Source: Clostridium sp. HBUAS56010 (lineage in GTDB: Bacteria; Bacillota; Clostridia; Lachnospirales; Lachnospiraceae). From it: a stretch of DNA of 64,000 bases. Shown in pieces: positions 1 through 64,000 of the stretch (position 1 is the first letter of the stretch; the number at the start of each line of letters is the position of its first letter). The notes under the pieces are model-generated. The model did not search any database. It was not told the origin of the DNA and saw nothing but the letters and a program-made list of their open reading frames with translations. The position numbers and the translations under genes were made by a program. The stretch covers positions 62,001-126,000 of the forward strand of contig NZ_SULJ01000009.1 of the NCBI RefSeq assembly GCF_007115105.1, given 5' to 3'.

Positions 1-2531
1 TTCTTATAAATGGAAATATCACCTTTGAGATACAGTTTTTTGCTATTTTCAACAACAGCAATTCCTATCTCCTGCAATTCTTTTTGAAGTTTAGAAACGA
101 GTGCTTTTTTCTCCTCACTCTCTTTTTGAAGTTTTTCTATTCTTTCTTCCGTCTCAGAAAGAACTTTTACCCATTCCATAACCTCCCCTTCTCTGGGATA
201 ATTACTATATTCTTCATTGAGCTTTTGGATAGCTTTATTATTCTCTTCCAGCATTTTCTTTGTCTCAGCCAGTATGGAAGCATACTGGTTCACTTCCGCC
301 TCCAGCTGGGCAACCTTGTCCAGACGATAATGTTCTCTGGTTCCTGCACCAATATATCTGGCCTTATAATCATAAGAAATGGTTCCCGTTAAAAGTCCAA
401 GACCGAACCGCCCTTCTCCATCAATCCAGGTCTGTCCCTCTTCACCTGATGTTACAGCTTCCAGCACAGATGCCAGCTCCTGATGAAATATAATGTCATC
501 AATCTCATCAGAAACTTCTAAAAGCTTTGATATACTTTTTTCTACTTTAGCTGCATCTCCAAATATATAAGTGTCCTTCATCCCATTTCGGGGCGAAAGA
601 ACCTTCTCCTCATAATTCGTCGGAACAATCACTGCATCAAGGAGACCCATACAGTATAAGGCCTCTTCCAGACGGTTTCTTTTATCCGGCTCAAGATCCT
701 GTGCAAATTCCACCATTTTATAAAACGGATAATAAGGAATGTGATTTTTCTCAAGCCACATACGGTTGGCAATAACACCTTCTTCTTTTTCCGGTTCCGG
801 ATCTTTTCTGGTTTTCCACTCCTCCAGCTCACGCTCTTTTTTCTTATACTCTTCTTCCTGCAGCCTGCATCGATGATCCAGTTCAATACCTTTTCTCTGC
901 AATATGGCAAGAACCATATCCTTCTGTTTGCGAAGCATTTCTCTGGTCTCTAAGGGATCAGTATTCTTATCATATGACCGGACACAGCTGGTATAATACT
1001 GCTCCTCCTCTTCTGAACAGCACAATACGGTATTGTTCCTGCTCCACCGGTAAAATGCCTCTTCCCACTCACTTTTGGCTTGACGGCATTGCTCCTCCTG
1101 ATTCTTTTTTATAAGCTCATATTTATCCTTTTCCTGATGGCATTTTTCGAGCTGGACCAAAAGTTCCTCCTGCTTGTCCTCAACCTTTTGCCTCTTTTCC
1201 AATATATCTATTCCAAGATCTATGTCACATCGAATCTTTCCCATCTGCTCCCTAAGAGTACGAAAGGAATAAGGTTCTCCCAGACCTTTTTCAAGTTCAT
1301 CTGCCATAAATCCATGCTCATCAAAGGATAATACCTCCAGTCCCTGTTCCATCTCTTCGAGCTTTTGTGAAATATCTGCTTTGTGCGTATCCAGACTTCC
1401 AGTCTGCTCTTTCAAGGCGTGATAAAGCTCTGTTTCTTTCTCCTTTTTCTCAGACAGGCTCTTTTCTTTTTCTTCATAATCCTTGCTCGCCACCGCAAGC
1501 CTCTGCTCTGCCTCCAGCTTCTGCTCCATAAGCCGGGAAATATCGCTTTTATCGAGCGTCTCCTTTTTCTGCTGCAAGATCTTCTCTTCAATCTTCAGTT
1601 TTTCTTCTTTGTCAATTTCTTCCTTGTGAAGGTTGTCACACTCCTCCAGTTCCTTTTGGGTACGAACATATTCATTCCCGTTTTCTTTATACTGGCGATG
1701 TGCTTTTTTGTAACGGTCCGCTTTCTCATACAGCAAGGCATTATTATACTGCTGATAGACCTCGTTGATTCTGTCCGCCGCTTTTTTACTGTTTTCAAGT
1801 TCTCCTAGCCTGGTCTTTAAATTGTCCATATTTTCTATTGCTTCCGACATGGGGCGGAGGTCTTCATCAGAAAGAGGGGGAAGGGCACTGCTTAAAATCT
1901 CATTTAATACAGTGGGTTTAAAGTCCTTGGACAACTTGGGCGTACGGAGCTGTATGAGTAAATCAACCAGTTCCTTATATTCCTCCACGTTTTCATAGCC
2001 GAACAGAGTGTCATTGACCAGTTTCATATAATCATTCTGTCCTTCTACTACCTGTCCGCCTTCTCCCAACCGGTTTATCAATTCAATTTTACTGAGTGTG
2101 ATTTTATTTTTTAATTCTCTGTATAGAAAAAAATCACGTCCAACCCGTCGTCCATCCCGTATAACAAAATGCCAGGAATCCAGCTTCTTATTTTTCTTTG
2201 CGCAAAGGCCAATTCCAATCGTGATATAAGCATCACTATCCTTTCGCTTAAATTCCATATAAAGATAACCGGTACGTTCCTCTCTTCCGTCATTCTCCTC
2301 AAGAAGGTAATTCTCAAGCTTTCTCGCTCTTGTCCCAAATGGGTCCAGACGTTCTGCCGCTTTATTGCCATCCAAAAGCAGGGGGATAAAGCTCTGCATG
2401 GTAACAGACTTTCCCGATCCGTTTGCTCCTCTAAGAAGCAGTCTTCCATCCCTAAAGTGAAACTCTTCATCGTCATAATACCAGAAATCTATTAGTCCAA
2501 TTCGGTTAATCACCCATTTACTGGTCTGCAT
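1..2531 (-). CDS. jetC: Wadjet SMC-like ATPase JetC (partial, C-terminus off the left edge)
   Basis: This is the MukB/SMC-like ATPase of a Wadjet anti-plasmid system (TIGR02680-like by overall look). The reading frame starts at an ATG (2531) preceded by GGAGG, overlaps the end of jetB by 14 bases, and stays open to base 1, so about 843 residues are visible; I checked the frame for stops over roughly the first 2 kb. A Walker A motif GANGSGKS lies at residues 35-42, close to the N-terminus as expected for an SMC head. Most of the rest is highly charged Glu/Lys/Gln-rich sequence typical of long antiparallel coiled coils. In characterised Wadjet systems JetABC forms a condensin-like complex that extrudes plasmid DNA for JetD to cut. 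The C-terminal head half (signature and Walker B) and jetD are not in view. Assignment rests on gene order plus sequence character and is quite secure. Confidence 0.88.
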   Translation of the reverse strand, partial: MQTSKWVINRIGLIDFWYYDDEEFHFRDGRLLLRGANGSGKSVTMQSFIPLLLDGNKAAERLDPFGTRARKLENYLLEENDGREERTGYLYMEFKRKDSDAYITIGIGLCAKKNKKLDSWHFVIRDGRRVGRDFFLYRELKNKITLSKIELINRLGEGGQVVEGQNDYMKLVNDTLFGYENVEEYKELVDLLIQLRTPKLSKDFKPTVLNEILSSALPPLSDEDLRPMSEAIENMDNLKTRLGELENSKKAADRINEVYQQYNNALLYEKADRYKKAHRQYKENGNEYVRTQKELEECDNLHKEEIDKEEKLKIEEKILQQKKETLDKSDISRLMEQKLEAEQRLAVASKDYEEKEKSLSEKKEKETELYHALKEQTGSLDTHKADISQKLEEMEQGLEVLSFDEHGFMADELEKGLGEPYSFRTLREQMGKIRCDIDLGIDILEKRQKVEDKQEELLVQLEKCHQEKDKYELIKKNQEEQCRQAKSEWEEAFYRWSRNNTVLCCSEEEEQYYTSCVRSYDKNTDPLETREMLRKQKDMVLAILQRKGIELDHRCRLQEEEYKKKERELEEWKTRKDPEPEKEEGVIANRMWLEKNHIPYYPFYKMVEFAQDLEPDKRNRLEEALYCMGLLDAVIVPTNYEEKVLSPRNGMKDTYIFGDAAKVEKSISKLLEVSDEIDDIIFHQELASVLEAVTSGEEGQTWIDGEGRFGLGLLTGTISYDYKARYIGAGTREHYRLDKVAQLEAEVNQYASILAETKKMLEENNKAIQKLNEEYSNYPREGEVMEWVKVLSETEERIEKLQKESEEKKALVSKLQKELQEIGIAVVENSKKLYLKGDISIYK

Positions 2532-3681
2532 ATTCACCCTCCGCTTCTTTTTTTTGCTCCAGATAACGTTTTGGATATCGCCCCATTATTTTTCCTGCAA
2601 CGGGCATGACTTCAGCTTCCTCTGTTACATCATCAATCCTTAAAAAGTCCAGAGATTCCAACTCATCAGTCAGCTGCTGTACAAATTCCATATCCGGCAT
2701 TTCTCTTAGAATCTTTGAAAATCCTTCTCCATATTTCCGCTTTGTTTCCAGAATGATTTCTCTTAATTTTATTACAGGAACAATAATTCGTTCGTTTAAT
2801 TCAAGCTGTAGCTCTCCTACCTCTTCGCGCCTTTTTATTTCTCCATGAAACAGTAAAACTGCATCTGACAAGCTGTTCCTTGCTGGAAAAACCTTCCCAA
2901 GGTCTCCGTTCTCACCAAGAACCAGATACGCACTTGATTTATAAACCTGAAGCGAGGCATCAAGAAGCTCCTCCATATCATTTTCAATTACGCTTCTGTA
3001 ATTCTTCACATAATTAAAATCCTCGTCCTGCTCCTTTTCCCGATACATGCCAATGGAAAGCAAAAGCTTTCTATAGACTCTCTGCCTGCGTATCACACCT
3101 CGTTCTTCATTCATATCAAGCCATTCACTCTGGAAAAAATCTGCTACGGTATGATAGCTGCCAATATCCTTTGTAAAGGTTCTAGCAAAATATTTTGATA
3201 ACCCGGTATTCTCATATAGAGCCTCGGCATCAATGCTTGTGATAAAGCTTTCCCCGCTACCGTCATTAACCAGAAACAAATCATTTTTTATACAGTACTT
3301 CATCACTCTGACAAGTTTCTGACGATTTGCATAGACCGTCCATGCCATCTGTCCCTGCGGATAGCTTGCAGCAATATACTCCGTCAGCTGTGACAATACA
3401 AACTGCTCCTCCGCCTCTTTATCTTCCAGGAACATAAGTATTACACAAAATAGAGCATAATCCGACGGATCCTTAAATTCCTGTATCCCCATCCAGGGAA
3501 GCGCTTCTCCCGGAACTTTCTCAAGCTTTACAAGACTGCTGTTGCTGATAATACGGTATCCCAGCTTTTCCACCAGAAACGTTTTGATGGTTCCAATCTG
3601 ATCCTTCGCTCTATAATAAAGATCTCTGTCCCTAAATTTTGATATCCAGCGTTCATTCATCAACTCTTCCAATATATTCAT
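2518..3681 (-). CDS. jetB: Wadjet subunit JetB (TIGR02678-like)
   Basis: The 387-residue soluble protein has the size and character of the TIGR02678 family, the MukE/KITE-like subunit JetB of Wadjet. It opens with a short helix followed by a Tyr-Arg-rich segment (YYRAKDQ near residue 23), as in the family. It is mainly helical and shows no enzyme motif, in keeping with a structural winged-helix subunit that bridges the kleisin (JetA) and the ATPase heads (JetC). The start overlaps the jetA stop by four bases (ATGA) and its stop overlaps the jetC start, so the three genes are translationally coupled. I recognise it from family memory plus position between jetA and jetC; no alignment was possible. 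Confidence 0.87.
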   Translation of the reverse strand: MNILEELMNERWISKFRDRDLYYRAKDQIGTIKTFLVEKLGYRIISNSSLVKLEKVPGEALPWMGIQEFKDPSDYALFCVILMFLEDKEAEEQFVLSQLTEYIAASYPQGQMAWTVYANRQKLVRVMKYCIKNDLFLVNDGSGESFITSIDAEALYENTGLSKYFARTFTKDIGSYHTVADFFQSEWLDMNEERGVIRRQRVYRKLLLSIGMYREKEQDEDFNYVKNYRSVIENDMEELLDASLQVYKSSAYLVLGENGDLGKVFPARNSLSDAVLLFHGEIKRREEVGELQLELNERIIVPVIKLREIILETKRKYGEGFSKILREMPDMEFVQQLTDELESLDFLRIDDVTEEAEVMPVAGKIMGRYPKRYLEQKKEAEGEYADQ

Positions 3682-5162
3682 GTGTCAGCCTCCTCAAACT
3701 GAAGCACAAAGGACGGCATTTCAAAGATCCCATCCTCACATTCCACAAAGCATCTCTCTTTTGTATCAGGGTTTACCACCCTGTAAACTCTTCCATCTTC
3801 CGTCTTGCCTGCCCCATTTCCCTCTAATGCTCTGGCAAGCCATCTAAGAAGAGTACTCCTTGCACTTTTTTTAAGGACTGGTAATTTAGCAAAGTCAATA
3901 GCACCATGATCTAGGAATCCCTCCATCATCAGCTGCTCCTGTTTCTGCAGTGCAATGGCTTCTCTCCTGGCTTTCTCCTTTTCTTCCCCAAATTCCCTTA
4001 TTATACTGCGTTCCGTTTTCTCTCTGTAAGCTCTTATTCTTGGAGTAACTTCTATTACACAGGGAGGTTCCTCATAGACGCCTGCATTAATACTGTCTGT
4101 TGTGCGCGCCAGCTCTCCTTTTAAGTGCATAGGTCTTTCCACACCAAATACCACTGCAGACAGGCAATGGGCCTGTCTCAAATCTGAGCAGGCAAGAAAT
4201 GTCTCACACAGCTTACGGTATTCTTCTTTTCGATTGGCACCGCTGGTAAATTGTTCGCTGATCTGAGTGGCATACCTGGTAATCTTTCGGATGCTTTCAT
4301 TTGTCATATCAAAGAGCCTGGAAGCTTCACTTGGTACCCCTGCACTTTCTGCAAACCACTCTTTCATGCTCTGAAAGCGCCCTCTCCCCTTTTCATAAAG
4401 CTCCTCAAAGTTTAATTCCAGATCAAGCCTTGGTATCGACATCTCATATTCCACCACTTTTAAAATAATCTGCTCCAACTCCTCCTCTGTAACCCGTCTT
4501 ATTATGCCTTCTATAATTCCAACATTGAGCTGCAGCCCCTTAACAAAGGACCGCAGGTAATCAATCAGCTTGTCTTTATACAGAATAAACTCAGCAGTCT
4601 TCATCAGTTCTTCCGCTTTGGCACTGTTTAAATCTCTCATATAATCCTGGTAATTTTGATTTAGCCTGATGAAATCATTATTCAGATCATTCCACCAGCT
4701 ATATACCGTCAGCGCCGGTTTATCTGCTATTCCGTTTAATTTTTCCAACTCCCGTCTGATCTTCTCAAGAAGGGTAGGTTCCAATGAAGCTCCTTCTACA
4801 AACAGCTTTTCCAGCCGAATTGTCATACGCTCGATCTCAACGGTATATTCTGAAAGCTGATATCTGTACTGGCGGCTCTTAAATGCCTCAATGGAAGTTA
4901 CTCTTTTTGTATCCTGCATGGTCAGCAGATTTCCCCAGTTCACCAAAGCATCCATATCCTGTCGGCACTGCTCCATGGTGTAGTCTGCAAATTCATCATG
5001 AGTACATAATTCCCGATGGACCTCATCCTGTTCCATCCAGTATTTAATTTTTTCATATTGCATATAAAAAAAGCGAAGAATGACACGATACCGTCTGGCA
5101 TTCTCCGCTGTTAGATATGAAGTTTCTTTGATTGGCTTAAGTAATTTATCTGTTAATTGCAT
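3678..5162 (-). CDS. jetA: Wadjet subunit JetA (TIGR02677-like)
   Basis: The 494-residue protein resembles TIGR02677 proteins, the MukF/kleisin-like JetA of Wadjet. The N-terminal region carries the family-like YRVILRFFY segment near residue 25, followed by a winged-helix-like region and long helical stretches. In the known system JetA links the JetC heads and recruits JetB. It is the first gene of the operon: the ATG has an AAGGAG site seven bases upstream, and a strong promoter (TTGAAA, 17 bp, TATAAT) lies just in front. The end overlaps jetB. Codon use and composition resemble ordinary chromosomal genes, less AT-rich than the glycan genes to its right. Confidence 0.87.
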   Translation of the reverse strand: MQLTDKLLKPIKETSYLTAENARRYRVILRFFYMQYEKIKYWMEQDEVHRELCTHDEFADYTMEQCRQDMDALVNWGNLLTMQDTKRVTSIEAFKSRQYRYQLSEYTVEIERMTIRLEKLFVEGASLEPTLLEKIRRELEKLNGIADKPALTVYSWWNDLNNDFIRLNQNYQDYMRDLNSAKAEELMKTAEFILYKDKLIDYLRSFVKGLQLNVGIIEGIIRRVTEEELEQIILKVVEYEMSIPRLDLELNFEELYEKGRGRFQSMKEWFAESAGVPSEASRLFDMTNESIRKITRYATQISEQFTSGANRKEEYRKLCETFLACSDLRQAHCLSAVVFGVERPMHLKGELARTTDSINAGVYEEPPCVIEVTPRIRAYREKTERSIIREFGEEKEKARREAIALQKQEQLMMEGFLDHGAIDFAKLPVLKKSARSTLLRWLARALEGNGAGKTEDGRVYRVVNPDTKERCFVECEDGIFEMPSFVLQFEEADT

Positions 5163-5194
5163 TATAATACTCCTTACCGGACTTTTATAATATG

Positions 5195-5223
5195 ATTATA
5201 ATGGAGTATTTATGAAATTTCAA
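5195..5223 (-). promoter_or_regulatory. Promoter of the jet operon
   Basis: On the minus strand TTGAAA (5223-5218) and TATAAT (5200-5195) are separated by exactly 17 bases, 33 bases before the jetA ATG. This is a near-consensus sigma-A promoter. Confidence 0.75.
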
Positions 5224-5260
5224 TATTAAATTAACAGTTCTTGTTGACCACATAAATTAG

Positions 5261-5428
5261 TTTGATTTCTATGAGTATTACGGTGTAAAAGTGCAACCGT
5301 TTCAAAAAAACAGTGCACTTCTGGCTGAGAGCTGGTTTCCATCTGAACAATTTCAATGTCAGGCAAATAGCCTGTTCGGTGACACTGTGCCAGAACAGAT
5401 GAATGACATTGTGCAAAATCAGCAATAA
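5261..5428 (+). pseudogene. Orphan C-terminal coding remnant, function unknown
   Basis: The 321-base gap between jetA and the phosphohexomutase contains a plus-strand frame of 55 codons ending in TAA at 5426-5428, with no start codon or ribosome site at its 5' end and a TAG just before it. The predicted peptide has ordinary protein-like composition (for example VQPFQKN and AESWFPSEQF) and GC content above the flanking AT-rich spacers. It looks like the tail of a lost gene whose front was removed, possibly when the neighbouring glycan cluster or Wadjet operon was inserted. I do not recognise the family. The opposite strand is also open over much of it, so the coding claim is tentative. Confidence 0.35.
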
Positions 5429-5483
5429 CTGCTGTCCCCTAACTGACTATATATATTGTGATTATTAATAATTTTTTAACCCT

Positions 5484-7166
5484 CTAATCAAATATCTGTT
5501 TGAAATCTTGCTCCATAATATTCTCTAATCTCTCAGCATCCTCCCGATTCTCTGCACTAACGGAAAGATATAATTTCATTTTGGGTTCTGTTCCAGACGG
5601 TCTTATAACAACAGAAGCATCTCCCTCTAACAAATACTTTAACACATCAGATTTAGGAAGATTATTAATACCACACTGATAATCTTTTACTTCAATAACA
5701 GTTCTTGTTCCTATTTTCTCCAATGGAGATTGTCTTAATTTATGCATAATTGCCTGCATTTTCTGAAACCCTTCTGCACCTTCAAAAGTATAACTGTGTA
5801 ACGTATTTAAACAATAACCGTACTTTTTATATAAACCAGTTAACACATCTATCAGACTAAGCCCTTGAGTTTTATAATAAGCAAACATTTCGCATATCAT
5901 TAAAGAGCCAACTACTGCATCTTTATCACGTACATATCCGCCAGTTAAATAACCATAGCTTTCCTCAAACCCCAAGATAAAACTTTCTTCTTGGCCATTT
6001 GCTTCCAAACGACCTATCTGCTCTCCAATAAACTTAAAGCCTGTCAGTACATCAATTACCCTCACTCCATAATCCTGGGCAATTTTACCTGCCATATCAA
6101 TAGTAACAATGGTTTTCACCAGTACAGGATCTTCGGGCATTTTTCCAGTTGCAATCCTGCGCTTGCAGATATAATCCAAAAGAAGCATGCCTACCTCGTT
6201 ACCACTTAAAAGTACATACTCTCCCTTATTAAGTACGGCTATACCCACCCGATCACAATCAGGGTCTGTAGCAAGTAATAAATCACTTCCCAATTTCTTT
6301 GCTTCCCTTAATCCCAGCTCCAAGGCTTCTTTCATTTCAGGATTGGGATAAGGACAGGTCGGAAAATTCCCATCTGGATTTTCCTGTTCTGGAACTACCG
6401 CTATATTTGTAAAACCATTTTCTTTTAATACTCTCGTCACGCACTTTAATCCCGAACCATTTAGCGGTGTGTAGACAATGGATACACCCTTGTTTATTTC
6501 TTCCCCACACAATGCTTGTCCGGAAACTGCATCTAAAAATGCTACTACTACTTCTTCTTCAATATAAGATATCATTCCATTTAACAGAGCCTCCTCGAAA
6601 GTAATACTGTTAACATCATTAAAGATATCCAACTTTTCTATTTCACTCAAAATAGAGGAAGCTGCTTCCGTAGTAATCTGACACCCATCACTCCCGTATA
6701 CTTTATAACCGTTATATTTTGATGGATTATGACTGGCAGTAATTACAATTCCTCCCGCACATTTTAAATATCTAACAGCAAACGATAAAGAAGGTGTTGG
6801 CATAAGCTCCTGATATATATATACATGTATTCCATTTGCTGCAAATACTTCTGCTGCCTTTTTCGCAAATACATCAGACTTTATCCGACTATCATAAGCA
6901 ATCGCTACAGAAGGAGAATCCATCTGCTTTTTTAAATAATTGCTATACCCCTGGGTGGCTTTTGCTACAGTATAAATATTCATGCGATTCGTACCCACAC
7001 CAATAATTCCTCTTAAACCTCCGGTGCCAAATTCAAGTTCTCTGTAAAAACAATCAAAGATTTCGCTTTCATTCTGTTCGATACTATCCAGCTCTTTCAT
7101 CAAATCAACATCCGCTAATTTATGATTTCTCCATTGATTCCATTTTCTATTTATCTTTTCTTCCAT
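5484..7166 (-). CDS. Phosphomannomutase/phosphoglucomutase
   Basis: This 560-residue alpha-D-phosphohexomutase converts hexose 6-phosphate to hexose 1-phosphate in the cytoplasm. The phosphoserine loop TASHNP is at residues 143-148 (Ser145). The metal loop DPDCDRVG, the sugar-specificity loop GFEESYG and the phosphate-binding RPSGTEPK near the C-terminus are all present, so it should be active. Its length fits the long PgcA/ManB-type group. As the last gene after manC, gmd and rmd, it most plausibly supplies mannose 1-phosphate for GDP-mannose, though such enzymes often also act on glucose phosphates and sequence alone does not decide. The start has an AAGGAGAATTT-type site. The 93-base gap to rmd is longer than other spacings in the set. 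Confidence 0.9.
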   Translation of the reverse strand: MEEKINRKWNQWRNHKLADVDLMKELDSIEQNESEIFDCFYRELEFGTGGLRGIIGVGTNRMNIYTVAKATQGYSNYLKKQMDSPSVAIAYDSRIKSDVFAKKAAEVFAANGIHVYIYQELMPTPSLSFAVRYLKCAGGIVITASHNPSKYNGYKVYGSDGCQITTEAASSILSEIEKLDIFNDVNSITFEEALLNGMISYIEEEVVVAFLDAVSGQALCGEEINKGVSIVYTPLNGSGLKCVTRVLKENGFTNIAVVPEQENPDGNFPTCPYPNPEMKEALELGLREAKKLGSDLLLATDPDCDRVGIAVLNKGEYVLLSGNEVGMLLLDYICKRRIATGKMPEDPVLVKTIVTIDMAGKIAQDYGVRVIDVLTGFKFIGEQIGRLEANGQEESFILGFEESYGYLTGGYVRDKDAVVGSLMICEMFAYYKTQGLSLIDVLTGLYKKYGYCLNTLHSYTFEGAEGFQKMQAIMHKLRQSPLEKIGTRTVIEVKDYQCGINNLPKSDVLKYLLEGDASVVIRPSGTEPKMKLYLSVSAENREDAERLENIMEQDFKQIFD

Positions 7167-7259
7167 GTTATTTTGTAAATTCTCCTTTTCCGTAATGTAA
7201 CAAAACCAGTCTTGTAAACCAATAGATTAATACTTACATATTTAAAAAATTCATATTTA

Positions 7260-8204
7260 CTAATTCAAATTTTTCCTCCAATATTGTAACGTTTCTATTA
7301 ATGTTGTATCTAACGCAATATTGGGAGACCAGCCAGTGCAATCTTCAAGCTTTGTTATGTCAGCTTCTATTATTGGGACATCAATCGGGCGGAGCTTATC
7401 AGGATCTATCTCTACAGAGACAGAAACCTTAGAAAGAGAGATTATTTTATTTAGAATGTCTCTAATGGATACAGACTGTCCAGATCCAATGTTATAGACT
7501 TCTCCTGGTGTTCCTTTTTCAATAAGCAATACATATGCTCTGACGACATCTCTAACATCAGTAAAATCCCTTTGGGCCTCCAAATTTCCAACCCTAAGAA
7601 TCGGATCACGAATTCCTTTCTCAATTTCCACTATTTGTTTGCAGAAATCTGGTACTACAAATACCGGAATTTGATTCGGACCAATATGATTAAACGCCCT
7701 AACCATCATAACATTCATTGCATATGCCTTTGCATAAATACTGCCTATCATATTCTGGCAAGCCTTTGTTACTGCATAAATATTTCCTGGTCTTAATGTA
7801 TTATCCTCACCAATTGGGATTTCACCATTTTTCACATGTCCATATTCCTCTCCCGATCCAATAAGAAGGATTGATGGTTTATAGTCCAGTTTTCTTATAC
7901 AATCGAGGACATTCAGAACTCCTTTAATATTTACATCCACTGTCAGCCCTGGTTTTTCCCAGGATAACGCAACAGAGCTTTGTGCCGCCAGATGAAAAAT
8001 ATAATCTGGTCTAACTTCTGTAATTAAAGCTTCCACCTCTTCGTAATTCAAAATATTCAGATCCCGAATCTCTATCTCACTGTTATCAATTTCCTCATGC
8101 TTCATCTTCGTAACTGTAATAGACCATATGCAGTTTTTCTGTATATGGTCTATTAAATAGTTTCCTACGAAGCCTGCCGCACCTATAATTAATGCCTTCT
8201 TCAT
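7260..8204 (-). CDS. rmd: GDP-4-dehydro-6-deoxy-D-mannose reductase
   Basis: A 314-residue extended short-chain dehydrogenase. The N-terminal Rossmann motif GAAGFVG (residues 8-14), the catalytic YAVTK and the substrate-side NHIGPNQ segment are visible. The overall pattern (VVPDFCKQI, RDFTDVRDVVRAY) matches Rmd, which reduces the 4-keto intermediate made by Gmd to GDP-D-rhamnose. The alternative, an Fcl-type epimerase/reductase giving GDP-L-fucose, fits less well, and UDP-sugar epimerases are a further possibility. It sits 17 bases after gmd in a compact manC-gmd-rmd set, which supports GDP-D-rhamnose as the product. Confidence 0.82.
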   Translation of the reverse strand: MKKALIIGAAGFVGNYLIDHIQKNCIWSITVTKMKHEEIDNSEIEIRDLNILNYEEVEALITEVRPDYIFHLAAQSSVALSWEKPGLTVDVNIKGVLNVLDCIRKLDYKPSILLIGSGEEYGHVKNGEIPIGEDNTLRPGNIYAVTKACQNMIGSIYAKAYAMNVMMVRAFNHIGPNQIPVFVVPDFCKQIVEIEKGIRDPILRVGNLEAQRDFTDVRDVVRAYVLLIEKGTPGEVYNIGSGQSVSIRDILNKIISLSKVSVSVEIDPDKLRPIDVPIIEADITKLEDCTGWSPNIALDTTLIETLQYWRKNLN

Positions 8205-8221
8205 AGTACTCTCCTCTGTAT

Positions 8222-9268
<1,047 letters not shown>

Positions 9269-9275
9269 TTAGTGT

Positions 9276-10346
9276 TTATACATATTCTTCCCTGTTACAG
9301 ATTTTCAGATTCTCAAGAATCTTTTTTATATCACTTGCATGATCTTTGGCACAAATTAATGTAGCATCTTCCGTATCTACTACAATCATGTCCTCCAAAC
9401 CCACAGTCGCTATCAGCTTATTTTCACCCTGAATAATACAGTTGTGAGTATTTACTGTAATAATATTTCCATTTACCACATTACCAAACTCATTGGTCTT
9501 TTTTATTCGCTCCACCGCAAGCCATGATCCCACATCATCCCAGCCAAATGTTCCTGGAAGAATATAGATATTCTCTGCTTTTTCCATAATACCATAATCA
9601 ATGGATTGGGATTGAATTGCATGAAATTCTTTTTCCAAAACGGTCTCTTCCGTCTCTGTTCCTATAACTGCCTGAATTCTTTTCAGAGCACTGTAGGTAT
9701 CTGGCATGTACTTTTCCATATTTTTTAATATAGAGGATACTTTCCATATAAACATACCACTGTTCCACAGATATTCTTCTGAAGACAAATACTCTTTTGC
9801 CACTTCCAAACTCGGTTTTTCTACAAACCGATCCACTTTATATGATCGTCCCTCAGTGACCTGCGGATCAAATTTAATATATCCATATCCTGTCTCTGGG
9901 TAGTCTGGAGCAATACCAATTGTAACCAAATTATCATCCTTTTCAGCTACATTACTGGCATCTTGCAATGTCCGGATAAACATTTTATTGAATTTAATTA
10001 AATGATCTGACGGAAATACAAACATCATAGCATCGTTATACTTTTGTGCTATATGCATGGCCCCAAGCCCGATGCATGGAGCCGTGTTTCGTCCCACTGG
10101 TTCACAAAGGACGTTTTGTGCCGGGAGTCCAGGAAGTTGTTTTAAAACCAAATCTTTATAATCTTTGTTAGTAGAAACGTATACATCTTCCAGGTTTACC
10201 AATGAGGATATCCTTTCGACAGTTAACTGGATCATTGTTTTTCCGTCATCTGTCAGAGATAAAAACTGTTTTGGCATATTTTTACGACTTTTAGGCCAAA
10301 AACGTTCTCCTCGACCGCCAGCCATTATAAGTGCTGTTGTGTTCAT
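9276..10346 (-). CDS. manC: Mannose-1-phosphate guanylyltransferase
   Basis: A 356-residue nucleotidyltransferase that makes GDP-mannose from GTP and mannose 1-phosphate. The signature GGRGERFWP (residues 10-18) and the PKQFLSL segment that follows are clear, and FVEKP and the WNSGMF motif are in place. It is the short monofunctional type without the C-terminal phosphomannose isomerase domain, and no manA is seen in the window, so fructose-6-phosphate isomerisation must come from elsewhere. It is the first gene of the GDP-D-rhamnose operon, with an AGAAGGAG ribosome site and a good promoter upstream. Confidence 0.93.
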   Translation of the reverse strand: MNTTALIMAGGRGERFWPKSRKNMPKQFLSLTDDGKTMIQLTVERISSLVNLEDVYVSTNKDYKDLVLKQLPGLPAQNVLCEPVGRNTAPCIGLGAMHIAQKYNDAMMFVFPSDHLIKFNKMFIRTLQDASNVAEKDDNLVTIGIAPDYPETGYGYIKFDPQVTEGRSYKVDRFVEKPSLEVAKEYLSSEEYLWNSGMFIWKVSSILKNMEKYMPDTYSALKRIQAVIGTETEETVLEKEFHAIQSQSIDYGIMEKAENIYILPGTFGWDDVGSWLAVERIKKTNEFGNVVNGNIITVNTHNCIIQGENKLIATVGLEDMIVVDTEDATLICAKDHASDIKKILENLKICNREEYV

Positions 10347-10382
10347 GTAAGATTTCTCCTTCTATGAATAATCTATAAAAAT

Positions 10383-10411
10383 ATAGTACTATATGCTTAT
10401 ACCAAAAGCAA
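10383..10411 (-). promoter_or_regulatory. Promoter of manC-gmd-rmd-phosphohexomutase
   Basis: Minus-strand TTGCTT (10411-10406) and TACTAT (10388-10383) have a 17-base spacer and end 36 bases before the manC ATG. It separates this sugar-nucleotide operon from the decayed ugd upstream. Confidence 0.6.
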
Positions 10412-10460
10412 ATTATAATTTTCTTAAAGAACAGATAAAATTGATACACTTCTTTTCGGC

Positions 10461-11307
10461 TTAGTCTCTTCCATACATATCCCTGGTATACACCTTTTCT
10501 TTAACATCATATAATTCTTCATTCCAACGATTTGCTATAATAATATCCGAAATTTTTTTAAACTCGGCCAAATCACTTATCACTTCAGATTTGAAAAAAT
10601 CAGCTTCTTTCATAGCCGGCTCAAAAATCACCATTTTGATTCCTTTCGCCTTAATTCGCTTCATTACCCCTGTATGGAAGATTGCCTGAAATTATCAGAC
10701 TCATATTTCAGTGTCAGACGAAAAACTCCTACCACCTCCGGGTTTTGAGCTAACACCTGCTCCGCAATAAAATCCTTTCTTGTACGGTTTGCATCAACAA
10801 TTGCTCCTATAATATTATTAGGTACTTCTAAATAATTAGCCAGAAGCTGTTTTGTATCTTTTGGCAAACAATAACCACCATACCCAAAAGACGGATTATT
10901 ATAAAAATTCCCAATTCTGGGATCTAAGGATATTCCTTTTATAATACGCCTTGTATCCAGCCGCCTAACTTCTGCATAAGTATCCAACTCATTAAAAAAT
11001 TCTACTCGCATCACTAAATATGTATTTGCAAAAAGCCTTATAGCTTCTGCCTCTGTTGAACTTGTAAATAATGTAGGAATATCCTTCTTCTTCGCTCCCT
11101 GCTTTAGCAAAGCTGCAAATTCTCGGGCACTCTTTGAGTTATCTCCGATTGCAATTCTGGATGGATAGAGATTGTCATAAAGAGCTTTTCCTTCTCGTAA
11201 AAATTCCGGAGAAAAAATTATATGATCACTAAAATAACGTTTCCTAAGTTCCTTGATATAGCCTACAGGAACCGTTGATTTTATTATAATCAAAGCCTTT
11301 GTTGAAT
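10461..11307 (-). pseudogene. ugd: UDP-glucose 6-dehydrogenase remnant (5'-truncated, frameshifted)
   Basis: Two frames together cover roughly the C-terminal two thirds of a Ugd (normally about 390 residues). The first (to 10664) begins abruptly inside the protein at [11 protein letters not shown], normally about residue 110, and keeps FFNELD and the catalytic-cysteine segment GGYCLPKD. The second (10664-10461) continues the family sequence with KRIKAKGIKMVIFEP and runs to the natural end. They are separated by what appears to be a single-base deletion at about 10664, inside the conserved SSIQG-MKR stretch. The NAD-binding N-terminus is missing, so no functional enzyme is expected and UDP-glucuronate would not be made from this locus. 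The upstream end is fused to an unrelated coding start (11244-11399). Confidence 0.87.
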
Positions 11308-11399
11308 ATATGAAAGCTAATAAAAATCTTTAATTCAAATATAATAAACATTATTATTGCACTAAATACCCATTCCTTTGTTGTCTTTTTATTTACCAT
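11244..11399 (-). pseudogene. Truncated membrane-protein start fused out of frame to the ugd remnant
   Basis: A minus-strand frame opens at ATG 11399 behind a GAAGGGG-type ribosome site and encodes a basic N-terminus (MVNKKTTKEW) followed by one hydrophobic helix (VFSAIIMFIIF). It then runs into the ugd fragment in the wrong frame and stops after 51 codons. It looks like the beginning of a membrane protein whose body was replaced by ugd sequence, with the junction near 11290-11310. I cannot name the parent gene. Confidence 0.45.
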
Positions 11400-11473
11400 T
11401 ATTAATTACACCCCTTCTATACTCCTCTTTAATTTTTCTACTTTTTATCTCTAAAAAGGGCTCTTATCTAAAG

Positions 11474-13153
11474 TTACATTTTTAGTTTATTCAGTTTATC
11501 GACTCTTTCTGTTACTCCAACAATTATACCATCAATGTTGTAATAAAATAGTTTGTAAGTATCATCCAGCAATGTATTCTTATCATAAAAAACAAATACA
11601 TAATGATTTGCATTTCCCTGATTTATTGCTTCAATATAACTATTAGTTAATGATGTCATTCTATCGGAATCTGGCCTAGACACATAAAAGGAATTAAACT
11701 GAATATTGTTTATGTAGGCATATCGACCCAAGGCATATGTCATCTTCGAATTAGAATATACTGTATCCCAAGGAACAAATACCAGCTTTTTCTTACCCTC
11801 AAAAATCAAATTCCATGAATCAGTATCTAATGTTTCCTGGTTCTTTTCCATTCCAGAAAACATAGCATGCCGTTCTTGTATCAATGGGCTCATATCTATT
11901 ATCTGTACGCAACATATAATTGTAAGAATTACAACCGCCACTCTGCTTTTACTCATTCTAACGAGACCAAAGATCAGAAGTAAAAAAATCATATAAGAAA
12001 CTACCCAGATAAATCGACCTGAGGCTCTGAAAATCCCTAAAACTTTCATTATAAGCTGAGGCCATTTAATGACAAATAAAATGTGATCACCAAATGTAAT
12101 AGTTGGACTAAATGCCAGTACACAAAACACAAAGCATATCACACCTGAACATACAATAAATATCTTGTGATGCTTGGAAAAGAGGAATACACGTTCTCTA
12201 TTTTTTAATGCCAGCAGTATATTAATTACCACCAATAATATCATACCTGTTCCCAGATATCCAAGTCCCTCACCTTGACCTTCTCCCGCGGGAAGTGTTG
12301 GGAAAAGAAGCGATATATTCATTGGGTTAAACAAGGAGTTTATATTGGCACTGTAGTACCCTAATCCCCATACATGATAATCCCCTGTTCCGCTAAACCC
12401 TCCCATAACATACAACTCAATTAGAGCAAAACAAATTGGAACGCCTACAATCAGACAGCCATTGAATATATTTTTTTTATTTACAACATATCGAACAGCA
12501 TCGATAAAGCAGAACACACAGGTCATCGGCACAAAATATAAATGCGTTAGCGCTGCTACACAAAGTGTACCCGTCCAAGCCAATATCTTTACATTCAATA
12601 TATTGTCTCCAAAATTATAGACCCATATAAGCATTGCCAAAATAATAATCCATTGCCCCCCCAGTGATGTATGAATATACATTCTTTGAACCACATAAGG
12701 AGATAGTACAAAAAAAATACTACCAATCCAACAATATAATTTATTCTTAGTAAATTTATATAGTAAAACTGAAGCCAGTCCCCCCATCATTGTGAAAGAA
12801 AAAATACCCCAAATCCCAAAATACTGAAAATTATTGGGTAATAAATTTCTAAAAATTTTAAATAAAAGGGCCAGTAACGGAATGGAATCCATAAAAATCA
12901 CACTGATATCCAAATCAACCAAGCCGTCCATCATTCCAATTGGAAATTTCCAATCAGACTTTCTATAATATAACCATCCAAAATAATGTTGTGAAATATC
13001 TTCTCCTGAAAACAACCAATTATCATTAGTTACATTCAAAATTGTAATTCCGTAAATCAATAGGTAAGATATTGCACCTATAAAAGCTCCTCCTAACATG
13101 AGCCATAAATAATGATTATATCCCATATTATCTAAATTATTTTTCATATTCAC
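11474..13153 (-). CDS. Polytopic membrane protein, DUF6311/GT-C glycosyltransferase-like
   Basis: About 559 residues with roughly ten to twelve hydrophobic segments. The first extracellular loop contains acidic residues after the first helix (FSGEDISQHYFGW near residue 50), as in GT-C glycosyltransferases that use polyprenol-phosphate sugars on the outer face of the membrane; the sequence recalls DUF6311 proteins. A soluble C-terminal part follows the last helices. The probable donor maker is the GT2 at 14615-15586 just upstream, now separated by IS debris. The start is uncertain: a GTG at 13153 or an ATG at 13147, neither with a good ribosome site, which may mean that the original 5' region was altered by the insertion element. 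Function beyond glycan transfer is not determinable. Confidence 0.65.
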   Translation of the reverse strand: MNMKNNLDNMGYNHYLWLMLGGAFIGAISYLLIYGITILNVTNDNWLFSGEDISQHYFGWLYYRKSDWKFPIGMMDGLVDLDISVIFMDSIPLLALLFKIFRNLLPNNFQYFGIWGIFSFTMMGGLASVLLYKFTKNKLYCWIGSIFFVLSPYVVQRMYIHTSLGGQWIIILAMLIWVYNFGDNILNVKILAWTGTLCVAALTHLYFVPMTCVFCFIDAVRYVVNKKNIFNGCLIVGVPICFALIELYVMGGFSGTGDYHVWGLGYYSANINSLFNPMNISLLFPTLPAGEGQGEGLGYLGTGMILLVVINILLALKNRERVFLFSKHHKIFIVCSGVICFVFCVLAFSPTITFGDHILFVIKWPQLIMKVLGIFRASGRFIWVVSYMIFLLLIFGLVRMSKSRVAVVILTIICCVQIIDMSPLIQERHAMFSGMEKNQETLDTDSWNLIFEGKKKLVFVPWDTVYSNSKMTYALGRYAYINNIQFNSFYVSRPDSDRMTSLTNSYIEAINQGNANHYVFVFYDKNTLLDDTYKLFYYNIDGIIVGVTERVDKLNKLKM

Positions 13154-13199
13154 TTGTATGATGTTTATAGAAGCAAAACACCATATCTTCCTTCTTTTT

Positions 13200-14600
13200 T
13201 TAATTATAGTTATAATACATTCCGATACTGTGGATTTTTGGTTTTTCCCTGTAGCTTGACTACTTGACTGGAGTGATTGCCTCTATCTTTATCTGAATTG
13301 TTTATCAGCTGGTTGTGCCCGAGCTTTGATCCTGAATACTTATTTCAATCAAGTCTAGGATGATAATCGTTCGCGGATATCACAGTATCAGACTTTATGA
13401 AAGGGAGGGACAACCTTATGAATTATATTTGGATTGATATTGCTAAACTCAACCATTTTGCCTCAGCCATATCTTTTGATGACGAAATACTCATCGGTCT
13501 TGAATCAATGGCATACTATGGCGACTACATTGTTGTCAGCTGTTTCAAAGTGTGTGTGTTGAACCCTATTAAGACGTCTTCGATGCGAAAGAATAATACT
13601 TGCAAAAATAAAACTGACATGGTCGACACATACATAATTGCTAAAACTTTAATGATGCAGGATTCCTTCAGCTTTATTTCCTATTATGACTTGAATCTGA
13701 TGGATTTAAAAACTCTTGGTCTGTTTCCTTCAATAGACAAATAAGCAGCGGACACGGTTAAAAAATCACCTGACTTCTTATGTTGACCAGGCGTTCTCGG
13801 ACTCCCAGTATGTCTTCAAATCTGGGCTGCATCAAAAATCTGTCTATAATCTTATTAAAAGAGGCTTCAACACCTAAAAACATTGCTTCTATGCCTATGA
13901 CTCATCTTGCTCATTTGCTTTTAGTTTTCTCACACAATCACTTCAGCAAAGAAGAAGTCAAAGAGTTCTCGCACAGAAGTCTGTTGGCACTAGTGACAGT
14001 GCTCTTTCTATTAATATAACTCACTCCTTTGTACAGATTGAGTTATTGATAGAATTGAATCTGAGATGGCAGATATCATTAAATTCATCCCTTCTGTTAT
14101 CTTGACCATTCCAGGTATCGGATATATTAATGGTGTAATGATACTCGCCAAAATCAATAAAATTCACCGTGAATATTCCTTATGCTTTTGAATTAGCTGT
14201 TCGTTGAAAGAGACCCAGTATAAATCATAACCTTTTGGGCTTCTAATAAGAAATAATTAAAAAGGATAATTTGCACCGTTGTAGAGGCAAGGTCTTCACA
14301 AATTCCTTGCCAAATTAAGGTAGCTCTCATTTTTTCGGAATCATGATTCTATTTATATTGCTTTAGAACAGTGCGCCTGCCATCAATCTTGCCAGAACCA
14401 TCTGGAAGATACTCACTGATGAAGTTCGATTTAACTTTGATTAAGAGGTCTGAATCCCAATATCGTTAGATTCGAAAAAGCACCCTAATGAACTCTATTA
14501 AAGATACCTTTTTATACCATAAATACAAAAAATTTGCAAACTTATGCTTGACTTTTTATGGCTGATTTCCTAAATTGAATTAATCATATTTTTTAATCAA
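13200..14600 (+). mobile_element. Decayed IS110-family insertion sequence, ends not defined
   Basis: The 1.46-kb gap between two minus-strand glycan genes holds a degenerate IS110-type transposase on the plus strand with about 200 bases of non-coding sequence in front. IS110 elements usually lack terminal inverted repeats, so the limits are approximate. In this family the non-coding left end encodes the bridge/seek RNA; the stretch about 13220-13400 is where it would lie. I could not establish its fold. Confidence 0.5.
13418..14444 (+). pseudogene. IS110-family transposase, multiply frameshifted
   Basis: Starting at ATG 13418 (GGGAGG site just upstream), the first frame has the IS110 DEDD domain: WIDIAKLNHF, IGLESMAYYGD, CVLNPIKTS and KTDMVDTYIIAKTLM. 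It stops at 13742. Later pieces in other frames keep the family order: [12 protein letters not shown], then ILTIPGIGYINGVMIL of the C-terminal domain around 14098, and finally IWKILTDEV ending in TAA at 14442-14444. Several frameshifts and a damaged C-terminal catalytic region mean it is inactive. The full-length ancestor would have been about 400 residues. Confidence 0.88.
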
Positions 14601-14614
14601 CTAGAAACCTTTGA

Positions 14615-15586
14615 CTAGATGGGAAAACTCTTTATGTTTAAATCAGTATCACTCTCTGATATATTTTGAGTGTTATCAACAATATATATTGGTCTATCTT
14701 TTATTTCCATAAAAATAATTCCTAAGTACTCTCCAATTATGCCTATAAGAATAAACAAAATGGCAAACATAAAACATATTACGATAATAATAGTTGCATA
14801 GCCAGCAGGTGTCCCTTGTACCACCTTAGAGTAAATGGTATATATCATTAACAGTAAACCAGCCACGCCAGATACAAGACCGCACATTCCGGCAGATTTT
14901 AGCGGAATATTCGAAAAACCAAGAAGTGCGTTAATAGAAAAAGCAATCAATTTTTTAATGTTATACTTGCTATGACCCGCAGCACGTTCCTTAGCCTCAT
15001 ATTCAATTGCAGTCTTTTTGAAGCCAATGCTTTGAACATATCCTCTCAAAAACCTTACTTTTTCTCTATACTCCAGCTTGATTACTTTTGCTGCTCTCCT
15101 ACTGATGGCAAAAAAATCCGAGGCATTATTTTCAAATTGAACTGAAGAAAGCATATTTAGTACCTTATAAAATAATTCTGATGTTATGTTTTTTATTAGA
15201 CCTGCTGATTTATTTTTTGTTCTAACCATACTTATAACTTCGTATCCTTGCTCAAATCTATCAATAATTTCAGGAATCAATTGCACTGGATGTTGCAAAT
15301 CAGCATCCATACATACTATACCATCCCCAATACTATATTCAATCCCAGCAAGCATAGCTGCTTCATGCCCAAAATTGCGTGAAAAATTAATCACCTTTAT
15401 ATCCATATTTTTGTCCGCTATCAAAGCCAGCTTTTCTCTGCTTCTATCGCTACTTCCATCGTTGACAAATACAATCTCGTATTCCCACTTACAGCATTCT
15501 AATATGCTACTGATTTCTCTATAGAAATTATCTAACATTTCTTCTTCATTAAAAACAGAAACTACGATAGATATTTTATTGACCAT
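14615..15586 (-). CDS. Polyprenol-phosphate glycosyltransferase, GT2 (GtrB/ArnC-like)
   Basis: A 323-residue GT2 with two C-terminal membrane helices. The catalytic domain (residues 1-230) shows VVSVFNEEE near the start, VNDGSSD, and the metal-binding DADLQHP. The two hydrophobic helices at about 235-300 are those of the DPM1/GtrB class that charge polyprenol phosphate with a sugar at the inner face of the membrane. The lipid-linked sugar would then be flipped and used by GT-C enzymes such as the protein at 11474-13153. It is clearly paralogous to the GT2 at 36879-37820 along its whole length. The start follows GGGAGG. Downstream lies the IS110 debris. Confidence 0.9.
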   Translation of the reverse strand: MVNKISIVVSVFNEEEMLDNFYREISSILECCKWEYEIVFVNDGSSDRSREKLALIADKNMDIKVINFSRNFGHEAAMLAGIEYSIGDGIVCMDADLQHPVQLIPEIIDRFEQGYEVISMVRTKNKSAGLIKNITSELFYKVLNMLSSVQFENNASDFFAISRRAAKVIKLEYREKVRFLRGYVQSIGFKKTAIEYEAKERAAGHSKYNIKKLIAFSINALLGFSNIPLKSAGMCGLVSGVAGLLLMIYTIYSKVVQGTPAGYATIIIVICFMFAILFILIGIIGEYLGIIFMEIKDRPIYIVDNTQNISESDTDLNIKSFPI

Positions 15587-15824
15587 AACTTGCCTCCCTA
15601 AATGATTAAATGTTGAAATATCAAGATTATTTTATAATATCACTGCTTTAAATCAAATTCTCTATTCTTTCAATTCATATGTAATCATATACTACTATTA
15701 TAAGCAGTATTTTTAATTAAACATTGAATAGGTAAACGCCACTAGAGAAGCAAACTAAAATATGGATGACCCGCTAATAATAGTATATGTTTTTTGATTT
15801 TTCTACGAAAATCTATACAGTAGT

Positions 15825-17003
15825 TTACTCATTTTTTTCAATTAATACTTTGTAAATACTTCTAGAAATAACCTCTTTACTGCAATAATTTTGAACATAT
15901 CTTCTTGCGCTACTAACCAACTTAGTTAAGTCACTATTAATAATAGACTCAATTAAATCATTTAATTCTTCCACACATACATTATGCTTTAATTTAATTA
16001 CGGCAGAATCAGGTAATTCGCTAAACCAACCAATGTCTGTAACAACACAAGGCTTATTCATATACATACACTGAACTAAAGTAGAAGAAGATTCTCCATT
16101 ATATGGATACCTTAAATTCATTATTAAATCACAAGACGCTATAGCTTCAAAAAAACTAATATTTTCTAAAAAACCTGTTTTTATTATGTATTTACTTTGT
16201 AACTGATCAACGTAATTTCCATCCCCCACCATCACATAATAAATTTTTGTTTTATGACTTTTATTGTATTCATTAACTGCCAAACATACTATTTCATTCT
16301 GCTTGGACGGGCTAATAAAACCAATCGATCCAATAATAAAAGCATCCGAATCGATATTATATGCTTTTTTTAAATAGTTTGTTTGACATTTATCTATACT
16401 TTCTTCATCTTTTATTGTATTAATCAGATTTATTTGAAATGCACTTTTATCATTATAAACCTTTTCTACCTTTTTTTTAGTATAATTAGAATGAACAAAT
16501 ATACCTTTTGATTTTTCGATAACTTCTTTATTTAAAGGTAAGAAACTGGAAATGCCTTTATGAAGCAGCAAATCATTTATTTTAATTTTTTTCATGTTAT
16601 CTTTAATGATTTGAATTCCATCTACTCCCTCCATTTCATAAATTTTTTGAAAAACAACATCTTTTTTTTCATAATAACCAATGGTTAAATAATATAATAC
16701 AAAATCATGTAAAATCACATAACCAGGATATTTCATTATCATATCATACATGTAGCAATGATATTCTGGATTATTTCCAAAATTATATAATATATAATCA
16801 TAATCAGTAATGTTACTGCACTCACTAAACCTAATTATTTTAAATTGTTTTTTTAAATTCTTATTTTTCACTTCATAATTATCTACTATCAAGGTTATAT
16901 TAAAATAATAAGATAATCCCTCTACTAATGTTTCACTATATTCACTTATTCCGCTTTTTTTAGGCCAAAAGGGACTTGCGTATAATAAAGTGGGTTTTTC
17001 CAT
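15825..17003 (-). CDS. Glycosyltransferase, GT-B fold (GT4-like)
   Basis: A 392-residue cytoplasmic GT-B enzyme. The C-terminal half has a Rossmann domain starting IIGSIGFISPSKQ, then YYVMVGDG and the acidic E of the donor site in YPYNGESSSTLVQCM, which aligns with the EX7E region of GT4 enzymes. The N-terminal half has the ASPFWPKKSGISEYS acceptor-side loop common in polysaccharide GT4s. It is 10 bases after the preceding gene and is very AT-rich. Donor and acceptor cannot be told; GDP-mannose or GDP-D-rhamnose are the nucleotide sugars made nearby. Confidence 0.82.
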   Translation of the reverse strand: MEKPTLLYASPFWPKKSGISEYSETLVEGLSYYFNITLIVDNYEVKNKNLKKQFKIIRFSECSNITDYDYILYNFGNNPEYHCYMYDMIMKYPGYVILHDFVLYYLTIGYYEKKDVVFQKIYEMEGVDGIQIIKDNMKKIKINDLLLHKGISSFLPLNKEVIEKSKGIFVHSNYTKKKVEKVYNDKSAFQINLINTIKDEESIDKCQTNYLKKAYNIDSDAFIIGSIGFISPSKQNEIVCLAVNEYNKSHKTKIYYVMVGDGNYVDQLQSKYIIKTGFLENISFFEAIASCDLIMNLRYPYNGESSSTLVQCMYMNKPCVVTDIGWFSELPDSAVIKLKHNVCVEELNDLIESIINSDLTKLVSSARRYVQNYCSKEVISRSIYKVLIEKNE

Positions 17004-17013
17004 ATAGATTCTC

Positions 17014-18057
17014 CTATTTTAATAGTTTATTTATAACATAATCCCAATCAATGTTTTTTTCTTTAAGGGATTGAAATCCATTTACTCCCATTGTTTGAGC
17101 CAACGATCGATTTAAAAAAAGTGTATCTATTTTTTCTGCTAATATCATAGGATCCTCGTCAATAATATATCCATTTACTTTTTCAGTTATAAATTCTAGA
17201 GGACCTCCTGAATCCTTATGAACAATTACTGGTTTCTTTGAAAAAAAGCTCTCAAGAGTAATGTAACCATAGTCTTCATCATAAGCTCCAAAATATACAG
17301 CCAAGCACTTTGCGTAATAATCAATCTTCTCTTGCTCTGATATATAACCTGTCATTGTAACCTTTTCATGTAAATTATATTTATCAATTAATGTACTAAT
17401 ATAATCTAATTCACTTTTACTCCCTGTTCCAGCAATGATAAATTTAACTGGTGTTTTTGTATATCTCGCTGACTCAACTAAAAGACGTTGACGTTTCATT
17501 GGATCAATTCTGCTTGCATAAAACACAAAATCCCCATAACTATCACAATGCATTTTATCATAATTCAGTGGCGGATGATATAAAGCTTCTGCTTTAATAC
17601 CATTATACTTCATAAGCCTATTTGCGGTATTCTGAGCATTAGTATAAACTTCTTTGGCTTCTGAAATATACTTGCTGTCATGCTTTATAATCATGTCACG
17701 AATAAATTCTCCTTCGGGAAAATTATGCAAATCTCCATATGGTGTATTCCATAAATCATAAGCTTGTCTATGTTGATGTAATAACCAAAGAACCTTATTT
17801 TCATGTTTTACATAAAATGCTGGAAACTTCATTGCTATTACTCTATCTATTTTTTCACCATTTACTTCCGTCAAATCCATAGTTCTTCCCATAAGCATAC
17901 AATCTAAAAGTGTCGAAGTCGGATACCATTTAAACGGAATGGTAACAATATCTGCTTGATGTCCTCTTTTCATTAATTCTGCTTTTAACATTTCTGCATG
18001 AATCTCAGCACCTCCTCTTATAAAAGGGACTTGTACCATTGCAATTGCAATCTTCAT
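17014..18057 (-). CDS. Glycosyltransferase family 4
   Basis: A 347-residue GT4. The N-terminal loop FIRGGAEIHAEML (about residues 12-24) is the classical acceptor-side glycine loop. The C-terminal domain includes FVFYASRIDPMKRQ, VTMTGYISEQEK and the donor-site pair in AYDEDYGYITLESF (EX7E-like). It likely transfers a hexose or 6-deoxyhexose during backbone synthesis on the inner face of the membrane. It overlaps the upstream gene by four bases (ATGA) and has GGAGG before its start, so it belongs to the tightly coupled transferase operon. Confidence 0.88.
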   Translation of the reverse strand: MKIAIAMVQVPFIRGGAEIHAEMLKAELMKRGHQADIVTIPFKWYPTSTLLDCMLMGRTMDLTEVNGEKIDRVIAMKFPAFYVKHENKVLWLLHQHRQAYDLWNTPYGDLHNFPEGEFIRDMIIKHDSKYISEAKEVYTNAQNTANRLMKYNGIKAEALYHPPLNYDKMHCDSYGDFVFYASRIDPMKRQRLLVESARYTKTPVKFIIAGTGSKSELDYISTLIDKYNLHEKVTMTGYISEQEKIDYYAKCLAVYFGAYDEDYGYITLESFFSKKPVIVHKDSGGPLEFITEKVNGYIIDEDPMILAEKIDTLFLNRSLAQTMGVNGFQSLKEKNIDWDYVINKLLK

Positions 18058-19145
18058 AATTTTACCTCCATTCTATTTTCCAGAATGTTTTTAAACCTTT
18101 CTAAAATTCTAGTGTAGGTAAATCTCTCATTATAATTTCTTAATCCATACTCCCGAATAAAATTTTTATACTTATAATTTTTATAGAGTATATTTATCGC
18201 AGCAGAATATTTCATTATATTATCATCTAAAATTATCTGATTTTCCCCCAATGTTTCAGGAAGTGCACTTATATTTCGTGCTATCACAGGTAATTGAAAA
18301 AATTGTGCCTCAGGAATAGGAACACAAAATCCTTCATGTTCACTTACGCATAAAAAGAAATCACTACCTAAATAATAGGATATTAATAAGGAATCATTAA
18401 TTTCCCCAATAAACTCAATATTATTTTCCAATCCATAAGCAGTTATTTTACTAGTTATTTCCCGATTATATTCTTTTAAACCATCATCAAATTTTCCTAT
18501 AATTCTTAGTTTAATATTTGTATCAAAATTTATACAATAATTATGTACAATGTCTAACAAAAAAAGGTGACCCTTATTAGGTGCAATTCTTCCAACAAAT
18601 AATAAGTTGATTTTATTGTCTTGCAGAAGACTTTTTAAAACTCCTTCTTCTGGTTTTCCTTTGGCCCACTTTTCTATTTTATTAAAAGGAGGACAAATTT
18701 CAATTCTCTTTTTTTCTACATCTATTATATCTTCTGCATTATAATTTGAATCCACTAACCATATAGCATTTTTAAACTCACGTGCAAGTCGTCTTGTTTG
18801 CTTACGGCCTTTATCACACTGTTCATAATGGAATAAATTATACTTCAAAAAGAATATTGGAGGAGTAATATTATGATACCTAATGATTACCCTTCCCTTA
18901 TGTCTTTTTAATATTTCTTCGCCTTCTTCCCAATATACGCTATGATGATATATAATCAAACTATTTAAATCATTCAAAATATCATTTAATTCTTCTTTTT
19001 CAATATATAGGAGAGTATTATTAAACCTATTTTGGGAATACACCTTACAATCATTATTTTCATTTAATATATAAAACATTCCTTCTATATCGTTACCAAT
19101 AGCATCATGCTTAGTAACGGTCTGATGCATTAATATAATTTTCAT
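18054..19145 (-). CDS. Glycosyltransferase family 4
   Basis: A 363-residue GT4-type enzyme. The C-terminal domain carries LLFVGRIAPNKGH, then IEFIGEINDSLL and the donor-site segment SEHEGFCVPIPEAQ, a good EX7E motif. The N-terminal half is less typical but contains RYHNITPP. It overlaps both neighbours by four bases, pointing to coupled translation with the methyltransferase upstream and the GT4 downstream. Mannosyltransferases of ABC-exported O-antigens often look like this, but substrate specificity is inference. Confidence 0.87.
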   Translation of the reverse strand: MKIILMHQTVTKHDAIGNDIEGMFYILNENNDCKVYSQNRFNNTLLYIEKEELNDILNDLNSLIIYHHSVYWEEGEEILKRHKGRVIIRYHNITPPIFFLKYNLFHYEQCDKGRKQTRRLAREFKNAIWLVDSNYNAEDIIDVEKKRIEICPPFNKIEKWAKGKPEEGVLKSLLQDNKINLLFVGRIAPNKGHLFLLDIVHNYCINFDTNIKLRIIGKFDDGLKEYNREITSKITAYGLENNIEFIGEINDSLLISYYLGSDFFLCVSEHEGFCVPIPEAQFFQLPVIARNISALPETLGENQIILDDNIMKYSAAINILYKNYKYKNFIREYGLRNYNERFTYTRILERFKNILENRMEVKL

Positions 19146-20617
19146 TTTTTCACCGCCAATATTGAATATGCTTGCTCCATATTAAATCTATATATTATAT
19201 CTTTAATTGGATCATTATCTTTATACTCATATGGTATAAAATCAAGGGGATATAATAATACCTTTTCCACAACCTCTAATCCGCATTCATTAATAAAAAA
19301 AGCTAATAATTCAGGAGGAATAGGCTTATTATGCGTTGGATCTAAATGAAAATAGTACGATGATATAAGTATATTTTGAGGATTTGGAGTTTCAACAATA
19401 AACATTCCTCCCTTTTTTAAAACACGTTTACATTCTATAATTAATTCTACTAAAAATTCCATATGCAAATGTTCAACCATATGAAATGATGTCAGCAAAT
19501 CTATGGAATTCTCAGGTTGCTTTTTCAGATAACTTAATGCATCATTTTCTTCAATTCTAATATCAGGAAATAGCTCTTTAACTTTTCTAATTACAAATGC
19601 ATTACTATCAACCCCTTGAGCCATATATCCACTTTCATTTAATAATTCAATCCATTCGCATTCTCCACATCCTAAATCTACTACTTTCAGTTCTTTTTTG
19701 GATTTATTTTCAAACCATTGATTTATTTTATCAATGTAAATTCTCGCTCTACTCTTTACTTCTTCTCTAGAATCAGGCATAAGCTTTTCATTATAATGTA
19801 AATAAAGTAAATTCATAGCGTTCTTTTCCAATAGTCTTTTTTTTTCTAACTGTTTTTTCAAAGAGTCTTGATCATTTATAAACTTTTCGACTTCATTAAC
19901 CTTTCTTCCTATATCATTTTCTCTTAATTTAATAACACCTAATTCTTGTTCAACCTTCTTTAATATTTGGTATTCTCTATAAACTTTTGGTAATAAAACT
20001 ATACTAACCAGTATTTGTACAACATATCCTATAATAGGAATTTTATAAATAAATTTTTTTATAGTTAAATAATTTTTTTTTCTCTTAATACCTTTGACAT
20101 GGATATTTAATAATTTCATTTCACTAGAATTTGCAATACTATCAATTAAGTAAACTTTAGCATCGTTAGATTGAAATATATAAGTTAAGGCATTTCTTTT
20201 CGCCTCGGGATCAACTTCTCTTAAAAGTAAACTTCTATATAATACTTCAATGAATTCTTCGCCTTCAAATTTTAACAATTCTTTTGAATCTATTATATTA
20301 CTATTATAAACAGTCCCAATAATTCTTTTAAGTATTAATCTAATCCACTTTTCATAAAAGCCAATTTTTTTTAATCGATTGTCGATTTTTCTAAGATATA
20401 TCAATATATTAGATTTACTTATTGAACTGAGTTTTATATAAGTTTTAGGTTTTATATAATCCTTGTTATCAACTAAATCTTCTGCCATTCTATTAATCTG
20501 TGTTAAAATTTCTTCTATTGATATTTCATTATCTTTATTATCTATGTCTAAATCCGCTAAATCTCTAATCTTTTTCCGTTTGCTTTGAAGCACATTATCC
20601 AAATCAATATTTCTCAT
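19142..20617 (-). CDS. Coiled-coil SAM methyltransferase, possible chain terminator
   Basis: A 491-residue protein in three parts. Residues about 117-165 (EEFIEVLYRSLLLREVDPEA) resemble DUF4214. Residues about 185-262 hold a hydrophobic segment followed by a charged coiled coil. Residues about 305-450 form a class I methyltransferase with SAM motif VVDLGCGECEW and the later SFHMVEHLHM and HLDPTHNKPI segments typical of glycan-cluster methyltransferases. The start chosen is ATG 20617, preceded by GGAGG and overlapping the Wzt gene by 14 bases; an upstream in-frame ATG lacks a site. Beside a Wzt with a glycan-binding tail, a coiled-coil methyltransferase suggests a WbdD-like role in capping the chain and fixing its length, here without a kinase domain. 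That role is inferred. Confidence 0.82.
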   Translation of the reverse strand: MRNIDLDNVLQSKRKKIRDLADLDIDNKDNEISIEEILTQINRMAEDLVDNKDYIKPKTYIKLSSISKSNILIYLRKIDNRLKKIGFYEKWIRLILKRIIGTVYNSNIIDSKELLKFEGEEFIEVLYRSLLLREVDPEAKRNALTYIFQSNDAKVYLIDSIANSSEMKLLNIHVKGIKRKKNYLTIKKFIYKIPIIGYVVQILVSIVLLPKVYREYQILKKVEQELGVIKLRENDIGRKVNEVEKFINDQDSLKKQLEKKRLLEKNAMNLLYLHYNEKLMPDSREEVKSRARIYIDKINQWFENKSKKELKVVDLGCGECEWIELLNESGYMAQGVDSNAFVIRKVKELFPDIRIEENDALSYLKKQPENSIDLLTSFHMVEHLHMEFLVELIIECKRVLKKGGMFIVETPNPQNILISSYYFHLDPTHNKPIPPELLAFFINECGLEVVEKVLLYPLDFIPYEYKDNDPIKDIIYRFNMEQAYSILAVKK

Positions 20618-21896
20618 CACATTCCTCCACAAAAGCCCATGTATGGTCTATTCTAGAAACGCCAATATCATTAATCACTGAATATATTTGAATTTTATAT
20701 GCCTCTTTAAAATAATCTATTGGAGTACCAACATCAGTTTCTATTGCAAGATCAATACTATACTCTCCAGGTAATAGCCCAATATGATTTAGCGAAATTT
20801 TACAATAGCCATCTTTTGACAAATTGAATCCTTTTATATTATCAATGAATGTATTTGTGCCATAGCAATGTATTCCATCACTTCTATAAATTCCAATTCC
20901 AACTACAGCATTATTGACAGTTTTCAAAACTTTATAATTGAACCTTATTAAAATATCTTCACCTGTGCAAAAGACATTTCTTGGAATATTATCTTTATCA
21001 AGTGACAATATTTCTTTAATTCTTGCATAACCATTCCCCCATCTTTGTTTCTGGTCTTCTGTTGGATCAGAATTCTTATACTCTGGATCTCCATTCTCTA
21101 TTTCGATTTTTTCTTCAATTTTTTTATTATTTTTAAGTACTTCTATAGTCTTATCTCTTTTCTTTCCCATAAAATCCATATATGCAAAATGAACATCTCT
21201 TGGTGGTCCCGCCTGTATTACTATACCATCTTGAATCCAAATCGTACGATCACATATCTGTTCAATCTGCCCTAATGAATGTGAAACAATGACAATTGTA
21301 GCTCCATTCGCTTTAATTTCTCTTAACTTATTAAAACATTTCGCTTGAAAATTAGCATCGCCTACTGCAAGTATTTCATCAATTAACAAAATATCTGCAT
21401 CCACATTAATTGCTATAGAAAAGGCCAGCCTCATATACATTCCAGAAGAATATGTTCTTACAGGATTATCAATAAACTGCTCCAGTTCTGAAAAAGCTAT
21501 AATATCATTTAATCTCTCATCTATTTCTTTCCTTGTCAGGCCAAAAATAGAAGCATTGGTATATATATTCTGTCTGCCACTCATATCCGGGTGAAATCCT
21601 GCACCTAATTCAATCAAGCTAGAAATCCGCCCCCTCATTTCAATGATTCCAGAATCAGGATACATAATTTTAGTCAATAGCTTTAAAGTAGTACTCTTCC
21701 CACACCCATTATGACCAATTAACCCGATAGCTTCTCCCTTTTTCACCTCAAAACTAATTTTTTTTAAGACTTCCCGCTCTTCATACTTTCTTCGTTTACT
21801 AAACAAAAGTAATTCCTTTAATGTCCTTCCTTTATCCAGAAATACCTTGAACCGTTTAGTTACATTATGAACCTCTATTGCATTTTCTAGCCTCAT
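20604..21896 (-). CDS. wzt: Polysaccharide ABC exporter ATPase with Wzt C-terminal domain
   Basis: A 430-residue ATPase that powers export of the finished glycan. Walker A GHNGCGKST is at residues 61-69, the ABC signature YSSGM at about 149-153 and Walker B ILLIDE at about 169-174. Residues about 270-420 form an added beta-rich domain matching the Wzt C-terminal carbohydrate-binding type. In O-antigen systems that domain recognises the modified non-reducing end, which agrees with the methyltransferase gene immediately after. The start is ATG 21896 overlapping the permease stop (TAATG); the longer frame upstream is inside the permease gene. It is the first of two Wzt paralogues in the window. 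Confidence 0.93.
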   Translation of the reverse strand: MRLENAIEVHNVTKRFKVFLDKGRTLKELLLFSKRRKYEEREVLKKISFEVKKGEAIGLIGHNGCGKSTTLKLLTKIMYPDSGIIEMRGRISSLIELGAGFHPDMSGRQNIYTNASIFGLTRKEIDERLNDIIAFSELEQFIDNPVRTYSSGMYMRLAFSIAINVDADILLIDEILAVGDANFQAKCFNKLREIKANGATIVIVSHSLGQIEQICDRTIWIQDGIVIQAGPPRDVHFAYMDFMGKKRDKTIEVLKNNKKIEEKIEIENGDPEYKNSDPTEDQKQRWGNGYARIKEILSLDKDNIPRNVFCTGEDILIRFNYKVLKTVNNAVVGIGIYRSDGIHCYGTNTFIDNIKGFNLSKDGYCKISLNHIGLLPGEYSIDLAIETDVGTPIDYFKEAYKIQIYSVINDIGVSRIDHTWAFVEECDEKY

Positions 21897-22672
21897 TACA
21901 ATTCCTCCACAAAATGTCTTTTCAGTCTGGAAAACACCACCATCCCCACAACTAATAATACCATGCCCAAACACACGGCATGTACTAATGTCCCCAATTC
22001 CGGCACCTTTTTGTAATATAGAATATCACGATAAGCCACAATTACAGGTGTCATTGGATTCAAATAAAAAATAGTCCGAAATTGATCTGGAACCATGTCT
22101 ACAGAGTACATCACAGGAGTCAAAAACTGCCATGCCATAGTAACAATTCCCAAAATATATTCTACATCTCTTAAATATACAGTCACTGCTGAAGAAATCA
22201 TGGCAAAGCTTAAAGCAAGAATATATTCAATAATCATAATAACAGGAAGATACAAAAGAGCGATTAGGTTAATTCCTTTTCCTGAAACAATTAATACTCC
22301 AAAAATCACAAAAAAGCTTAAAAGCATATTTATAAACTGACTTGTTACAAATGCTATCGGAAGAACTTCTCTTGGAAAATAAATTTTTTTAACCATTTCC
22401 TTTTGGGACCAGATGCAACTGGAACCACCGGAAAGAGAGGTGCTAAAAAAAATCCAGGGTATTAATGCAACAAAAAGAAATAAATAATAGTCTTCTATCC
22501 CGCTTCGCATAATAACTGAAAATACCATTGTATATACACCTAGTTGCAACAACGGATTTATAAATGTCCATAAAAAACCTAATGCAGACCCCTTATATCT
22601 TCCATTTAAATCTCTACGAACTAGGCTAAATATCATTTCTCTGTAAGCATATAGCTCTTTTATTGTCTTCAT
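21896..22672 (-). CDS. wzm: Polysaccharide ABC exporter permease
   Basis: A 258-residue integral membrane protein of the ABC-2 type, about six helices, with the amphipathic N-terminal region YAYREMIFSLVRRDLNGRY and the GFLWTFINP segment diagnostic of Wzm/TagG/RgpC-type exporters. It forms the channel with the ATPase encoded next. Its stop codon overlaps the wzt start. It should move a lipid-linked glycan to the outer face of the membrane. Confidence 0.93.
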   Translation of the reverse strand: MKTIKELYAYREMIFSLVRRDLNGRYKGSALGFLWTFINPLLQLGVYTMVFSVIMRSGIEDYYLFLFVALIPWIFFSTSLSGGSSCIWSQKEMVKKIYFPREVLPIAFVTSQFINMLLSFFVIFGVLIVSGKGINLIALLYLPVIMIIEYILALSFAMISSAVTVYLRDVEYILGIVTMAWQFLTPVMYSVDMVPDQFRTIFYLNPMTPVIVAYRDILYYKKVPELGTLVHAVCLGMVLLVVGMVVFSRLKRHFVEEL

Positions 22673-22687
22673 AGTGCTCTTATCCTT

Positions 22688-23857
22688 CTATAATTCAATT
22701 AATTTTCTATATTTTCCAATGGTGTTATCCCAGTTGTAATATTCACTCACATACTGCTTTCCTGCAATGCTCATTTTTTTATATTTCATTTCATCTTGAT
22801 ACAACACTTCTATATCATCTGCAAATTGCTCATATGTTTTATAAGTAAACCCTGCCCCACTTTTCTCACAATGTCCTGCCAGAACAGAACATGCTCCATT
22901 TACCACCACAGGAACACCACTTGCCAAAGCTTCCAAAACGGCCAAGGATAAACTCTCATGCTCTGACGGCATAATCAATGCTCTAGCACCAGCTATTGCT
23001 GATCCTTTTTCTTTTTCACTTAAAAATCCCAAGCAAATAATTTGTTCATCCACAGGTTTTTCCATCATCATTTTACCTACAACAATTAATTTTAAATCTT
23101 TCTGATACTGGTTATTATACTTGGTAAAATACATAAACAACTCATCACATTTCTTACTTGTATCAACTCTGCCTACATAAATGATATAATTTGTATTAAT
23201 CCCATACTTTTTTCTAAAATCTTCACAATCTACTTTTTCAGGTATATCGATACCTGATCCGGCAATTATATTAGGCACATTATGATTTTCAAAAAGCTGT
23301 TCAGCAAATTTTCTTTCTTCCTCTGTCAAATATATAATTCCCTTTGGAGATTTAAATATCTCTTCATATACACTGAAATAAATGCAATACTCGTCATGTG
23401 CAGTAGGTACTAATATTGCCTTTTTTGCCACCTCTGGCAGCCCCACCGCCGTTGTATAATACAAATATGTCACAAAAATAAATGTATCAAAATGATCTTT
23501 ATTTTTTTTAATGTATTCTATTAATTGGGGGCAATAGGGACCCTGTAATTTAATCCACATAGGTTCCAATAATTTATTAAGATTCGGAAAAAGCTGAACC
23601 ATTTTATTAATAACTTTAAATAATATTATATTGCGTATTTTTTCCACCTGGAATCGATGAACTTTTACACCATTTTCATCCATAACACCTGCTGGATAAT
23701 ACGGTTTCCATTTATCATAATTCAAAGCAGTCGTTGTTAACACCTCAATATCGTAATATTCCTTAAGATGCTCAGCCAGCTTTTTTGTATAATATTCCGA
23801 CCCTCCATTAACTTCCGTCCCATATCGTTGATTTATAATAGCAATTTTCTTTTTCAT
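22688..23857 (-). CDS. Glycosyltransferase family 4
   Basis: A 389-residue GT4. Acceptor loop YGTEVNGGSEYYTKKLAEHL is near residues 11-30, and the C-terminal domain has IYVGRVDTSKKCDEL, then ICLGFLSEKEK and the donor motif MPSEHESLSLAVLEALASG (EX7E). The ATG at 23857 is eight bases after AAGGAG; the ATG six bases upstream lies too close to that site. The gene begins within a few bases of the stop of its upstream neighbour and precedes the exporter genes. It is a good candidate for a mannosyl- or rhamnosyltransferase building the repeat. Confidence 0.88.
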   Translation of the reverse strand: MKKKIAIINQRYGTEVNGGSEYYTKKLAEHLKEYYDIEVLTTTALNYDKWKPYYPAGVMDENGVKVHRFQVEKIRNIILFKVINKMVQLFPNLNKLLEPMWIKLQGPYCPQLIEYIKKNKDHFDTFIFVTYLYYTTAVGLPEVAKKAILVPTAHDEYCIYFSVYEEIFKSPKGIIYLTEEERKFAEQLFENHNVPNIIAGSGIDIPEKVDCEDFRKKYGINTNYIIYVGRVDTSKKCDELFMYFTKYNNQYQKDLKLIVVGKMMMEKPVDEQIICLGFLSEKEKGSAIAGARALIMPSEHESLSLAVLEALASGVPVVVNGACSVLAGHCEKSGAGFTYKTYEQFADDIEVLYQDEMKYKKMSIAGKQYVSEYYNWDNTIGKYRKLIEL

Positions 23858-23859
23858 AT

Positions 23860-25134
23860 TCATTGCTCCTTATAAATACTACTAATTCTTTTATTAATTA
23901 TTTTCACCGCATTTGACATGCTAAGTTTTTTTTCAATATAATCTTTTGCTTTATCTGAAAGTATATGGTAAAACTCTGAATCATCGTATAACCTTCGCAT
24001 ATAATCTGCTCCCTGTTTTTCATTCGGTTCTGCCCAGCGATTCCCTTTCTTAAACGAACCAAAATCTTTGTTCAAAGTTATCAGCTCCGCATCCACCATA
24101 CATGCCGTTTCTTTTGTCATGAATTCGGTGTTTGATGACCAATTTGTGGCAATCGTTGGCTTTCCCAATAACATTGCTTCCGCAAGAACCAAACCAAACC
24201 CTTCTGCCCTATGCAAAGACACAACCACATCCACGCAGTATATCAGTTCATTCACTTGCTGCCTTTCCAAAATTTCAATAATAAAATAGACATTTTTATG
24301 TTCTGGAAGCATAGAACTAATCAGATCAATTTCTTTCTCTGAAGGATTATTAATCTTGATTACCAACCCCACATCTTCTTCCTTAGAAAACGCCATTTTA
24401 AAAGCTTCAATCACCGCCTTAGGATTCTTTCGTTCTGTCATACTTGTCCGATCATACATCATTAAATACAAAAACTTGTCTGTCGGCAAACCAAATCTTT
24501 TTCTGTAATCATTTTTACCCTTTTCCGGGATTGTTAAACTCACATGGTAAGGGATCGTCACTACCTTTAAATCTGTTTTCTTTTGAATGCAGTCAGATAT
24601 AAATTTTGAAGGTGTCCAGATCTCGTCCATACAATGAAAACAGGGAACCCATTCATCAGGGAAATCCTCAAGTTCCCATAGCCAAAAGCCAATATTATAC
24701 CTACCGTTCCAAATTTTATTATGAGCCTGTTGAAAAGCCAGTCCCAGTTCATGGGGATTGATATGAATCAAATTAATATTGTATGGTAACTCACTGCTAA
24801 TCTTACTTTCATATTGCTGATAATTGCCTTCAGACATAGTTCCCAATTGATCATACTGATAAATAGAATACGGAATACCAGATGCCTCTAATTCATCTGC
24901 CACCAGCCTACAGCTTTGTCCCAATCCAGTTTCAGCTCTAATATTCCCTATAAGATTAATTCCATCTTTGAATTTCTTTCGGTCAAATGGTTCTATGTTA
25001 ATCCTTGAAATTTTTTGAAAACTTTTTTTTATCATATTTCCTTTTATTCTTTTTAAAAAATCATAAGGAAATATCTTTAATAATATAGGCTTCCATTTCA
25101 TTGTAATACTTAATATCTTATTTGAAATATTCAT
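23860..25134 (-). CDS. Glycosyltransferase family 4-like, with basic N-terminal extension
   Basis: About 424 residues. A basic, hydrophobic N-terminal extension of roughly 55 residues precedes a GT-B domain that starts INLIGNIRAETGLGQS, a loop shared with mannosyltransferases of the type found in long-chain glycan clusters. The donor site includes VVSLHRAEGFGLVLAEAM (EX7E). ATG 25134 is preferred over a TTG two codons earlier. It sits between two other GT4 genes with overlaps of a few bases. The extension may attach the enzyme to the membrane or a partner; that is inference. Confidence 0.85.
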   Translation of the reverse strand: MNISNKILSITMKWKPILLKIFPYDFLKRIKGNMIKKSFQKISRINIEPFDRKKFKDGINLIGNIRAETGLGQSCRLVADELEASGIPYSIYQYDQLGTMSEGNYQQYESKISSELPYNINLIHINPHELGLAFQQAHNKIWNGRYNIGFWLWELEDFPDEWVPCFHCMDEIWTPSKFISDCIQKKTDLKVVTIPYHVSLTIPEKGKNDYRKRFGLPTDKFLYLMMYDRTSMTERKNPKAVIEAFKMAFSKEEDVGLVIKINNPSEKEIDLISSMLPEHKNVYFIIEILERQQVNELIYCVDVVVSLHRAEGFGLVLAEAMLLGKPTIATNWSSNTEFMTKETACMVDAELITLNKDFGSFKKGNRWAEPNEKQGADYMRRLYDDSEFYHILSDKAKDYIEKKLSMSNAVKIINKRISSIYKEQ

Positions 25135-25136
25135 AA

Positions 25137-26261
25137 TCAACCATCTTTCAACAAGCTCTCATATAACTCCATTATTCGATTCATCATAACACCCATTGTA
25201 TAGTTATCCTCCAAGCGCTTTCTTGCAGCATATCCCATCTCATATCTCTCACAAGGGTGTTCTACCAACCACCGCATGGCATCGCGTAATTGCAATTTAT
25301 TCCCAGGTTCCACAGTCAATCCAGTAATCCCATTCAAACTAACCTCCGGGACTCCGCTGGGCAGGTTTGTATTAATTACAGGCTTCCCATATGCCATAGC
25401 CTCCAACTGCACGAGTCCAAAAGCTTCACTCTTTGCTATAGAAGGTAAAACAAATACATCACATTTAGAAAATTCGCTATATAATCGTTTTTCTTCTACT
25501 TTCCCTAGAAAATGAACATGCTCTGACATTCCATGTTCCTTTATATAAGCTTTTAAATCATTCTCTCTATCACCGCACCCAATTATAGTTAATTCAGCAT
25601 TCTCTACACTTTCAAAAGCATTGATTAACACATCTACACCCTTGTAATATACAAGCCTTCCAACGAACAAAAACCTGGCATATTTTTGCATATTAGGTTT
25701 AGCCTGATTCAAATATTCTTTCCCCATTTGTTCAATCTTTTGATTAACAGCAAAAGGAATAGTAACACACTTATCTTCATAAGGCTTTAAATAGGAAGAG
25801 CCCTTTATCACTCCATCAGCCCCGATAATTATGGCATCAGCCCGTTTTAAAAATCGCTCCATAATTGGTCTGTATATAATCATTAACTTTTTTTGTTTCA
25901 CAACATCACTATGCCAATACAATACAACTTTACCATGATAACCAGAAAGCAAACACGCAAGATCGCCAAGAGGAAACGGGGCATGGAATTGAAGAATATC
26001 CTGATTTCTTGATTTATTCCGAAGTTTTAAAAAAAAGCTTAAAGATATAGGCATAGAGAATAGAATACCAAAACTTCCACAACGCTGTACCTCCACTCCA
26101 TTAACTTGTTCCGTAACTCCATGTCCTTTTGGCTGACACACCAAAACACTCATTTCAACTTTGTCTTTCAATCCTTCCGCTATATGTTGAACCGTCCGCT
26201 CTATTCCTCCAATATCTGGATAATATAATTTATTAACCTGTAATATTTTTATCTTCTTCAC
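25137..26261 (-). CDS. Glycosyltransferase family 4
   Basis: A 374-residue GT4 with the acceptor loop YYPDIGGIERTVQHIAEGL (residues about 13-31). The C-terminal domain has RFLFVGRLVYYKGVDVLI and the donor motif PSIAKSEAFGLVQLEAMAYG. It starts with GTG behind AGGAG and overlaps the end of the initiating transferase gene by 29 bases. That placement directly after the initiator suggests it may add the second sugar of the lipid-linked chain, but this is inferred from gene order. Confidence 0.88.
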   Translation of the reverse strand: MKKIKILQVNKLYYPDIGGIERTVQHIAEGLKDKVEMSVLVCQPKGHGVTEQVNGVEVQRCGSFGILFSMPISLSFFLKLRNKSRNQDILQFHAPFPLGDLACLLSGYHGKVVLYWHSDVVKQKKLMIIYRPIMERFLKRADAIIIGADGVIKGSSYLKPYEDKCVTIPFAVNQKIEQMGKEYLNQAKPNMQKYARFLFVGRLVYYKGVDVLINAFESVENAELTIIGCGDRENDLKAYIKEHGMSEHVHFLGKVEEKRLYSEFSKCDVFVLPSIAKSEAFGLVQLEAMAYGKPVINTNLPSGVPEVSLNGITGLTVEPGNKLQLRDAMRWLVEHPCERYEMGYAARKRLEDNYTMGVMMNRIMELYESLLKDG

Positions 26262-27630
26262 TATATTCTCCTGGGACTAATGTAGCAGTCGTTTGTCCTT
26301 CCGCTATCCCTTCTGTGCTATCCTTCATGAATATAACCTTTAACGTCATTAGTATCAACTTTAAATCTAATAGAAATGAATGATTTTCTATATACATTAA
26401 ATCCATTTTCAGCTTATCATAGGGTGTTGTATTATATTTTCCATAAATCTGAGCATAGCCCGTTAATCCGCCCTTTACCTTTAGCCGATAATCAAATTCT
26501 GGCATATACTCCCGATATTCTGCAGCTATTTGGGGCCGCTCAGGTCTTGGTCCCACAAGAGACATTTCCCCTTTGAGAATGTTAAACAACTGTGGTAACT
26601 CATCAATACGGGTTCTCCTTATGATTTTTCCAATTGGGGTTATTCGAACATCCCCTTCTGCAGATAAACGCGCAATCCCGTCCTTTTCCGCATTCATAAT
26701 CATACTACGAAATTTATAAACATCAAACTCCATTCCTCCCATAGTGAGGCGAGTTTGTCTGTGAATAATTGTTCCTCCGTCATACAGTTTAATTAGAATA
26801 GTTGTAATTAACATAATTGGAGAAGTAATTAACAACAATAGGACGGATAAAATAATATCTGTTATACGTTTTAAAAACTTTTCTTCAAACGTAAAACCAT
26901 TATTTCTAGACAAAAGTAACGGAGTATCAAATATATGAATATCGTCAGATCCTCTAAGAATTATATCAGAAATTTTAGGGGATAGATATGTCCGAATAGA
27001 CTTTTCAAAACAATATTTCATTATTACATTTCTATATTGAGAAGGTATATCGCCAATTATAACTGCTTCATAACCCTTAAGCCTTTCAAATATGTAATCC
27101 ATCCCTTTTTTTATATTCACTGTCTCGCAAATATTGTATTTATCCTCTCTTGTATCAATTTTGGTCTTTAAACCAAATACTGATCTTTCACCGTAGACTA
27201 ATATCATTTTCTTCGGTGGAAACATCATACTATAAAACCGTTGAAATACGTTCGTCCAAATAGTAATTATAAGAATTTGAATAAAAGTCAGTAGAATAAG
27301 AGGAACTCCATTTACAAAATGTCGATCAAGTAAGCATATCTGCAAATATGTAACTGCATTCACACATATAGTCGATAAAACTTGAGAATATACAATATCG
27401 GCCTTTTTTAAATACCCTACTTTGAAGCCTCCATAGGTATTGGTAAAGGAAAAAAACAATGCCCCATATAATGATGCCATCAACCAATTCCCTTTTCGAA
27501 AAAATGGTAATTCAATATTGCTATTGTAATATTGTAACCATACAATCCAAAATATAATCATATGAAGTAAAATTGATGTCGCCAAAAAAAAGCATTTAAT
27601 AATTCGTTTAAACTGTTCTTTTTGATTCAT
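26233..27630 (-). CDS. Undecaprenyl-phosphate sugar phosphotransferase (WcaJ/WbaP-like)
   Basis: A 465-residue polyisoprenyl-phosphate hexose-1-phosphate transferase that starts glycan synthesis on undecaprenyl phosphate. Four N-terminal membrane helices (about residues 10-125) and a central CoA-binding-like region lead to the catalytic domain (about 255-450). This begins with a re-entrant helix and shows DVYKFRSM, RRTRIDELPQLFNI, GPRPERP and KGGLTGYAQ, all hallmarks of the family. It is the first gene of a long operon with its own promoter. The substrate, commonly UDP-glucose or UDP-galactose, cannot be fixed by eye. Confidence 0.92.
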   Translation of the reverse strand: MNQKEQFKRIIKCFFLATSILLHMIIFWIVWLQYYNSNIELPFFRKGNWLMASLYGALFFSFTNTYGGFKVGYLKKADIVYSQVLSTICVNAVTYLQICLLDRHFVNGVPLILLTFIQILIITIWTNVFQRFYSMMFPPKKMILVYGERSVFGLKTKIDTREDKYNICETVNIKKGMDYIFERLKGYEAVIIGDIPSQYRNVIMKYCFEKSIRTYLSPKISDIILRGSDDIHIFDTPLLLSRNNGFTFEEKFLKRITDIILSVLLLLITSPIMLITTILIKLYDGGTIIHRQTRLTMGGMEFDVYKFRSMIMNAEKDGIARLSAEGDVRITPIGKIIRRTRIDELPQLFNILKGEMSLVGPRPERPQIAAEYREYMPEFDYRLKVKGGLTGYAQIYGKYNTTPYDKLKMDLMYIENHSFLLDLKLILMTLKVIFMKDSTEGIAEGQTTATLVPGEYSEEDKNITG

Positions 27631-27676
27631 AATTGTTTTAACCTCTTCTTATTGCTTTAACTCCAAGACTTTTATT

Positions 27677-27706
27677 AGTATAACATATTTAATCGACTTA
27701 GTACAA
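27677..27706 (-). promoter_or_regulatory. Promoter of the glycan assembly operon
   Basis: Minus-strand TTGTAC (27706-27701) and TATACT (27682-27677) have an 18-base spacer, 47 bases before the initiating transferase gene and just after the terminator of the gene upstream. Confidence 0.5.
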
Positions 27707-27764
27707 TCTTCTCCATAACAAAATAGGATGTTATTATTTAAGAATTTATGAATATTTTACCTTA

Positions 27765-27822
27765 TAAAAAATCAAGATAACCAATGAATACCATAATATC
27801 CATTATTTATCTTGATTTTTAT
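27765..27822 (-). terminator. Terminator after the O-antigen ligase-like gene
   Basis: On the minus strand, arms AATCAAGATAA and TTATCTTGATT flank a 26-base loop and are followed by a T run. The loop is long but the stem and T tract are convincing for a rho-independent terminator. Confidence 0.65.
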
Positions 27823-27837
27823 TTTTCTAATTATTTG

Positions 27838-29424
27838 TTATTCCTCTATAGATTTGGAAGTATATCTGGTTTTCTTCGCTGCCATGATACCTAGCAGAAG
27901 CCAAAAAACAGGTGTTGTTATTGGTAAGTTAAGATTAACAACTGCTTGTATACTATAACTAATAACGGCAAACGCAATAGCCAATATATAAGAATTGTTT
28001 CTATTATGTTTTAATGTATCCAATATATTGCTAATAATAAAAACTAAATAAGACGTCAATCCAGCAACACCAACTGTAATCAACAAATGTAAATACTCAT
28101 TATGTGCACTGTCAAACAATTCTTTATAAGGATTATTTGCAGTTCTTTGCAAAATAAATATGCCAAACGTTTCTGGACCAAAACCAATTATCTTCTTAAA
28201 AATAGATAAACCAGAAAAACGTTCCATTGCATTTCTCCAAATATATCCCCGATGTGTTCCCCAATCATCATTGAACACAAAATACGCACTTAAACCACCA
28301 TACTTTGTAGAATTGCCCAAAATATTTATATCATAATAAATATAAAGTATACCTAGTAAAACAGCCACCATAACAAAGATCCAAATACATTTAAATGTAT
28401 TTCCATATACTTTATCTCTATTACCAAATTTGGTATCTATAGCTTTCTCAATACAGATAGCTGCCCATAAAGCAATCACTATGTAATGTAACCCCGAGAA
28501 GCCAATAACCATGTTAAAAGCACTATCAATACCTAATACCCTATCACCCATAAACAAATTTATCCAATCAATGCATTGTATAACAGTAAAAAATGTTGTT
28601 ATAATTATCAAATATTTTCGCATTCCATTTTTACTAGAAAAAAGAATAAATGGCAACAAGCAAAATAATGATGCTAAACTGAGATATGCATTATCACTAA
28701 CTCCCATTATAATTGCAAAAAAACTAATAACCATACAAATATAATAAATAACAGATTGTTTTAACTCTTTACTTAAAGAAAATAATACCGTTGAAATTGC
28801 TACAATAATCCCCACATAAGCAGTATACGTATTGATATTGCCAATAGTTGAAGTAAAAATTGCTCTTTGTCCTGCGACCATTGGAGCCTTGAATTTAAAA
28901 ATATCTAATTTAAAATAATCTGTAATACCAAATAGACATATAAATATACCCGCCGCAATAATTATATTAATATCATTTTTTTTGAACTCCCAGAATTTAC
29001 TAACACAAAAATACGATAGAACATACCATGTAATTAAAAATAACCCTGTAAATCTGCCTTCATTTCCCCAAAAAGATTCAAATACAAAATCCGATGTTAT
29101 TGTTGACAGAATAGTAATTAAATAAAAAGCTAATACTGAATAATCTGTTAGAGTTAAATTTTCAAAAGCTTTATTTAATAAATCCTTATCTACAGATTGA
29201 ATTATCTTGTACCTCTGCAAAATAACGCAAATGACTAGTATTATAATCATAGTAATAGTACAAATGCAATAAAAATAATATTTGGAAATAAGAATATCAA
29301 AATACTTATTTCTAACAAACAATGGAAGCCCTACACCTATAAATATGACATATACCCTCATAAATAAAGCAACCAAAGAATTACTTCGATGGACACCACA
29401 ACTATTTTTATTTAACTCCGCCAC
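27838..29424 (-). CDS. O-antigen ligase/polymerase-like membrane protein (Wzy_C type)
   Basis: A 528-residue protein with about twelve hydrophobic helices and a large periplasm-side loop near residues 360-450. The segment GFGPETFGIF followed by DSAHNEYLHLLITVG is the Wzy_C/WaaL pattern, including the histidine used by ligases. Such proteins join a lipid-linked glycan to an acceptor or polymerise repeats outside the membrane. Its presence beside a Wzm/Wzt exporter, where polymerisation is normally cytoplasmic, makes ligase or side-branch activity more likely than polymerase. It starts with GTG behind AAGGAG and forms a single-gene unit ended by a terminator. Confidence 0.85.
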   Translation of the reverse strand: MAELNKNSCGVHRSNSLVALFMRVYVIFIGVGLPLFVRNKYFDILISKYYFYCICTITMIIILVICVILQRYKIIQSVDKDLLNKAFENLTLTDYSVLAFYLITILSTITSDFVFESFWGNEGRFTGLFLITWYVLSYFCVSKFWEFKKNDINIIIAAGIFICLFGITDYFKLDIFKFKAPMVAGQRAIFTSTIGNINTYTAYVGIIVAISTVLFSLSKELKQSVIYYICMVISFFAIIMGVSDNAYLSLASLFCLLPFILFSSKNGMRKYLIIITTFFTVIQCIDWINLFMGDRVLGIDSAFNMVIGFSGLHYIVIALWAAICIEKAIDTKFGNRDKVYGNTFKCIWIFVMVAVLLGILYIYYDINILGNSTKYGGLSAYFVFNDDWGTHRGYIWRNAMERFSGLSIFKKIIGFGPETFGIFILQRTANNPYKELFDSAHNEYLHLLITVGVAGLTSYLVFIISNILDTLKHNRNNSYILAIAFAVISYSIQAVVNLNLPITTPVFWLLLGIMAAKKTRYTSKSIEE

Positions 29425-29554
29425 AGCTATTCTCCTTTTACATCGATATTATTTATAGAAATAATATATCACCAATTTATTATAGTGTTTTTTATCATAT
29501 AGCATCTTAGTACTTTTCATTAATATAACATCTTTAATTGGTTATAAAAAAGGC

Positions 29555-29592
29555 AAAAAGGTCAATAATAGATTTCTCTATTATCGACCTTT
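29555..29592 (-). terminator. Terminator after the secreted repeat protein
   Basis: Minus-strand GGTCGATAATAG and CTATTATTGACC pair (one G-T) around a six-base loop and are followed by TTTTTGCC and a second T run. Strong rho-independent terminator. Confidence 0.85.
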
Positions 29593-29611
29593 CTTTTGAT
29601 ATAACTATCAA

Positions 29612-31372
29612 TTAGTCTTCTACGTAGATATAATCGATATTTGAACCGCTCTGAACATAGCAACGATCATTTCCATCTTTTGCTTTTGTCTTTTTCTTCT
29701 GAACAGTACCAGAAGTATTAACTAATTTATATTCGATTTTTCCTGCTTTCACTTTATCGTTATCAATCTTCCAAGCTTCTGACCAATCAGACTTTTTCTT
29801 ATCTATTGTATCAGCGTCACCTAAGAATTCATTTTTTGTAATATCATCAATAAACTCATCAGTGTCAAGAAGTTCATAGGTAACCGCATCTGCATCTTTC
29901 TTGTTAATCTTAATAACAGAATATTTGTCATCTTTATCTGCTTTCAGAAGCATACCAGACAAATAATACTTGTCATCAGATTCACCAGTTTTTCCTGATC
30001 CTTTAAAGCTTCCTGATTTGTTGAACATAAAGCGGAAAGATTCTCCATCAATACTAACATTCTGTTTATTAGTCTTCATAGAACCATCATTACCATCGCC
30101 GAAGTAATAAGCATAGTATCCTGCCTCATTTAAATCATTTGCACTATTAAGGAAGTTCTCTTCAGTATCAAACTTAGTATCATCAATGCTGTCATCATCT
30201 AAAATAGCAGAAATCTTTGTAGAACTTACTCTTCCAGATTCAGACACTTCGAACCTAATGAATTTAAGACCAGATTTCATTCTTCCATATTCATCAAATG
30301 CATACTTCTTACCATTGATAGTCTTAAGTTCAGAAGCTACTAATTTACCATCTTTATCAGAATAGTACCAGAAATCTTCATCATCGTTATATTTTTTTAA
30401 CTGTAAGTTTTCATCTGGAACTACCTTAAACCAACCCTTGGTTACTCTAGCGCCATCTTCTGGTGAACCATAGTATCTCCAATTATGGCTATACTCAGCA
30501 TCACCCTGAGAAGCAGTACTAATGCCCAGAACTGAAGCATCAGCTAAGGTTGCTCTTTTAACATCTGTGGTATCTGTTGTTGGATCTGCATCATAAATAA
30601 CCCATTCAGCGTTCATACGACCATGCTCATCAAAGCCATATTTTTTACCATTAATTGTTTTGCCTTTTTCGCCAGCCATCTTTTTACCATTGCTCTTGAA
30701 GTAGAACCAACGTGTCTGATTTTCATCATCATAAACATTTTTGCTAGAGTGTCCGGTAGAATCGCTATTATAACCATCATCTTCGATTTCAATTTGTACC
30801 CAGCCACTTGCCTGTGCACCGTCATTTTCATCTCCGCAATAGTACTCGCCATTATCTTTCTGCCAAGCATCATCACCAGTTTTTCTTTCGCCATCTTTTC
30901 CAATCCAACCAAATAGCATTTTGCCTTCATCATCAAAAATGTATTTTTTGCCATTAATTGTTTTGAAAGAAGCTGTGGTATTTGAACTGGAAGACTTATA
31001 AGCCTTTCCGTTAGCACCGAAGTAATACCAATGATTTAATGGTTCATCATCATCACTACCACCATCATACTCCTCATTTTCTACAGAAACCCATTTGTTG
31101 GTTACCATAGCACCACTTTCATTTACGTAGTAGTAGTTATCTTCATCTTCTACGATAGCATCAGTTGTCATTTCACCATCTTCATTAAGATAGAACCAAT
31201 TGTCTCCTGATTTTGCCCACTTCTCTGTTACATGATCTCCGCTCTTATCATAGTACACCCATGTACCATTTTCTTCCTGCCAGCCCTGAGCTGCGAAAGA
31301 AGACATGGAAGCACCTACTGCAAGCAATGCTGCTGTAGATAAAACAGCAACTAACTTTGTCTGCTTTTTCAT
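29612..31372 (-). CDS. Secreted cell-wall-binding repeat protein, acidic
   Basis: A 586-residue exported protein. It has a classical signal peptide (about 28 residues, MKKQTKLVAVLS then an alanine-rich core ending SSFAA). The first 360 residues contain degenerate cell-wall-binding repeats of the GW-x-WYY-x-DG-M type, interrupted by Asp/Glu-rich linkers. The last 220 residues are a lysine/aspartate-rich region without clear repeats (for example DDKYYLSGMLLKADKDD). I recognise the repeats but not the C-terminal domain. ATG 31372 follows AAGGAG; an upstream ATG has no site. A near-consensus promoter and a strong terminator make it a free-standing, probably well-expressed unit. It could be a structural wall protein or an anchor for surface glycan. 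Confidence 0.82.
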   Translation of the reverse strand: MKKQTKLVAVLSTAALLAVGASMSSFAAQGWQEENGTWVYYDKSGDHVTEKWAKSGDNWFYLNEDGEMTTDAIVEDEDNYYYVNESGAMVTNKWVSVENEEYDGGSDDDEPLNHWYYFGANGKAYKSSSSNTTASFKTINGKKYIFDDEGKMLFGWIGKDGERKTGDDAWQKDNGEYYCGDENDGAQASGWVQIEIEDDGYNSDSTGHSSKNVYDDENQTRWFYFKSNGKKMAGEKGKTINGKKYGFDEHGRMNAEWVIYDADPTTDTTDVKRATLADASVLGISTASQGDAEYSHNWRYYGSPEDGARVTKGWFKVVPDENLQLKKYNDDEDFWYYSDKDGKLVASELKTINGKKYAFDEYGRMKSGLKFIRFEVSESGRVSSTKISAILDDDSIDDTKFDTEENFLNSANDLNEAGYYAYYFGDGNDGSMKTNKQNVSIDGESFRFMFNKSGSFKGSGKTGESDDKYYLSGMLLKADKDDKYSVIKINKKDADAVTYELLDTDEFIDDITKNEFLGDADTIDKKKSDWSEAWKIDNDKVKAGKIEYKLVNTSGTVQKKKTKAKDGNDRCYVQSGSNIDYIYVED

Positions 31373-31438
31373 AATTAATGCACTCTCCTTTTTTCTTTTT
31401 GAAATATTTTCTGAAATTCCTAATAGCATTACGAGGTA

Positions 31439-31467
31439 ATTATACTTCCTATAATGGAAATTATCAA
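31439..31467 (-). promoter_or_regulatory. Promoter of the acidic repeat protein
   Basis: Minus-strand TTGATA (31467-31462), 17 bases, TATAAT (31444-31439): almost perfect sigma-A promoter 66 bases before the start codon. The remaining divergent spacer up to 31748 is AT-rich and shows nothing else I can name. Confidence 0.8.
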
Positions 31468-31748
31468 TACTTTTTTTACTTTTTTTGCATATTTTTCAAA
31501 AAGCAGAAAATATTTACATTTCCTCCAGAAGCTATCAATTCCTCCATCACATGGAACAGTATAATACATTTTGGGAAAAAATACTATAACATTTCTCTGT
31601 TCATTTTCTTACATAATCTTTACGAAAATGGTTTTAACTGGTAGTTTTGTATTATTCTTCATACATGAAGGGGGTTATGAGGCTTTTATGGCAATTATTA
31701 TGGTGGTTTTATGGTATCTCCCGGTTCCATAGGCGTTTTTTCTTTCTG

Positions 31749-31776
31749 TTGATTTTTGCTATTACAATGGTATAAT
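31749..31776 (+). promoter_or_regulatory. Promoter of the wHTH-LicC-LicA gene
   Basis: TTGATT (31749-31754), 16 bases, TATAAT (31771-31776), about 65 bases before the chosen ATG and divergent from the acidic repeat protein promoter. Confidence 0.7.
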
Positions 31777-31841
31777 GTTCATATAAAACTTGCATCATGT
31801 TAAATTTGAACAACTTTTTAAAATACGGAGGTCTTACTGCT

Positions 31842-33668
31842 ATGGATCGTAATGTCATTATCTGCCGCTCAATTCTTGAGAATCCTTTGGTTACTCAGAG
31901 AGAGCTGGCGAAGGAACTTCATGTTTCGCTGGGCACTGCCAACAGTCTTGTGAAGGAATGTCTGGAAAAAGAACTGATCCGGGCTGGGAAACGAAAAGAC
32001 TCTTATGAACTGCTTCCGCAGGGAGAAGCGCTGCTGGAACAGCATAAAGTTGATGGAGCTGTTATTATTGCTGCTGGGTTTGGATCCAGGTTCGTTCCTT
32101 TGACGTTTGAAATGCCTAAGGGACTTTTGGAGGTGTTTGGGGAACGGATGATTGAGCGTCAGATCAGACAGCTTCATGAGTCGGGAATTACGGATATTAC
32201 AATTGTCGTTGGCTATCTGAAAGAAAAGTTTGAATACCTCATTGATAAATATCAGGTAAAGCTTCTATATAATCCTGAATATTCCAAGAAAAATACACTG
32301 GCAACGATCTATCATGCAAAAGAACTATTTTATGGTAAGAACATGTATGTACTCTCTTCGGATAACTGGATGAGACATAATATGTATCATGCTTATGAGG
32401 GAGGTGCCTGGTATTCTTCTTCTTATATAGAAGGGGAAACTTCTGAGTGGTGTCTGGATTATAATAAGAAAGGACGAATTCTTGATGTATTTGTTGGGGG
32501 AAAGGATCAGTGGGTTATGTATGGTCCTGTGTATTTCTCCAGTGAGTTTTCCAGGCAGTTTCTTCCGGTGCTGGAAGGATATTATAATCTTCCTGGTACG
32601 GAACAGTTTTATTGGGAGAATGTTTATATGGAGATGCTGTCCGGAGATGCTGCAAAAAGGCTTCCCCAACTGCCCGAGGCAAAGAAAGACATTGAACTGT
32701 ATATAAACCGCAGACCGGCTGATGAAGTATATGAATTTGAAAATCTGGAAGAATTACGGCGTTTTGATGTTAAATATCAGCGTCATTCTGATAATGAAGC
32801 CATGGAACTGCTTGCAGAGGTCTTTCATGTTCCGGAATCAGAGATTACGGAAATTCGTTGCCTGAAAGCCGGAATGACAAATAAATCATTTTTATTTAAG
32901 GTAAAAAACCGCCAGTATATCTGCCGGATTCCTGGACCGGGAACAGAACTTTTAATTAACCGGAAAGAGGAAAAAGAAGTCTATGATGTTATAAACAGTT
33001 TGGGGATTGCGGAACATGTTATTTATTTCAATGGGGATACCGGATATAAGATTGCAGAATTTTATGATGGTTCCCACAATGCAGATGCCAAAAATATAGA
33101 AGAGATGAAACGTTGCATGGAACTTGTCCGCAAACTTCATGGGCTGGGATTAAAGGTGGATCATTCCTTTGACTTAAGAGAGCGGATTGATTTTTATGAA
33201 AAGCTTTGTAAATCTCATGGCGACATTTTGTTTGAAGATTATGGGAAGGTACGGGGACAGATCAATGAGTTGTTGGAACGACTGGATCAACTGGGGCATG
33301 ATAAGGTTCTTTCTCATCTTGACCCCGTAGTGGATAACTTTCTATTTCTTCCAGATGGAACCACGCGGCTGATCGACTGGGAATACGCGGGTATGTGTGA
33401 TCCTCTGGTGGATATTGCCATGTGTGCCATCTATTCTTATTATGACGAGGAAGAGTCAGACCGGTTGATTGAGATTTATCTTGAACGGAAGCCTACACCG
33501 GAAGAGCGGTTTACCATTTACGCTTATATGGCATTAGGGGGATTGTTATGGAGTCTGTGGGCGGTGTATAAGGCAGCGCTTGGAGAGGAATTTGGAGAAT
33601 ACACCATCATCATGTACCGCTATGCCAAAACCTATTTTAAGAAGTGCAGCACAATTGTATTAGAATGA
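31842..33668 (+). CDS. wHTH-phosphocholine cytidylyltransferase-choline kinase fusion (LicC-LicA)
   Basis: A 608-residue three-domain protein. Residues 1-68 form a MarR-like winged helix (LVTQRELAKELHVSLGTANS). Residues about 70-300 are a nucleotidyltransferase with AVIIAAGFGSRF, PKGLLEV and SSDNW, as in LicC. Residues about 325-605 are a choline/ethanolamine-kinase fold with HLDPVVDN at 492-499 and the metal-binding DWEY at 512-515, as in LicA. Together the enzymatic parts would convert choline to CDP-choline for decorating surface glycans or teichoic acids with phosphocholine. ATG 31842 follows GGAGG by ten bases; the earlier ATG at 31797 has no site. Choline-binding-repeat genes follow directly. 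No choline transporter or LicD is in the window. Substrate could instead be ethanolamine or another amino-alcohol. Confidence 0.87.
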   Translation: MDRNVIICRSILENPLVTQRELAKELHVSLGTANSLVKECLEKELIRAGKRKDSYELLPQGEALLEQHKVDGAVIIAAGFGSRFVPLTFEMPKGLLEVFGERMIERQIRQLHESGITDITIVVGYLKEKFEYLIDKYQVKLLYNPEYSKKNTLATIYHAKELFYGKNMYVLSSDNWMRHNMYHAYEGGAWYSSSYIEGETSEWCLDYNKKGRILDVFVGGKDQWVMYGPVYFSSEFSRQFLPVLEGYYNLPGTEQFYWENVYMEMLSGDAAKRLPQLPEAKKDIELYINRRPADEVYEFENLEELRRFDVKYQRHSDNEAMELLAEVFHVPESEITEIRCLKAGMTNKSFLFKVKNRQYICRIPGPGTELLINRKEEKEVYDVINSLGIAEHVIYFNGDTGYKIAEFYDGSHNADAKNIEEMKRCMELVRKLHGLGLKVDHSFDLRERIDFYEKLCKSHGDILFEDYGKVRGQINELLERLDQLGHDKVLSHLDPVVDNFLFLPDGTTRLIDWEYAGMCDPLVDIAMCAIYSYYDEEESDRLIEIYLERKPTPEERFTIYAYMALGGLLWSLWAVYKAALGEEFGEYTIIMYRYAKTYFKKCSTIVLE

Positions 33669-33728
33669 CATTTATGGAAATTTGTCTGCAAATCGTAATA
33701 AAATGTTTAGGTATTCTTTCCTATCCTA

Positions 33729-33737
33729 TGCTATAAT
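33729..33737 (+). promoter_or_regulatory. Extended -10 promoter of the choline-binding protein gene
   Basis: TGCTATAAT at 33729-33737 is an extended -10 element about 49 bases before the start codon and 61 bases after the previous stop. No good -35 box is seen. Confidence 0.55.
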
Positions 33738-33785
33738 GGCAGTATCTGTAAAAAAGCAATGCTAGAACAGGAGGAAGAAAACGGT

Positions 33786-34829
33786 ATGCGATACGGAAAA
33801 AAGGCGGCAGCATTTTTGCTGGCCGGACTTATAGGGACCGCCTCCCTGATACCGGCCGGGTCTGCCTGGGCTGCAACCGGCTGGGTTTCAGAAGGTTCCA
33901 ATTGGAAATACATTGACCAGGACGGGTCTGCTCATAAAGGTTGGGTAAAAACGGCTGATGGCACCTATTATTTTCTTGATCTCTCCAACGGCTATATGAG
34001 TACCGGCTGGAAGCAGATCAATGGGAAGTGGTATTATTTCCATTCCAACGGAGCCATGGCTACCAAGTGGATACTAAAAGACAAAAAATATTATTACCTG
34101 TTTGACAGCACTGGTGCTATGGTTACAGGATGGCTGAAGATCGGGAATGATTACTATTATATGAAGGGCGATGGCTCTATGTCTACCGGCTGGCGGGAGA
34201 TGGATGGCGGCTGGTATTATTTTAAAGAAGACGGCAAATGCGTCATCGGATGGGGAAAGATAGGCAACGACTGGTTCTATTTTGGCTCTGACGGCAAGAT
34301 GGTGACGGGCTGGAAACAGATTGAGAATGCCTATTACTACTTAAACCTGGATGCAAAGTCTGTTCTCGGTAAGATGATGACTGGCTGGCTTAGTGACGGT
34401 ACCAACAAGTACTATATGGATACAGGCAGCGGTAAGATGGCTCATGGCTGGAAACAGGTGGATGGCACCTATTATTACTTCAACGAATCCGGTCATATGA
34501 TGAAAGGCTGGATTCAGGTTTCTAATGTTTATTATTACCTTGATCCGACTACCGGGAAGATGGCGGCGAATACCACTCTTACCATTGACGGAAAGAGTTA
34601 TACCTTTGCTTCCAACGGAGCGTACCAGGGGAATAATGGAACGCCTTCTGCCACGACTCCTTCCAATACAGGGAATCCTTCTGGGACACCTTCTGGTTCC
34701 GGCAATACACCGGGAGGATCCGAATCTTCTTCCGGAACGATTTCAGGGGGACCGGGAGAAGGTTCTCCGAACCCTTCTGATAATGGAGTATATGAGCTGG
34801 CACCCGGACTAACCGGTGGTCCTGGCTGA
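33786..34829 (+). CDS. Secreted choline-binding-repeat protein
   Basis: A 347-residue exported protein made almost wholly of about eleven cell-wall-binding repeats (GWKQINGKWYYF-like) after a signal peptide ending SAWA. No catalytic domain is present. The last 65 residues form a Ser/Pro/Gly/Thr-rich tail ending APGLTGGPG. The ATG at 33786 follows GGAGG and gives a clean signal peptide; the ATG at 33759 has no site. The aromatic repeats normally bind phosphocholine on wall polymers, which matches the CDP-choline enzyme encoded 118 bases upstream. Its role could be structural or as a wall adaptor. Confidence 0.87.
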   Translation: MRYGKKAAAFLLAGLIGTASLIPAGSAWAATGWVSEGSNWKYIDQDGSAHKGWVKTADGTYYFLDLSNGYMSTGWKQINGKWYYFHSNGAMATKWILKDKKYYYLFDSTGAMVTGWLKIGNDYYYMKGDGSMSTGWREMDGGWYYFKEDGKCVIGWGKIGNDWFYFGSDGKMVTGWKQIENAYYYLNLDAKSVLGKMMTGWLSDGTNKYYMDTGSGKMAHGWKQVDGTYYYFNESGHMMKGWIQVSNVYYYLDPTTGKMAANTTLTIDGKSYTFASNGAYQGNNGTPSATTPSNTGNPSGTPSGSGNTPGGSESSSGTISGGPGEGSPNPSDNGVYELAPGLTGGPG

Positions 34830-34850
34830 CCGATCTGATTCGTATCTGTG

Positions 34851-34895
34851 TGGGTATCTGCACCTCGGCGCAGATACCCATATTTTTATATTTTT
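34851..34895 (+). terminator. Terminator after the choline-binding protein
   Basis: Perfect 11-base stem TGGGTATCTGC / GCAGATACCCA with an eight-base loop, followed by T-rich sequence (TATTTTTATATTTTTT). Confidence 0.88.
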
Positions 34896-34950
34896 TCTAT
34901 GGGAAGCAATGGTATTTACCTATTACATATATTCATAAGGAGGCTTTGTT

Positions 34951-36759
34951 GTGAGACACAAAAAGATACTCATGCGGTTTACCGCAGCAGCGTTATGTAC
35001 GTTACTTGGATTGTCGGCGGGATTTTATCCTGCTACGGATTCCTGGGCAGCAGGGTATGCACGGATTAACGGTCATTACCAGATGCGGGATGGCACTGTG
35101 CTGGACCAGGTTGTTGCAAGAGGAATTGACGTTTCCCGTTGGCAGGGGAACATTGACTGGACAGCGGTGGCGGCTGATGATGTAAACTTTGTTATGCTTG
35201 GCACACGTTCAAAAGGGGCTGTCGATCCTTATTTCCATACCAATGTTAAAGGAGCTTCTGCGGCTGGGTTAAAAGTCGGTGCTTATATCTATTCACTTGC
35301 TACCACTCCTGATATGGCAAGGGAGGAGGCTGACTTTGTTTTAGATCTGGTGAAAGATTATCCCATCTCCTTTCCCATTGCTTTTGATGCGGAGGACAGT
35401 GCTACCCTTGGAAGTCTTCCCCCGACTCAGGTAAGCGAGATTATCAATGCTTTCTGTGACCGTATTGAAGAAGCTGGTTATTACCCCATTGTTTATGCCA
35501 ACGACAACTGGCTGAGCAATAAGATTGATTTATCTAAGATGAAGCGTGATGTGTGGGTTGCCCGGTATGAAGCAAAGCATAAATATGCCGATCCGATTAT
35601 GTGGCAGGTAACCAGTACCGGGGCAATTCAGGGAATTAATGGCAATGTGGATATTGATTTCCTCTATAAGGACTTAACTCCGAAACTTCCAAAAAACCTG
35701 TGGAGAACCATTGGAGGAAAGAAGTTTTATTATCAGAACTATTCCATTCAGAAGGATTCCTGGATCAATGACGGAACCGGCTGGTATTATATGAATGGAG
35801 ATGGGCTGACTTCTAAGGGATGGTTTGAAAAGGATAGCCAGCGTTATTTTCTTGATGAAACTTCCGGTAAGATGACCACTGGCTGGAAAAAACTTTCTGA
35901 TAAATGGTATTTCTTCAACGGCGGCGGTGCTATGAATACAGGCTGGCTCCAGGAGAATAGTTCCCGTTATTATCTGAATGCTGACGGTTCTATGGCAACG
36001 GGTTGGATTACCCTTGACGGCAAGAGTTATTACTTAAACGAATCAGGTCCTATGGCAACAGGCTGGAAGAATCTGGACGGAAAATGGTATTACCTGTTGG
36101 AAAACGGTGTCATGTCCACCGGATGGCAGGATTTGAACGGAAAACGGTACTATTTAAACAACAACGGAGTTATGGCAACTGGCTGGTTTACAGAAGGAAA
36201 CTCTAAGTACTTCCTGGCAGACAGCGGAGCTGTGACAACCGGTTGGGCAAACCTTGATAACAACTGGTATTATTTCAATACCAACGGAAATATGGCAACT
36301 GGCTGGGTGAATGTTGACGGTTCCTGGTATTATCAGGCGGCTGATGGAAAGATGCAGAAGGGCTGGCTGGAAGATAAGGGTTCTAACTATTATTTAAGCA
36401 CTTCTTCCGGCAAGATGACCGAAGGCTGGAGACAGGTGGATGGTTCCTGGTATTACTTCAATCAGGGCGGTGCCATGGCAAAGGGAATGACCCAGGTAGA
36501 TGGAAAATATTATTACTTAAGTCCTTCTGACGGCAAGATGGCTGTTTCCACTACGTTTGACTTAAATGGAACTTCCTATACTGCAAATGCTGACGGTGTC
36601 TGCACTGTAACACCACAGGAAACCCAGGACGGACAGCAACAGGAAAGCCAGCCGGCGAACCAGAACAACACTGGAGAGAAGCAGAATGATTCTGCTGAGA
36701 CAGCGGCTGAATCCACCTCTCCTTCCGGAGAAGTCGGACCTGGAATCGGGTTAAAATAA
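34951..36759 (+). CDS. GH25 lysozyme with choline-binding repeats
   Basis: A 602-residue secreted muramidase. A signal peptide (about 34 residues, ending SWAAG) precedes a glycoside hydrolase 25 domain (about residues 57-245) with RGIDVSRWQGNIDW, the catalytic FDAED and the closing MWQVTS segment and DIDFLY. About twelve cell-wall-binding repeats fill residues 250-545, and a Gln/Asn/Ser-rich tail ends GPGIGLK. It should cleave peptidoglycan glycan strands while held to choline-substituted wall polymers, acting in wall turnover or remodelling. Start is GTG 34951 seven bases after AAGGAGG. It lies after the terminator of the preceding choline-binding gene, so it may have a promoter in the short spacer that I cannot identify. 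Confidence 0.93.
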   Translation: MRHKKILMRFTAAALCTLLGLSAGFYPATDSWAAGYARINGHYQMRDGTVLDQVVARGIDVSRWQGNIDWTAVAADDVNFVMLGTRSKGAVDPYFHTNVKGASAAGLKVGAYIYSLATTPDMAREEADFVLDLVKDYPISFPIAFDAEDSATLGSLPPTQVSEIINAFCDRIEEAGYYPIVYANDNWLSNKIDLSKMKRDVWVARYEAKHKYADPIMWQVTSTGAIQGINGNVDIDFLYKDLTPKLPKNLWRTIGGKKFYYQNYSIQKDSWINDGTGWYYMNGDGLTSKGWFEKDSQRYFLDETSGKMTTGWKKLSDKWYFFNGGGAMNTGWLQENSSRYYLNADGSMATGWITLDGKSYYLNESGPMATGWKNLDGKWYYLLENGVMSTGWQDLNGKRYYLNNNGVMATGWFTEGNSKYFLADSGAVTTGWANLDNNWYYFNTNGNMATGWVNVDGSWYYQAADGKMQKGWLEDKGSNYYLSTSSGKMTEGWRQVDGSWYYFNQGGAMAKGMTQVDGKYYYLSPSDGKMAVSTTFDLNGTSYTANADGVCTVTPQETQDGQQQESQPANQNNTGEKQNDSAETAAESTSPSGEVGPGIGLK

Positions 36760-36808
36760 AAAATACGCCTTGAAACGGGATTTCAGCCCGATCAAGGCGT
36801 ATTTTTTC
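36760..36808. terminator. Bidirectional terminator between convergent genes
   Basis: Long stem with AAAATACGCCTTGA on one side and TCAAGGCGTATTTT on the other, with an internal CGGG/CCCG extension, and T runs in both directions. It ends the GH25 gene on the plus strand and the second glycan cluster on the minus strand. Confidence 0.88.
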
Positions 36809-36878
36809 ACTATTTGTTTAAGTGTTTATTTTGCAACAGATTTTTTAGAACAGAACATTCTCCACAGGAGGTTCTGTT

Positions 36879-37820
36879 TTATTGCTGGTTATCCACATTT
36901 TTAGTCTCTCCCACAATATAAATGGGTCTGTCTTTTAATTCTGAGAACAGAATCGCAATGTAATTTCCAATAACACCTACGATTAAGAACAACACGGCAA
37001 ACATAAAGCAGATCAGAACAATGATGGTTGCGTAACCATTGGGTGTACCGACTCTTGCCCAGCTCCATATGGTGTAGACCATCATAAGCAGTCCTAATGC
37101 TACTGCACCGAAACCGGCATAGATTCCTAGCTTTAAAGGAAGGTTGGAAAAACACATAATGGTATTTAAAGAAAATGTAATCAGTTTTTTGATGCTGTAT
37201 TTACTTTCTCCTGCAACCCTTACTCTTGCCTCATATTCGATGGTTGCCCGGTTAAAACCGATATTCTGGACATATCCTCGAAGAAAACGGACCTTTTCCC
37301 TGTAGTTATCTTTCAGCACCTTTGCCGCTTTTTTGGAGATTGCAAAGAAGTCAGAAGCATTGGGCTCAAACTTTACATCGGAAAGCACATTGATCAGCCG
37401 GTAAAAACAGGAGGATGCAAGATTCTTTAACCAGCCTGCGGATTCATTTCTGGTGCGCACCATATTTATAACATCATAGCCTTCTGTAAACTTCTTAACG
37501 ATCTCAGGCAGATATTCAGGAGGATGCTGGAGGTCTGCATCCATGCAGACAATCCCGTCCCCTTTGCTGTAATCAAGCCCTGCAATCATCGCCGCTTCAT
37601 GGCCGAAGTTCCGGGAAAAACTGATGACTTTTACTTTGGAATCTGCAAGAGCCAGACCTGTCAGTACAGACATGGTGCTATCCTGGCTTCCATCATTGAC
37701 AAAGATAAGTTCGTAATCCCAGTCTAATTTATTTAAAATATGGGACGTTTCCTCATAAAACTGTTTGAGAGCCAGTTCTTCGTTGTAGCATGAGACTACG
37801 ACCGATAATGTTTTTTCCAT
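36879..37820 (-). CDS. Polyprenol-phosphate glycosyltransferase, GT2 (GtrB/ArnC-like)
   Basis: A 313-residue GT2 with VSCYNEE, VNDGSQD and metal-binding DADLQHPP in the catalytic domain and two membrane helices at about 230-295. It is paralogous along its full length to the GT2 at 14615-15586, sharing long identical stretches such as the FSRNFGHEAAM segment and the KVRFLRGYVQ segment. It probably makes a polyprenol-phosphate sugar used outside the membrane by the two GT-C-like proteins encoded just upstream. It is the last gene of the second glycan cluster before the terminator. Confidence 0.9.
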   Translation of the reverse strand: MEKTLSVVVSCYNEELALKQFYEETSHILNKLDWDYELIFVNDGSQDSTMSVLTGLALADSKVKVISFSRNFGHEAAMIAGLDYSKGDGIVCMDADLQHPPEYLPEIVKKFTEGYDVINMVRTRNESAGWLKNLASSCFYRLINVLSDVKFEPNASDFFAISKKAAKVLKDNYREKVRFLRGYVQNIGFNRATIEYEARVRVAGESKYSIKKLITFSLNTIMCFSNLPLKLGIYAGFGAVALGLLMMVYTIWSWARVGTPNGYATIIVLICFMFAVLFLIVGVIGNYIAILFSELKDRPIYIVGETKNVDNQQ

Positions 37821-37858
37821 ATTTCTGCTCCTTATGCAAATACCTTTTTCTATTCTCC

Positions 37859-39226
37859 CTATTCATGGAAAATACTGTACCCATTTTCTTTTAAAATCGA
37901 CAGTGCGCTTCGCACTTTTTCCCCGCTATCTTCTCTGTTTTTTCGGTACTCAAAATTGTCTCGAAGCTCTTTGTCTGTGAGCTGCTCAAAATCACGGGCA
38001 AGTTTTGCTCTTTTCTCATACGCTTCCAGACGGTAAGGCGCCTTTTTAATCTCAACGTATGTGGTATAGATGTTTCCTGTCAGAAACAGAATACAAGAAC
38101 CACCGGCTGCCAACCGAAGAAATAGATGCTGTCTTTTTTTCTCTTTGGCCAGCACAAGGGCAAAGGTCAGAAGAATTCCTATAATCCCAGTCTGAAATTG
38201 AAGGGCATACCGGGAACTCATTCCATAGTTTTCCCTTAAAAAAAACCATCTGGAAAATAGGATAAGAACATGGTTTAATCCACCGGATACCAGTAAAATG
38301 GCAGGAAATAAGGTCTTTTTGTAGAGACGGTACTTCCAGTTATACCAAAGGGCAAGGATGTAGATGACGATTACCAGAAGCCCCATGATAATAAAAGGAA
38401 GATTCCGGTGAAAGATCTCTTCTGCTCTCTCTCCTTCTATGATCATAGAGGAAAAAGATTTAATAAAAAATCGGACAAAAAAACCAGGGGTGTCTTTTAA
38501 CTGTTCCAAAAGAGAGGTGCCTGCATAGTCTGCATGATCATCCACCACATAACTGTCGCTCCATAAGTATAAAAGTAAAGGGATGAGACCACTGATTCCA
38601 TACAGAGCGTAATTGAGTTTTCCTTTGCCCTTTTTCAGAAGAAAGAGTATTCCACAGGTTCCAATAATGGTTACCGAATAGATTGCACAGTATGGACCTG
38701 CCACCAGCAAAGTAGTCGCAAAAGGTAATGCCACAAGCCTTAAAGAGTCATAAGGTTTCCCTTTTCCATTCCATACCCGATCCAAAACCTCATAGTGATA
38801 ATAGAAACAGGCAAAAGATAAAAAATGAGTCCAGCCGCTTCCATTGGTCAGCATCTCCCATTTGTTCAGGCTGAAAAGTACTGCCATAACAACAGCAAAC
38901 CAGAAAGCAGACACTTTCTGGCACAGGCTGTAAGATGCAATTACCATGCCGGACAATCCCAGTGCAAGAACACCCAGCACCCGGTCAAACATGGTATTAT
39001 AACCAAAGAAAATCACATTTACAATTCTTCCCAGATAATTCAGAGGTATTCTGGTCAGAATATCCGGGACGAAAAATTTATCCGGATTGTATATATCGGG
39101 AAGATAGCTGTTTACCAGACGGATATAATCCGAATAAACACCGTCACAAGACGCTTGAAAGATATACCATAATCCAAATAAGGTTCCCAAAAGGGGAAGG
39201 AAATAATATAGATATTTTCGTTTCAT
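37859..39226 (-). CDS. Polytopic membrane protein, GT-C glycosyltransferase-like
   Basis: A 455-residue protein with about ten to eleven hydrophobic helices and a short charged C-terminus. After the first helix, the external loop carries acidic residues (CDGVYSDYIRL near residue 28), a placement seen in GT-C enzymes that take sugars from polyprenol phosphate. I do not recognise the family by sequence. Gene order, between a polyprenol-P GT2 and another large membrane protein of similar layout, supports a glycan-decoration role outside the membrane. Confidence 0.6.
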   Translation of the reverse strand: MKRKYLYYFLPLLGTLFGLWYIFQASCDGVYSDYIRLVNSYLPDIYNPDKFFVPDILTRIPLNYLGRIVNVIFFGYNTMFDRVLGVLALGLSGMVIASYSLCQKVSAFWFAVVMAVLFSLNKWEMLTNGSGWTHFLSFACFYYHYEVLDRVWNGKGKPYDSLRLVALPFATTLLVAGPYCAIYSVTIIGTCGILFLLKKGKGKLNYALYGISGLIPLLLYLWSDSYVVDDHADYAGTSLLEQLKDTPGFFVRFFIKSFSSMIIEGERAEEIFHRNLPFIIMGLLVIVIYILALWYNWKYRLYKKTLFPAILLVSGGLNHVLILFSRWFFLRENYGMSSRYALQFQTGIIGILLTFALVLAKEKKRQHLFLRLAAGGSCILFLTGNIYTTYVEIKKAPYRLEAYEKRAKLARDFEQLTDKELRDNFEYRKNREDSGEKVRSALSILKENGYSIFHE

Positions 39227-39245
39227 GTCTTCTCCTCTTTTTTAT

Positions 39246-41078
39246 CTAATTGGTACTGATATCCGCAACAACACTTAAATGAGTTCTTCCTCTCTGCTCG
39301 GTTGCTTCATGATAGTAAAAATTGCTTTCAAATCTTATTTCCGACGCCACAGAAGGAGGAACATCAAACTCTGCCTGAACGATGCTGGCGCTGATGGGAA
39401 TAACCCGCTCTTCGCTTCCGTTAACCGTTACCGTTATATGTTCAAGTCCTGTTATCTCTCCCGGATAGTAGAATTTAACATAGAGTTTTCCTTCTTTTCC
39501 TGCTGTAATTCTTGCCTTGGCACTCTGATCCAGCCAGCCGTCTTCATAGCAGCCATAGATCCGTTCAAATTTTAAATTGCGGACAAAGTCTGTCACATCC
39601 TGAAACGAATTATGAGCCGGCTCTTCCCTTAGCACCAGCATATTGGGGGTAATCAGACCAATGGAATTCATAGAATCAATACGAGTGACTTCTGTCCCTT
39701 CTGCCAGCCGCTTCTTATCAAAGGTCTTAAAGAAGGTGTCTGCAGTGAACTTACTCATCTTGTAACTGTTTCCAATGATATAAATCTTCTTTCCAAACAG
39801 GTTGTCTCCATATTTTCCATAAGTTTCTTTTGCAAGGGAATTATATCGGTTCTGGGAAGGCCAATAATACAGATTGTCGTATTGGGTCCGGTAAAAAGAC
39901 TCGATCGGGAACATCAGAATTCCGTATAGAAGAAACAGTCCGCAATAGAGAAGGGGTCTTGTTAAATTAGCCCTTGTTTCCTTTTTGGGTACGGTTACAC
40001 CGCACATATAAGAAGCGAAGAGCCATGCTGCTGTCATTGACACATAGATCCATCTGGTCTCCACCCGTATGGTCACGCTGGAGGAACCGATGCAAAGAGC
40101 AATAAACAGAACAAACATACCGGTTATTTTCAGCCTTTGCTTTCTTTGGCTCTTTTCTCTGACTAACACAACAAGAAATACTGCAGTCATAATAAGAAGA
40201 AGTAAGTCTGCCACTACAATAAGAATGCGGACCCACACCGGAGAGGCACCCCAGCTCATTCCGCTTAGATGTTCTGGTCCGGTATTGATTCCAAAGATAT
40301 AGAGAACCTGGCTCATGGCATAGCGGATAATTCCTGTAATCGTAACAGTATCCGCAACGTTAGTGCCTCCGGTTCCGGCAGGAGATATACTTCCAATGGC
40401 AAAATAACGGATCACCTGAACAAGAGCAAAGACTCCGGTCACCAGAAGCCATGGAGACTTCTTCCGTTCCTTTTTCATAAGGAAAACTGCGTAGAAAAAA
40501 GGTAACAGAACCATATAACGCTCATGGATAAAACAGATGCAAAAATAAAGAATCATGGAGACAGGAATCAACCGTTTTTCTTGTTTTTCCTCCGTGAGAT
40601 ACCGGTACAGGCAATAAAAGATTCCGATGGCTGCCCACAAAGCCAGGCTTTCCATCAGACCGTATACCTGACCGATCTGATAATAGGACATTCTGGAAAG
40701 CAGATATAAAATTCCTCCCACAAAACCCATAGTCCATCTCCCGGACAGCCGCTTTGCAAACCGGTATACGGTATAAGCAATGCAGACATTGATCAATATG
40801 TTGATGGGGACAAACCAGCCGATATGCCTTCCCACTACCATTAGCTCCAGCCAGGCAGCCAGATTATAGACAAATCGGAACCGGGTGCTTCCCAGGGGAA
40901 ACACAAATTCCCAAAATGACTGTTCTCCGTAGCAGGACCAGAGATAAAGATCATCCATATACAGACCTTTGATCTCAATGCCTCTGTTTATGAAGAAAGC
41001 AAAAGCCAGTAAAAGTATGACTGCAATGACTTCATCTTTCCATATGGCTTTTTCTCCTATCTGTTGTCTGTCTTTCAT
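39246..41078 (-). CDS. Large membrane protein, GT-C glycosyltransferase-like with extracellular C-terminal domain
   Basis: A 610-residue protein. About eleven hydrophobic helices occupy residues 15-395, with YMDDLYLW in the first external loop giving the acidic pair expected for GT-C catalysis. The last 210 residues are soluble and predicted to face outside, ending in a beta-rich stretch (YVKFYYPGEITG, ITVTVNG) that could bind glycan. It is coupled with the similar protein that follows, 19 bases away, and comes after the heptose genes. Heptose transfer is one possibility, but no substrate can be read from the sequence. Confidence 0.6.
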   Translation of the reverse strand: MKDRQQIGEKAIWKDEVIAVILLLAFAFFINRGIEIKGLYMDDLYLWSCYGEQSFWEFVFPLGSTRFRFVYNLAAWLELMVVGRHIGWFVPINILINVCIAYTVYRFAKRLSGRWTMGFVGGILYLLSRMSYYQIGQVYGLMESLALWAAIGIFYCLYRYLTEEKQEKRLIPVSMILYFCICFIHERYMVLLPFFYAVFLMKKERKKSPWLLVTGVFALVQVIRYFAIGSISPAGTGGTNVADTVTITGIIRYAMSQVLYIFGINTGPEHLSGMSWGASPVWVRILIVVADLLLLIMTAVFLVVLVREKSQRKQRLKITGMFVLFIALCIGSSSVTIRVETRWIYVSMTAAWLFASYMCGVTVPKKETRANLTRPLLYCGLFLLYGILMFPIESFYRTQYDNLYYWPSQNRYNSLAKETYGKYGDNLFGKKIYIIGNSYKMSKFTADTFFKTFDKKRLAEGTEVTRIDSMNSIGLITPNMLVLREEPAHNSFQDVTDFVRNLKFERIYGCYEDGWLDQSAKARITAGKEGKLYVKFYYPGEITGLEHITVTVNGSEERVIPISASIVQAEFDVPPSVASEIRFESNFYYHEATEQRGRTHLSVVADISTN

Positions 41079-41106
41079 CTTATCCTCCTGTATTATAAGC
41101 TTCTGT

Positions 41107-41742
41107 TTAGAAAAAACGCTCTTCCAGCATCAGGCACAGGGCGTGGTATACGGGAAGGTGCAGTTCCTGGATCTTAAAAGTCTCTGTCTCGGGCACTACC
41201 ACCGATACATCTGCAGATTCTTTTAGCTGACCGCCGTCTTTTCCGGTAAGACCGATGGTTTTCATTCCAAGAGCTTTGGCGGCTGCCATGGCATACATTA
41301 CGTTTTTGGAATTGCCAGAGGTGGAGATTCCAAGAAGCACATCTCCTTTTTTTCCATAACCATAAGTCTGCTGGGCAAATGCCAGATCTCCATCCACATC
41401 ATTGGCATAAGCAGTGGAAAGAGCAGAATGACCGGTCAGCGCAATGGCGGGAAGACCGCCCTGAAGCTTCTCTGCCAGTTCTTTTCCCCTTTGAGGGTCT
41501 GCCTGTATGAGCCTGTCTGCAAATGCTTCTGAAACCTGCCGCCTTTTTACAAAGCCTTTCATAAGCTCTCCTACGATGTGCTCTGCATCGGCACAGCTTC
41601 CGCCATTCCCGGCGATCAGGAGTTTTCCTCCATTTTTATAACATTCCTCTAATATAGTATAGGATTTCAAAATCTCATTCTTTACGCTGGAAAGACTTGG
41701 ATACCGTTGTATCAGTTCATCCAGATAATTCATTGGTTCCAT
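41107..41742 (-). CDS. gmhA: Phosphoheptose isomerase (SIS domain)
   Basis: A 211-residue SIS-domain protein matching GmhA, which converts sedoheptulose 7-phosphate to D-glycero-D-manno-heptose 7-phosphate. Family marks include LLIAGNGGSCADAEHIVGEL, the LTGHSALSTAYANDV segment and ISTSGNSKNV, plus the C-terminal histidine in QELHLPVYHA. Its start, behind GAGGAG, lies 26 bases inside the end of gmhB. The next three genes upstream complete the GDP-heptose route. Confidence 0.93.
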   Translation of the reverse strand: MEPMNYLDELIQRYPSLSSVKNEILKSYTILEECYKNGGKLLIAGNGGSCADAEHIVGELMKGFVKRRQVSEAFADRLIQADPQRGKELAEKLQGGLPAIALTGHSALSTAYANDVDGDLAFAQQTYGYGKKGDVLLGISTSGNSKNVMYAMAAAKALGMKTIGLTGKDGGQLKESADVSVVVPETETFKIQELHLPVYHALCLMLEERFF

Positions 41743-42322
41743 TGGGCTTCTCCTCTCTGGAAATGATATAGTCAGCAGCTTCTTTCATGGTTTTTGCATA
41801 AAAGTCAAAAGCCCTGGTTTTCTCCGTAGCGCTCATGCCTTCACACACTTCTTGTCCATAACCGGTTCCAATTAATATGGGAGTCACACCATAATTTTTA
41901 CCTGCCTGTGTATCCAGAAGCTTATCACCAATCATAAAAGAATGTGTCTTATCCACTGAAAAATAAGCCTCTGCCATCTCAAACATTCCGGTCTCTGGTT
42001 TCCGGCAGTGGCATTTTATTTTATAGGACCCGATTCCATGCACCGGATGGTGGGGACAATAAAAAAAGCAGTCAATGGCTGCCCCCTGTTCTGCCAGACG
42101 CTCATTGAGTACCTGGTGAAGGGCTTTCACATCCTCTTCTTGATAATAACCTCGTGCCACACCTGCCTGATTGGTGACCACAACCAGTTTAAATCCATGG
42201 TTTTTTAAACGGCAAAGGGCCTCTGCTACGCCCGGAAGAATTACAAGGTCTTCCGGGCGGTGTAAATATTCTACCTCTTGATTAATGGTTCCATCACGGT
42301 CTAAAAATACAATTTTGTCCAT
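41717..42322 (-). CDS. gmhB: D-glycero-D-manno-heptose 1,7-bisphosphate phosphatase
   Basis: A 201-residue HAD-family phosphatase with the nucleophile motif FLDRDGTIN at residues 6-14, VVTNQAGVARG, and the GmhB zinc-binding cluster (CPHHP then CHCRKP), ending with IGDKLLDTQAG. It removes the 7-phosphate... more precisely one phosphate of heptose 1,7-bisphosphate to leave heptose 1-phosphate for activation. Histidinol-phosphate phosphatases share the fold, but the neighbourhood fixes the heptose role. It overlaps gmhA and is preceded closely by hddA. Confidence 0.92.
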   Translation of the reverse strand: MDKIVFLDRDGTINQEVEYLHRPEDLVILPGVAEALCRLKNHGFKLVVVTNQAGVARGYYQEEDVKALHQVLNERLAEQGAAIDCFFYCPHHPVHGIGSYKIKCHCRKPETGMFEMAEAYFSVDKTHSFMIGDKLLDTQAGKNYGVTPILIGTGYGQEVCEGMSATEKTRAFDFYAKTMKEAADYIISREEKPNGTNELSG

Positions 42323-42346
42323 CGTTTTTAACTCTCCTGCCTGTGC

Positions 42347-43417
42347 TTACAGGTTAAAGTGATATTCTCCTCCCGGAATCTTGACTTTGACATCAGAATA
42401 ATCCCAGCGTTTTTCGTCAGTGATCCACGCCTGGGCTCCTCTTAGTTCAAAATTCCAGTCAGTAAGCTGTCCGCCTGCGGCTTCCATACGGGCTGCCACT
42501 TTATGGCGTACATTATAAGGGCAGTATACCAGTAAGAATCCGCCGCCGCCGGCTCCTAATAATTTGCCTCCCAGCGCTCCCGCTTTTAATGCTTCTTCGT
42601 ACAGCTCGTCAATCTGTGGAGTTGTGATCTTACTGCTCATTCTCTTTTTGCTTTTCCAGCCGTAGTCAAGCAGCTTTCCAAAACTGTATAAATTTCCTTT
42701 TAACAGCTCATCTTTCATGGCATAAGCCAGGGCTTTTACTTCGCACATGGCATCAAAGGGGTCTTTCTTTTCATAGTTCTTTACCTGGTCTTTGATAATG
42801 TTGGCAGATACATGGATGTTGCCAGTATAGCAAAGAAGCAGGTTATATTGAAGTTCATGAATGATTTCTTTTTTAATCCGCAAAGGATTGACCACCACAT
42901 TGTTGCGCCCATGAAATTCAATGAAATTGAATCCGCCAAAGGTTGCCGCATACTGATCCTGATATCCGCCGTCAATCTTTAAGTCTTCCCGCTCTACCTG
43001 ATATGCCAGATCAGCCATGGCATAGCTGTCTAACTCCACGCCTTTCCATTTTGCCATTGCAGTCAGAAGAGCTACCATAACAGTGGAGGACGTGCCAAGA
43101 CCTGAACCTGGAGGCGCATCGCACTGCAAATATACTTCACAGCCCTGTTTGATCTCCATGGCTTTTAGTGCTGCTGTTACCAGATCCAGCCTTCCGTCAT
43201 ATACATAGTTCTCTCTTGTATTGTATTTGACTGTCATATCAAAGTCAAGGGAGTGGACAATGATCTGATCATCCTCCCTTGGAACGATGGAACAATAGGC
43301 ATATTTATTAATGGTGCTGCCAATAATGGCACCTCCCTGCTGATCACAAAAAGGAGCTACATCGGTTCCGCCTCCTCCAAAACTTACTCTGAGAGGGGCT
43401 CGTCCTCTGATTATCAT
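42347..43417 (-). CDS. hddA: D-glycero-alpha-D-manno-heptose 7-phosphate kinase
   Basis: A 356-residue GHMP kinase. The N-terminal APLRVSFGGGGTDV is the HddA-type substrate motif. The ATP loop PPGSGLGTSSTV is at about residues 100-111 and the third motif GGKLLGAGGGGF is near residue 290. It phosphorylates heptose 7-phosphate at C1 in the GDP-heptose route. Some close relatives act on fucose or other sugars, but gmhA, gmhB and hddC on either side decide the call. It overlaps hddC by four bases. Confidence 0.92.
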   Translation of the reverse strand: MIIRGRAPLRVSFGGGGTDVAPFCDQQGGAIIGSTINKYAYCSIVPREDDQIIVHSLDFDMTVKYNTRENYVYDGRLDLVTAALKAMEIKQGCEVYLQCDAPPGSGLGTSSTVMVALLTAMAKWKGVELDSYAMADLAYQVEREDLKIDGGYQDQYAATFGGFNFIEFHGRNNVVVNPLRIKKEIIHELQYNLLLCYTGNIHVSANIIKDQVKNYEKKDPFDAMCEVKALAYAMKDELLKGNLYSFGKLLDYGWKSKKRMSSKITTPQIDELYEEALKAGALGGKLLGAGGGGFLLVYCPYNVRHKVAARMEAAGGQLTDWNFELRGAQAWITDEKRWDYSDVKVKIPGGEYHFNL

Positions 43418-44121
43418 ATGGTCACCGTTCCTTTCTCCACATCTTCTATAAACCGGTAATAGTCTTCCGGCACGCCAATATCAATAAAATAACCGTCATT
43501 GACAAAACCGCCCAGTTTTTTTCCCTCTAAAAGCCAGCCTGGAATCATCTCATGCTCCAGAGATACTTTTCCCTCCGGAATCTGTTCCAGAAGGGAACGG
43601 CGGAGATAGTAAATACCGCCATTAATGGTTCCTTGACTGGAAGTGTCTGTTTTTTCATCAAAGGTCTTTAACCAGCCGTCTTCCAAAACTGCCTGTCCGT
43701 AACGGGATACGTCTGAAACTTCTCTTAAGACCAGAGCCATATCCAGATTCCGTTCTTCACTGAGAGACACAAGCCTGGTGTAGTCAATCTGGTAAAAGGT
43801 ATCTGCATTGAGCACAAGAAAACGGTCGTCTGTAATCAGCTTTCCGGCATTTTTAATGGCTCCCGCTGTCCCTAAGAGTTCTTCTTCATAGGCATACGAT
43901 ACTTTTATATCCCATGAGGAACCGTCTTTAAAATATTCCTCTACCATAGAGCCTTTATAGCCTACAGCAAAAACGATCTCTGTAACTCCATGTTTTTTCA
44001 GTTCCAGAACTACATATTCCATAAAGGGTTTATTCCCGATTAATGCCATGGGCTTTGGTCTGTCACTTACAACTGAGCGAAGTCTTGTACCAAGACCTCC
44101 TGCCAGTAAAACTGCCTGCAT
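43414..44121 (-). CDS. hddC: D-glycero-alpha-D-manno-heptose 1-phosphate guanylyltransferase
   Basis: A 235-residue nucleotidyltransferase with AVLLAGGLGTRLRS at residues 3-16, DRPKPMALI, and the metal-binding LNADTF. Context with hddA indicates transfer of GMP from GTP to heptose 1-phosphate, giving GDP-D-glycero-D-manno-heptose. Sequence alone would allow a mannose-1-phosphate or glucose-1-phosphate nucleotidyltransferase. It overlaps hddA (ATGA) and follows the large glycosyltransferase by 18 bases. Confidence 0.88.
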   Translation of the reverse strand: MQAVLLAGGLGTRLRSVVSDRPKPMALIGNKPFMEYVVLELKKHGVTEIVFAVGYKGSMVEEYFKDGSSWDIKVSYAYEEELLGTAGAIKNAGKLITDDRFLVLNADTFYQIDYTRLVSLSEERNLDMALVLREVSDVSRYGQAVLEDGWLKTFDEKTDTSSQGTINGGIYYLRRSLLEQIPEGKVSLEHEMIPGWLLEGKKLGGFVNDGYFIDIGVPEDYYRFIEDVEKGTVTI

Positions 44122-44139
44122 ATCCCGTTCCTCCTGTTT

Positions 44140-47100
44140 TTAACTGAAGTCTTCTCCTACCACACTCCATGCCGCATCAATGCTGTGATATCTGCGGATG
44201 TAGTCCTGTGTATTCCGGCACATCTGTCTGCACCGCTCTTCGTCCTGGTAGAGAGAAAGCACTTCCTGTGCAAATTCTGCCGGATCATCTTTGATTGCCA
44301 TAACCTGCTCTGCTTCCGGAATTCCTTCTGCACCGATGGAGGTGGTGACAACAGGAGCACCGTGATATAGAGCTTCAATGACTTTTCCCTTTACTCCTGC
44401 ACCATAGCGCAGAGGTACTACCACAATCCTGCACCTGGCATACAATTCTGCCAGTTCTTCTTCTGAAACAAATCCTTTGACAATAATTCCATTGCCGGGC
44501 TGTTGAAGCGCTTTTATTTCCTCAGTTACTTTTGATCCTACAATGTAGAAATTCATCTGTAATACGTCCCGGATCAGAGGAAATATCTCCCTTGCAAACC
44601 AGAGAACCGCATCTTCATTGGGGGGATGTGCAAATCCACCAACAAACAAAAGCCCTTCCCTCTCTTGAAAATCTTCCGAAATGTGGGATAAAAATGTTTC
44701 AAAGACATAAGCCACAATTGCTTTTACCGGTATGGAAGGTTCAATCTCATGAATGGCTTCCCGCTCCACATAAGAGGGATAGTAGGAAACCGCAGCTTTC
44801 TTCATCAGACGCAGTTCCATGGATTTCCAGTATTCCGAAGCTTCCCGTTTCTCAGGATTACCGGTCAATTCATACTCTCTGCCTTCCCGTAAAAAGTGAA
44901 GGTCATGTCCATAATAAATCACTTTCATGGAAGTCTTGTTTTTTATGAAGTCTATATATTTTGCCGCAATATGCGGACGATTTAAATAAGCGAAGGAGAT
45001 GTCATCTCCATGATCTTTTAACCAGTCCCAGATCTTTGCCTGAAATTCTTTTCCGTAGAGAATTTCAATCCCCATCTGCTGGAGCGTGGTAGAATAAGGT
45101 TCTTCATGGAGGAAGTTATCCCCAAGAAATTTTACAACGTAACCTTTTTCCACAAACATCTGAAGGTACTGGTAAGTGGTCTTGGAACCAGCATCCCGGT
45201 CATAGGTGGGAACGTAATGGTCAACCACCAGGAGGATGTCTTTGTTCTGGCTTCTTTCCCTGGCACGGAACGGGTCGGGGCTTCCGTTGTTCTCACTTTG
45301 TCTTTTAAATTCTTCCGCCCATTTTTCCCTGAGCTTTAAGCTGTTTTCCACCTGATACCGTTTTAACCCGGTGCCGTTGACATCCGTGCCGTTTGATACG
45401 CCTTCAAAGTGAATGACTTTGGAAAGAGGCTGATAAACCACACGAAGCCCTGCCTTCCGCACTTCAAACGCAAGATCGGAATCTTCGCAGTAAGCGGGGG
45501 CAAAGCGTTCATCAAAACCGCCGATTTTTTTCCACAACTGGGTGGATAATAAGATGGCAGCACCTGAGATGTAGTCCACATCCTTGACATAATTATACTC
45601 TGGTTTTTCCGGATCGTCTAATCGCCCGTAATTCCATCCGGAACCGTCGCTCCAGAGAATTCCGCCTGCCTCCTGAAGCCGTCCGTCAGGGTAGACCAAT
45701 TTGGAACCGACCATACCAATGGTGGAATCGGCTTCAATTAAATTCACCAGACTGGAAAGCCAGCCTTCTGTTACCTGGGTGTCATTGTTTAAGAACATGA
45801 CATATTTTCCTCTGGCTGCTTTCGCCGCCTGATTGCAGTTTCTTAAAAAGCCCTGATTGGTCTCATTTCTGCAGATCACCACATTCTCGGTGAATTTTAA
45901 TAATTCCTTTGTGGCATCACTGGATACGTCATCCGCAATAATCACTTCATAGACCACATCTTTTGTGTGTTCCAATATGGAAGCGAGACAGGCATAGGTA
46001 TAATGAATCTGATTGTATACAGGAATTACAATGGAAACCATGGGATGACCTTCTTTGATGAAACGAAGCTTCCCATGGGTCCGGTACTGCTCCCCGATCT
46101 TCATATCTCCTTCTATTAAGTTCCTGCCCTCTTCTGTGGTATAAAGCCGAAAGGATTTTACCGGGTGAAGAACGGTGTTTTTGGCGTAATAGAAGTACTT
46201 GCGCCTTCTTGTGCCTTCTGGAAAACGGTCGTTGAATATCCGCTTTACTCTTCTGCCTGCCCGGTAGAACAGCGCTTCATGCCGTCTTAACCGGTCTATG
46301 ATCTGCTGCATGTTCTCACAGTCCTGGCGGAGGGTTGTAATAATCATCTCCTGGTTGGTCACATGATTATCGGTAAGACGTTTGATCTCCTGCTGCTTTG
46401 TGATGGTTACATCCTTTTCGTGAAGTTCTGCTTCCATCTGGGCAATTTTTTCATGGGTTTCGTCTATGAGGTCTGAAACCTGATACATGTCTTCTGGAAT
46501 GGCATGGGTTTCGTGCATGTAATTAACCAGATAAATCTGCTGGTTCTCTCCATGAACATATTCCTGGAAATGGCATTCCATCCGGGCATAGGTCTCCAGA
46601 CGGCCTGCTTCCACACCGGACTCTTCCATAAAAGCTTCCAGAGATTCATAAGACAGGATACTCTTATACTGCTCGTAGAAATAATAAAGAACCCGGTACT
46701 TAATAAACGTCACTGGAACAGGAAATGAAAATACCCATTCATAATCCAGGCAGTAAGGACCATCTTCTGTTAACATAATATTTTCAAAAAGGCAGTCAAT
46801 GTTGGAAGTTTTAAATGCCCAGTCTCTCAAAATGGCATCATCCGCATCAGACAGATCACCGAATACACGGACAAATTCCTCTGTCATACGGAACGGGAAC
46901 ATAAAATCATCTTTCACCGTAAAAATCGTGGAAAGCGCATCTTCCATACAGGTTACGGGAACGATTCCATCGAGAACTTCCTTGCCCAGAAGTTCCGATA
47001 AAGTCTCCCCCTTTAAGAATTCAAACCGGGCTGTCCGTCCGTCCGGGCTTATGGAAACTTCCGCTACCTTTAACTTCTGGTTCTGCTCTTTAAGACTGTT

Positions 47101-47256
47101 ATACTTTCCCTCCAGAGACCGGATATGTCTGACTCCTTCATCTCTTATGGCAGTTTTCTCCACAAAAGGAACTCCATCTTCCTCCACCAGACTGGTGCGG
47201 ATCTGGAATTCTTCTCTTCTGGTTTTGTTATATTTTACAAAATTAATCTTTTTCAT
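44140..47256 (-). CDS. Kinase-like / coiled-coil / GT2 / GT4 multidomain glycosyltransferase
   Basis: A 1,038-residue fusion. Residues about 1-245 look like an atypical protein-kinase fold: a lysine in VEKTA (Lys34), a catalytic-loop pattern NIDCLFEN (Asp154, Asn159 with kinase spacing) and a DFG-like DYE (Asp171). Residues about 265-330 are a charged coiled coil. Residues about 405-640 form a GT2 domain with SIVIPVYNQ, ADDVSSD, FLNNDTQV and the later CEDSDLAFEVR. Residues about 660-1038 are a GT4 domain with LFVGGFAHPPNED and VPLRYGAGVKGKVIEA. The ATG at 47256, five bases after GGAG, is chosen over a GTG one codon earlier and overlaps the methyltransferase gene. GT2-GT4 fusions occur in glycan clusters; the kinase-like front recalls the WbdD terminator. 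Whether it is catalytic is open. Confidence 0.82.
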   Translation of the reverse strand: MKKINFVKYNKTRREEFQIRTSLVEEDGVPFVEKTAIRDEGVRHIRSLEGKYNSLKEQNQKLKVAEVSISPDGRTARFEFLKGETLSELLGKEVLDGIVPVTCMEDALSTIFTVKDDFMFPFRMTEEFVRVFGDLSDADDAILRDWAFKTSNIDCLFENIMLTEDGPYCLDYEWVFSFPVPVTFIKYRVLYYFYEQYKSILSYESLEAFMEESGVEAGRLETYARMECHFQEYVHGENQQIYLVNYMHETHAIPEDMYQVSDLIDETHEKIAQMEAELHEKDVTITKQQEIKRLTDNHVTNQEMIITTLRQDCENMQQIIDRLRRHEALFYRAGRRVKRIFNDRFPEGTRRRKYFYYAKNTVLHPVKSFRLYTTEEGRNLIEGDMKIGEQYRTHGKLRFIKEGHPMVSIVIPVYNQIHYTYACLASILEHTKDVVYEVIIADDVSSDATKELLKFTENVVICRNETNQGFLRNCNQAAKAARGKYVMFLNNDTQVTEGWLSSLVNLIEADSTIGMVGSKLVYPDGRLQEAGGILWSDGSGWNYGRLDDPEKPEYNYVKDVDYISGAAILLSTQLWKKIGGFDERFAPAYCEDSDLAFEVRKAGLRVVYQPLSKVIHFEGVSNGTDVNGTGLKRYQVENSLKLREKWAEEFKRQSENNGSPDPFRARERSQNKDILLVVDHYVPTYDRDAGSKTTYQYLQMFVEKGYVVKFLGDNFLHEEPYSTTLQQMGIEILYGKEFQAKIWDWLKDHGDDISFAYLNRPHIAAKYIDFIKNKTSMKVIYYGHDLHFLREGREYELTGNPEKREASEYWKSMELRLMKKAAVSYYPSYVEREAIHEIEPSIPVKAIVAYVFETFLSHISEDFQEREGLLFVGGFAHPPNEDAVLWFAREIFPLIRDVLQMNFYIVGSKVTEEIKALQQPGNGIIVKGFVSEEELAELYARCRIVVVPLRYGAGVKGKVIEALYHGAPVVTTSIGAEGIPEAEQVMAIKDDPAEFAQEVLSLYQDEERCRQMCRNTQDYIRRYHSIDAAWSVVGEDFS

Positions 47257-48025
47257 CACAGCTCCAAATGGTTAAAAATGAATTGGCAAATACCTCAAAC
47301 TGTTTCCCCTCACACACCTCATCAAACATTTTTCCCAGATCAAACCTCAGATATTTGGGATAGTCATATGCCAGAATCGCATGAGTTAAATCTCCTTTTG
47401 CAGGCAGATAAGATTCAGAATATATGGTTACCGGCAATTTGTAATCAGGCATGGGATAATAAAACACTGCCTTTCCCTTCCTTCCATCACTGCCCCGCAG
47501 AAGCTCTGTAAGCTCTGTCTTAGACAGCCGTACCTCATCGGCTGGCGCACCTGCCTGATACTTTAGTCCCAGCCGGTTGCAGACAGCGATAATCAGCTTA
47601 CCACCTGGTTTTAAGAGAGTTCTGGCTCGTTCTATCTGCTGTGCTGCCGGTGCTTTTAAAGAACCAGCAAACACAATATAGTCAAAGGTTTCCTCGGAAA
47701 GAGCGTCAAAGTCTCCATTTACATAATGGATATTGGTCCGTTTCTCATGCCGGAGCCGGTTAAAGGAAAGGTTATTATGACAGGAATCCAGAACCGTTAC
47801 ATGACTTACTTTCCTGCTGTATAAGCCTGTCATGGCACCGTAATCAGAACCGATCTGAAGCAGGGAAGCACCTTTATCAAATTCATACCATTCCAGCAGA
47901 TTCTCACGGATATCCGAAAGTGCATACAGATAATCCAGATTGGGATTCTCCTGCAAAAGCCTTTTTTTGTCCCCCTGATACCTCTGATACAGGCTCCTGA
48001 TCTCAGGACTTAAATCATTCATCAA
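47243..48025 (-). CDS. SAM-dependent methyltransferase
   Basis: A 260-residue class I methyltransferase-like protein. SAM motif I reads LLQIGSDYGAMTG, a variant of the usual DxGxGxG, and is followed by VTVLD, YIVFAG and LLKPGGKLIIA in the expected order. It lies between the second exporter ATPase and the kinase-like/GT2/GT4 fusion, overlapping the latter by 14 bases. That suggests it acts on the growing glycan or on a phosphate placed by the kinase-like domain. The target is inference. Confidence 0.8.
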   Translation of the reverse strand: MMNDLSPEIRSLYQRYQGDKKRLLQENPNLDYLYALSDIRENLLEWYEFDKGASLLQIGSDYGAMTGLYSRKVSHVTVLDSCHNNLSFNRLRHEKRTNIHYVNGDFDALSEETFDYIVFAGSLKAPAAQQIERARTLLKPGGKLIIAVCNRLGLKYQAGAPADEVRLSKTELTELLRGSDGRKGKAVFYYPMPDYKLPVTIYSESYLPAKGDLTHAILAYDYPKYLRFDLGKMFDEVCEGKQFEVFANSFLTIWSCDEKD

Positions 48026-48035
48026 TCCTTCCTCC

Positions 48036-49358
48036 TCATTCTCCTGCTCTGGAGAGTTTTAAGCTTACTTCCGGTTCCATATCGTAGACACCTACGGTGT
48101 TTTTATTGGAGATAACGGTAATGTTTACAATATCGTACAGACGATGATAAACCACATGTTCCCCGCCTTCAAATCCGGTGCAGCTCATGGAAAGTAAATA
48201 CTCCCCACCCTGTAAGGTCATCTTCTGCTTAAACTCCACTTCATATTCATCACCTTTTTTCACGGCTTTTACATCAGAAGCTTCATACATGGTATTGGTT
48301 CCGGTTAAATCCGCTCCCCGCTTGTCCTTGATGGTATAGGTGAAAATAGGAGCTTCAATCTCTCCATGAAAATGAATCCGCTCTTTAATGGAGAAATACT
48401 CTCCCTTTAACAAAAGATTGGTTACGTTGCCACGTTCATCAAGAAGACCGAAATCCACAATCTCCGCCTTTTTATCTCCGTATTCCGTACGGGCAGGATT
48501 CACCGTAAGCTTCTCCTTCATTAGTCCTTTGTGTTCCGCTGCCTGGACTTCTTTTCTGGAAACAGCCTGTTCACCGGAAAAATCATTAAGCTCTTCGCTT
48601 AAATCATCCATCTGATTTGCCAGAATCTTCTTATATAAATCCACCATCTTCCCTGGTTCTCCCTGGGCGATGAAATTCCCTTTGTTCAGTACCACAACCT
48701 GGTCACAATATTTGATAATGGCTCCCATGTCGTGAGTTACCATTAAAACTGTGGTTCCTTTCTGCCGGATCTCATCCATGCGGCGGTAACATTTTGCCTG
48801 GAAAAACACATCTCCTACGGACAGTGCTTCATCCACAATTAAAATCTCGGGCTCCACATTAATGGCAAGGGCAAAAGCCAGGCGGACAAACATACCGCTG
48901 GAATAGGTTTTTACCGGCTGGTATACAAAATCACCGATATCTGCAAACTCTAAGATATCATCCAGCTTGGCATCCATCTCTTTTCTGGAAAATCCCATCA
49001 TGGTACCGTTCATGTAGATGTTCTCAATTCCGGTATAATCCATATTAAATCCCGCACCTAATTCCAGCAAGGCAGAAATAACCCCTCTTACTTTTAAATC
49101 TCCGGCGGTGGGAGTGAGTACACCTGTAATAATCTTTAAGATGGTTGACTTCCCAGACCCGTTGGTGCCGATGATTCCCACCGTCTGTCCTTTTTTCACA
49201 TCAAAAGAAATGCCGTTTAACGCATAAAAATCCTTGTGGTAATTTTTATGGGTGGGGCTTAATGCCTCTTTTAACCGGTCGATGGGTTTTTCATATAATT
49301 TATATATCTTTGTTACATTATTAACAGTTATTGCATTGTTGTTCGATTCTACGGACAT
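48036..49358 (-). CDS. wzt: Polysaccharide ABC exporter ATPase with C-terminal domain (second copy)
   Basis: A 440-residue ATPase: Walker A GTNGSGKST at residues 64-72, signature YSSGMF, Walker B ILIVDE, and MVTHDMG for the switch histidine. Residues about 300-430 form a beta-rich Wzt-like C-terminal domain (FHGEIEAPIFTYTI, TNTMYEASDV). The N-terminal layout YKLYEKPIDRLKEAL resembles RgpD/TagH-type exporters. The ATG at 49358 has GGAGG five bases before it; earlier in-frame ATGs overlap the permease gene and lack a site. It pairs with the permease just upstream. Confidence 0.92.
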   Translation of the reverse strand: MSVESNNNAITVNNVTKIYKLYEKPIDRLKEALSPTHKNYHKDFYALNGISFDVKKGQTVGIIGTNGSGKSTILKIITGVLTPTAGDLKVRGVISALLELGAGFNMDYTGIENIYMNGTMMGFSRKEMDAKLDDILEFADIGDFVYQPVKTYSSGMFVRLAFALAINVEPEILIVDEALSVGDVFFQAKCYRRMDEIRQKGTTVLMVTHDMGAIIKYCDQVVVLNKGNFIAQGEPGKMVDLYKKILANQMDDLSEELNDFSGEQAVSRKEVQAAEHKGLMKEKLTVNPARTEYGDKKAEIVDFGLLDERGNVTNLLLKGEYFSIKERIHFHGEIEAPIFTYTIKDKRGADLTGTNTMYEASDVKAVKKGDEYEVEFKQKMTLQGGEYLLSMSCTGFEGGEHVVYHRLYDIVNITVISNKNTVGVYDMEPEVSLKLSRAGE

Positions 49359-49380
49359 TGAATCCTCCATACTAAGCGGA

Positions 49381-50193
49381 TCACAGCACATCAGAAAAGT
49401 GCGGACGCAGCTTTTTAAATACTTTTAAACCGATGAGCATCATAACAATGGTTACAATCCAGAAATAAAGCCCAAGAGTTGGTCTTTCCACCATCCAGCT
49501 GCCGGTCAGCATACTGTCTCTGTAACCTGCTACAATATAATAAAATGGGTTTAACTTTAAGAGCACAGGCAGCCAGGATGGAATAGAAGGAAACATCTCC
49601 GGTGCCCACATAATCGGCACCATCCACATTCCAAACTGCAGACATATGCCAATGATCTGAGCCATATCTTTAAAAAACACATGAACAGCACTGGTAAAAT
49701 AAACCATAGCCAGAGAAAACATGGAACTGGCAAAGGTGTAGTAAATAATCTGAACCCAGCTGATCTTTGGCATCACACCATAGCAGAGGAATACCACAAT
49801 CATGATGAGGGCAAAGATTCCGTGAACCATCAGACAGGAGATGGTTTTAATAACCGGAAGAATCTCCACCTGAAACACCACTTTTTTCACCAGATAATTA
49901 TATTCCTGCAAAGAGCCTGTTCCCATGTTTAAGACTTCACTGAAATAAAACCAGGGCACAATGCCTGGGATCAGCCACAAAACATAGGGGTAGTCCGGCA
50001 CCGGGGGAACACTTTTAAATCCCATCTGAAAGACAAAAAAGTATACCAGTACCGTTGCCATGGGCTGTAAAAACATCCAGGCAATCCCAAAGTAAGAGCC
50101 TACAAACCGTTTTTTAAAATCTGCTTTTGATAAATCCAGAATCAGTTTTCTTTTTATAAAAATTTCTTTTAATAAGGAAACCAGATAGTTCAT
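49381..50193 (-). CDS. wzm: Polysaccharide ABC exporter permease (second copy)
   Basis: A 270-residue ABC-2 type permease with about six helices and the family segments LSKADFKKRFVGSYFGIAW and FLQPMATVLVYFFVFQ near the N-terminus. It is of the RgpC/TagG/Wzm kind. It forms an exporter with the next gene and is distinct from the first copy at 21896-22672 (different length and motifs). It follows rmlC by 15 bases. Confidence 0.92.
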   Translation of the reverse strand: MNYLVSLLKEIFIKRKLILDLSKADFKKRFVGSYFGIAWMFLQPMATVLVYFFVFQMGFKSVPPVPDYPYVLWLIPGIVPWFYFSEVLNMGTGSLQEYNYLVKKVVFQVEILPVIKTISCLMVHGIFALIMIVVFLCYGVMPKISWVQIIYYTFASSMFSLAMVYFTSAVHVFFKDMAQIIGICLQFGMWMVPIMWAPEMFPSIPSWLPVLLKLNPFYYIVAGYRDSMLTGSWMVERPTLGLYFWIVTIVMMLIGLKVFKKLRPHFSDVL

Positions 50194-50208
50194 GGTTTTC
50201 TCCTCTCA

Positions 50209-50763
50209 CTAAAATTTAAACGTTTCCCGGATTCCGCTCCACTTCTGATCCTTCTCAGAAATAATCAGCTCCATACCTTCCTCAATGGGCCATTCAATGC
50301 CAATCTCCGGATCGCTCCATAAGATTCCGCCTTCATCACCTGGATGGTAAAAATCCGTACATTTATAAGCAAATTCTGCTTCGTCAGAAAGGACTACAAA
50401 GCCGTGGGCAAATCCTTCCGGAATATAGAACTGCTTTTTATTCTCTGCGGAAAGTTCCACGCCAAACCACTTGCCGTAAGTTTTAGAAGAAGAACGCAGG
50501 TCCACAGCCACATCAAATACGTTACCTCTTACAACGCGGACTAATTTACCCTGTGGGAATTCTTTCTGAAAATGAAGTCCCCGAAGAACTCCTTTGACGG
50601 ACATGGACTGGTTGTCCTGAACAAATACCATATGGAGGCCAGCCTCTTTAAAGTCATTCTGGTTATACGTCTCCATAAAATAACCTCTGGAATCCGGAAA
50701 TACCGTTGGTTCAATTACATATAATCCCTCTATCTCGCAGGGTGTTACTTTTATCTTTCCCAT
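50209..50763 (-). CDS. rmlC: dTDP-4-dehydrorhamnose 3,5-epimerase
   Basis: A 184-residue cupin enzyme with EPTVFPDSRGYFMET, the catalytic histidine in LRGLHFQ (about residue 62), KLVRVVRGNVFDVAVDLR and PEGFAHGF, all typical of RmlC. It makes dTDP-4-dehydro-L-rhamnose. RmlA, RmlB and RmlD are not in the window, so the rest of the pathway must be elsewhere. It is the first gene of the second glycan cluster, with a TAGAAT -10-like box at about 50815 but no clear -35. Its position suggests L-rhamnose in the glycan exported by the following Wzm/Wzt. Confidence 0.95.
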   Translation of the reverse strand: MGKIKVTPCEIEGLYVIEPTVFPDSRGYFMETYNQNDFKEAGLHMVFVQDNQSMSVKGVLRGLHFQKEFPQGKLVRVVRGNVFDVAVDLRSSSKTYGKWFGVELSAENKKQFYIPEGFAHGFVVLSDEAEFAYKCTDFYHPGDEGGILWSDPEIGIEWPIEEGMELIISEKDQKWSGIRETFKF

Positions 50764-50899
50764 AATTTATGCTCCTTTACCTAAAAAAAACATTCTTTTA
50801 CTTGTAGCATTCTACCACAACTTGGTGCAGATTTCTATGATATGGAAAATTTTTTATGAAATAACGAAGAAAACCGTAAGATTTTAGAAATAAAGATAA

Positions 50900-50944
50900 G
50901 AGCAAAAGCAGGATAGAATAAGGAAATTCCCATTCTATCCTGCT
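50900..50944 (-). terminator. Terminator after the sugar importer permease
   Basis: Thirteen-base perfect stem AGCAGGATAGAAT / ATTCTATCCTGCT with a 12-base loop, followed on the minus strand by TTTTGCTCTTATCTTT. It separates the sugar importer operon from the glycan cluster. Confidence 0.85.
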
Positions 50945-50948
50945 GCAT

Positions 50949-52124
50949 TTACTGTTTTGATATAAATGATTTTCTCTTACTTACCACATCAAAGATGACA
51001 GCGGCTAACAAAACACCGCCTTTTACTACCTTCTGGAGGTTCTGATCCACACCCATGATGCTCATACCAAGATTCAATACGCCCATCAAGGTGGCACCTA
51101 CAATTACTCCAGGTACCGTTCCGGTTCCGCCGTATGCAGAGGCTCCTCCGATAAAGCAGGCACCAATGGCATCCATTTCATAGTTGTTCCCTGCCGTTGG
51201 ATTGGCGGAGTTTAAACGGGCAACGGTAATCATTCCTGCCACCGCCGACAAAAGTCCCATATTTAAGTAGGCGAGAAAATAAACTTTGTTGGTATCAATT
51301 CCTGATAATCTGGTGGCTTTTTCATTGCCGCCCACTGCATAAAAATACCGCCCGGTCGTAGTTCTGGAAGCAATATAGCTGTAGATTCCAATGATGACTA
51401 CCACCCAGATGAGGGCATTGGGAATTCCTTTGTATCTTGCCAGCTTATACATGAAAGCAAGAATCACCAATGTAATCAGCACCAGTTTTATGATGACTCC
51501 TATAAGCGGTTCTACATGATATCCCCTTGCCAGCCGTTTCTTCCGGTTTACGAATTCCAGAACAATAAACAGGACACATGCCAGCACTCCTGTTAAAAAG
51601 CAGGTTAAGTTAAAACCTTCCATTCCAAACACATCTGGAACATAAGTGTTAAACAGATTTAAAAACGGATCTGGTATGGGAGATAAGGTCATTCCCTGCA
51701 ACACGGTATTGGACAGTCCCCGGAACATCAGCATTCCTGCAAGAGTCACAATAAAGGGTGGTATCCGCACATAAGCAATCCAGAAACCCTGAAACGCACC
51801 TGCCAGTATACCGATGATCAGCATTGCCACAAGACTCAGATAAGGATTGACTCCAAAGGTAATCATCATGGTTGCGCCGACCGCTCCCACAAAGCAGACA
51901 ATTGAGCCTACCGACAGATCAATATTGCCTCCTGTCAGAATACAAAATAGCATTCCGGTTGCAAGAATAAAGACATAGGCATTTTGGGAAATCAGGTTAT
52001 TTACATTCTGCGGCAAAAGCATCTTTCCCCCCGTATTGACGGTAAACAGGAGAATAACAACTGCCAGTACAATTACCATGGTATACTTTTTTAAACCCTC
52101 CGCCAATTTTATGTTTGATTTCAT
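50949..52124 (-). CDS. Multiple-monosaccharide ABC importer permease (MmsB/GguB-like)
   Basis: A 391-residue BPD_transp_2 family permease with about ten helices. GGNIDLSVGS and the GVILVGATLMGVLN-like closing segment (here GVIVGATLMGVLNLGMS) place it in the ribose/xylose/ChvE-type permeases. The length and the extra central region match the MmsB/GguB group. It works with the ATPase and ChvE-like protein encoded upstream to import monosaccharides such as xylose, arabinose, galactose or glucose. Confidence 0.9.
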   Translation of the reverse strand: MKSNIKLAEGLKKYTMVIVLAVVILLFTVNTGGKMLLPQNVNNLISQNAYVFILATGMLFCILTGGNIDLSVGSIVCFVGAVGATMMITFGVNPYLSLVAMLIIGILAGAFQGFWIAYVRIPPFIVTLAGMLMFRGLSNTVLQGMTLSPIPDPFLNLFNTYVPDVFGMEGFNLTCFLTGVLACVLFIVLEFVNRKKRLARGYHVEPLIGVIIKLVLITLVILAFMYKLARYKGIPNALIWVVVIIGIYSYIASRTTTGRYFYAVGGNEKATRLSGIDTNKVYFLAYLNMGLLSAVAGMITVARLNSANPTAGNNYEMDAIGACFIGGASAYGGTGTVPGVIVGATLMGVLNLGMSIMGVDQNLQKVVKGGVLLAAVIFDVVSKRKSFISKQ

Positions 52125-52143
52125 CTTCTATTCCCCTTTCCGT

Positions 52144-53688
52144 TTAACCAGTATGTCGATTCTGTGATTTCAGAATGTTTGCCATGATTTTCTCCTGGGT
52201 GGCTTCCTCTGCCTGAAGCTCTCCTGCGATCCTGCCTTCATTCATAATGTAAATACGGTCTGACATTCCAAGCACCTCAGGAAGTTCAGAAGATATCACA
52301 ATAATGGATTTCCCCTCTGCTGCCAAACGGTTGATAATGCAATAAATCTCATATTTTGCTCCTACATCAATTCCTCTGGTCGGTTCATCTAAAATCAGAA
52401 CATCCGGCTGTGTAAACATCCACTTGGAGAGAAGAACCTTTTGCTGGTTTCCACCGCTTAAATTTCCAACATTCTGCTCTATGGTCGGACATTTTGTCTT
52501 TAATTTCCCCTTGTAATCTTCTGCAACAGCAAGTTCCTTTTCCTTGTCAATGACCGTTCTTTTGCTGACTGCGCTTAAATTGGCAAGAGTGGTATTAATC
52601 CGGATTGGATTGCCCAGAATGAGTCCATTGCCTTTCCGGTCTTCGGTCACATAGGCCAGCTTGTGATGTATAGCATCTCTCACGTTTCGAAGTGTGACCT
52701 CTTTTCCATGAATGCGGATAGTCCCGGATATATGGGTCCCGTAGCTTCTTCCAAAAATACTCATGGCAAGTTCGGTTCTTCCCGATCCCATCAATCCGCA
52801 GATTCCCAAAACTTCTCCCTTTTTGACATAGAAGGAAACATCATCAACCACTTTCCTGTCCTGATATAACGGATGATAGACATTCCAGTGCTCCACTTCC
52901 ATGGCTTTTTCGCCGATCTTTGGGTGGGTACGTTTTGGGAACCGGTCCACCAGTTCCCTGCCTACCATTCCTTTTATGATACGGTCTTCTGTTATGGCAT
53001 CCTGTTTTTTGTCCAGAGTTTCTATGGTCTGCCCATCCCGGATCACTGTAATCTTATCTGCCACATAGGCAATCTCATTCAGCTTATGCGAAATAATAAT
53101 GGAGGTCATGCCCTCTGCCTTAAATTTTAATAATAGCTGCAAAAGTGCCTTGGAATCATCTTCATTTAAGGAAGCCGTAGGTTCATCTAAAATCAAAAGC
53201 CGTGCATGTTTTGCAAGAGCCTTGGCAATCTCTGCCAACTGCTGTTTTCCAACGCTGATATCCTTAATTAAGGTCTGGGATGGCTCCTCCAGTCCCACGG
53301 TCCTTAAATATTCATCTGCTTCTTTATAGGTTTCATTCCAGTTAATGGCATAGGTTTTCCCTTTTTCATTGCCGAGATACATGTTCTCGGCAATGGTCAT
53401 ATAGGGTACCATGGCAAGCTCCTGATGGATAATAACAATTCCCTTTTTTTCACTGTCATTGATATGATGGAATTTACAGATTTCTCCTCCGTAGATAATG
53501 TCCCCCTCATAGGTTCCATAAGGATAGATTCCGCTGAGAACATTCATAAGAGTGGATTTTCCAGCCCCGTTTTCCCCTACCAGGGCATGGATTTCCCCCT
53601 CCTCTACCTGGAGATTCACATCGTTTAATGCCTTTACACCTGGAAATGTTTTAGTAATATGTTTCATTTCCAAAAGAATATTTGACAA
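52144..53688 (-). CDS. Multiple-monosaccharide ABC importer ATPase (MmsA/GguA-like)
   Basis: A 514-residue tandem ATPase. The first half has [23 protein letters not shown] and LLILDEPTA. The second half has the degenerate Walker [11 protein letters not shown] followed by [16 protein letters not shown] and [13 protein letters not shown]. This is the standard sugar-importer pattern (RbsA/XylG/MglA). Closest in layout to GguA/MmsA. It lies 14 bases after the binding-protein gene and 19 before the permease. Confidence 0.95.
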
Positions 53689-53702
53689 CGTTTTCCCTTC
53701 CT

Positions 53703-54851
53703 TTACTTTAACTGGTCTTCCGTATAGTAACCGGAAGAAATCAGCAGGTCTTTATAATTCTCAGTGGTTACTACTACCGGATCACACAAAAATGTGGGAA
53801 TAATTCCAGTTCCATTGTCATAGGATTTGGAATCGTTAATTTCTGCTTCTCCTCCCTGAATGACGGAATCTACCATCTTTACCACCTGTGATGCAAGGGT
53901 ACGGGTGTCTTTAAATATGCTCATTGCCTGTTTTCCCTTTACAATGTTCTTTACATTTGCAATATCACAGTCCTGACCTACAATAATCGGATACGGACCT
54001 GTATAGGAAGCTGCAAGAGCATTGGTCACACCAAGAGCAACGGAATCATTGGAGCAAAGTACAGCGTCCAGTACGGTTCCATCGGAGTAGTTACCTGCAA
54101 TAATTGTGTCCATACGGTTCTGGGCTTTTTCTGCATCCCATCTGGCAGTGGCAACCTGCTCGAAAGCGGTCTGACCTGATTGTACGGTCAGTTTTCCATT
54201 ATCAATATATTTTTGAAGGACATCCATTGCCCCGCCAAAGAAAAAGTTACAGTTGTTATCTCCTGGATCACCGCTGAAAAGTTCAATGTTTTTGGATTCC
54301 TTGGAGGTTTCAAGCCCCAAAGCTTCAACCAGATATTCCCCCTGTTTCTGTCCTACCTTATAATTATCAAAGGTTGCATAATAGGTAACCCCGTCAGAAT
54401 TCATAATGAGGCGGTCATAAGCAATGACGGGAATTCCCAGAGATTTTGCCTGGTTTAACGGTTCGCCCAGTGAACTGCCATCAATAGAAGCCACTACGAG
54501 AAGCTGACAGCCATTGGAAATCATGTTCTCAATCTGGGATACCTGTGTCTGAACATCATTGCTGGCAAACTGTAAATCCACCTTATATCCGGCTGCCTCC
54601 AATTCCGCTTTCATGTTGGTTCCGTCCTGATTCCATCTCTGAAGATCTTTTGTCGGCATGGCAACACCGATTAAGGTTCCGTTTCCATTGCCTTCCTTTG
54701 ATTCTGCCCCTTCTTTCTCCGGCTTTGAAGATTCCTGTGCGGACTGGGTTTTGCTGTTATCCGGGGTCGTTCCTGCTGTACTCTGACAACCGGTCAGTGC
54801 TCCTGCTGCCAGGGCAAATGCCATGGCTCCTGCTAACATCATTTTCTTCAT
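53703..54851 (-). CDS. Sugar-binding lipoprotein, ChvE-like
   Basis: A 382-residue exported lipoprotein: signal peptide with lipobox LTGC (Cys22), a Ser/Glu/Lys-rich linker, then a periplasmic-binding-protein fold (from about residue 60) with [35 protein letters not shown] and VIAYDRLI. These segments are typical of ChvE/XylF-type binding proteins that capture aldoses. It is the first gene of the importer operon after a terminator, so it should have its own promoter, but I could not pick a convincing one in the 90-base spacer. Confidence 0.92.
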
Positions 54852-54942
54852 AACGTTCCTCCCTCAACATTTATTTGATACTAACATCTTACCATTTCAA
54901 GAACTGGATTTGCTTGTGAACCAATAGCACATATCCATCCAC

Positions 54943-54977
54943 CTAAAAAAAGCCCTGAACAATCAGGACTTTTCCAG
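54943..54977 (-). terminator. Terminator between the regulatory and importer units
   Basis: Minus-strand AAAAGTCCTGA, four-base loop, TCAGGGCTTTTTTT (one T-G pair in the stem): compact rho-independent terminator directly after the second sugar-binding lipoprotein. Confidence 0.85.
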
Positions 54978-54988
54978 TCAAAATAATG

Positions 54989-56035
54989 CTACTGCTGCTT
55001 TACATTCAGATACACGTCTTCTCTTGCGTGGAATCCCCCCTGTAAAATGACTTCTTCCATATTCTCCTTATTCACTGCCACCGGCTTTAATTCCAGATAA
55101 GGCACATCATACGTTCCGTCTGAAATTGTCTTTGTCACGCCTTCAAGGGGTTCCCCTCTTCCTAACTTTACCGCATACACTGCACCCAGTCTGGCTTCTT
55201 CCTCAATGGATTTAAAGGCAGTCATGTTCTGGGTTCCTTCGACGATTCTCTGACATGCCATCAGATCTCCGTCCTGCCCCACCAGGCACACTTTTCCCGC
55301 AACCCTTTCTTCTGATAAGGCGCGGAACACCTGGGTTGCCAGGTCATCGTTGCCGCACAGAATACCTTTTACATCCGGATATTTCTCCAATCCTTCCTTG
55401 ACATAATCATAGGCATGTTCTGCAATCCAGCCTTCACAGTTTCTCTCATATACCACTTCCAGATTCTTATCCTTTATGACTTCATCAAACCCTTTCCGGA
55501 CCATTGCCACATTATGGTCTGTTTCGGGACCCTGAATTAAAAAAACTTTTCCGCCTTCCGGAATTTCCTTTACAAGACCTTCTGCCATCAGTTTTCCTAC
55601 CTCCACGTTATCAAATGAGATATGAATATCACAGTTGGAATCCTGTATGAGACGGTCATAGGTTATTGTTTTAATGCCTGCATCTTTTGCTTTTCTCATG
55701 ATTTCAGAAAGAGCTTCACAATCTCCTGCAACCACCACAATCACATCCATCTGTTTCTTTATGAAGTACTGGATCTGGTCAATCTGCTCCTTTACATCGC
55801 CATTGGCATTTTGTACGTTGACTTCTGCCCCCATCTCTTTTGCTGCGGATACAAACACATCCCGGTCCCGGTTCCAGCGCTCAATCACAAAGGAATCAAT
55901 GCTGAGTCCAATCTGTAACGGTTCCTCCCCTTTTTGCTGTGAAAGATCTGCCTCCGGTTTTGCTCCGACCCTGCTGCACCCGGCAGTTAATGTACAGCAA
56001 AGCATGATCAGCGCCACTCTTTTCCACATGCTCAT
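54989..56035 (-). CDS. Second sugar-binding lipoprotein, XylF/ChvE-like
   Basis: A 348-residue lipoprotein with lipobox LTAGC (Cys20) and a sugar-binding fold carrying IGLSIDSFVIERWNRD, VVVAGDCEALSEIMRKA and TYDRLIQD. It is related to the ChvE-like protein downstream but has no linker and is in a different transcription unit, three bases after the response regulator gene. It may deliver another sugar to the same permease or act as an accessory to the sensor. Both ideas are inference. Confidence 0.88.
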   Translation of the reverse strand: MSMWKRVALIMLCCTLTAGCSRVGAKPEADLSQQKGEEPLQIGLSIDSFVIERWNRDRDVFVSAAKEMGAEVNVQNANGDVKEQIDQIQYFIKKQMDVIVVVAGDCEALSEIMRKAKDAGIKTITYDRLIQDSNCDIHISFDNVEVGKLMAEGLVKEIPEGGKVFLIQGPETDHNVAMVRKGFDEVIKDKNLEVVYERNCEGWIAEHAYDYVKEGLEKYPDVKGILCGNDDLATQVFRALSEERVAGKVCLVGQDGDLMACQRIVEGTQNMTAFKSIEEEARLGAVYAVKLGRGEPLEGVTKTISDGTYDVPYLELKPVAVNKENMEEVILQGGFHAREDVYLNVKQQ

Positions 56036-56038
56036 CCC

Positions 56039-57625
56039 CTACCTCTCCCTGTATTCACTTGGTGTCATGCCTTCATACTTTTTAAATATCCGGCTGAAAT
56101 AATTGGGATCGCTGTAGCCAGACATGACGCATACCTCCTTGATGCTGTATCTGGAATCCTCTAAAAGGCGTTTTGCATGGCTGATTCTGGCTTCTGTCAC
56201 ATATTCAATGAAGTTTTCTCCTACCTCCTGTTTAAACAGCTTACTGAAATAATAGGGGCTGATATCCACCATTCTGGAGACTTCATCAAGGGAAATATCC
56301 TTTGCATAGTTTTCATCAATGTAAGCTTTTACTCTGGAAACCACATTCTCCGATTCCCGTTCCCGAAAGGTTGTAATTGCCTGGCAGATTTCCTTTGTCT
56401 TATTTAAAAACCAGCGCCTTAGATGTTCCTCGTCAGAAGATTCCTTAAGCTCCGCCATATAATTTTCCCGGTAACGGAATCCATAGCGCAGGCTTCCTCC
56501 CCGAAATGCACGCCGTTCCAGCCTCATAATAAGCTCTAACACCTTTACCTCAATATTGGAACGGACATTGCCGTCATGCAGCAGCATCCAGTCAAAAAAA
56601 TCATTGGCACAGGACAATGCTCCTTCCCGGTCGCCTTTGGTTCCCTGCTCCAGATAGCGGTTCTCCAGATCCAGGGGGTATTCTCCATCATAGTCTGCGA
56701 TGGCCGGAATATCTGCAATATGTATGACGTGACTGTCGCTTTCCCGCAGGGATTTAATTGCCTCCATATAAGAATCCCGGACCTGCCCCAGTGGTTTCAC
56801 AAGCCCGATTCCTCCCCTGCATTTCATGTCAGCGCTGTGCTCCAGCTTGTGAATCATATTCCTGGTTCTTGTAATGATTTCCACCCGTTCTTCATATCCG
56901 GTTTTTTCCCGTTCCAAGGGTACAAATAACACCATCCGGTTTCCCATGACAGGACCGGCAACACAGTCAAAATAATCTTTTACAATCTCCCGGATCATGG
57001 AATAATATTTACTCACCCGGACTCCTACTCCAATGGCATTGGTCAGGGTTCCGTCTTCAATGCTGTCTCCAAATTCCAGAATAATCATAAATCCATAGGC
57101 ACTTTGTATGTCCAGCATCTCCGCATATCCGCTCTTTGACGGATCAGAGTCTTCCTGAATGATTTTATAGATCAACCCGCTTTCAATCATGGGAATAACG
57201 ATCTCCAGCTTTTCCCTTATTTTTAAATCGTCACTTAATTTTTTTCTGGCTTCCTCCACCTGGTGCATGGCTTTTACACAGGTTTCTAAAATCTTTTTCC
57301 TGTTTACCGGTTTCATGATGAATTCCATGACCCCCAGATTCACCGCTTCCTGGGCATAAGAAAATTTATCAAAAGCTGTCATAATAATAAACACAATGGA
57401 GGAGTGAAACTTTCTCACCTCTTTGATCGCCTGAATCCCGTTTAATCCTGGCATCTGGATATCCACAAAGGCAATATCCGGGCGAAATGACTCTGCCTGT
57501 TCAATGACCGCTCTTCCTGTTTTGACACACACAATCTCACAGTCACTTCCAAAATTAGATTGTATGGTATTCTTTATGGATTCCAGCATGATTCCTTCAT
57601 CATCTGCAATTAATATCCGAAACAT
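56039..57625 (-). CDS. AraC-type response regulator (YesN-like)
   Basis: A 528-residue two-component response regulator. The receiver domain (residues 1-120) has IADDEG, the phospho-acceptor Asp55 in FVDIQMPG, and the conserved threonine and lysine (MTAFDK, FIMKPV). A long middle region (about 130-420) separates it from a C-terminal AraC DNA-binding domain (about 425-528) with two helix-turn-helix units (ISLDEVSRMVDISPYYFSKLFK and SIKEVCVMSGYSD). It is one base from the kinase gene. It most likely activates the sugar importer operon next door. Confidence 0.95.
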   Translation of the reverse strand: MFRILIADDEGIMLESIKNTIQSNFGSDCEIVCVKTGRAVIEQAESFRPDIAFVDIQMPGLNGIQAIKEVRKFHSSIVFIIMTAFDKFSYAQEAVNLGVMEFIMKPVNRKKILETCVKAMHQVEEARKKLSDDLKIREKLEIVIPMIESGLIYKIIQEDSDPSKSGYAEMLDIQSAYGFMIILEFGDSIEDGTLTNAIGVGVRVSKYYSMIREIVKDYFDCVAGPVMGNRMVLFVPLEREKTGYEERVEIITRTRNMIHKLEHSADMKCRGGIGLVKPLGQVRDSYMEAIKSLRESDSHVIHIADIPAIADYDGEYPLDLENRYLEQGTKGDREGALSCANDFFDWMLLHDGNVRSNIEVKVLELIMRLERRAFRGGSLRYGFRYRENYMAELKESSDEEHLRRWFLNKTKEICQAITTFRERESENVVSRVKAYIDENYAKDISLDEVSRMVDISPYYFSKLFKQEVGENFIEYVTEARISHAKRLLEDSRYSIKEVCVMSGYSDPNYFSRIFKKYEGMTPSEYRER

Positions 57626-59113
57626 CTAAATCCCCCCTCTTTTTGGAATCCTCAATACAACCGTTGTTCCCTTCCCCTCTCCTTCACTGAAAATATGAAA
57701 TATATCTTCCTTTCCGTAATAAAGCTTCAAACGTGATATCACATTGGAAAGACCAATGCCTGTAGATTCCGTACTTTCTGCAGTCTGTTTTCCGGCACAG
57801 ACCTGCAAAAGAGTTTCCTCATTCATTCCCTTTCCATTGTCTGCGATGCAGACTTCAACCTCCTGCTCCCGGTCTTTTACCGACAGACGGATCATGCCGG
57901 GCCAGTCAATATCCCGGATTCCATGGGTAACCGCATTTTCTACCAGAGGCTGTAAGATCATGCTTGGAATGGCATAATTAAGGCTTTCCTCTGCAATGTC
58001 TGACTGGTAGTGAATGTCACCTGCAAACCGGACGTTTAATATGTAGATGTAATTCTCAACGGTCTCCAGTTCCTCCAAAATCGTGGCATCCTGCGAACCC
58101 TTTTTTACATTATAGCGGAAAAAGTCTGCCATCTTTTCCATGAATACAGAGGTTTTCTCCGCATCCTCCATCATGGCAAGCTGAACTCCTGCATTTAAGG
58201 AGTTAAAGAGAAAATGGGGGTTAATCTGAGACTGGAGGTATTGAAGTTTTGCTTCTTTTAAATGGCTTTCCATCAAAAACTCCCGTTCTTTCATCTCCCG
58301 CTCTATTTCTGCACTCTCTTTAATCCGTTTCACATACCGTTCCAGACTTTCCACCATCTGATTGAAAGTATCGGTTACGATTCCAAGTTCATCTCTTGCT
58401 TTTACCGGAGGTACTTTCACATGGAAATTCCCCTGTCCCACCAGTTTTGCCGTCTGCGCCAGATTAATTAAAGGAGTGACCATGTCCTTTGTCATCATCA
58501 TCATGACCGTAATACTGATGATCATGACCACCATAAGAATGATGGAGCTGATGACTTCCAGATATTTCAGTGCCGCCTGTAACGTCTGGTAGCTGGCAGA
58601 ATTATTCTTAAACTGCAGAATATTTAAGGTGGAGACATCGTTGTTGATAAACTGGTACAGCTTTAACGCGGATTCATAGGAACTTTTGTATTTCTCTACG
58701 TTCTGTCCCCGTTTTGCCTGTACCGCCTCATCGGTGACAGTTAAGTAACTTTCTGACATATGACGGATATTCTTCTCTAAAATATGAATCTGATTATCCG
58801 TAATCTCCATAGACAGTCCTTCCAACAGGTGTCTGTAATCCTGCTCCGCCCGGTAATAATCCATTAAAGACTGGGAATCTTTTACCTGCAGATATTTGAA
58901 CATATTATTCTGTACATCGGATAGCCCGTTGATCAGCTCGTTTAGATTTACGTTGCTCATGTATACCGAATTCATTCGCTCCACCATCTGGTTGATCTGG
59001 GCATAGATAAACAGATTGCTGGCAAAAAGGGCAATGGCTATCACTGCAATCTCCCAAAAAAGCTTCTTTGTAATCGGTAAGTTTTCCCATATATGTTTCC
59101 AGTTATTTATCAT
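57626..59113 (-). CDS. Sensor histidine kinase (YesM/LytS type)
   Basis: A 495-residue membrane kinase. TM helices at about 18-40 and 187-208 flank an extracellular helical region; HAMP at about 209-262; His_kinase domain with the phospho-acceptor His300 in INPHFLFNSL; ATP-binding domain with NAVTHGIRD, IADNGKGM and GIGLSN. The ATG at 59113 is chosen because it starts 11 bases inside the end of the upstream sensor gene (ATGATAAATAA) and gives the expected first TM; the longer frame runs into that gene. It probably receives the signal from the membrane-anchored sugar-binding protein. Confidence 0.95.
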   Translation of the reverse strand: MINNWKHIWENLPITKKLFWEIAVIAIALFASNLFIYAQINQMVERMNSVYMSNVNLNELINGLSDVQNNMFKYLQVKDSQSLMDYYRAEQDYRHLLEGLSMEITDNQIHILEKNIRHMSESYLTVTDEAVQAKRGQNVEKYKSSYESALKLYQFINNDVSTLNILQFKNNSASYQTLQAALKYLEVISSIILMVVMIISITVMMMMTKDMVTPLINLAQTAKLVGQGNFHVKVPPVKARDELGIVTDTFNQMVESLERYVKRIKESAEIEREMKEREFLMESHLKEAKLQYLQSQINPHFLFNSLNAGVQLAMMEDAEKTSVFMEKMADFFRYNVKKGSQDATILEELETVENYIYILNVRFAGDIHYQSDIAEESLNYAIPSMILQPLVENAVTHGIRDIDWPGMIRLSVKDREQEVEVCIADNGKGMNEETLLQVCAGKQTAESTESTGIGLSNVISRLKLYYGKEDIFHIFSEGEGKGTTVVLRIPKRGGI

Positions 59114-60143
59114 CGCTGCTCCACTGATTGTTGACAAAGGAAAGGGCATTTTCCCTTGTAAGAAATTGCAGGTCCACACTGTAAAAAGAATTGGTTCTTC
59201 CGCCATTCATGGTCTCAGTCAGTGCCTGAATGCTGTATCTGCCCATCTGTCTGGTGTCGATGTAGAGTGTCATTGCCATGGTTCCCTTTATCACAGCGTC
59301 AAGAGCTGCCTTTGACTTGTAATAGCCGATGACCTGGGTTTTCCCTACACAGTTATAGTCAATGACCGCCTGATACACTGCCTCTGTATCCACCTCGTCC
59401 ATGCAGACGATAATGTCAGGGGGACCAAGGGCATCCTGAAATACACTGCGCACCATCTCTTCTGGCTCAAAGGCACGGCCAGAGGCAATCCGGATCTCCT
59501 CCACTTTGACGTTCGGGGCAGTTTCCTTTGTTGTCACAATCCGGTTATTGATCTGGTTAAAGATCTGGGACTGGCTGCTGTCAACAGAATTATCATGAAG
59601 AAACATGAGAACTCTGGCTTTTTCAGACCCTTTAGGGAGAATCTTAAGGATCTGGTTTCCATATTCCTGCCCTAGCTGATAGAAATTAACCCCTACATAG
59701 CTTACTCTGCTGGAGGCGGGGGCATCGTTTAAGAGTGTGACCACCGGAATCTTTTGTTTTGCCGCCTGGTTAATGCGGTCTTCCAATTCCTCTTCTCCCG
59801 TAAACTGCAATAGAATGCCATCTGCTTTCGCCGCAATTGTCATATCCATTAAATCCACCATGGAATATGAGGAGGACTGTTTTTTGCCTTTCAGCTCCAC
59901 ATATGCGTCATGAAGGGCAGCTTCCTCCCTGACACTTTTATAAACATCATTCCAGAACTGGGAATCCAGATCATCAATGATCATCACATAATGGTAGCGG
60001 TATACCCGGCTTTTCTCTTCCTGCCCCAGACCAGTCTTTTTTAATGCGAATCCATAAAAGGACGAAGTCAGAAGTGTAAGAAACACAATTCCAAACAATC
60101 CGGTAAAGACCAGCAGCAGCAGGCTCCGGTTCCGATTATCCAT
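59103..60143 (-). CDS. Membrane-anchored sugar-binding sensor protein
   Basis: A 346-residue protein with one N-terminal membrane helix (about residues 7-29, no lipobox) followed by a periplasmic-binding-protein fold with YVMIIDDLDSQFWNDV, ADGILLQF, VVTLLNDAP and PDIIVCMDEVDTEAV. Anchored proteins of this kind, encoded directly before a LytS/YesM kinase and a YesN regulator, act as the sugar sensor in the XylFII-LytS-YesN system of clostridia. The ligand is unknown here. The ATG follows AGGAGGAG; a TATAAT box lies upstream at about 60174-60179 but the -35 is weak. Confidence 0.88.
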   Translation of the reverse strand: MDNRNRSLLLLVFTGLFGIVFLTLLTSSFYGFALKKTGLGQEEKSRVYRYHYVMIIDDLDSQFWNDVYKSVREEAALHDAYVELKGKKQSSSYSMVDLMDMTIAAKADGILLQFTGEEELEDRINQAAKQKIPVVTLLNDAPASSRVSYVGVNFYQLGQEYGNQILKILPKGSEKARVLMFLHDNSVDSSQSQIFNQINNRIVTTKETAPNVKVEEIRIASGRAFEPEEMVRSVFQDALGPPDIIVCMDEVDTEAVYQAVIDYNCVGKTQVIGYYKSKAALDAVIKGTMAMTLYIDTRQMGRYSIQALTETMNGGRTNSFYSVDLQFLTRENALSFVNNQWSSDDK

Positions 60144-60261
60144 GACGCTCCTCCTGTTCTTTGTAATAATCTTATTATACTAAATCGGGAAATAAAACAG
60201 AAGCAGGAGAATCTTGCCCTGGTATAGCACTTTTTTGCCATCTTTCTCCTGTTCTGCCTGG

Positions 60262-60309
60262 AACAAAAAACAGTCCGGCTTTCTTTACTGCTCCTTAGCC
60301 GGACTGTTG
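60262..60309 (-). terminator. Terminator after the rhamnosyltransferase-like gene
   Basis: Minus-strand AACAGTCCGGC and GCCGGACTGTT form an 11-base perfect stem around an 18-base loop and are followed by TTTTTTG. It ends the rightmost glycan operon. Confidence 0.85.
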
Positions 60310-61266
60310 TTACTGCTTTTTCCAATATGCCAGATTCATGGTACATGCCTTTATGAGCCAGAAAGGAAGATGCTTATAACGTTTTCCCATCAGGTATCCC
60401 ATGTATTTAAATCCACTTTTTATAATGACACCTGGAATGAGCCAGGGCTTTCTCTGACTGATCAGCCAGGTGCAGGTCCTCTTTACCAGCCGGATTCCTT
60501 CTTTTTCGGAACGAATTCCACCAAATACTTCCGGGTGATCCGTCTGGGAAACTGCCAGATCAAAATTCCGGTGAAACTGGGTCAGACAGCCGTAATTGTG
60601 GGAGTGGTATACCTTTGCTTCTGCCACATATGCCACTGCCTGGTCTTTATATCTGATGGCATTGCCGGCATAAATCATATCTTCATTAAAGATGGTATGG
60701 TTTGTAAATCCACCGGAGGCAGCAAATGCACTGCGGTCATAGGCACAGCAGACATTGGAGGCAAAGAATGTCTTAATCCCCAGTTCTGGTAAGTCTGCCT
60801 TTGTCTTGACCCGGCTTTTCTCCGGATAGTTAAAGGAACGGGTGTACTGCTCTGTCAGGGCACAGTCCGGATTGGGAAGCTGTCTGGCGTATGCCGCCAC
60901 TACCGGTTCCTGATTGTTTCCGGTCTGATCAAGCCCTTTTACCAGCTCTTCAATTAAATTCTTATGGGCAGGAACCGCATCATCCGTCATAAATACCATC
61001 ACATCAGATTCTGAATATCCGGCTCCCTGATTCCTGGTTCCTCCATGGTCAAATTCTTCTTTTGTCACATGATGAACCTCTAAATTGGGAATAAGGGCAT
61101 ATTCTTCATCCTTCCAGTAGGACTTGCCGGTGTTCATAATAATTATTTTCTCAATGGGATAAGACTGTTCCCCCAGCCGTTTTAACAGGTGCTTTAAGGT
61201 TTTATCCGGCTTATAAACCGGGATAATGATGTCCACGGTCTTTGCCGTTGGTTGTTTTTCTTCCAT
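60310..61266 (-). CDS. GT2 glycosyltransferase, rhamnosyltransferase-like
   Basis: A 318-residue GT2 with IIIPVYKPDKTL, IIMNTGKS, the characteristic EEFDHGGTRNQGA segment and MTDDAVP as the metal motif. The HGGTRN pattern is typical of rhamnosyltransferases of the WbbL/RgpB kind that use dTDP-L-rhamnose. No membrane helices stand out except a weakly hydrophobic C-terminus. It ends the operon that starts beyond the right edge. Together with rmlC it suggests L-rhamnose in one of the glycans. Confidence 0.85.
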   Translation of the reverse strand: MEEKQPTAKTVDIIIPVYKPDKTLKHLLKRLGEQSYPIEKIIIMNTGKSYWKDEEYALIPNLEVHHVTKEEFDHGGTRNQGAGYSESDVMVFMTDDAVPAHKNLIEELVKGLDQTGNNQEPVVAAYARQLPNPDCALTEQYTRSFNYPEKSRVKTKADLPELGIKTFFASNVCCAYDRSAFAASGGFTNHTIFNEDMIYAGNAIRYKDQAVAYVAEAKVYHSHNYGCLTQFHRNFDLAVSQTDHPEVFGGIRSEKEGIRLVKRTCTWLISQRKPWLIPGVIIKSGFKYMGYLMGKRYKHLPFWLIKACTMNLAYWKKQ

Positions 61267-61284
61267 CTCTTTTCTACCTTTCTA

Positions 61285-62889
61285 TCACTGACGCAGACAT
61301 GCGGTGGAACAGATGCGTATCAGAGCATAAATGCTTACAAAACATTCTAAGAACCATGCACTTCTTCTTAAGTCCTTTTTTATAACCAGACTTCCTCCGA
61401 AAACAGCCAGAAGCACAAGAGGAATTAACGGGATAAAATACCGTCCCTGTACCCCTGTAATATAGGTCAGATTCCTTGGAGTCCAGCCAAGAAGCATGGA
61501 AGCAAGGATCAGACAGGCGCTTAACAATACCAGAAAAAGCATAAACCATTTCTGCCAGGTTTTAAAAGGAAGTTCTTCCCCTTCTCTTTTTACTGCACTG
61601 ACCAAAAGCGAGAAGCATAAGAGAATCAGACAAAACGGCGGCACCGTTAAATTAGGGTCCAGATTGCCTAAAAATCCCCCCAGCATGGTAATCAGATAAT
61701 AATCAAGCTGAGTAACAAACGTCTCATAATAAACCATGATAATATCATAAGGCTTATGATATACATCGGAAATGGTATACCCTGCTGCTTCACTCCAGCC
61801 CACATAGTTTTCCGTCTGTGTCGCCCAGACCGTAAGAACCAGGCGGTTGACTAAGAACACTGCCAGAAGTACTGCCGCAATCACACTGATGAAAGAAATC
61901 CAGTACTGCTTTTTTGACTGAAACTTAGCAGAAGGTATAAACAGGCAGATTCCAGCCAGAGGAAGGTACACGATCTTTCCAGGCTCTAAGAGGATCAGCA
62001 GCAGCCCAAGCACAACCGTGTCTTTTATGGTTATCTGCTCTTTTTCATAAGCAAGATAAAAGCACCAGGCAAAAAACATCATGGACAAGCCGATAAATAC
62101 CGTATCATAGGAATAGGAAGCCGCCAGATGAAGGGTCATGGGAAGACAGGATACGGCTGCAATCATTTCTTTTTTAAAAGGCATTACCTTAACTGCAAAA
62201 AAGGTCATGGCGGCAAATGTGAAAAGATTAAACAGACGTCCAAGCATGACCAGAGGAATATAGCCCAGATGGAGCAGCCTTGCAAGCACAATGCCTGCTG
62301 CCTGCGGAATATAAACCACCGGAGAAGTGTTGACGGGAGTCTCGCTGCGCACCGTAACGCCCTGACTGGTATCCTTTGATAATAGCTGGGTAAGCACCAT
62401 CTGATAGGTCCCTTGTCCTACTTCTGCCGAAAGTCCCGGCACATCATCTCCTTCCCTGACCAGCACATTGGCTCCCCGACTGATCCGTTCTTTCTCCTCT
62501 TTAGTGGCATGGAGCAGGAAATCATCTCCTGCAACTGCCTGCTTTCCCATAATCTGACTGGAAAGCCGGTAAGCACTCACAAAATGAGCCGCTTCATCAG
62601 GAGCAGAAAACGGGGGGAAAACCATCATATAGAACAATCCCAGAATAACAACGGTAACCGGAACCATATAGGCAGAAAGTTTTTTCTTTATCCACAAAAC
62701 TCCGCCCAAAAAGAAGAGAAATCCACAGCCAGCCATAATAAGCCACCAGTAAAACCGCCGAACCGGCTCAAATGCCGGAGATGGAATGCCTATAATGGTC
62801 TTTTTATAAGGCAGCAGAAAGAGAAAAGCGAGAAGCAGGATGCTTCCCGCTGTAAGCGCCAGTCCTTTTTTATTTCTGATGAGATTCAC
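61285..62889 (-). CDS. DUF2142 membrane protein, GT-C-like (GacL-like position)
   Basis: A 534-residue polytopic membrane protein with about thirteen helices. The DUF2142 hallmark FPPFSAPDEAAHFVSAYRLS lies after the third helix, on an external loop, and offers the Asp/Glu pair for GT-C catalysis. I place the start at GTG 62889, nine bases after AAGGAGG and overlapping the DUF2304 gene by 20 bases; an ATG 45 bases upstream lacks a site. In streptococcal group A carbohydrate clusters a similar GT-C protein (GacL) adds a side-chain sugar outside the cell using polyprenol-P donors. Confidence 0.82.
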   Translation of the reverse strand: MNLIRNKKGLALTAGSILLLAFLFLLPYKKTIIGIPSPAFEPVRRFYWWLIMAGCGFLFFLGGVLWIKKKLSAYMVPVTVVILGLFYMMVFPPFSAPDEAAHFVSAYRLSSQIMGKQAVAGDDFLLHATKEEKERISRGANVLVREGDDVPGLSAEVGQGTYQMVLTQLLSKDTSQGVTVRSETPVNTSPVVYIPQAAGIVLARLLHLGYIPLVMLGRLFNLFTFAAMTFFAVKVMPFKKEMIAAVSCLPMTLHLAASYSYDTVFIGLSMMFFAWCFYLAYEKEQITIKDTVVLGLLLILLEPGKIVYLPLAGICLFIPSAKFQSKKQYWISFISVIAAVLLAVFLVNRLVLTVWATQTENYVGWSEAAGYTISDVYHKPYDIIMVYYETFVTQLDYYLITMLGGFLGNLDPNLTVPPFCLILLCFSLLVSAVKREGEELPFKTWQKWFMLFLVLLSACLILASMLLGWTPRNLTYITGVQGRYFIPLIPLVLLAVFGGSLVIKKDLRRSAWFLECFVSIYALIRICSTACLRQ

Positions 62890-63241
62890 GTTTTTTCTCC
62901 TCCTTTTCCTGATCTTCTTCCCGGTCCAGTGCAACCGTCTGAATCAGTTCCGTTACCCGTCTCTCCAACTGGGATATCTTCACGGACTGAAAAAACACTT
63001 TTACCAGAAGAATGAAAATCATAAAAGCAAAGATAAAATTGGCAGTGGAATACGTTCCTACCATCCGTGATACAAAATCTGCCAGTCTGGGAAATAAGCT
63101 GAATCCCACCAGAAGAAAAGCAAACATCACCCAGAAGATGGAGTCCTCAATCTTCATCTTGGCGTGGCGGATCTTTCTAAGCACATAGCAGGTAAGCAGA
63201 ATGGACACGCATATAAGCACCGCCCTCAGTACAACAGTCAT
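62870..63241 (-). CDS. DUF2304 small membrane protein (GacJ-like)
   Basis: A 123-residue protein with three N-terminal helices and a charged coiled C-terminus (QSVKISQLERRVTELIQTV). The RKIRHAKMKIEDSIFW segment is typical of DUF2304. GacJ, a DUF2304 protein, binds and stimulates the GT2 GacI that makes polyprenol-P-GlcNAc. Here it sits 18 bases after a GT2 gene and overlaps a DUF2142 gene, the same arrangement in miniature. Confidence 0.88.
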   Translation of the reverse strand: MTVVLRAVLICVSILLTCYVLRKIRHAKMKIEDSIFWVMFAFLLVGFSLFPRLADFVSRMVGTYSTANFIFAFMIFILLVKVFFQSVKISQLERRVTELIQTVALDREEDQEKEEKKRESHQK

Positions 63242-63259
63242 CTGATTTTCTCCCTTCTT

Positions 63260-63958
63260 CTATCTCCTGTCCCTGATGCGGAAACTCTGAACCAGCAATA
63301 TGGAAAAGAGCATCTTTCCCATATACCGGGCTGCATTAAGGGGATTTAAGTAACTTTCTCCAAGAATTCTCTCATCCATCACCACCGGAATCTCTGCAAC
63401 TTTTGCACCGTGGCGGATCAGATAGGAGATGGTATCCGGTTCCGGACCGTAATTTAAGCCATCTGCAAATTCCTTGATCATCTTGCGGCTGAACATACGC
63501 ATACCGGAAGTGGGGTCATTTACCTTTACCCCTGTGGTAAACCAGATGGCACCGCTTAAGAGCCGGCTTCCAAACATACGAAGGGAGCGGGGCTTTTTTT
63601 CATTTACAAAACGGGAACCTATGACAATGTCATATCCCTTATCCATCATCTCCTTCATTGGAGCGATATACTCCGGACGATGCTGTCCATCTCCGTCAAA
63701 CTGTATGGCATAACGGTATCCGTGGCGGTGGGCGTATTTAAGACCAGTCTGAAACGCCCCGGCAAGTCCCAGGTTTACAGGAAGATCAATGATTTTCCAG
63801 CCATGGCTTCTGCATATCTCAGCCGTATCATCGGTAGAACCGTCGTTGATGATTACATAATCGAATATGGGATAATGTCTGATCACATCCCCCACCACCC
63901 GTTCAATGTTCAGCGCTTCGTTGTATGCAGGAATTACCACAAGCACTTTATCCGTCAT
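63260..63958 (-). CDS. GT2 polyprenol-phosphate glycosyltransferase (GacI/DPM1-like)
   Basis: A 232-residue GT2 with VVIPAYNEALNI, INDGSTDD and metal motif FDGDGQHRPE, then GSRFV and PTSGMRMFSR. It is the short DPM1-like type without its own membrane helices, which suits pairing with the DUF2304 protein encoded next. It likely charges polyprenol phosphate with GlcNAc or another sugar. The start overlaps the stop of the gene upstream (ATGA). Confidence 0.88.
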   Translation of the reverse strand: MTDKVLVVIPAYNEALNIERVVGDVIRHYPIFDYVIINDGSTDDTAEICRSHGWKIIDLPVNLGLAGAFQTGLKYAHRHGYRYAIQFDGDGQHRPEYIAPMKEMMDKGYDIVIGSRFVNEKKPRSLRMFGSRLLSGAIWFTTGVKVNDPTSGMRMFSRKMIKEFADGLNYGPEPDTISYLIRHGAKVAEIPVVMDERILGESYLNPLNAARYMGKMLFSILLVQSFRIRDRR

Positions 63959-64000
63959 CCTGTCACCTCTTTCTTTTTCTTTCTAAGCCCATACACTGCC
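63955..64000 (-). CDS. C-terminal end of an upstream gene (partial)
   Basis: On the minus strand a frame enters from the right edge and ends in a basic tail (YGLRKKKKEVTG) with its TGA overlapping the GT2 start codon. Lysine-rich tails like this are common on membrane proteins, for example a flippase or glycosyltransferase, but only 14 codons are visible and no identity can be given. Confidence 0.5.
   Translation of the reverse strand, partial: AVYGLRKKKKEVTG

Follow-up and report, generated by a model that had tools for sequence, protein, structure and literature searches.

What is a kinase-like domain doing at the head of a two-domain glycosyltransferase? The window (the whole stretch analysed, 64,000 nucleotides from Clostridium sp. 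HBUAS56010) contains an open reading frame at 44140..47259, on the minus strand like all genes named here, which encodes 1039 aa when counted from its GTG start and 1038 from the ATG that forms the second codon. The protein combines a kinase-like domain (residues 1-250, 46510..47259), a probable coil or spacer (residues 256-334, 46258..46494), a basic segment C-terminal of the coil (residues ~335-375, 46135..46257), a GT2 domain (residues ~409-640, 45340..46035; PF00535 at 1.8e-27 over residues 409-533) and a GT4 domain (residues ~681-1039, 44143..45219; PF13692 at 2.3e-26 over residues 869-1006). Its start overlaps by 17 bases with a gene for a class I methyltransferase-like partner (47243..48025, 260 aa, TTG start; Methyltransf_25 at 1.1e-7, over the cut-off). 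This gene lies behind the adjacent genes for Wzm, the ABC exporter membrane protein (49381..50193; ABC2_membrane 3.4e-11), and Wzt, the exporter ATPase with a C-terminal glycan-binding domain (48036..49391; ABC_tran 2.5e-23), and is followed by the kinase-coil-GT2-GT4 gene. The Wzt_C match (6.5e-41) confirms the glycan-binding tail that a first-pass annotation had ascribed to Wzt, and Wzm adjoining a Wzt with this domain is the signature of ABC transporter-dependent glycan assembly.

Next to Wzm is an RmlC-like dTDP-4-dehydrorhamnose 3,5-epimerase (50209..50763; PF00908 1.7e-76), and on the other side are an HddC-like nucleotidyltransferase (43414..44121; NTP_transferase 5.6e-38, NCBIfam HddC best at 197.5 bits, below the cut-off of 300), an HddA-like GHMP kinase (42347..43417; NCBIfam HddA best at 294 bits, below the cut-off of 600), a GmhB-like heptose bisphosphate phosphatase (41717..42322; NCBIfam PRK08942 at 181.7 bits, above the cut-off of 178) and a GmhA-like sedoheptulose-7-phosphate isomerase (41107..41742; NCBIfam TIGR00441 best at 154.9 bits, below the cut-off of 209, and SIS_2). 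Two further proteins (39246..41078 and 37859..39226) had no family above cut-off in Pfam and NCBIfam profile searches, and their sequences suggest membrane proteins; they are followed by a GT2 protein (36879..37820; PF00535 3e-29), which we take to have the look of DPM/GtrB.

The first 250 residues of the protein matched no Pfam family. Kinase-fold spacing had been noticed earlier in Lys34, Asp154, Asn159 and Asp171, which become Lys35, Asp155, Asn160 and Asp172 when counted from the GTG and are followed by E174-W175. All four are invariant in the 41 first-round sequences (41/41), and when distant relatives are included they are retained in 116, 118, 119 and 117 of 119 sequences respectively, so that the pattern exceeds chance; the lysine and the two aspartates, whose loss in orthologues was to have refuted the idea, are thus kept. 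Comparison with APH using hhalign gave Prob 85.8 and E 5.3e-6 with the untrimmed alignment, the motif Asp, Asn and Asp being aligned, and Prob 75.8 with a score of 42.9 after trimming, where the best of 200 column shuffles reached 20.0. One of ten column shuffles of the untrimmed APH alignment gave a spurious Prob of 99.1 over 11 columns, which our reading of this control suggests to be an artefact of gap-rich columns, and the O7-type kinases described below reached a Prob of only 3.7 against APH when used alone. Together, the conserved residues and the hhalign matches bear out the kinase-like nature of residues 1-250 as far as sequence can indicate it. Of the two folds named for comparison, APH and WbdD, the former is supported to a moderate degree as a profile similarity with aligned catalytic residues; the PDB searches with the kinase profile listed no WbdD chain, which is uninformative on kinship.

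Searching the PDB by sequence brought up no kinase with an informative E-value: JAK1 chains scored 0.30 or higher, the single-sequence query found a corramycin phosphotransferase only at E 0.14, and profile A4 returned no kinases at all, with a nucleolar GTP-binding protein as top match (0.0012). This lack of a solved kinase as a clear sequence relative is what one might expect if the domain were a pseudokinase, holding the chain or recruiting partners but transferring no phosphate; however, the near-complete retention of the catalytic-type residues argues against such a role, which we regard as very improbable. The domain is also under purifying selection, with dN/dS of 0.05-0.12 in the eight of ten close pairs for which it could be computed.

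The closest described relatives were found among O7-type chain terminators. PMC11231755 describes ORF6 of Klebsiella pneumoniae O7 as a methyltransferase-kinase-coil-GT2-GT2 protein which caps chains, phosphorylates and then methylates in vitro, and is inactive as the D441A variant. Homology was tested through stand-ins for the Klebsiella sequence, namely proteins that agree with it at the residue positions published for ORF6. One of them, P0002 from a Pseudomonas plasmid, shows Y28, Y66, G91, G93, E112 and Y158 at exactly the ORF6 positions given there (PMC11231755) and carries two GT2 modules at its C-terminus; its gene comes after one for an ABC permease and one for an ABC ATPase. An hhalign comparison of 104 Lachnospiraceae-type kinase rows with seven O7-type rows gave Prob 98.8 and E 5.4e-17 over 218 columns, and one protein, L197, bridges the two groups, being matched at 6e-40 by the kinase profile and at 3e-46 by the O7-type query. 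The D-x4-N ... D-x-E-W kinase motif residues are common to both groups, but the column aligned with the lysine is substituted in three of the seven O7-type rows (H, R, R). Furthermore, the methyltransferase family profile (A2) matched the N-termini of P0002 and a second O7-type protein, P0003, at ~1e-48. These alignments establish homology between the window kinase and the kinase domain in proteins that match O7 ORF6.

The first-pass annotation had instead started from WbdD. Since the homologues recovered are O7-type, WbdD was rejected as the nearest relative, and descent from it is not upheld: the O7 authors set the ORF6 kinase apart from that of WbdD in both sequence and structure (PMC11231755). 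Among plasmids, no match was found with megablast for the 36.8-51.0 kb stretch or with tblastn for residues 1-320. Four of the six records from the plasmid search were weak (E 1 to 3), and for one of these, an Allorhizobium plasmid, no ABC exporter was listed adjoining the match.

To survey the locus, 40 loci were chosen from the matches to a kinase-and-coil query (the best and a spread of weaker ones), which was matched in 151 of the 299 genomes sampled from the window's family, and the best 80 of 254 were added from a second search. As 13 of these 120 loci were repeats and not counted, 107 distinct loci remained. Alignment A1 excludes L043 and L047, alignment A2 excludes L041 (its methyltransferase ORF did not pass the ORF filter), L043, L047 and L075, and the 104-row kinase set and tree exclude the repeats as well as four loci that are interrupted or carry an insert (L043, L047, L092 and L130). 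The methyltransferase is fused to the kinase in 37 loci and adjacent in 70, hence present in 107/107, and Wzt lies upstream in 105/107, so the association of the kinase-like protein with both partners, suggested from the window, holds in other genomes. Wzm was detected in only 63/107. Two of the loci with a Wzm gap were inspected: L042 carries a gene for ribonucleotide reductase upstream of Wzt, and L040 carries two ORFs without a Pfam family. Fused and split forms of methyltransferase and kinase alternate along the 119-row tree, with ten changes by parsimony, at least five of which are forced by starred branches.

These counts also bear on the possibility that the kinase modifies sugars within the chain, such as heptose, and not its end. 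In the window, genes for heptose nucleotides do follow immediately downstream, but an hddA relative was seen in only 48/107 loci (a lower bound, because some contigs end early), far from the constancy of methyltransferase and Wzt, and the O7-type homologue caps chains (PMC11231755). A kinase for a heptose of the repeat was rejected as the main reading given this hddA count, and decoration along the chain seems improbable to us.

The methyltransferase partner is less straightforward. Its SAM motif I reads QIGSDYG where E/DxGxGxG is canonical, with Q57 in place of E/D and D61 in place of the second Gly. Asp occupies the latter column in 58 of the 84 loci with a one-ORF kinase-coil-GT2-GT4 protein vs 2 of the 23 others, and a canonical motif is found in other relatives, e.g. 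EIGSGCG (11/110 rows). The O7 model assigns Y28 and Y158 to SAM binding, and the columns of these O7-type residues are gaps in the window methyltransferase. As the subgroup to which the window belongs has this atypical motif, it is conceivable, albeit unlikely, that the cap is phosphate only (or something else), the kinase terminating the chain and the methyltransferase-like partner being structural or acting elsewhere. Against this, the first Gly, the third Gly and the acidic motif II residue are retained in 106, 108 and 106 of 110 rows, the window partner matches Pfam methyltransferase families above cut-off, and dN/dS is low (0.07-0.16 in the nine of ten pairs that were computable, some with saturated dS), indicating purifying selection and making a decaying methyltransferase unlikely. 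A more specific version, which we put forward only tentatively, is a GT2-GT4 polymerase, widespread in the Gram-positive Lachnospiraceae, with its own terminating kinase, in which the methyltransferase of the largest subgroup has lost the classic SAM motif and the cap, read by a Wzt tail that matches it, would therefore be a plain or unusually modified phosphate. No description of such a chain end for this pathway was found in the literature searched, and the search for the structure of a bolteae polysaccharide gave nothing pertinent.

Between kinase and GT2, residues 256-334 form a run of 79 residues with neither Pro nor Gly, and the heptad-period signal exceeded 2000/2000 shuffles for residues 258-345 and 1996/2000 for residues 257-330, so this is a probable coil. 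Both anchor patterns are present in 76 proteins (that of the window, plus those of 75 among the 84 one-ORF loci), and in 72 of these D.EW and GT2 lie 230-235 residues apart, the outliers having 239, 240, 274 and 275. The coil is nevertheless the least conserved part, with a median identity to the window protein over the 84 loci of 36% for residues 251-345 vs 86% for GT2 (residues 405-650) and 71% for GT4. In close pairs its dN/dS is 0.02-0.06 (7/10 pairs), a constraint at least as strong as that on the kinase, which argues for more than a length-keeping spacer. Some relatives (L061, L064 and L075) have the kinase without a P/G-free run of 35 residues after it. The segment that follows has a net charge of +11 (residues 331-375) and possibly contacts the membrane surface; across 76 orthologues, the charge of the corresponding stretch ranges from +6 to +14.

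The reading that we consider likely is that of a polymerase-terminator: a polymerase that includes a kinase for chain termination, a methyltransferase partner that has been split off, a coil acting as ruler, and export by Wzm/Wzt. The observations behind it are the domain order, the kinase-like family, the O7-type homology, the constant linkage and the near-constant spacer; these suggest, in turn, catalysis, reaction order, the ruler function, and the identity of cap and sugars. The C-terminal GT2 and GT4 domains would lengthen a lipid-linked chain, for which the neighbouring genes make L-rhamnose and D-glycero-D-manno-heptose candidate sugars. The coil would keep the N-terminal kinase at a fixed distance, and therefore, in this proposal, only a sufficiently long chain would come within reach. 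Phosphorylation of the non-reducing end would stop growth, the overlapping methyltransferase, which many relatives have fused to the kinase, would probably methylate the terminal phosphate, and the C-terminal domain of Wzt would probably recognise the finished end before export by Wzm/Wzt. That terminator and polymerase reside on one molecule, as the first-pass annotation proposed, stands as the best reading of the sequence data.

If so, the logic of kinase-type chain terminators extends from Gram-negative O antigens to the Bacillota, and a likely function can be assigned to a domain absent from Pfam. Many Lachnospiraceae, moreover, are predicted to have a surface glycan with a phosphate-bearing end; among the named hosts of the second-search matches, several are gut bacteria. 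Methyltransferase and kinase have been joined and separated in nature more than once, which provides material for testing the coupling of capping with polymerisation and export.

Compared with known systems, the arrangement is less novel than first implied, as terminator-polymerase fusions are known in O7 ORF6, O12 WbbB and Geobacillus WsaE. WbdD of E. coli O9a and K. pneumoniae O3 shares the logic of methyltransferase, kinase and coil, and its system the ABC exporter and glycan-binding Wzt; by description it is set apart by its lack of the GT domains present in the window protein, and its kinase resembles eukaryotic kinases (PMC3482155). According to PMC11231755, WbbB of K. pneumoniae O12 also carries terminator, coil and polymerase on a single polypeptide, but its terminator is a Kdo glycosyltransferase and not a kinase. 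WsaE of Geobacillus stearothermophilus, likened here by description, belongs to a Gram-positive, Wzm-Wzt-dependent system and fuses a terminating methyltransferase to two glycosyltransferase domains; its cap is a 2-O-methyl group on rhamnose, and the accessible text mentions no kinase (PMC2943079). Closest is O7 ORF6 (PMC11231755), which shares the order of methyltransferase, kinase, coil and GT modules within ABC-exporter loci, the coil between terminator and polymerase modules, and homologous methyltransferase and kinase families, with the methyltransferase fused to or paired with the kinase. Unlike in O7, the window methyltransferase has an overlapping gene of its own (other Lachnospiraceae carry it fused) and an atypical SAM motif, the polymerase combines GT2 with GT4 where O7 has two GT2 modules, the interval from kinase to coil is too short for the O7 CBM, and the host is a member of the Bacillota. 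The best reading of these comparisons is therefore a known logic in what appears to be a new form: a GT2-GT4 polymerase with a split methyltransferase in a Bacillota host.

The 1039-aa protein (44140-47259, minus strand) is encoded within an operon-like minus-strand row, in which genes for RmlC-like, Wzm and Wzt proteins and a methyltransferase-like gene (47243-48025) are followed by the 1039-aa protein, by HddC-, HddA-, GmhB- and GmhA-like proteins (HddC, HddA and GmhA being '-like' because their best hits fall below the NCBIfam cut-offs), by two proteins without recognised family and finally by a GT2. This agrees with the first-pass annotation, which had described a protein with kinase-like, coiled-coil, GT2 and GT4 parts beside a separate methyltransferase gene; its Wzt with a glycan-binding tail is also there, as the adjacent Wzt carries Wzt_C. 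Within the 1039-aa protein only GT2 and GT4 score above the Pfam cut-off, and a Pfam search with 39 members of the kinase alignment gave no family better than E 0.012.

A kinase-and-coil query was matched in 151/299 same-family genomes, own included (E 1e-3 or better), of which the weakest may match the coil only, as the query covered residues 1-320, while at a cut-off of 1e-6 there were matches in 9/398 genomes of the phylum, again own included. Among named relatives, Lacrimispora and kin come closest in the kinase domain (68-77% identity in the best 16 of the matches listed), and the genome that holds the window is probably of Lachnospiraceae type. The residues which had first suggested a kinase fold, Lys35, Asp155, Asn160 and Asp172, are invariant across 41 sequences together with Glu174 and Trp175; once distant forms are added, 116, 118, 119 and 117 of 119 rows, respectively, still have them (Glu174 in 117, Trp175 in 116).

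Next to conservation of residues, we looked at gene linkage in 120 loci (40 from matches in same-family genomes, and the best 80 of 254 from a second search), which were picked by kinase domain only and represent 107 distinct loci. The co-occurrence with methyltransferase and Wzt, which the first-pass annotation had suggested looking for, is clear: the methyltransferase is part of the kinase ORF in 37 loci and adjacent in the other 70 (a same-strand match that ends at most 620 bases inside the kinase ORF or at most 200 bases before its start, including interrupted genes such as in locus L130), and Wzt is found upstream within 3.5 kb in 105/107 (exceptions L059 and L064). Wzm was detected in 63/107 loci, and relatives of hddA and gmhA in 48 and 50, respectively. 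Locus L064 encodes a 556-aa stand-alone methyltransferase-kinase (8232-9902, plus strand) without a Wzt detected nearby, possibly a minimal form.

The 1039-aa protein is most likely a polymerase with a built-in chain-terminating kinase, the mechanism originally proposed, with its function inferred. Where a single ORF holds kinase, coil, GT2 and GT4 (84 loci), the parts resemble those of the window to different degrees, with median identities of 86% for GT2, 71% for GT4, 55% for the post-coil segment, 46% for the kinase and 36% for the coil. Counted from the D-x-E-W motif, GT2 begins after 230-235 residues in 72/76 measured proteins, window included. Over long times the length of the coil has thus been better preserved than its sequence, which would fit a spacer or ruler, a role described for WbdD and WbbB (PMC11231755). 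Comparison of close pairs speaks against a mere spacer, as here the coil is under at least as much constraint as the kinase (dN/dS 0.02-0.06 in 7/10 pairs vs 0.05-0.12 in 8/10). The coil is not universal, since in L061, L064 and L075 the kinase is not followed by any stretch of 35 residues free of P/G. The segment behind the coil has a strongly positive net charge (+6 to +14 across 76 proteins) and might contact the membrane surface.

Motif I of the window methyltransferase reads QIGSDYG rather than E/DxGxGxG, and the Asp at the second Gly position is present in 58/84 of the kinase-coil-GT2-GT4 loci vs 2/23 of the others. The first Gly (106), third Gly (108) and an acidic motif II residue (106) are kept among 110 methyltransferase rows, and dN/dS is low. 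Some active methyltransferase families likewise lack the second Gly, so this protein may or may not be active, and the putative cap could accordingly be either methyl phosphate or phosphate. The fused and split states require 10 changes on a tree of 119 rows (quick search, 35/116 inner branches open, some branches long), 5 of which are forced by starred branches. As all O7-type rows are fused, the separate gene in the window's lineage most likely arose by fission at some point. Locus L092 (Lacrimispora xylanisolvens ASCUSBR21) was excluded from the tree; its kinase ORF is interrupted (201 aa) and does not include the coil, GT2 and GT4 matches, which may reflect the quality of the sequencing.

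The window also contains another ABC-dependent glycan cluster (14615-29424, minus strand), in which GC is low (28-36%). It encodes a Wzy_C ligase-like protein, a Bac_transf initiator, several GT4s, Wzm and a Wzt that has Wzt_C; next comes a 496-aa protein whose C-terminal part (residues about 295-456) is a methyltransferase, which makes it a candidate for a terminator of the methyltransferase-only type. In the genome as a whole, Wzt_C and Bac_transf each occur at only two places, all of them on this contig. A 623-aa protein (31797-33668, plus strand) that joins a winged HTH to nucleotidyltransferase and APH/choline kinase domains is presumably LicC-LicA-like. Several proteins with choline-binding repeats are encoded close by, one of which also has a GH25 domain (34951-36759), and this suggests that the cell surface carries choline.

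Terminator-polymerase fusions are already known from ORF6 of O7 and WbbB of O12 (PMC11231755), WbdD is described in PMC3482155, and the Gram-positive WsaE combines a methyltransferase with two GT domains and gives a 2-O-methyl cap (PMC2943079). Orthologues of O7 ORF6 are named from alpha- and gammaproteobacteria and cyanobacteria, with a homologue in an archaeon, and the words 'Gram-positive' and 'Firmicutes' are absent from the main text (PMC11231755). In searches of an open-access library, no title or abstract opening among the papers listed pointed to a Gram-positive kinase-type terminator, and a key-word search of the main text of a C. difficile S-layer glycan paper found an ABC exporter and no kinase or methyltransferase.

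A tblastn search of plasmids with the fused methyltransferase-kinase part of locus L042 gave six records, of which two were good (4e-8 and 3e-7), both matched in the methyltransferase part. These two proteins, from Pseudomonas asturiensis (1457 aa) and Citrobacter braakii (649 aa), share 42.7% identity across 96% of their first 570 residues, and each is encoded directly behind ABC permease and ABC ATPase genes. The C. braakii plasmid, pF217-3, is predicted to be conjugative and carries this O7-type gene in an O-antigen-like cluster with dTDP-rhamnose genes. The P. asturiensis protein, with two GT2 modules at its C-terminus, has Y28, Y66, G91, G93, E112 and Y158, the residues listed for K. pneumoniae O7 ORF6 (PMC11231755), and was treated as ORF6-type because of these equal positions rather than the Klebsiella sequence; its D443 would correspond to the catalytic D441. 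The ORF6-type query matched 16/398 phylum genomes, own included (1e-5), some as split forms. Wider context was obtained for six of the loci; relatives of Wzm and Wzt lie upstream in five of them and were not seen in the sixth, on a 6.2-kb contig. The comparison with WbdD made in the first-pass annotation gives way to a different one: the nearest kin found for the mechanism is ORF6 of O7, and what is new here is the host, the split arrangement, the GT2-GT4 polymerase and possibly an altered methyltransferase.
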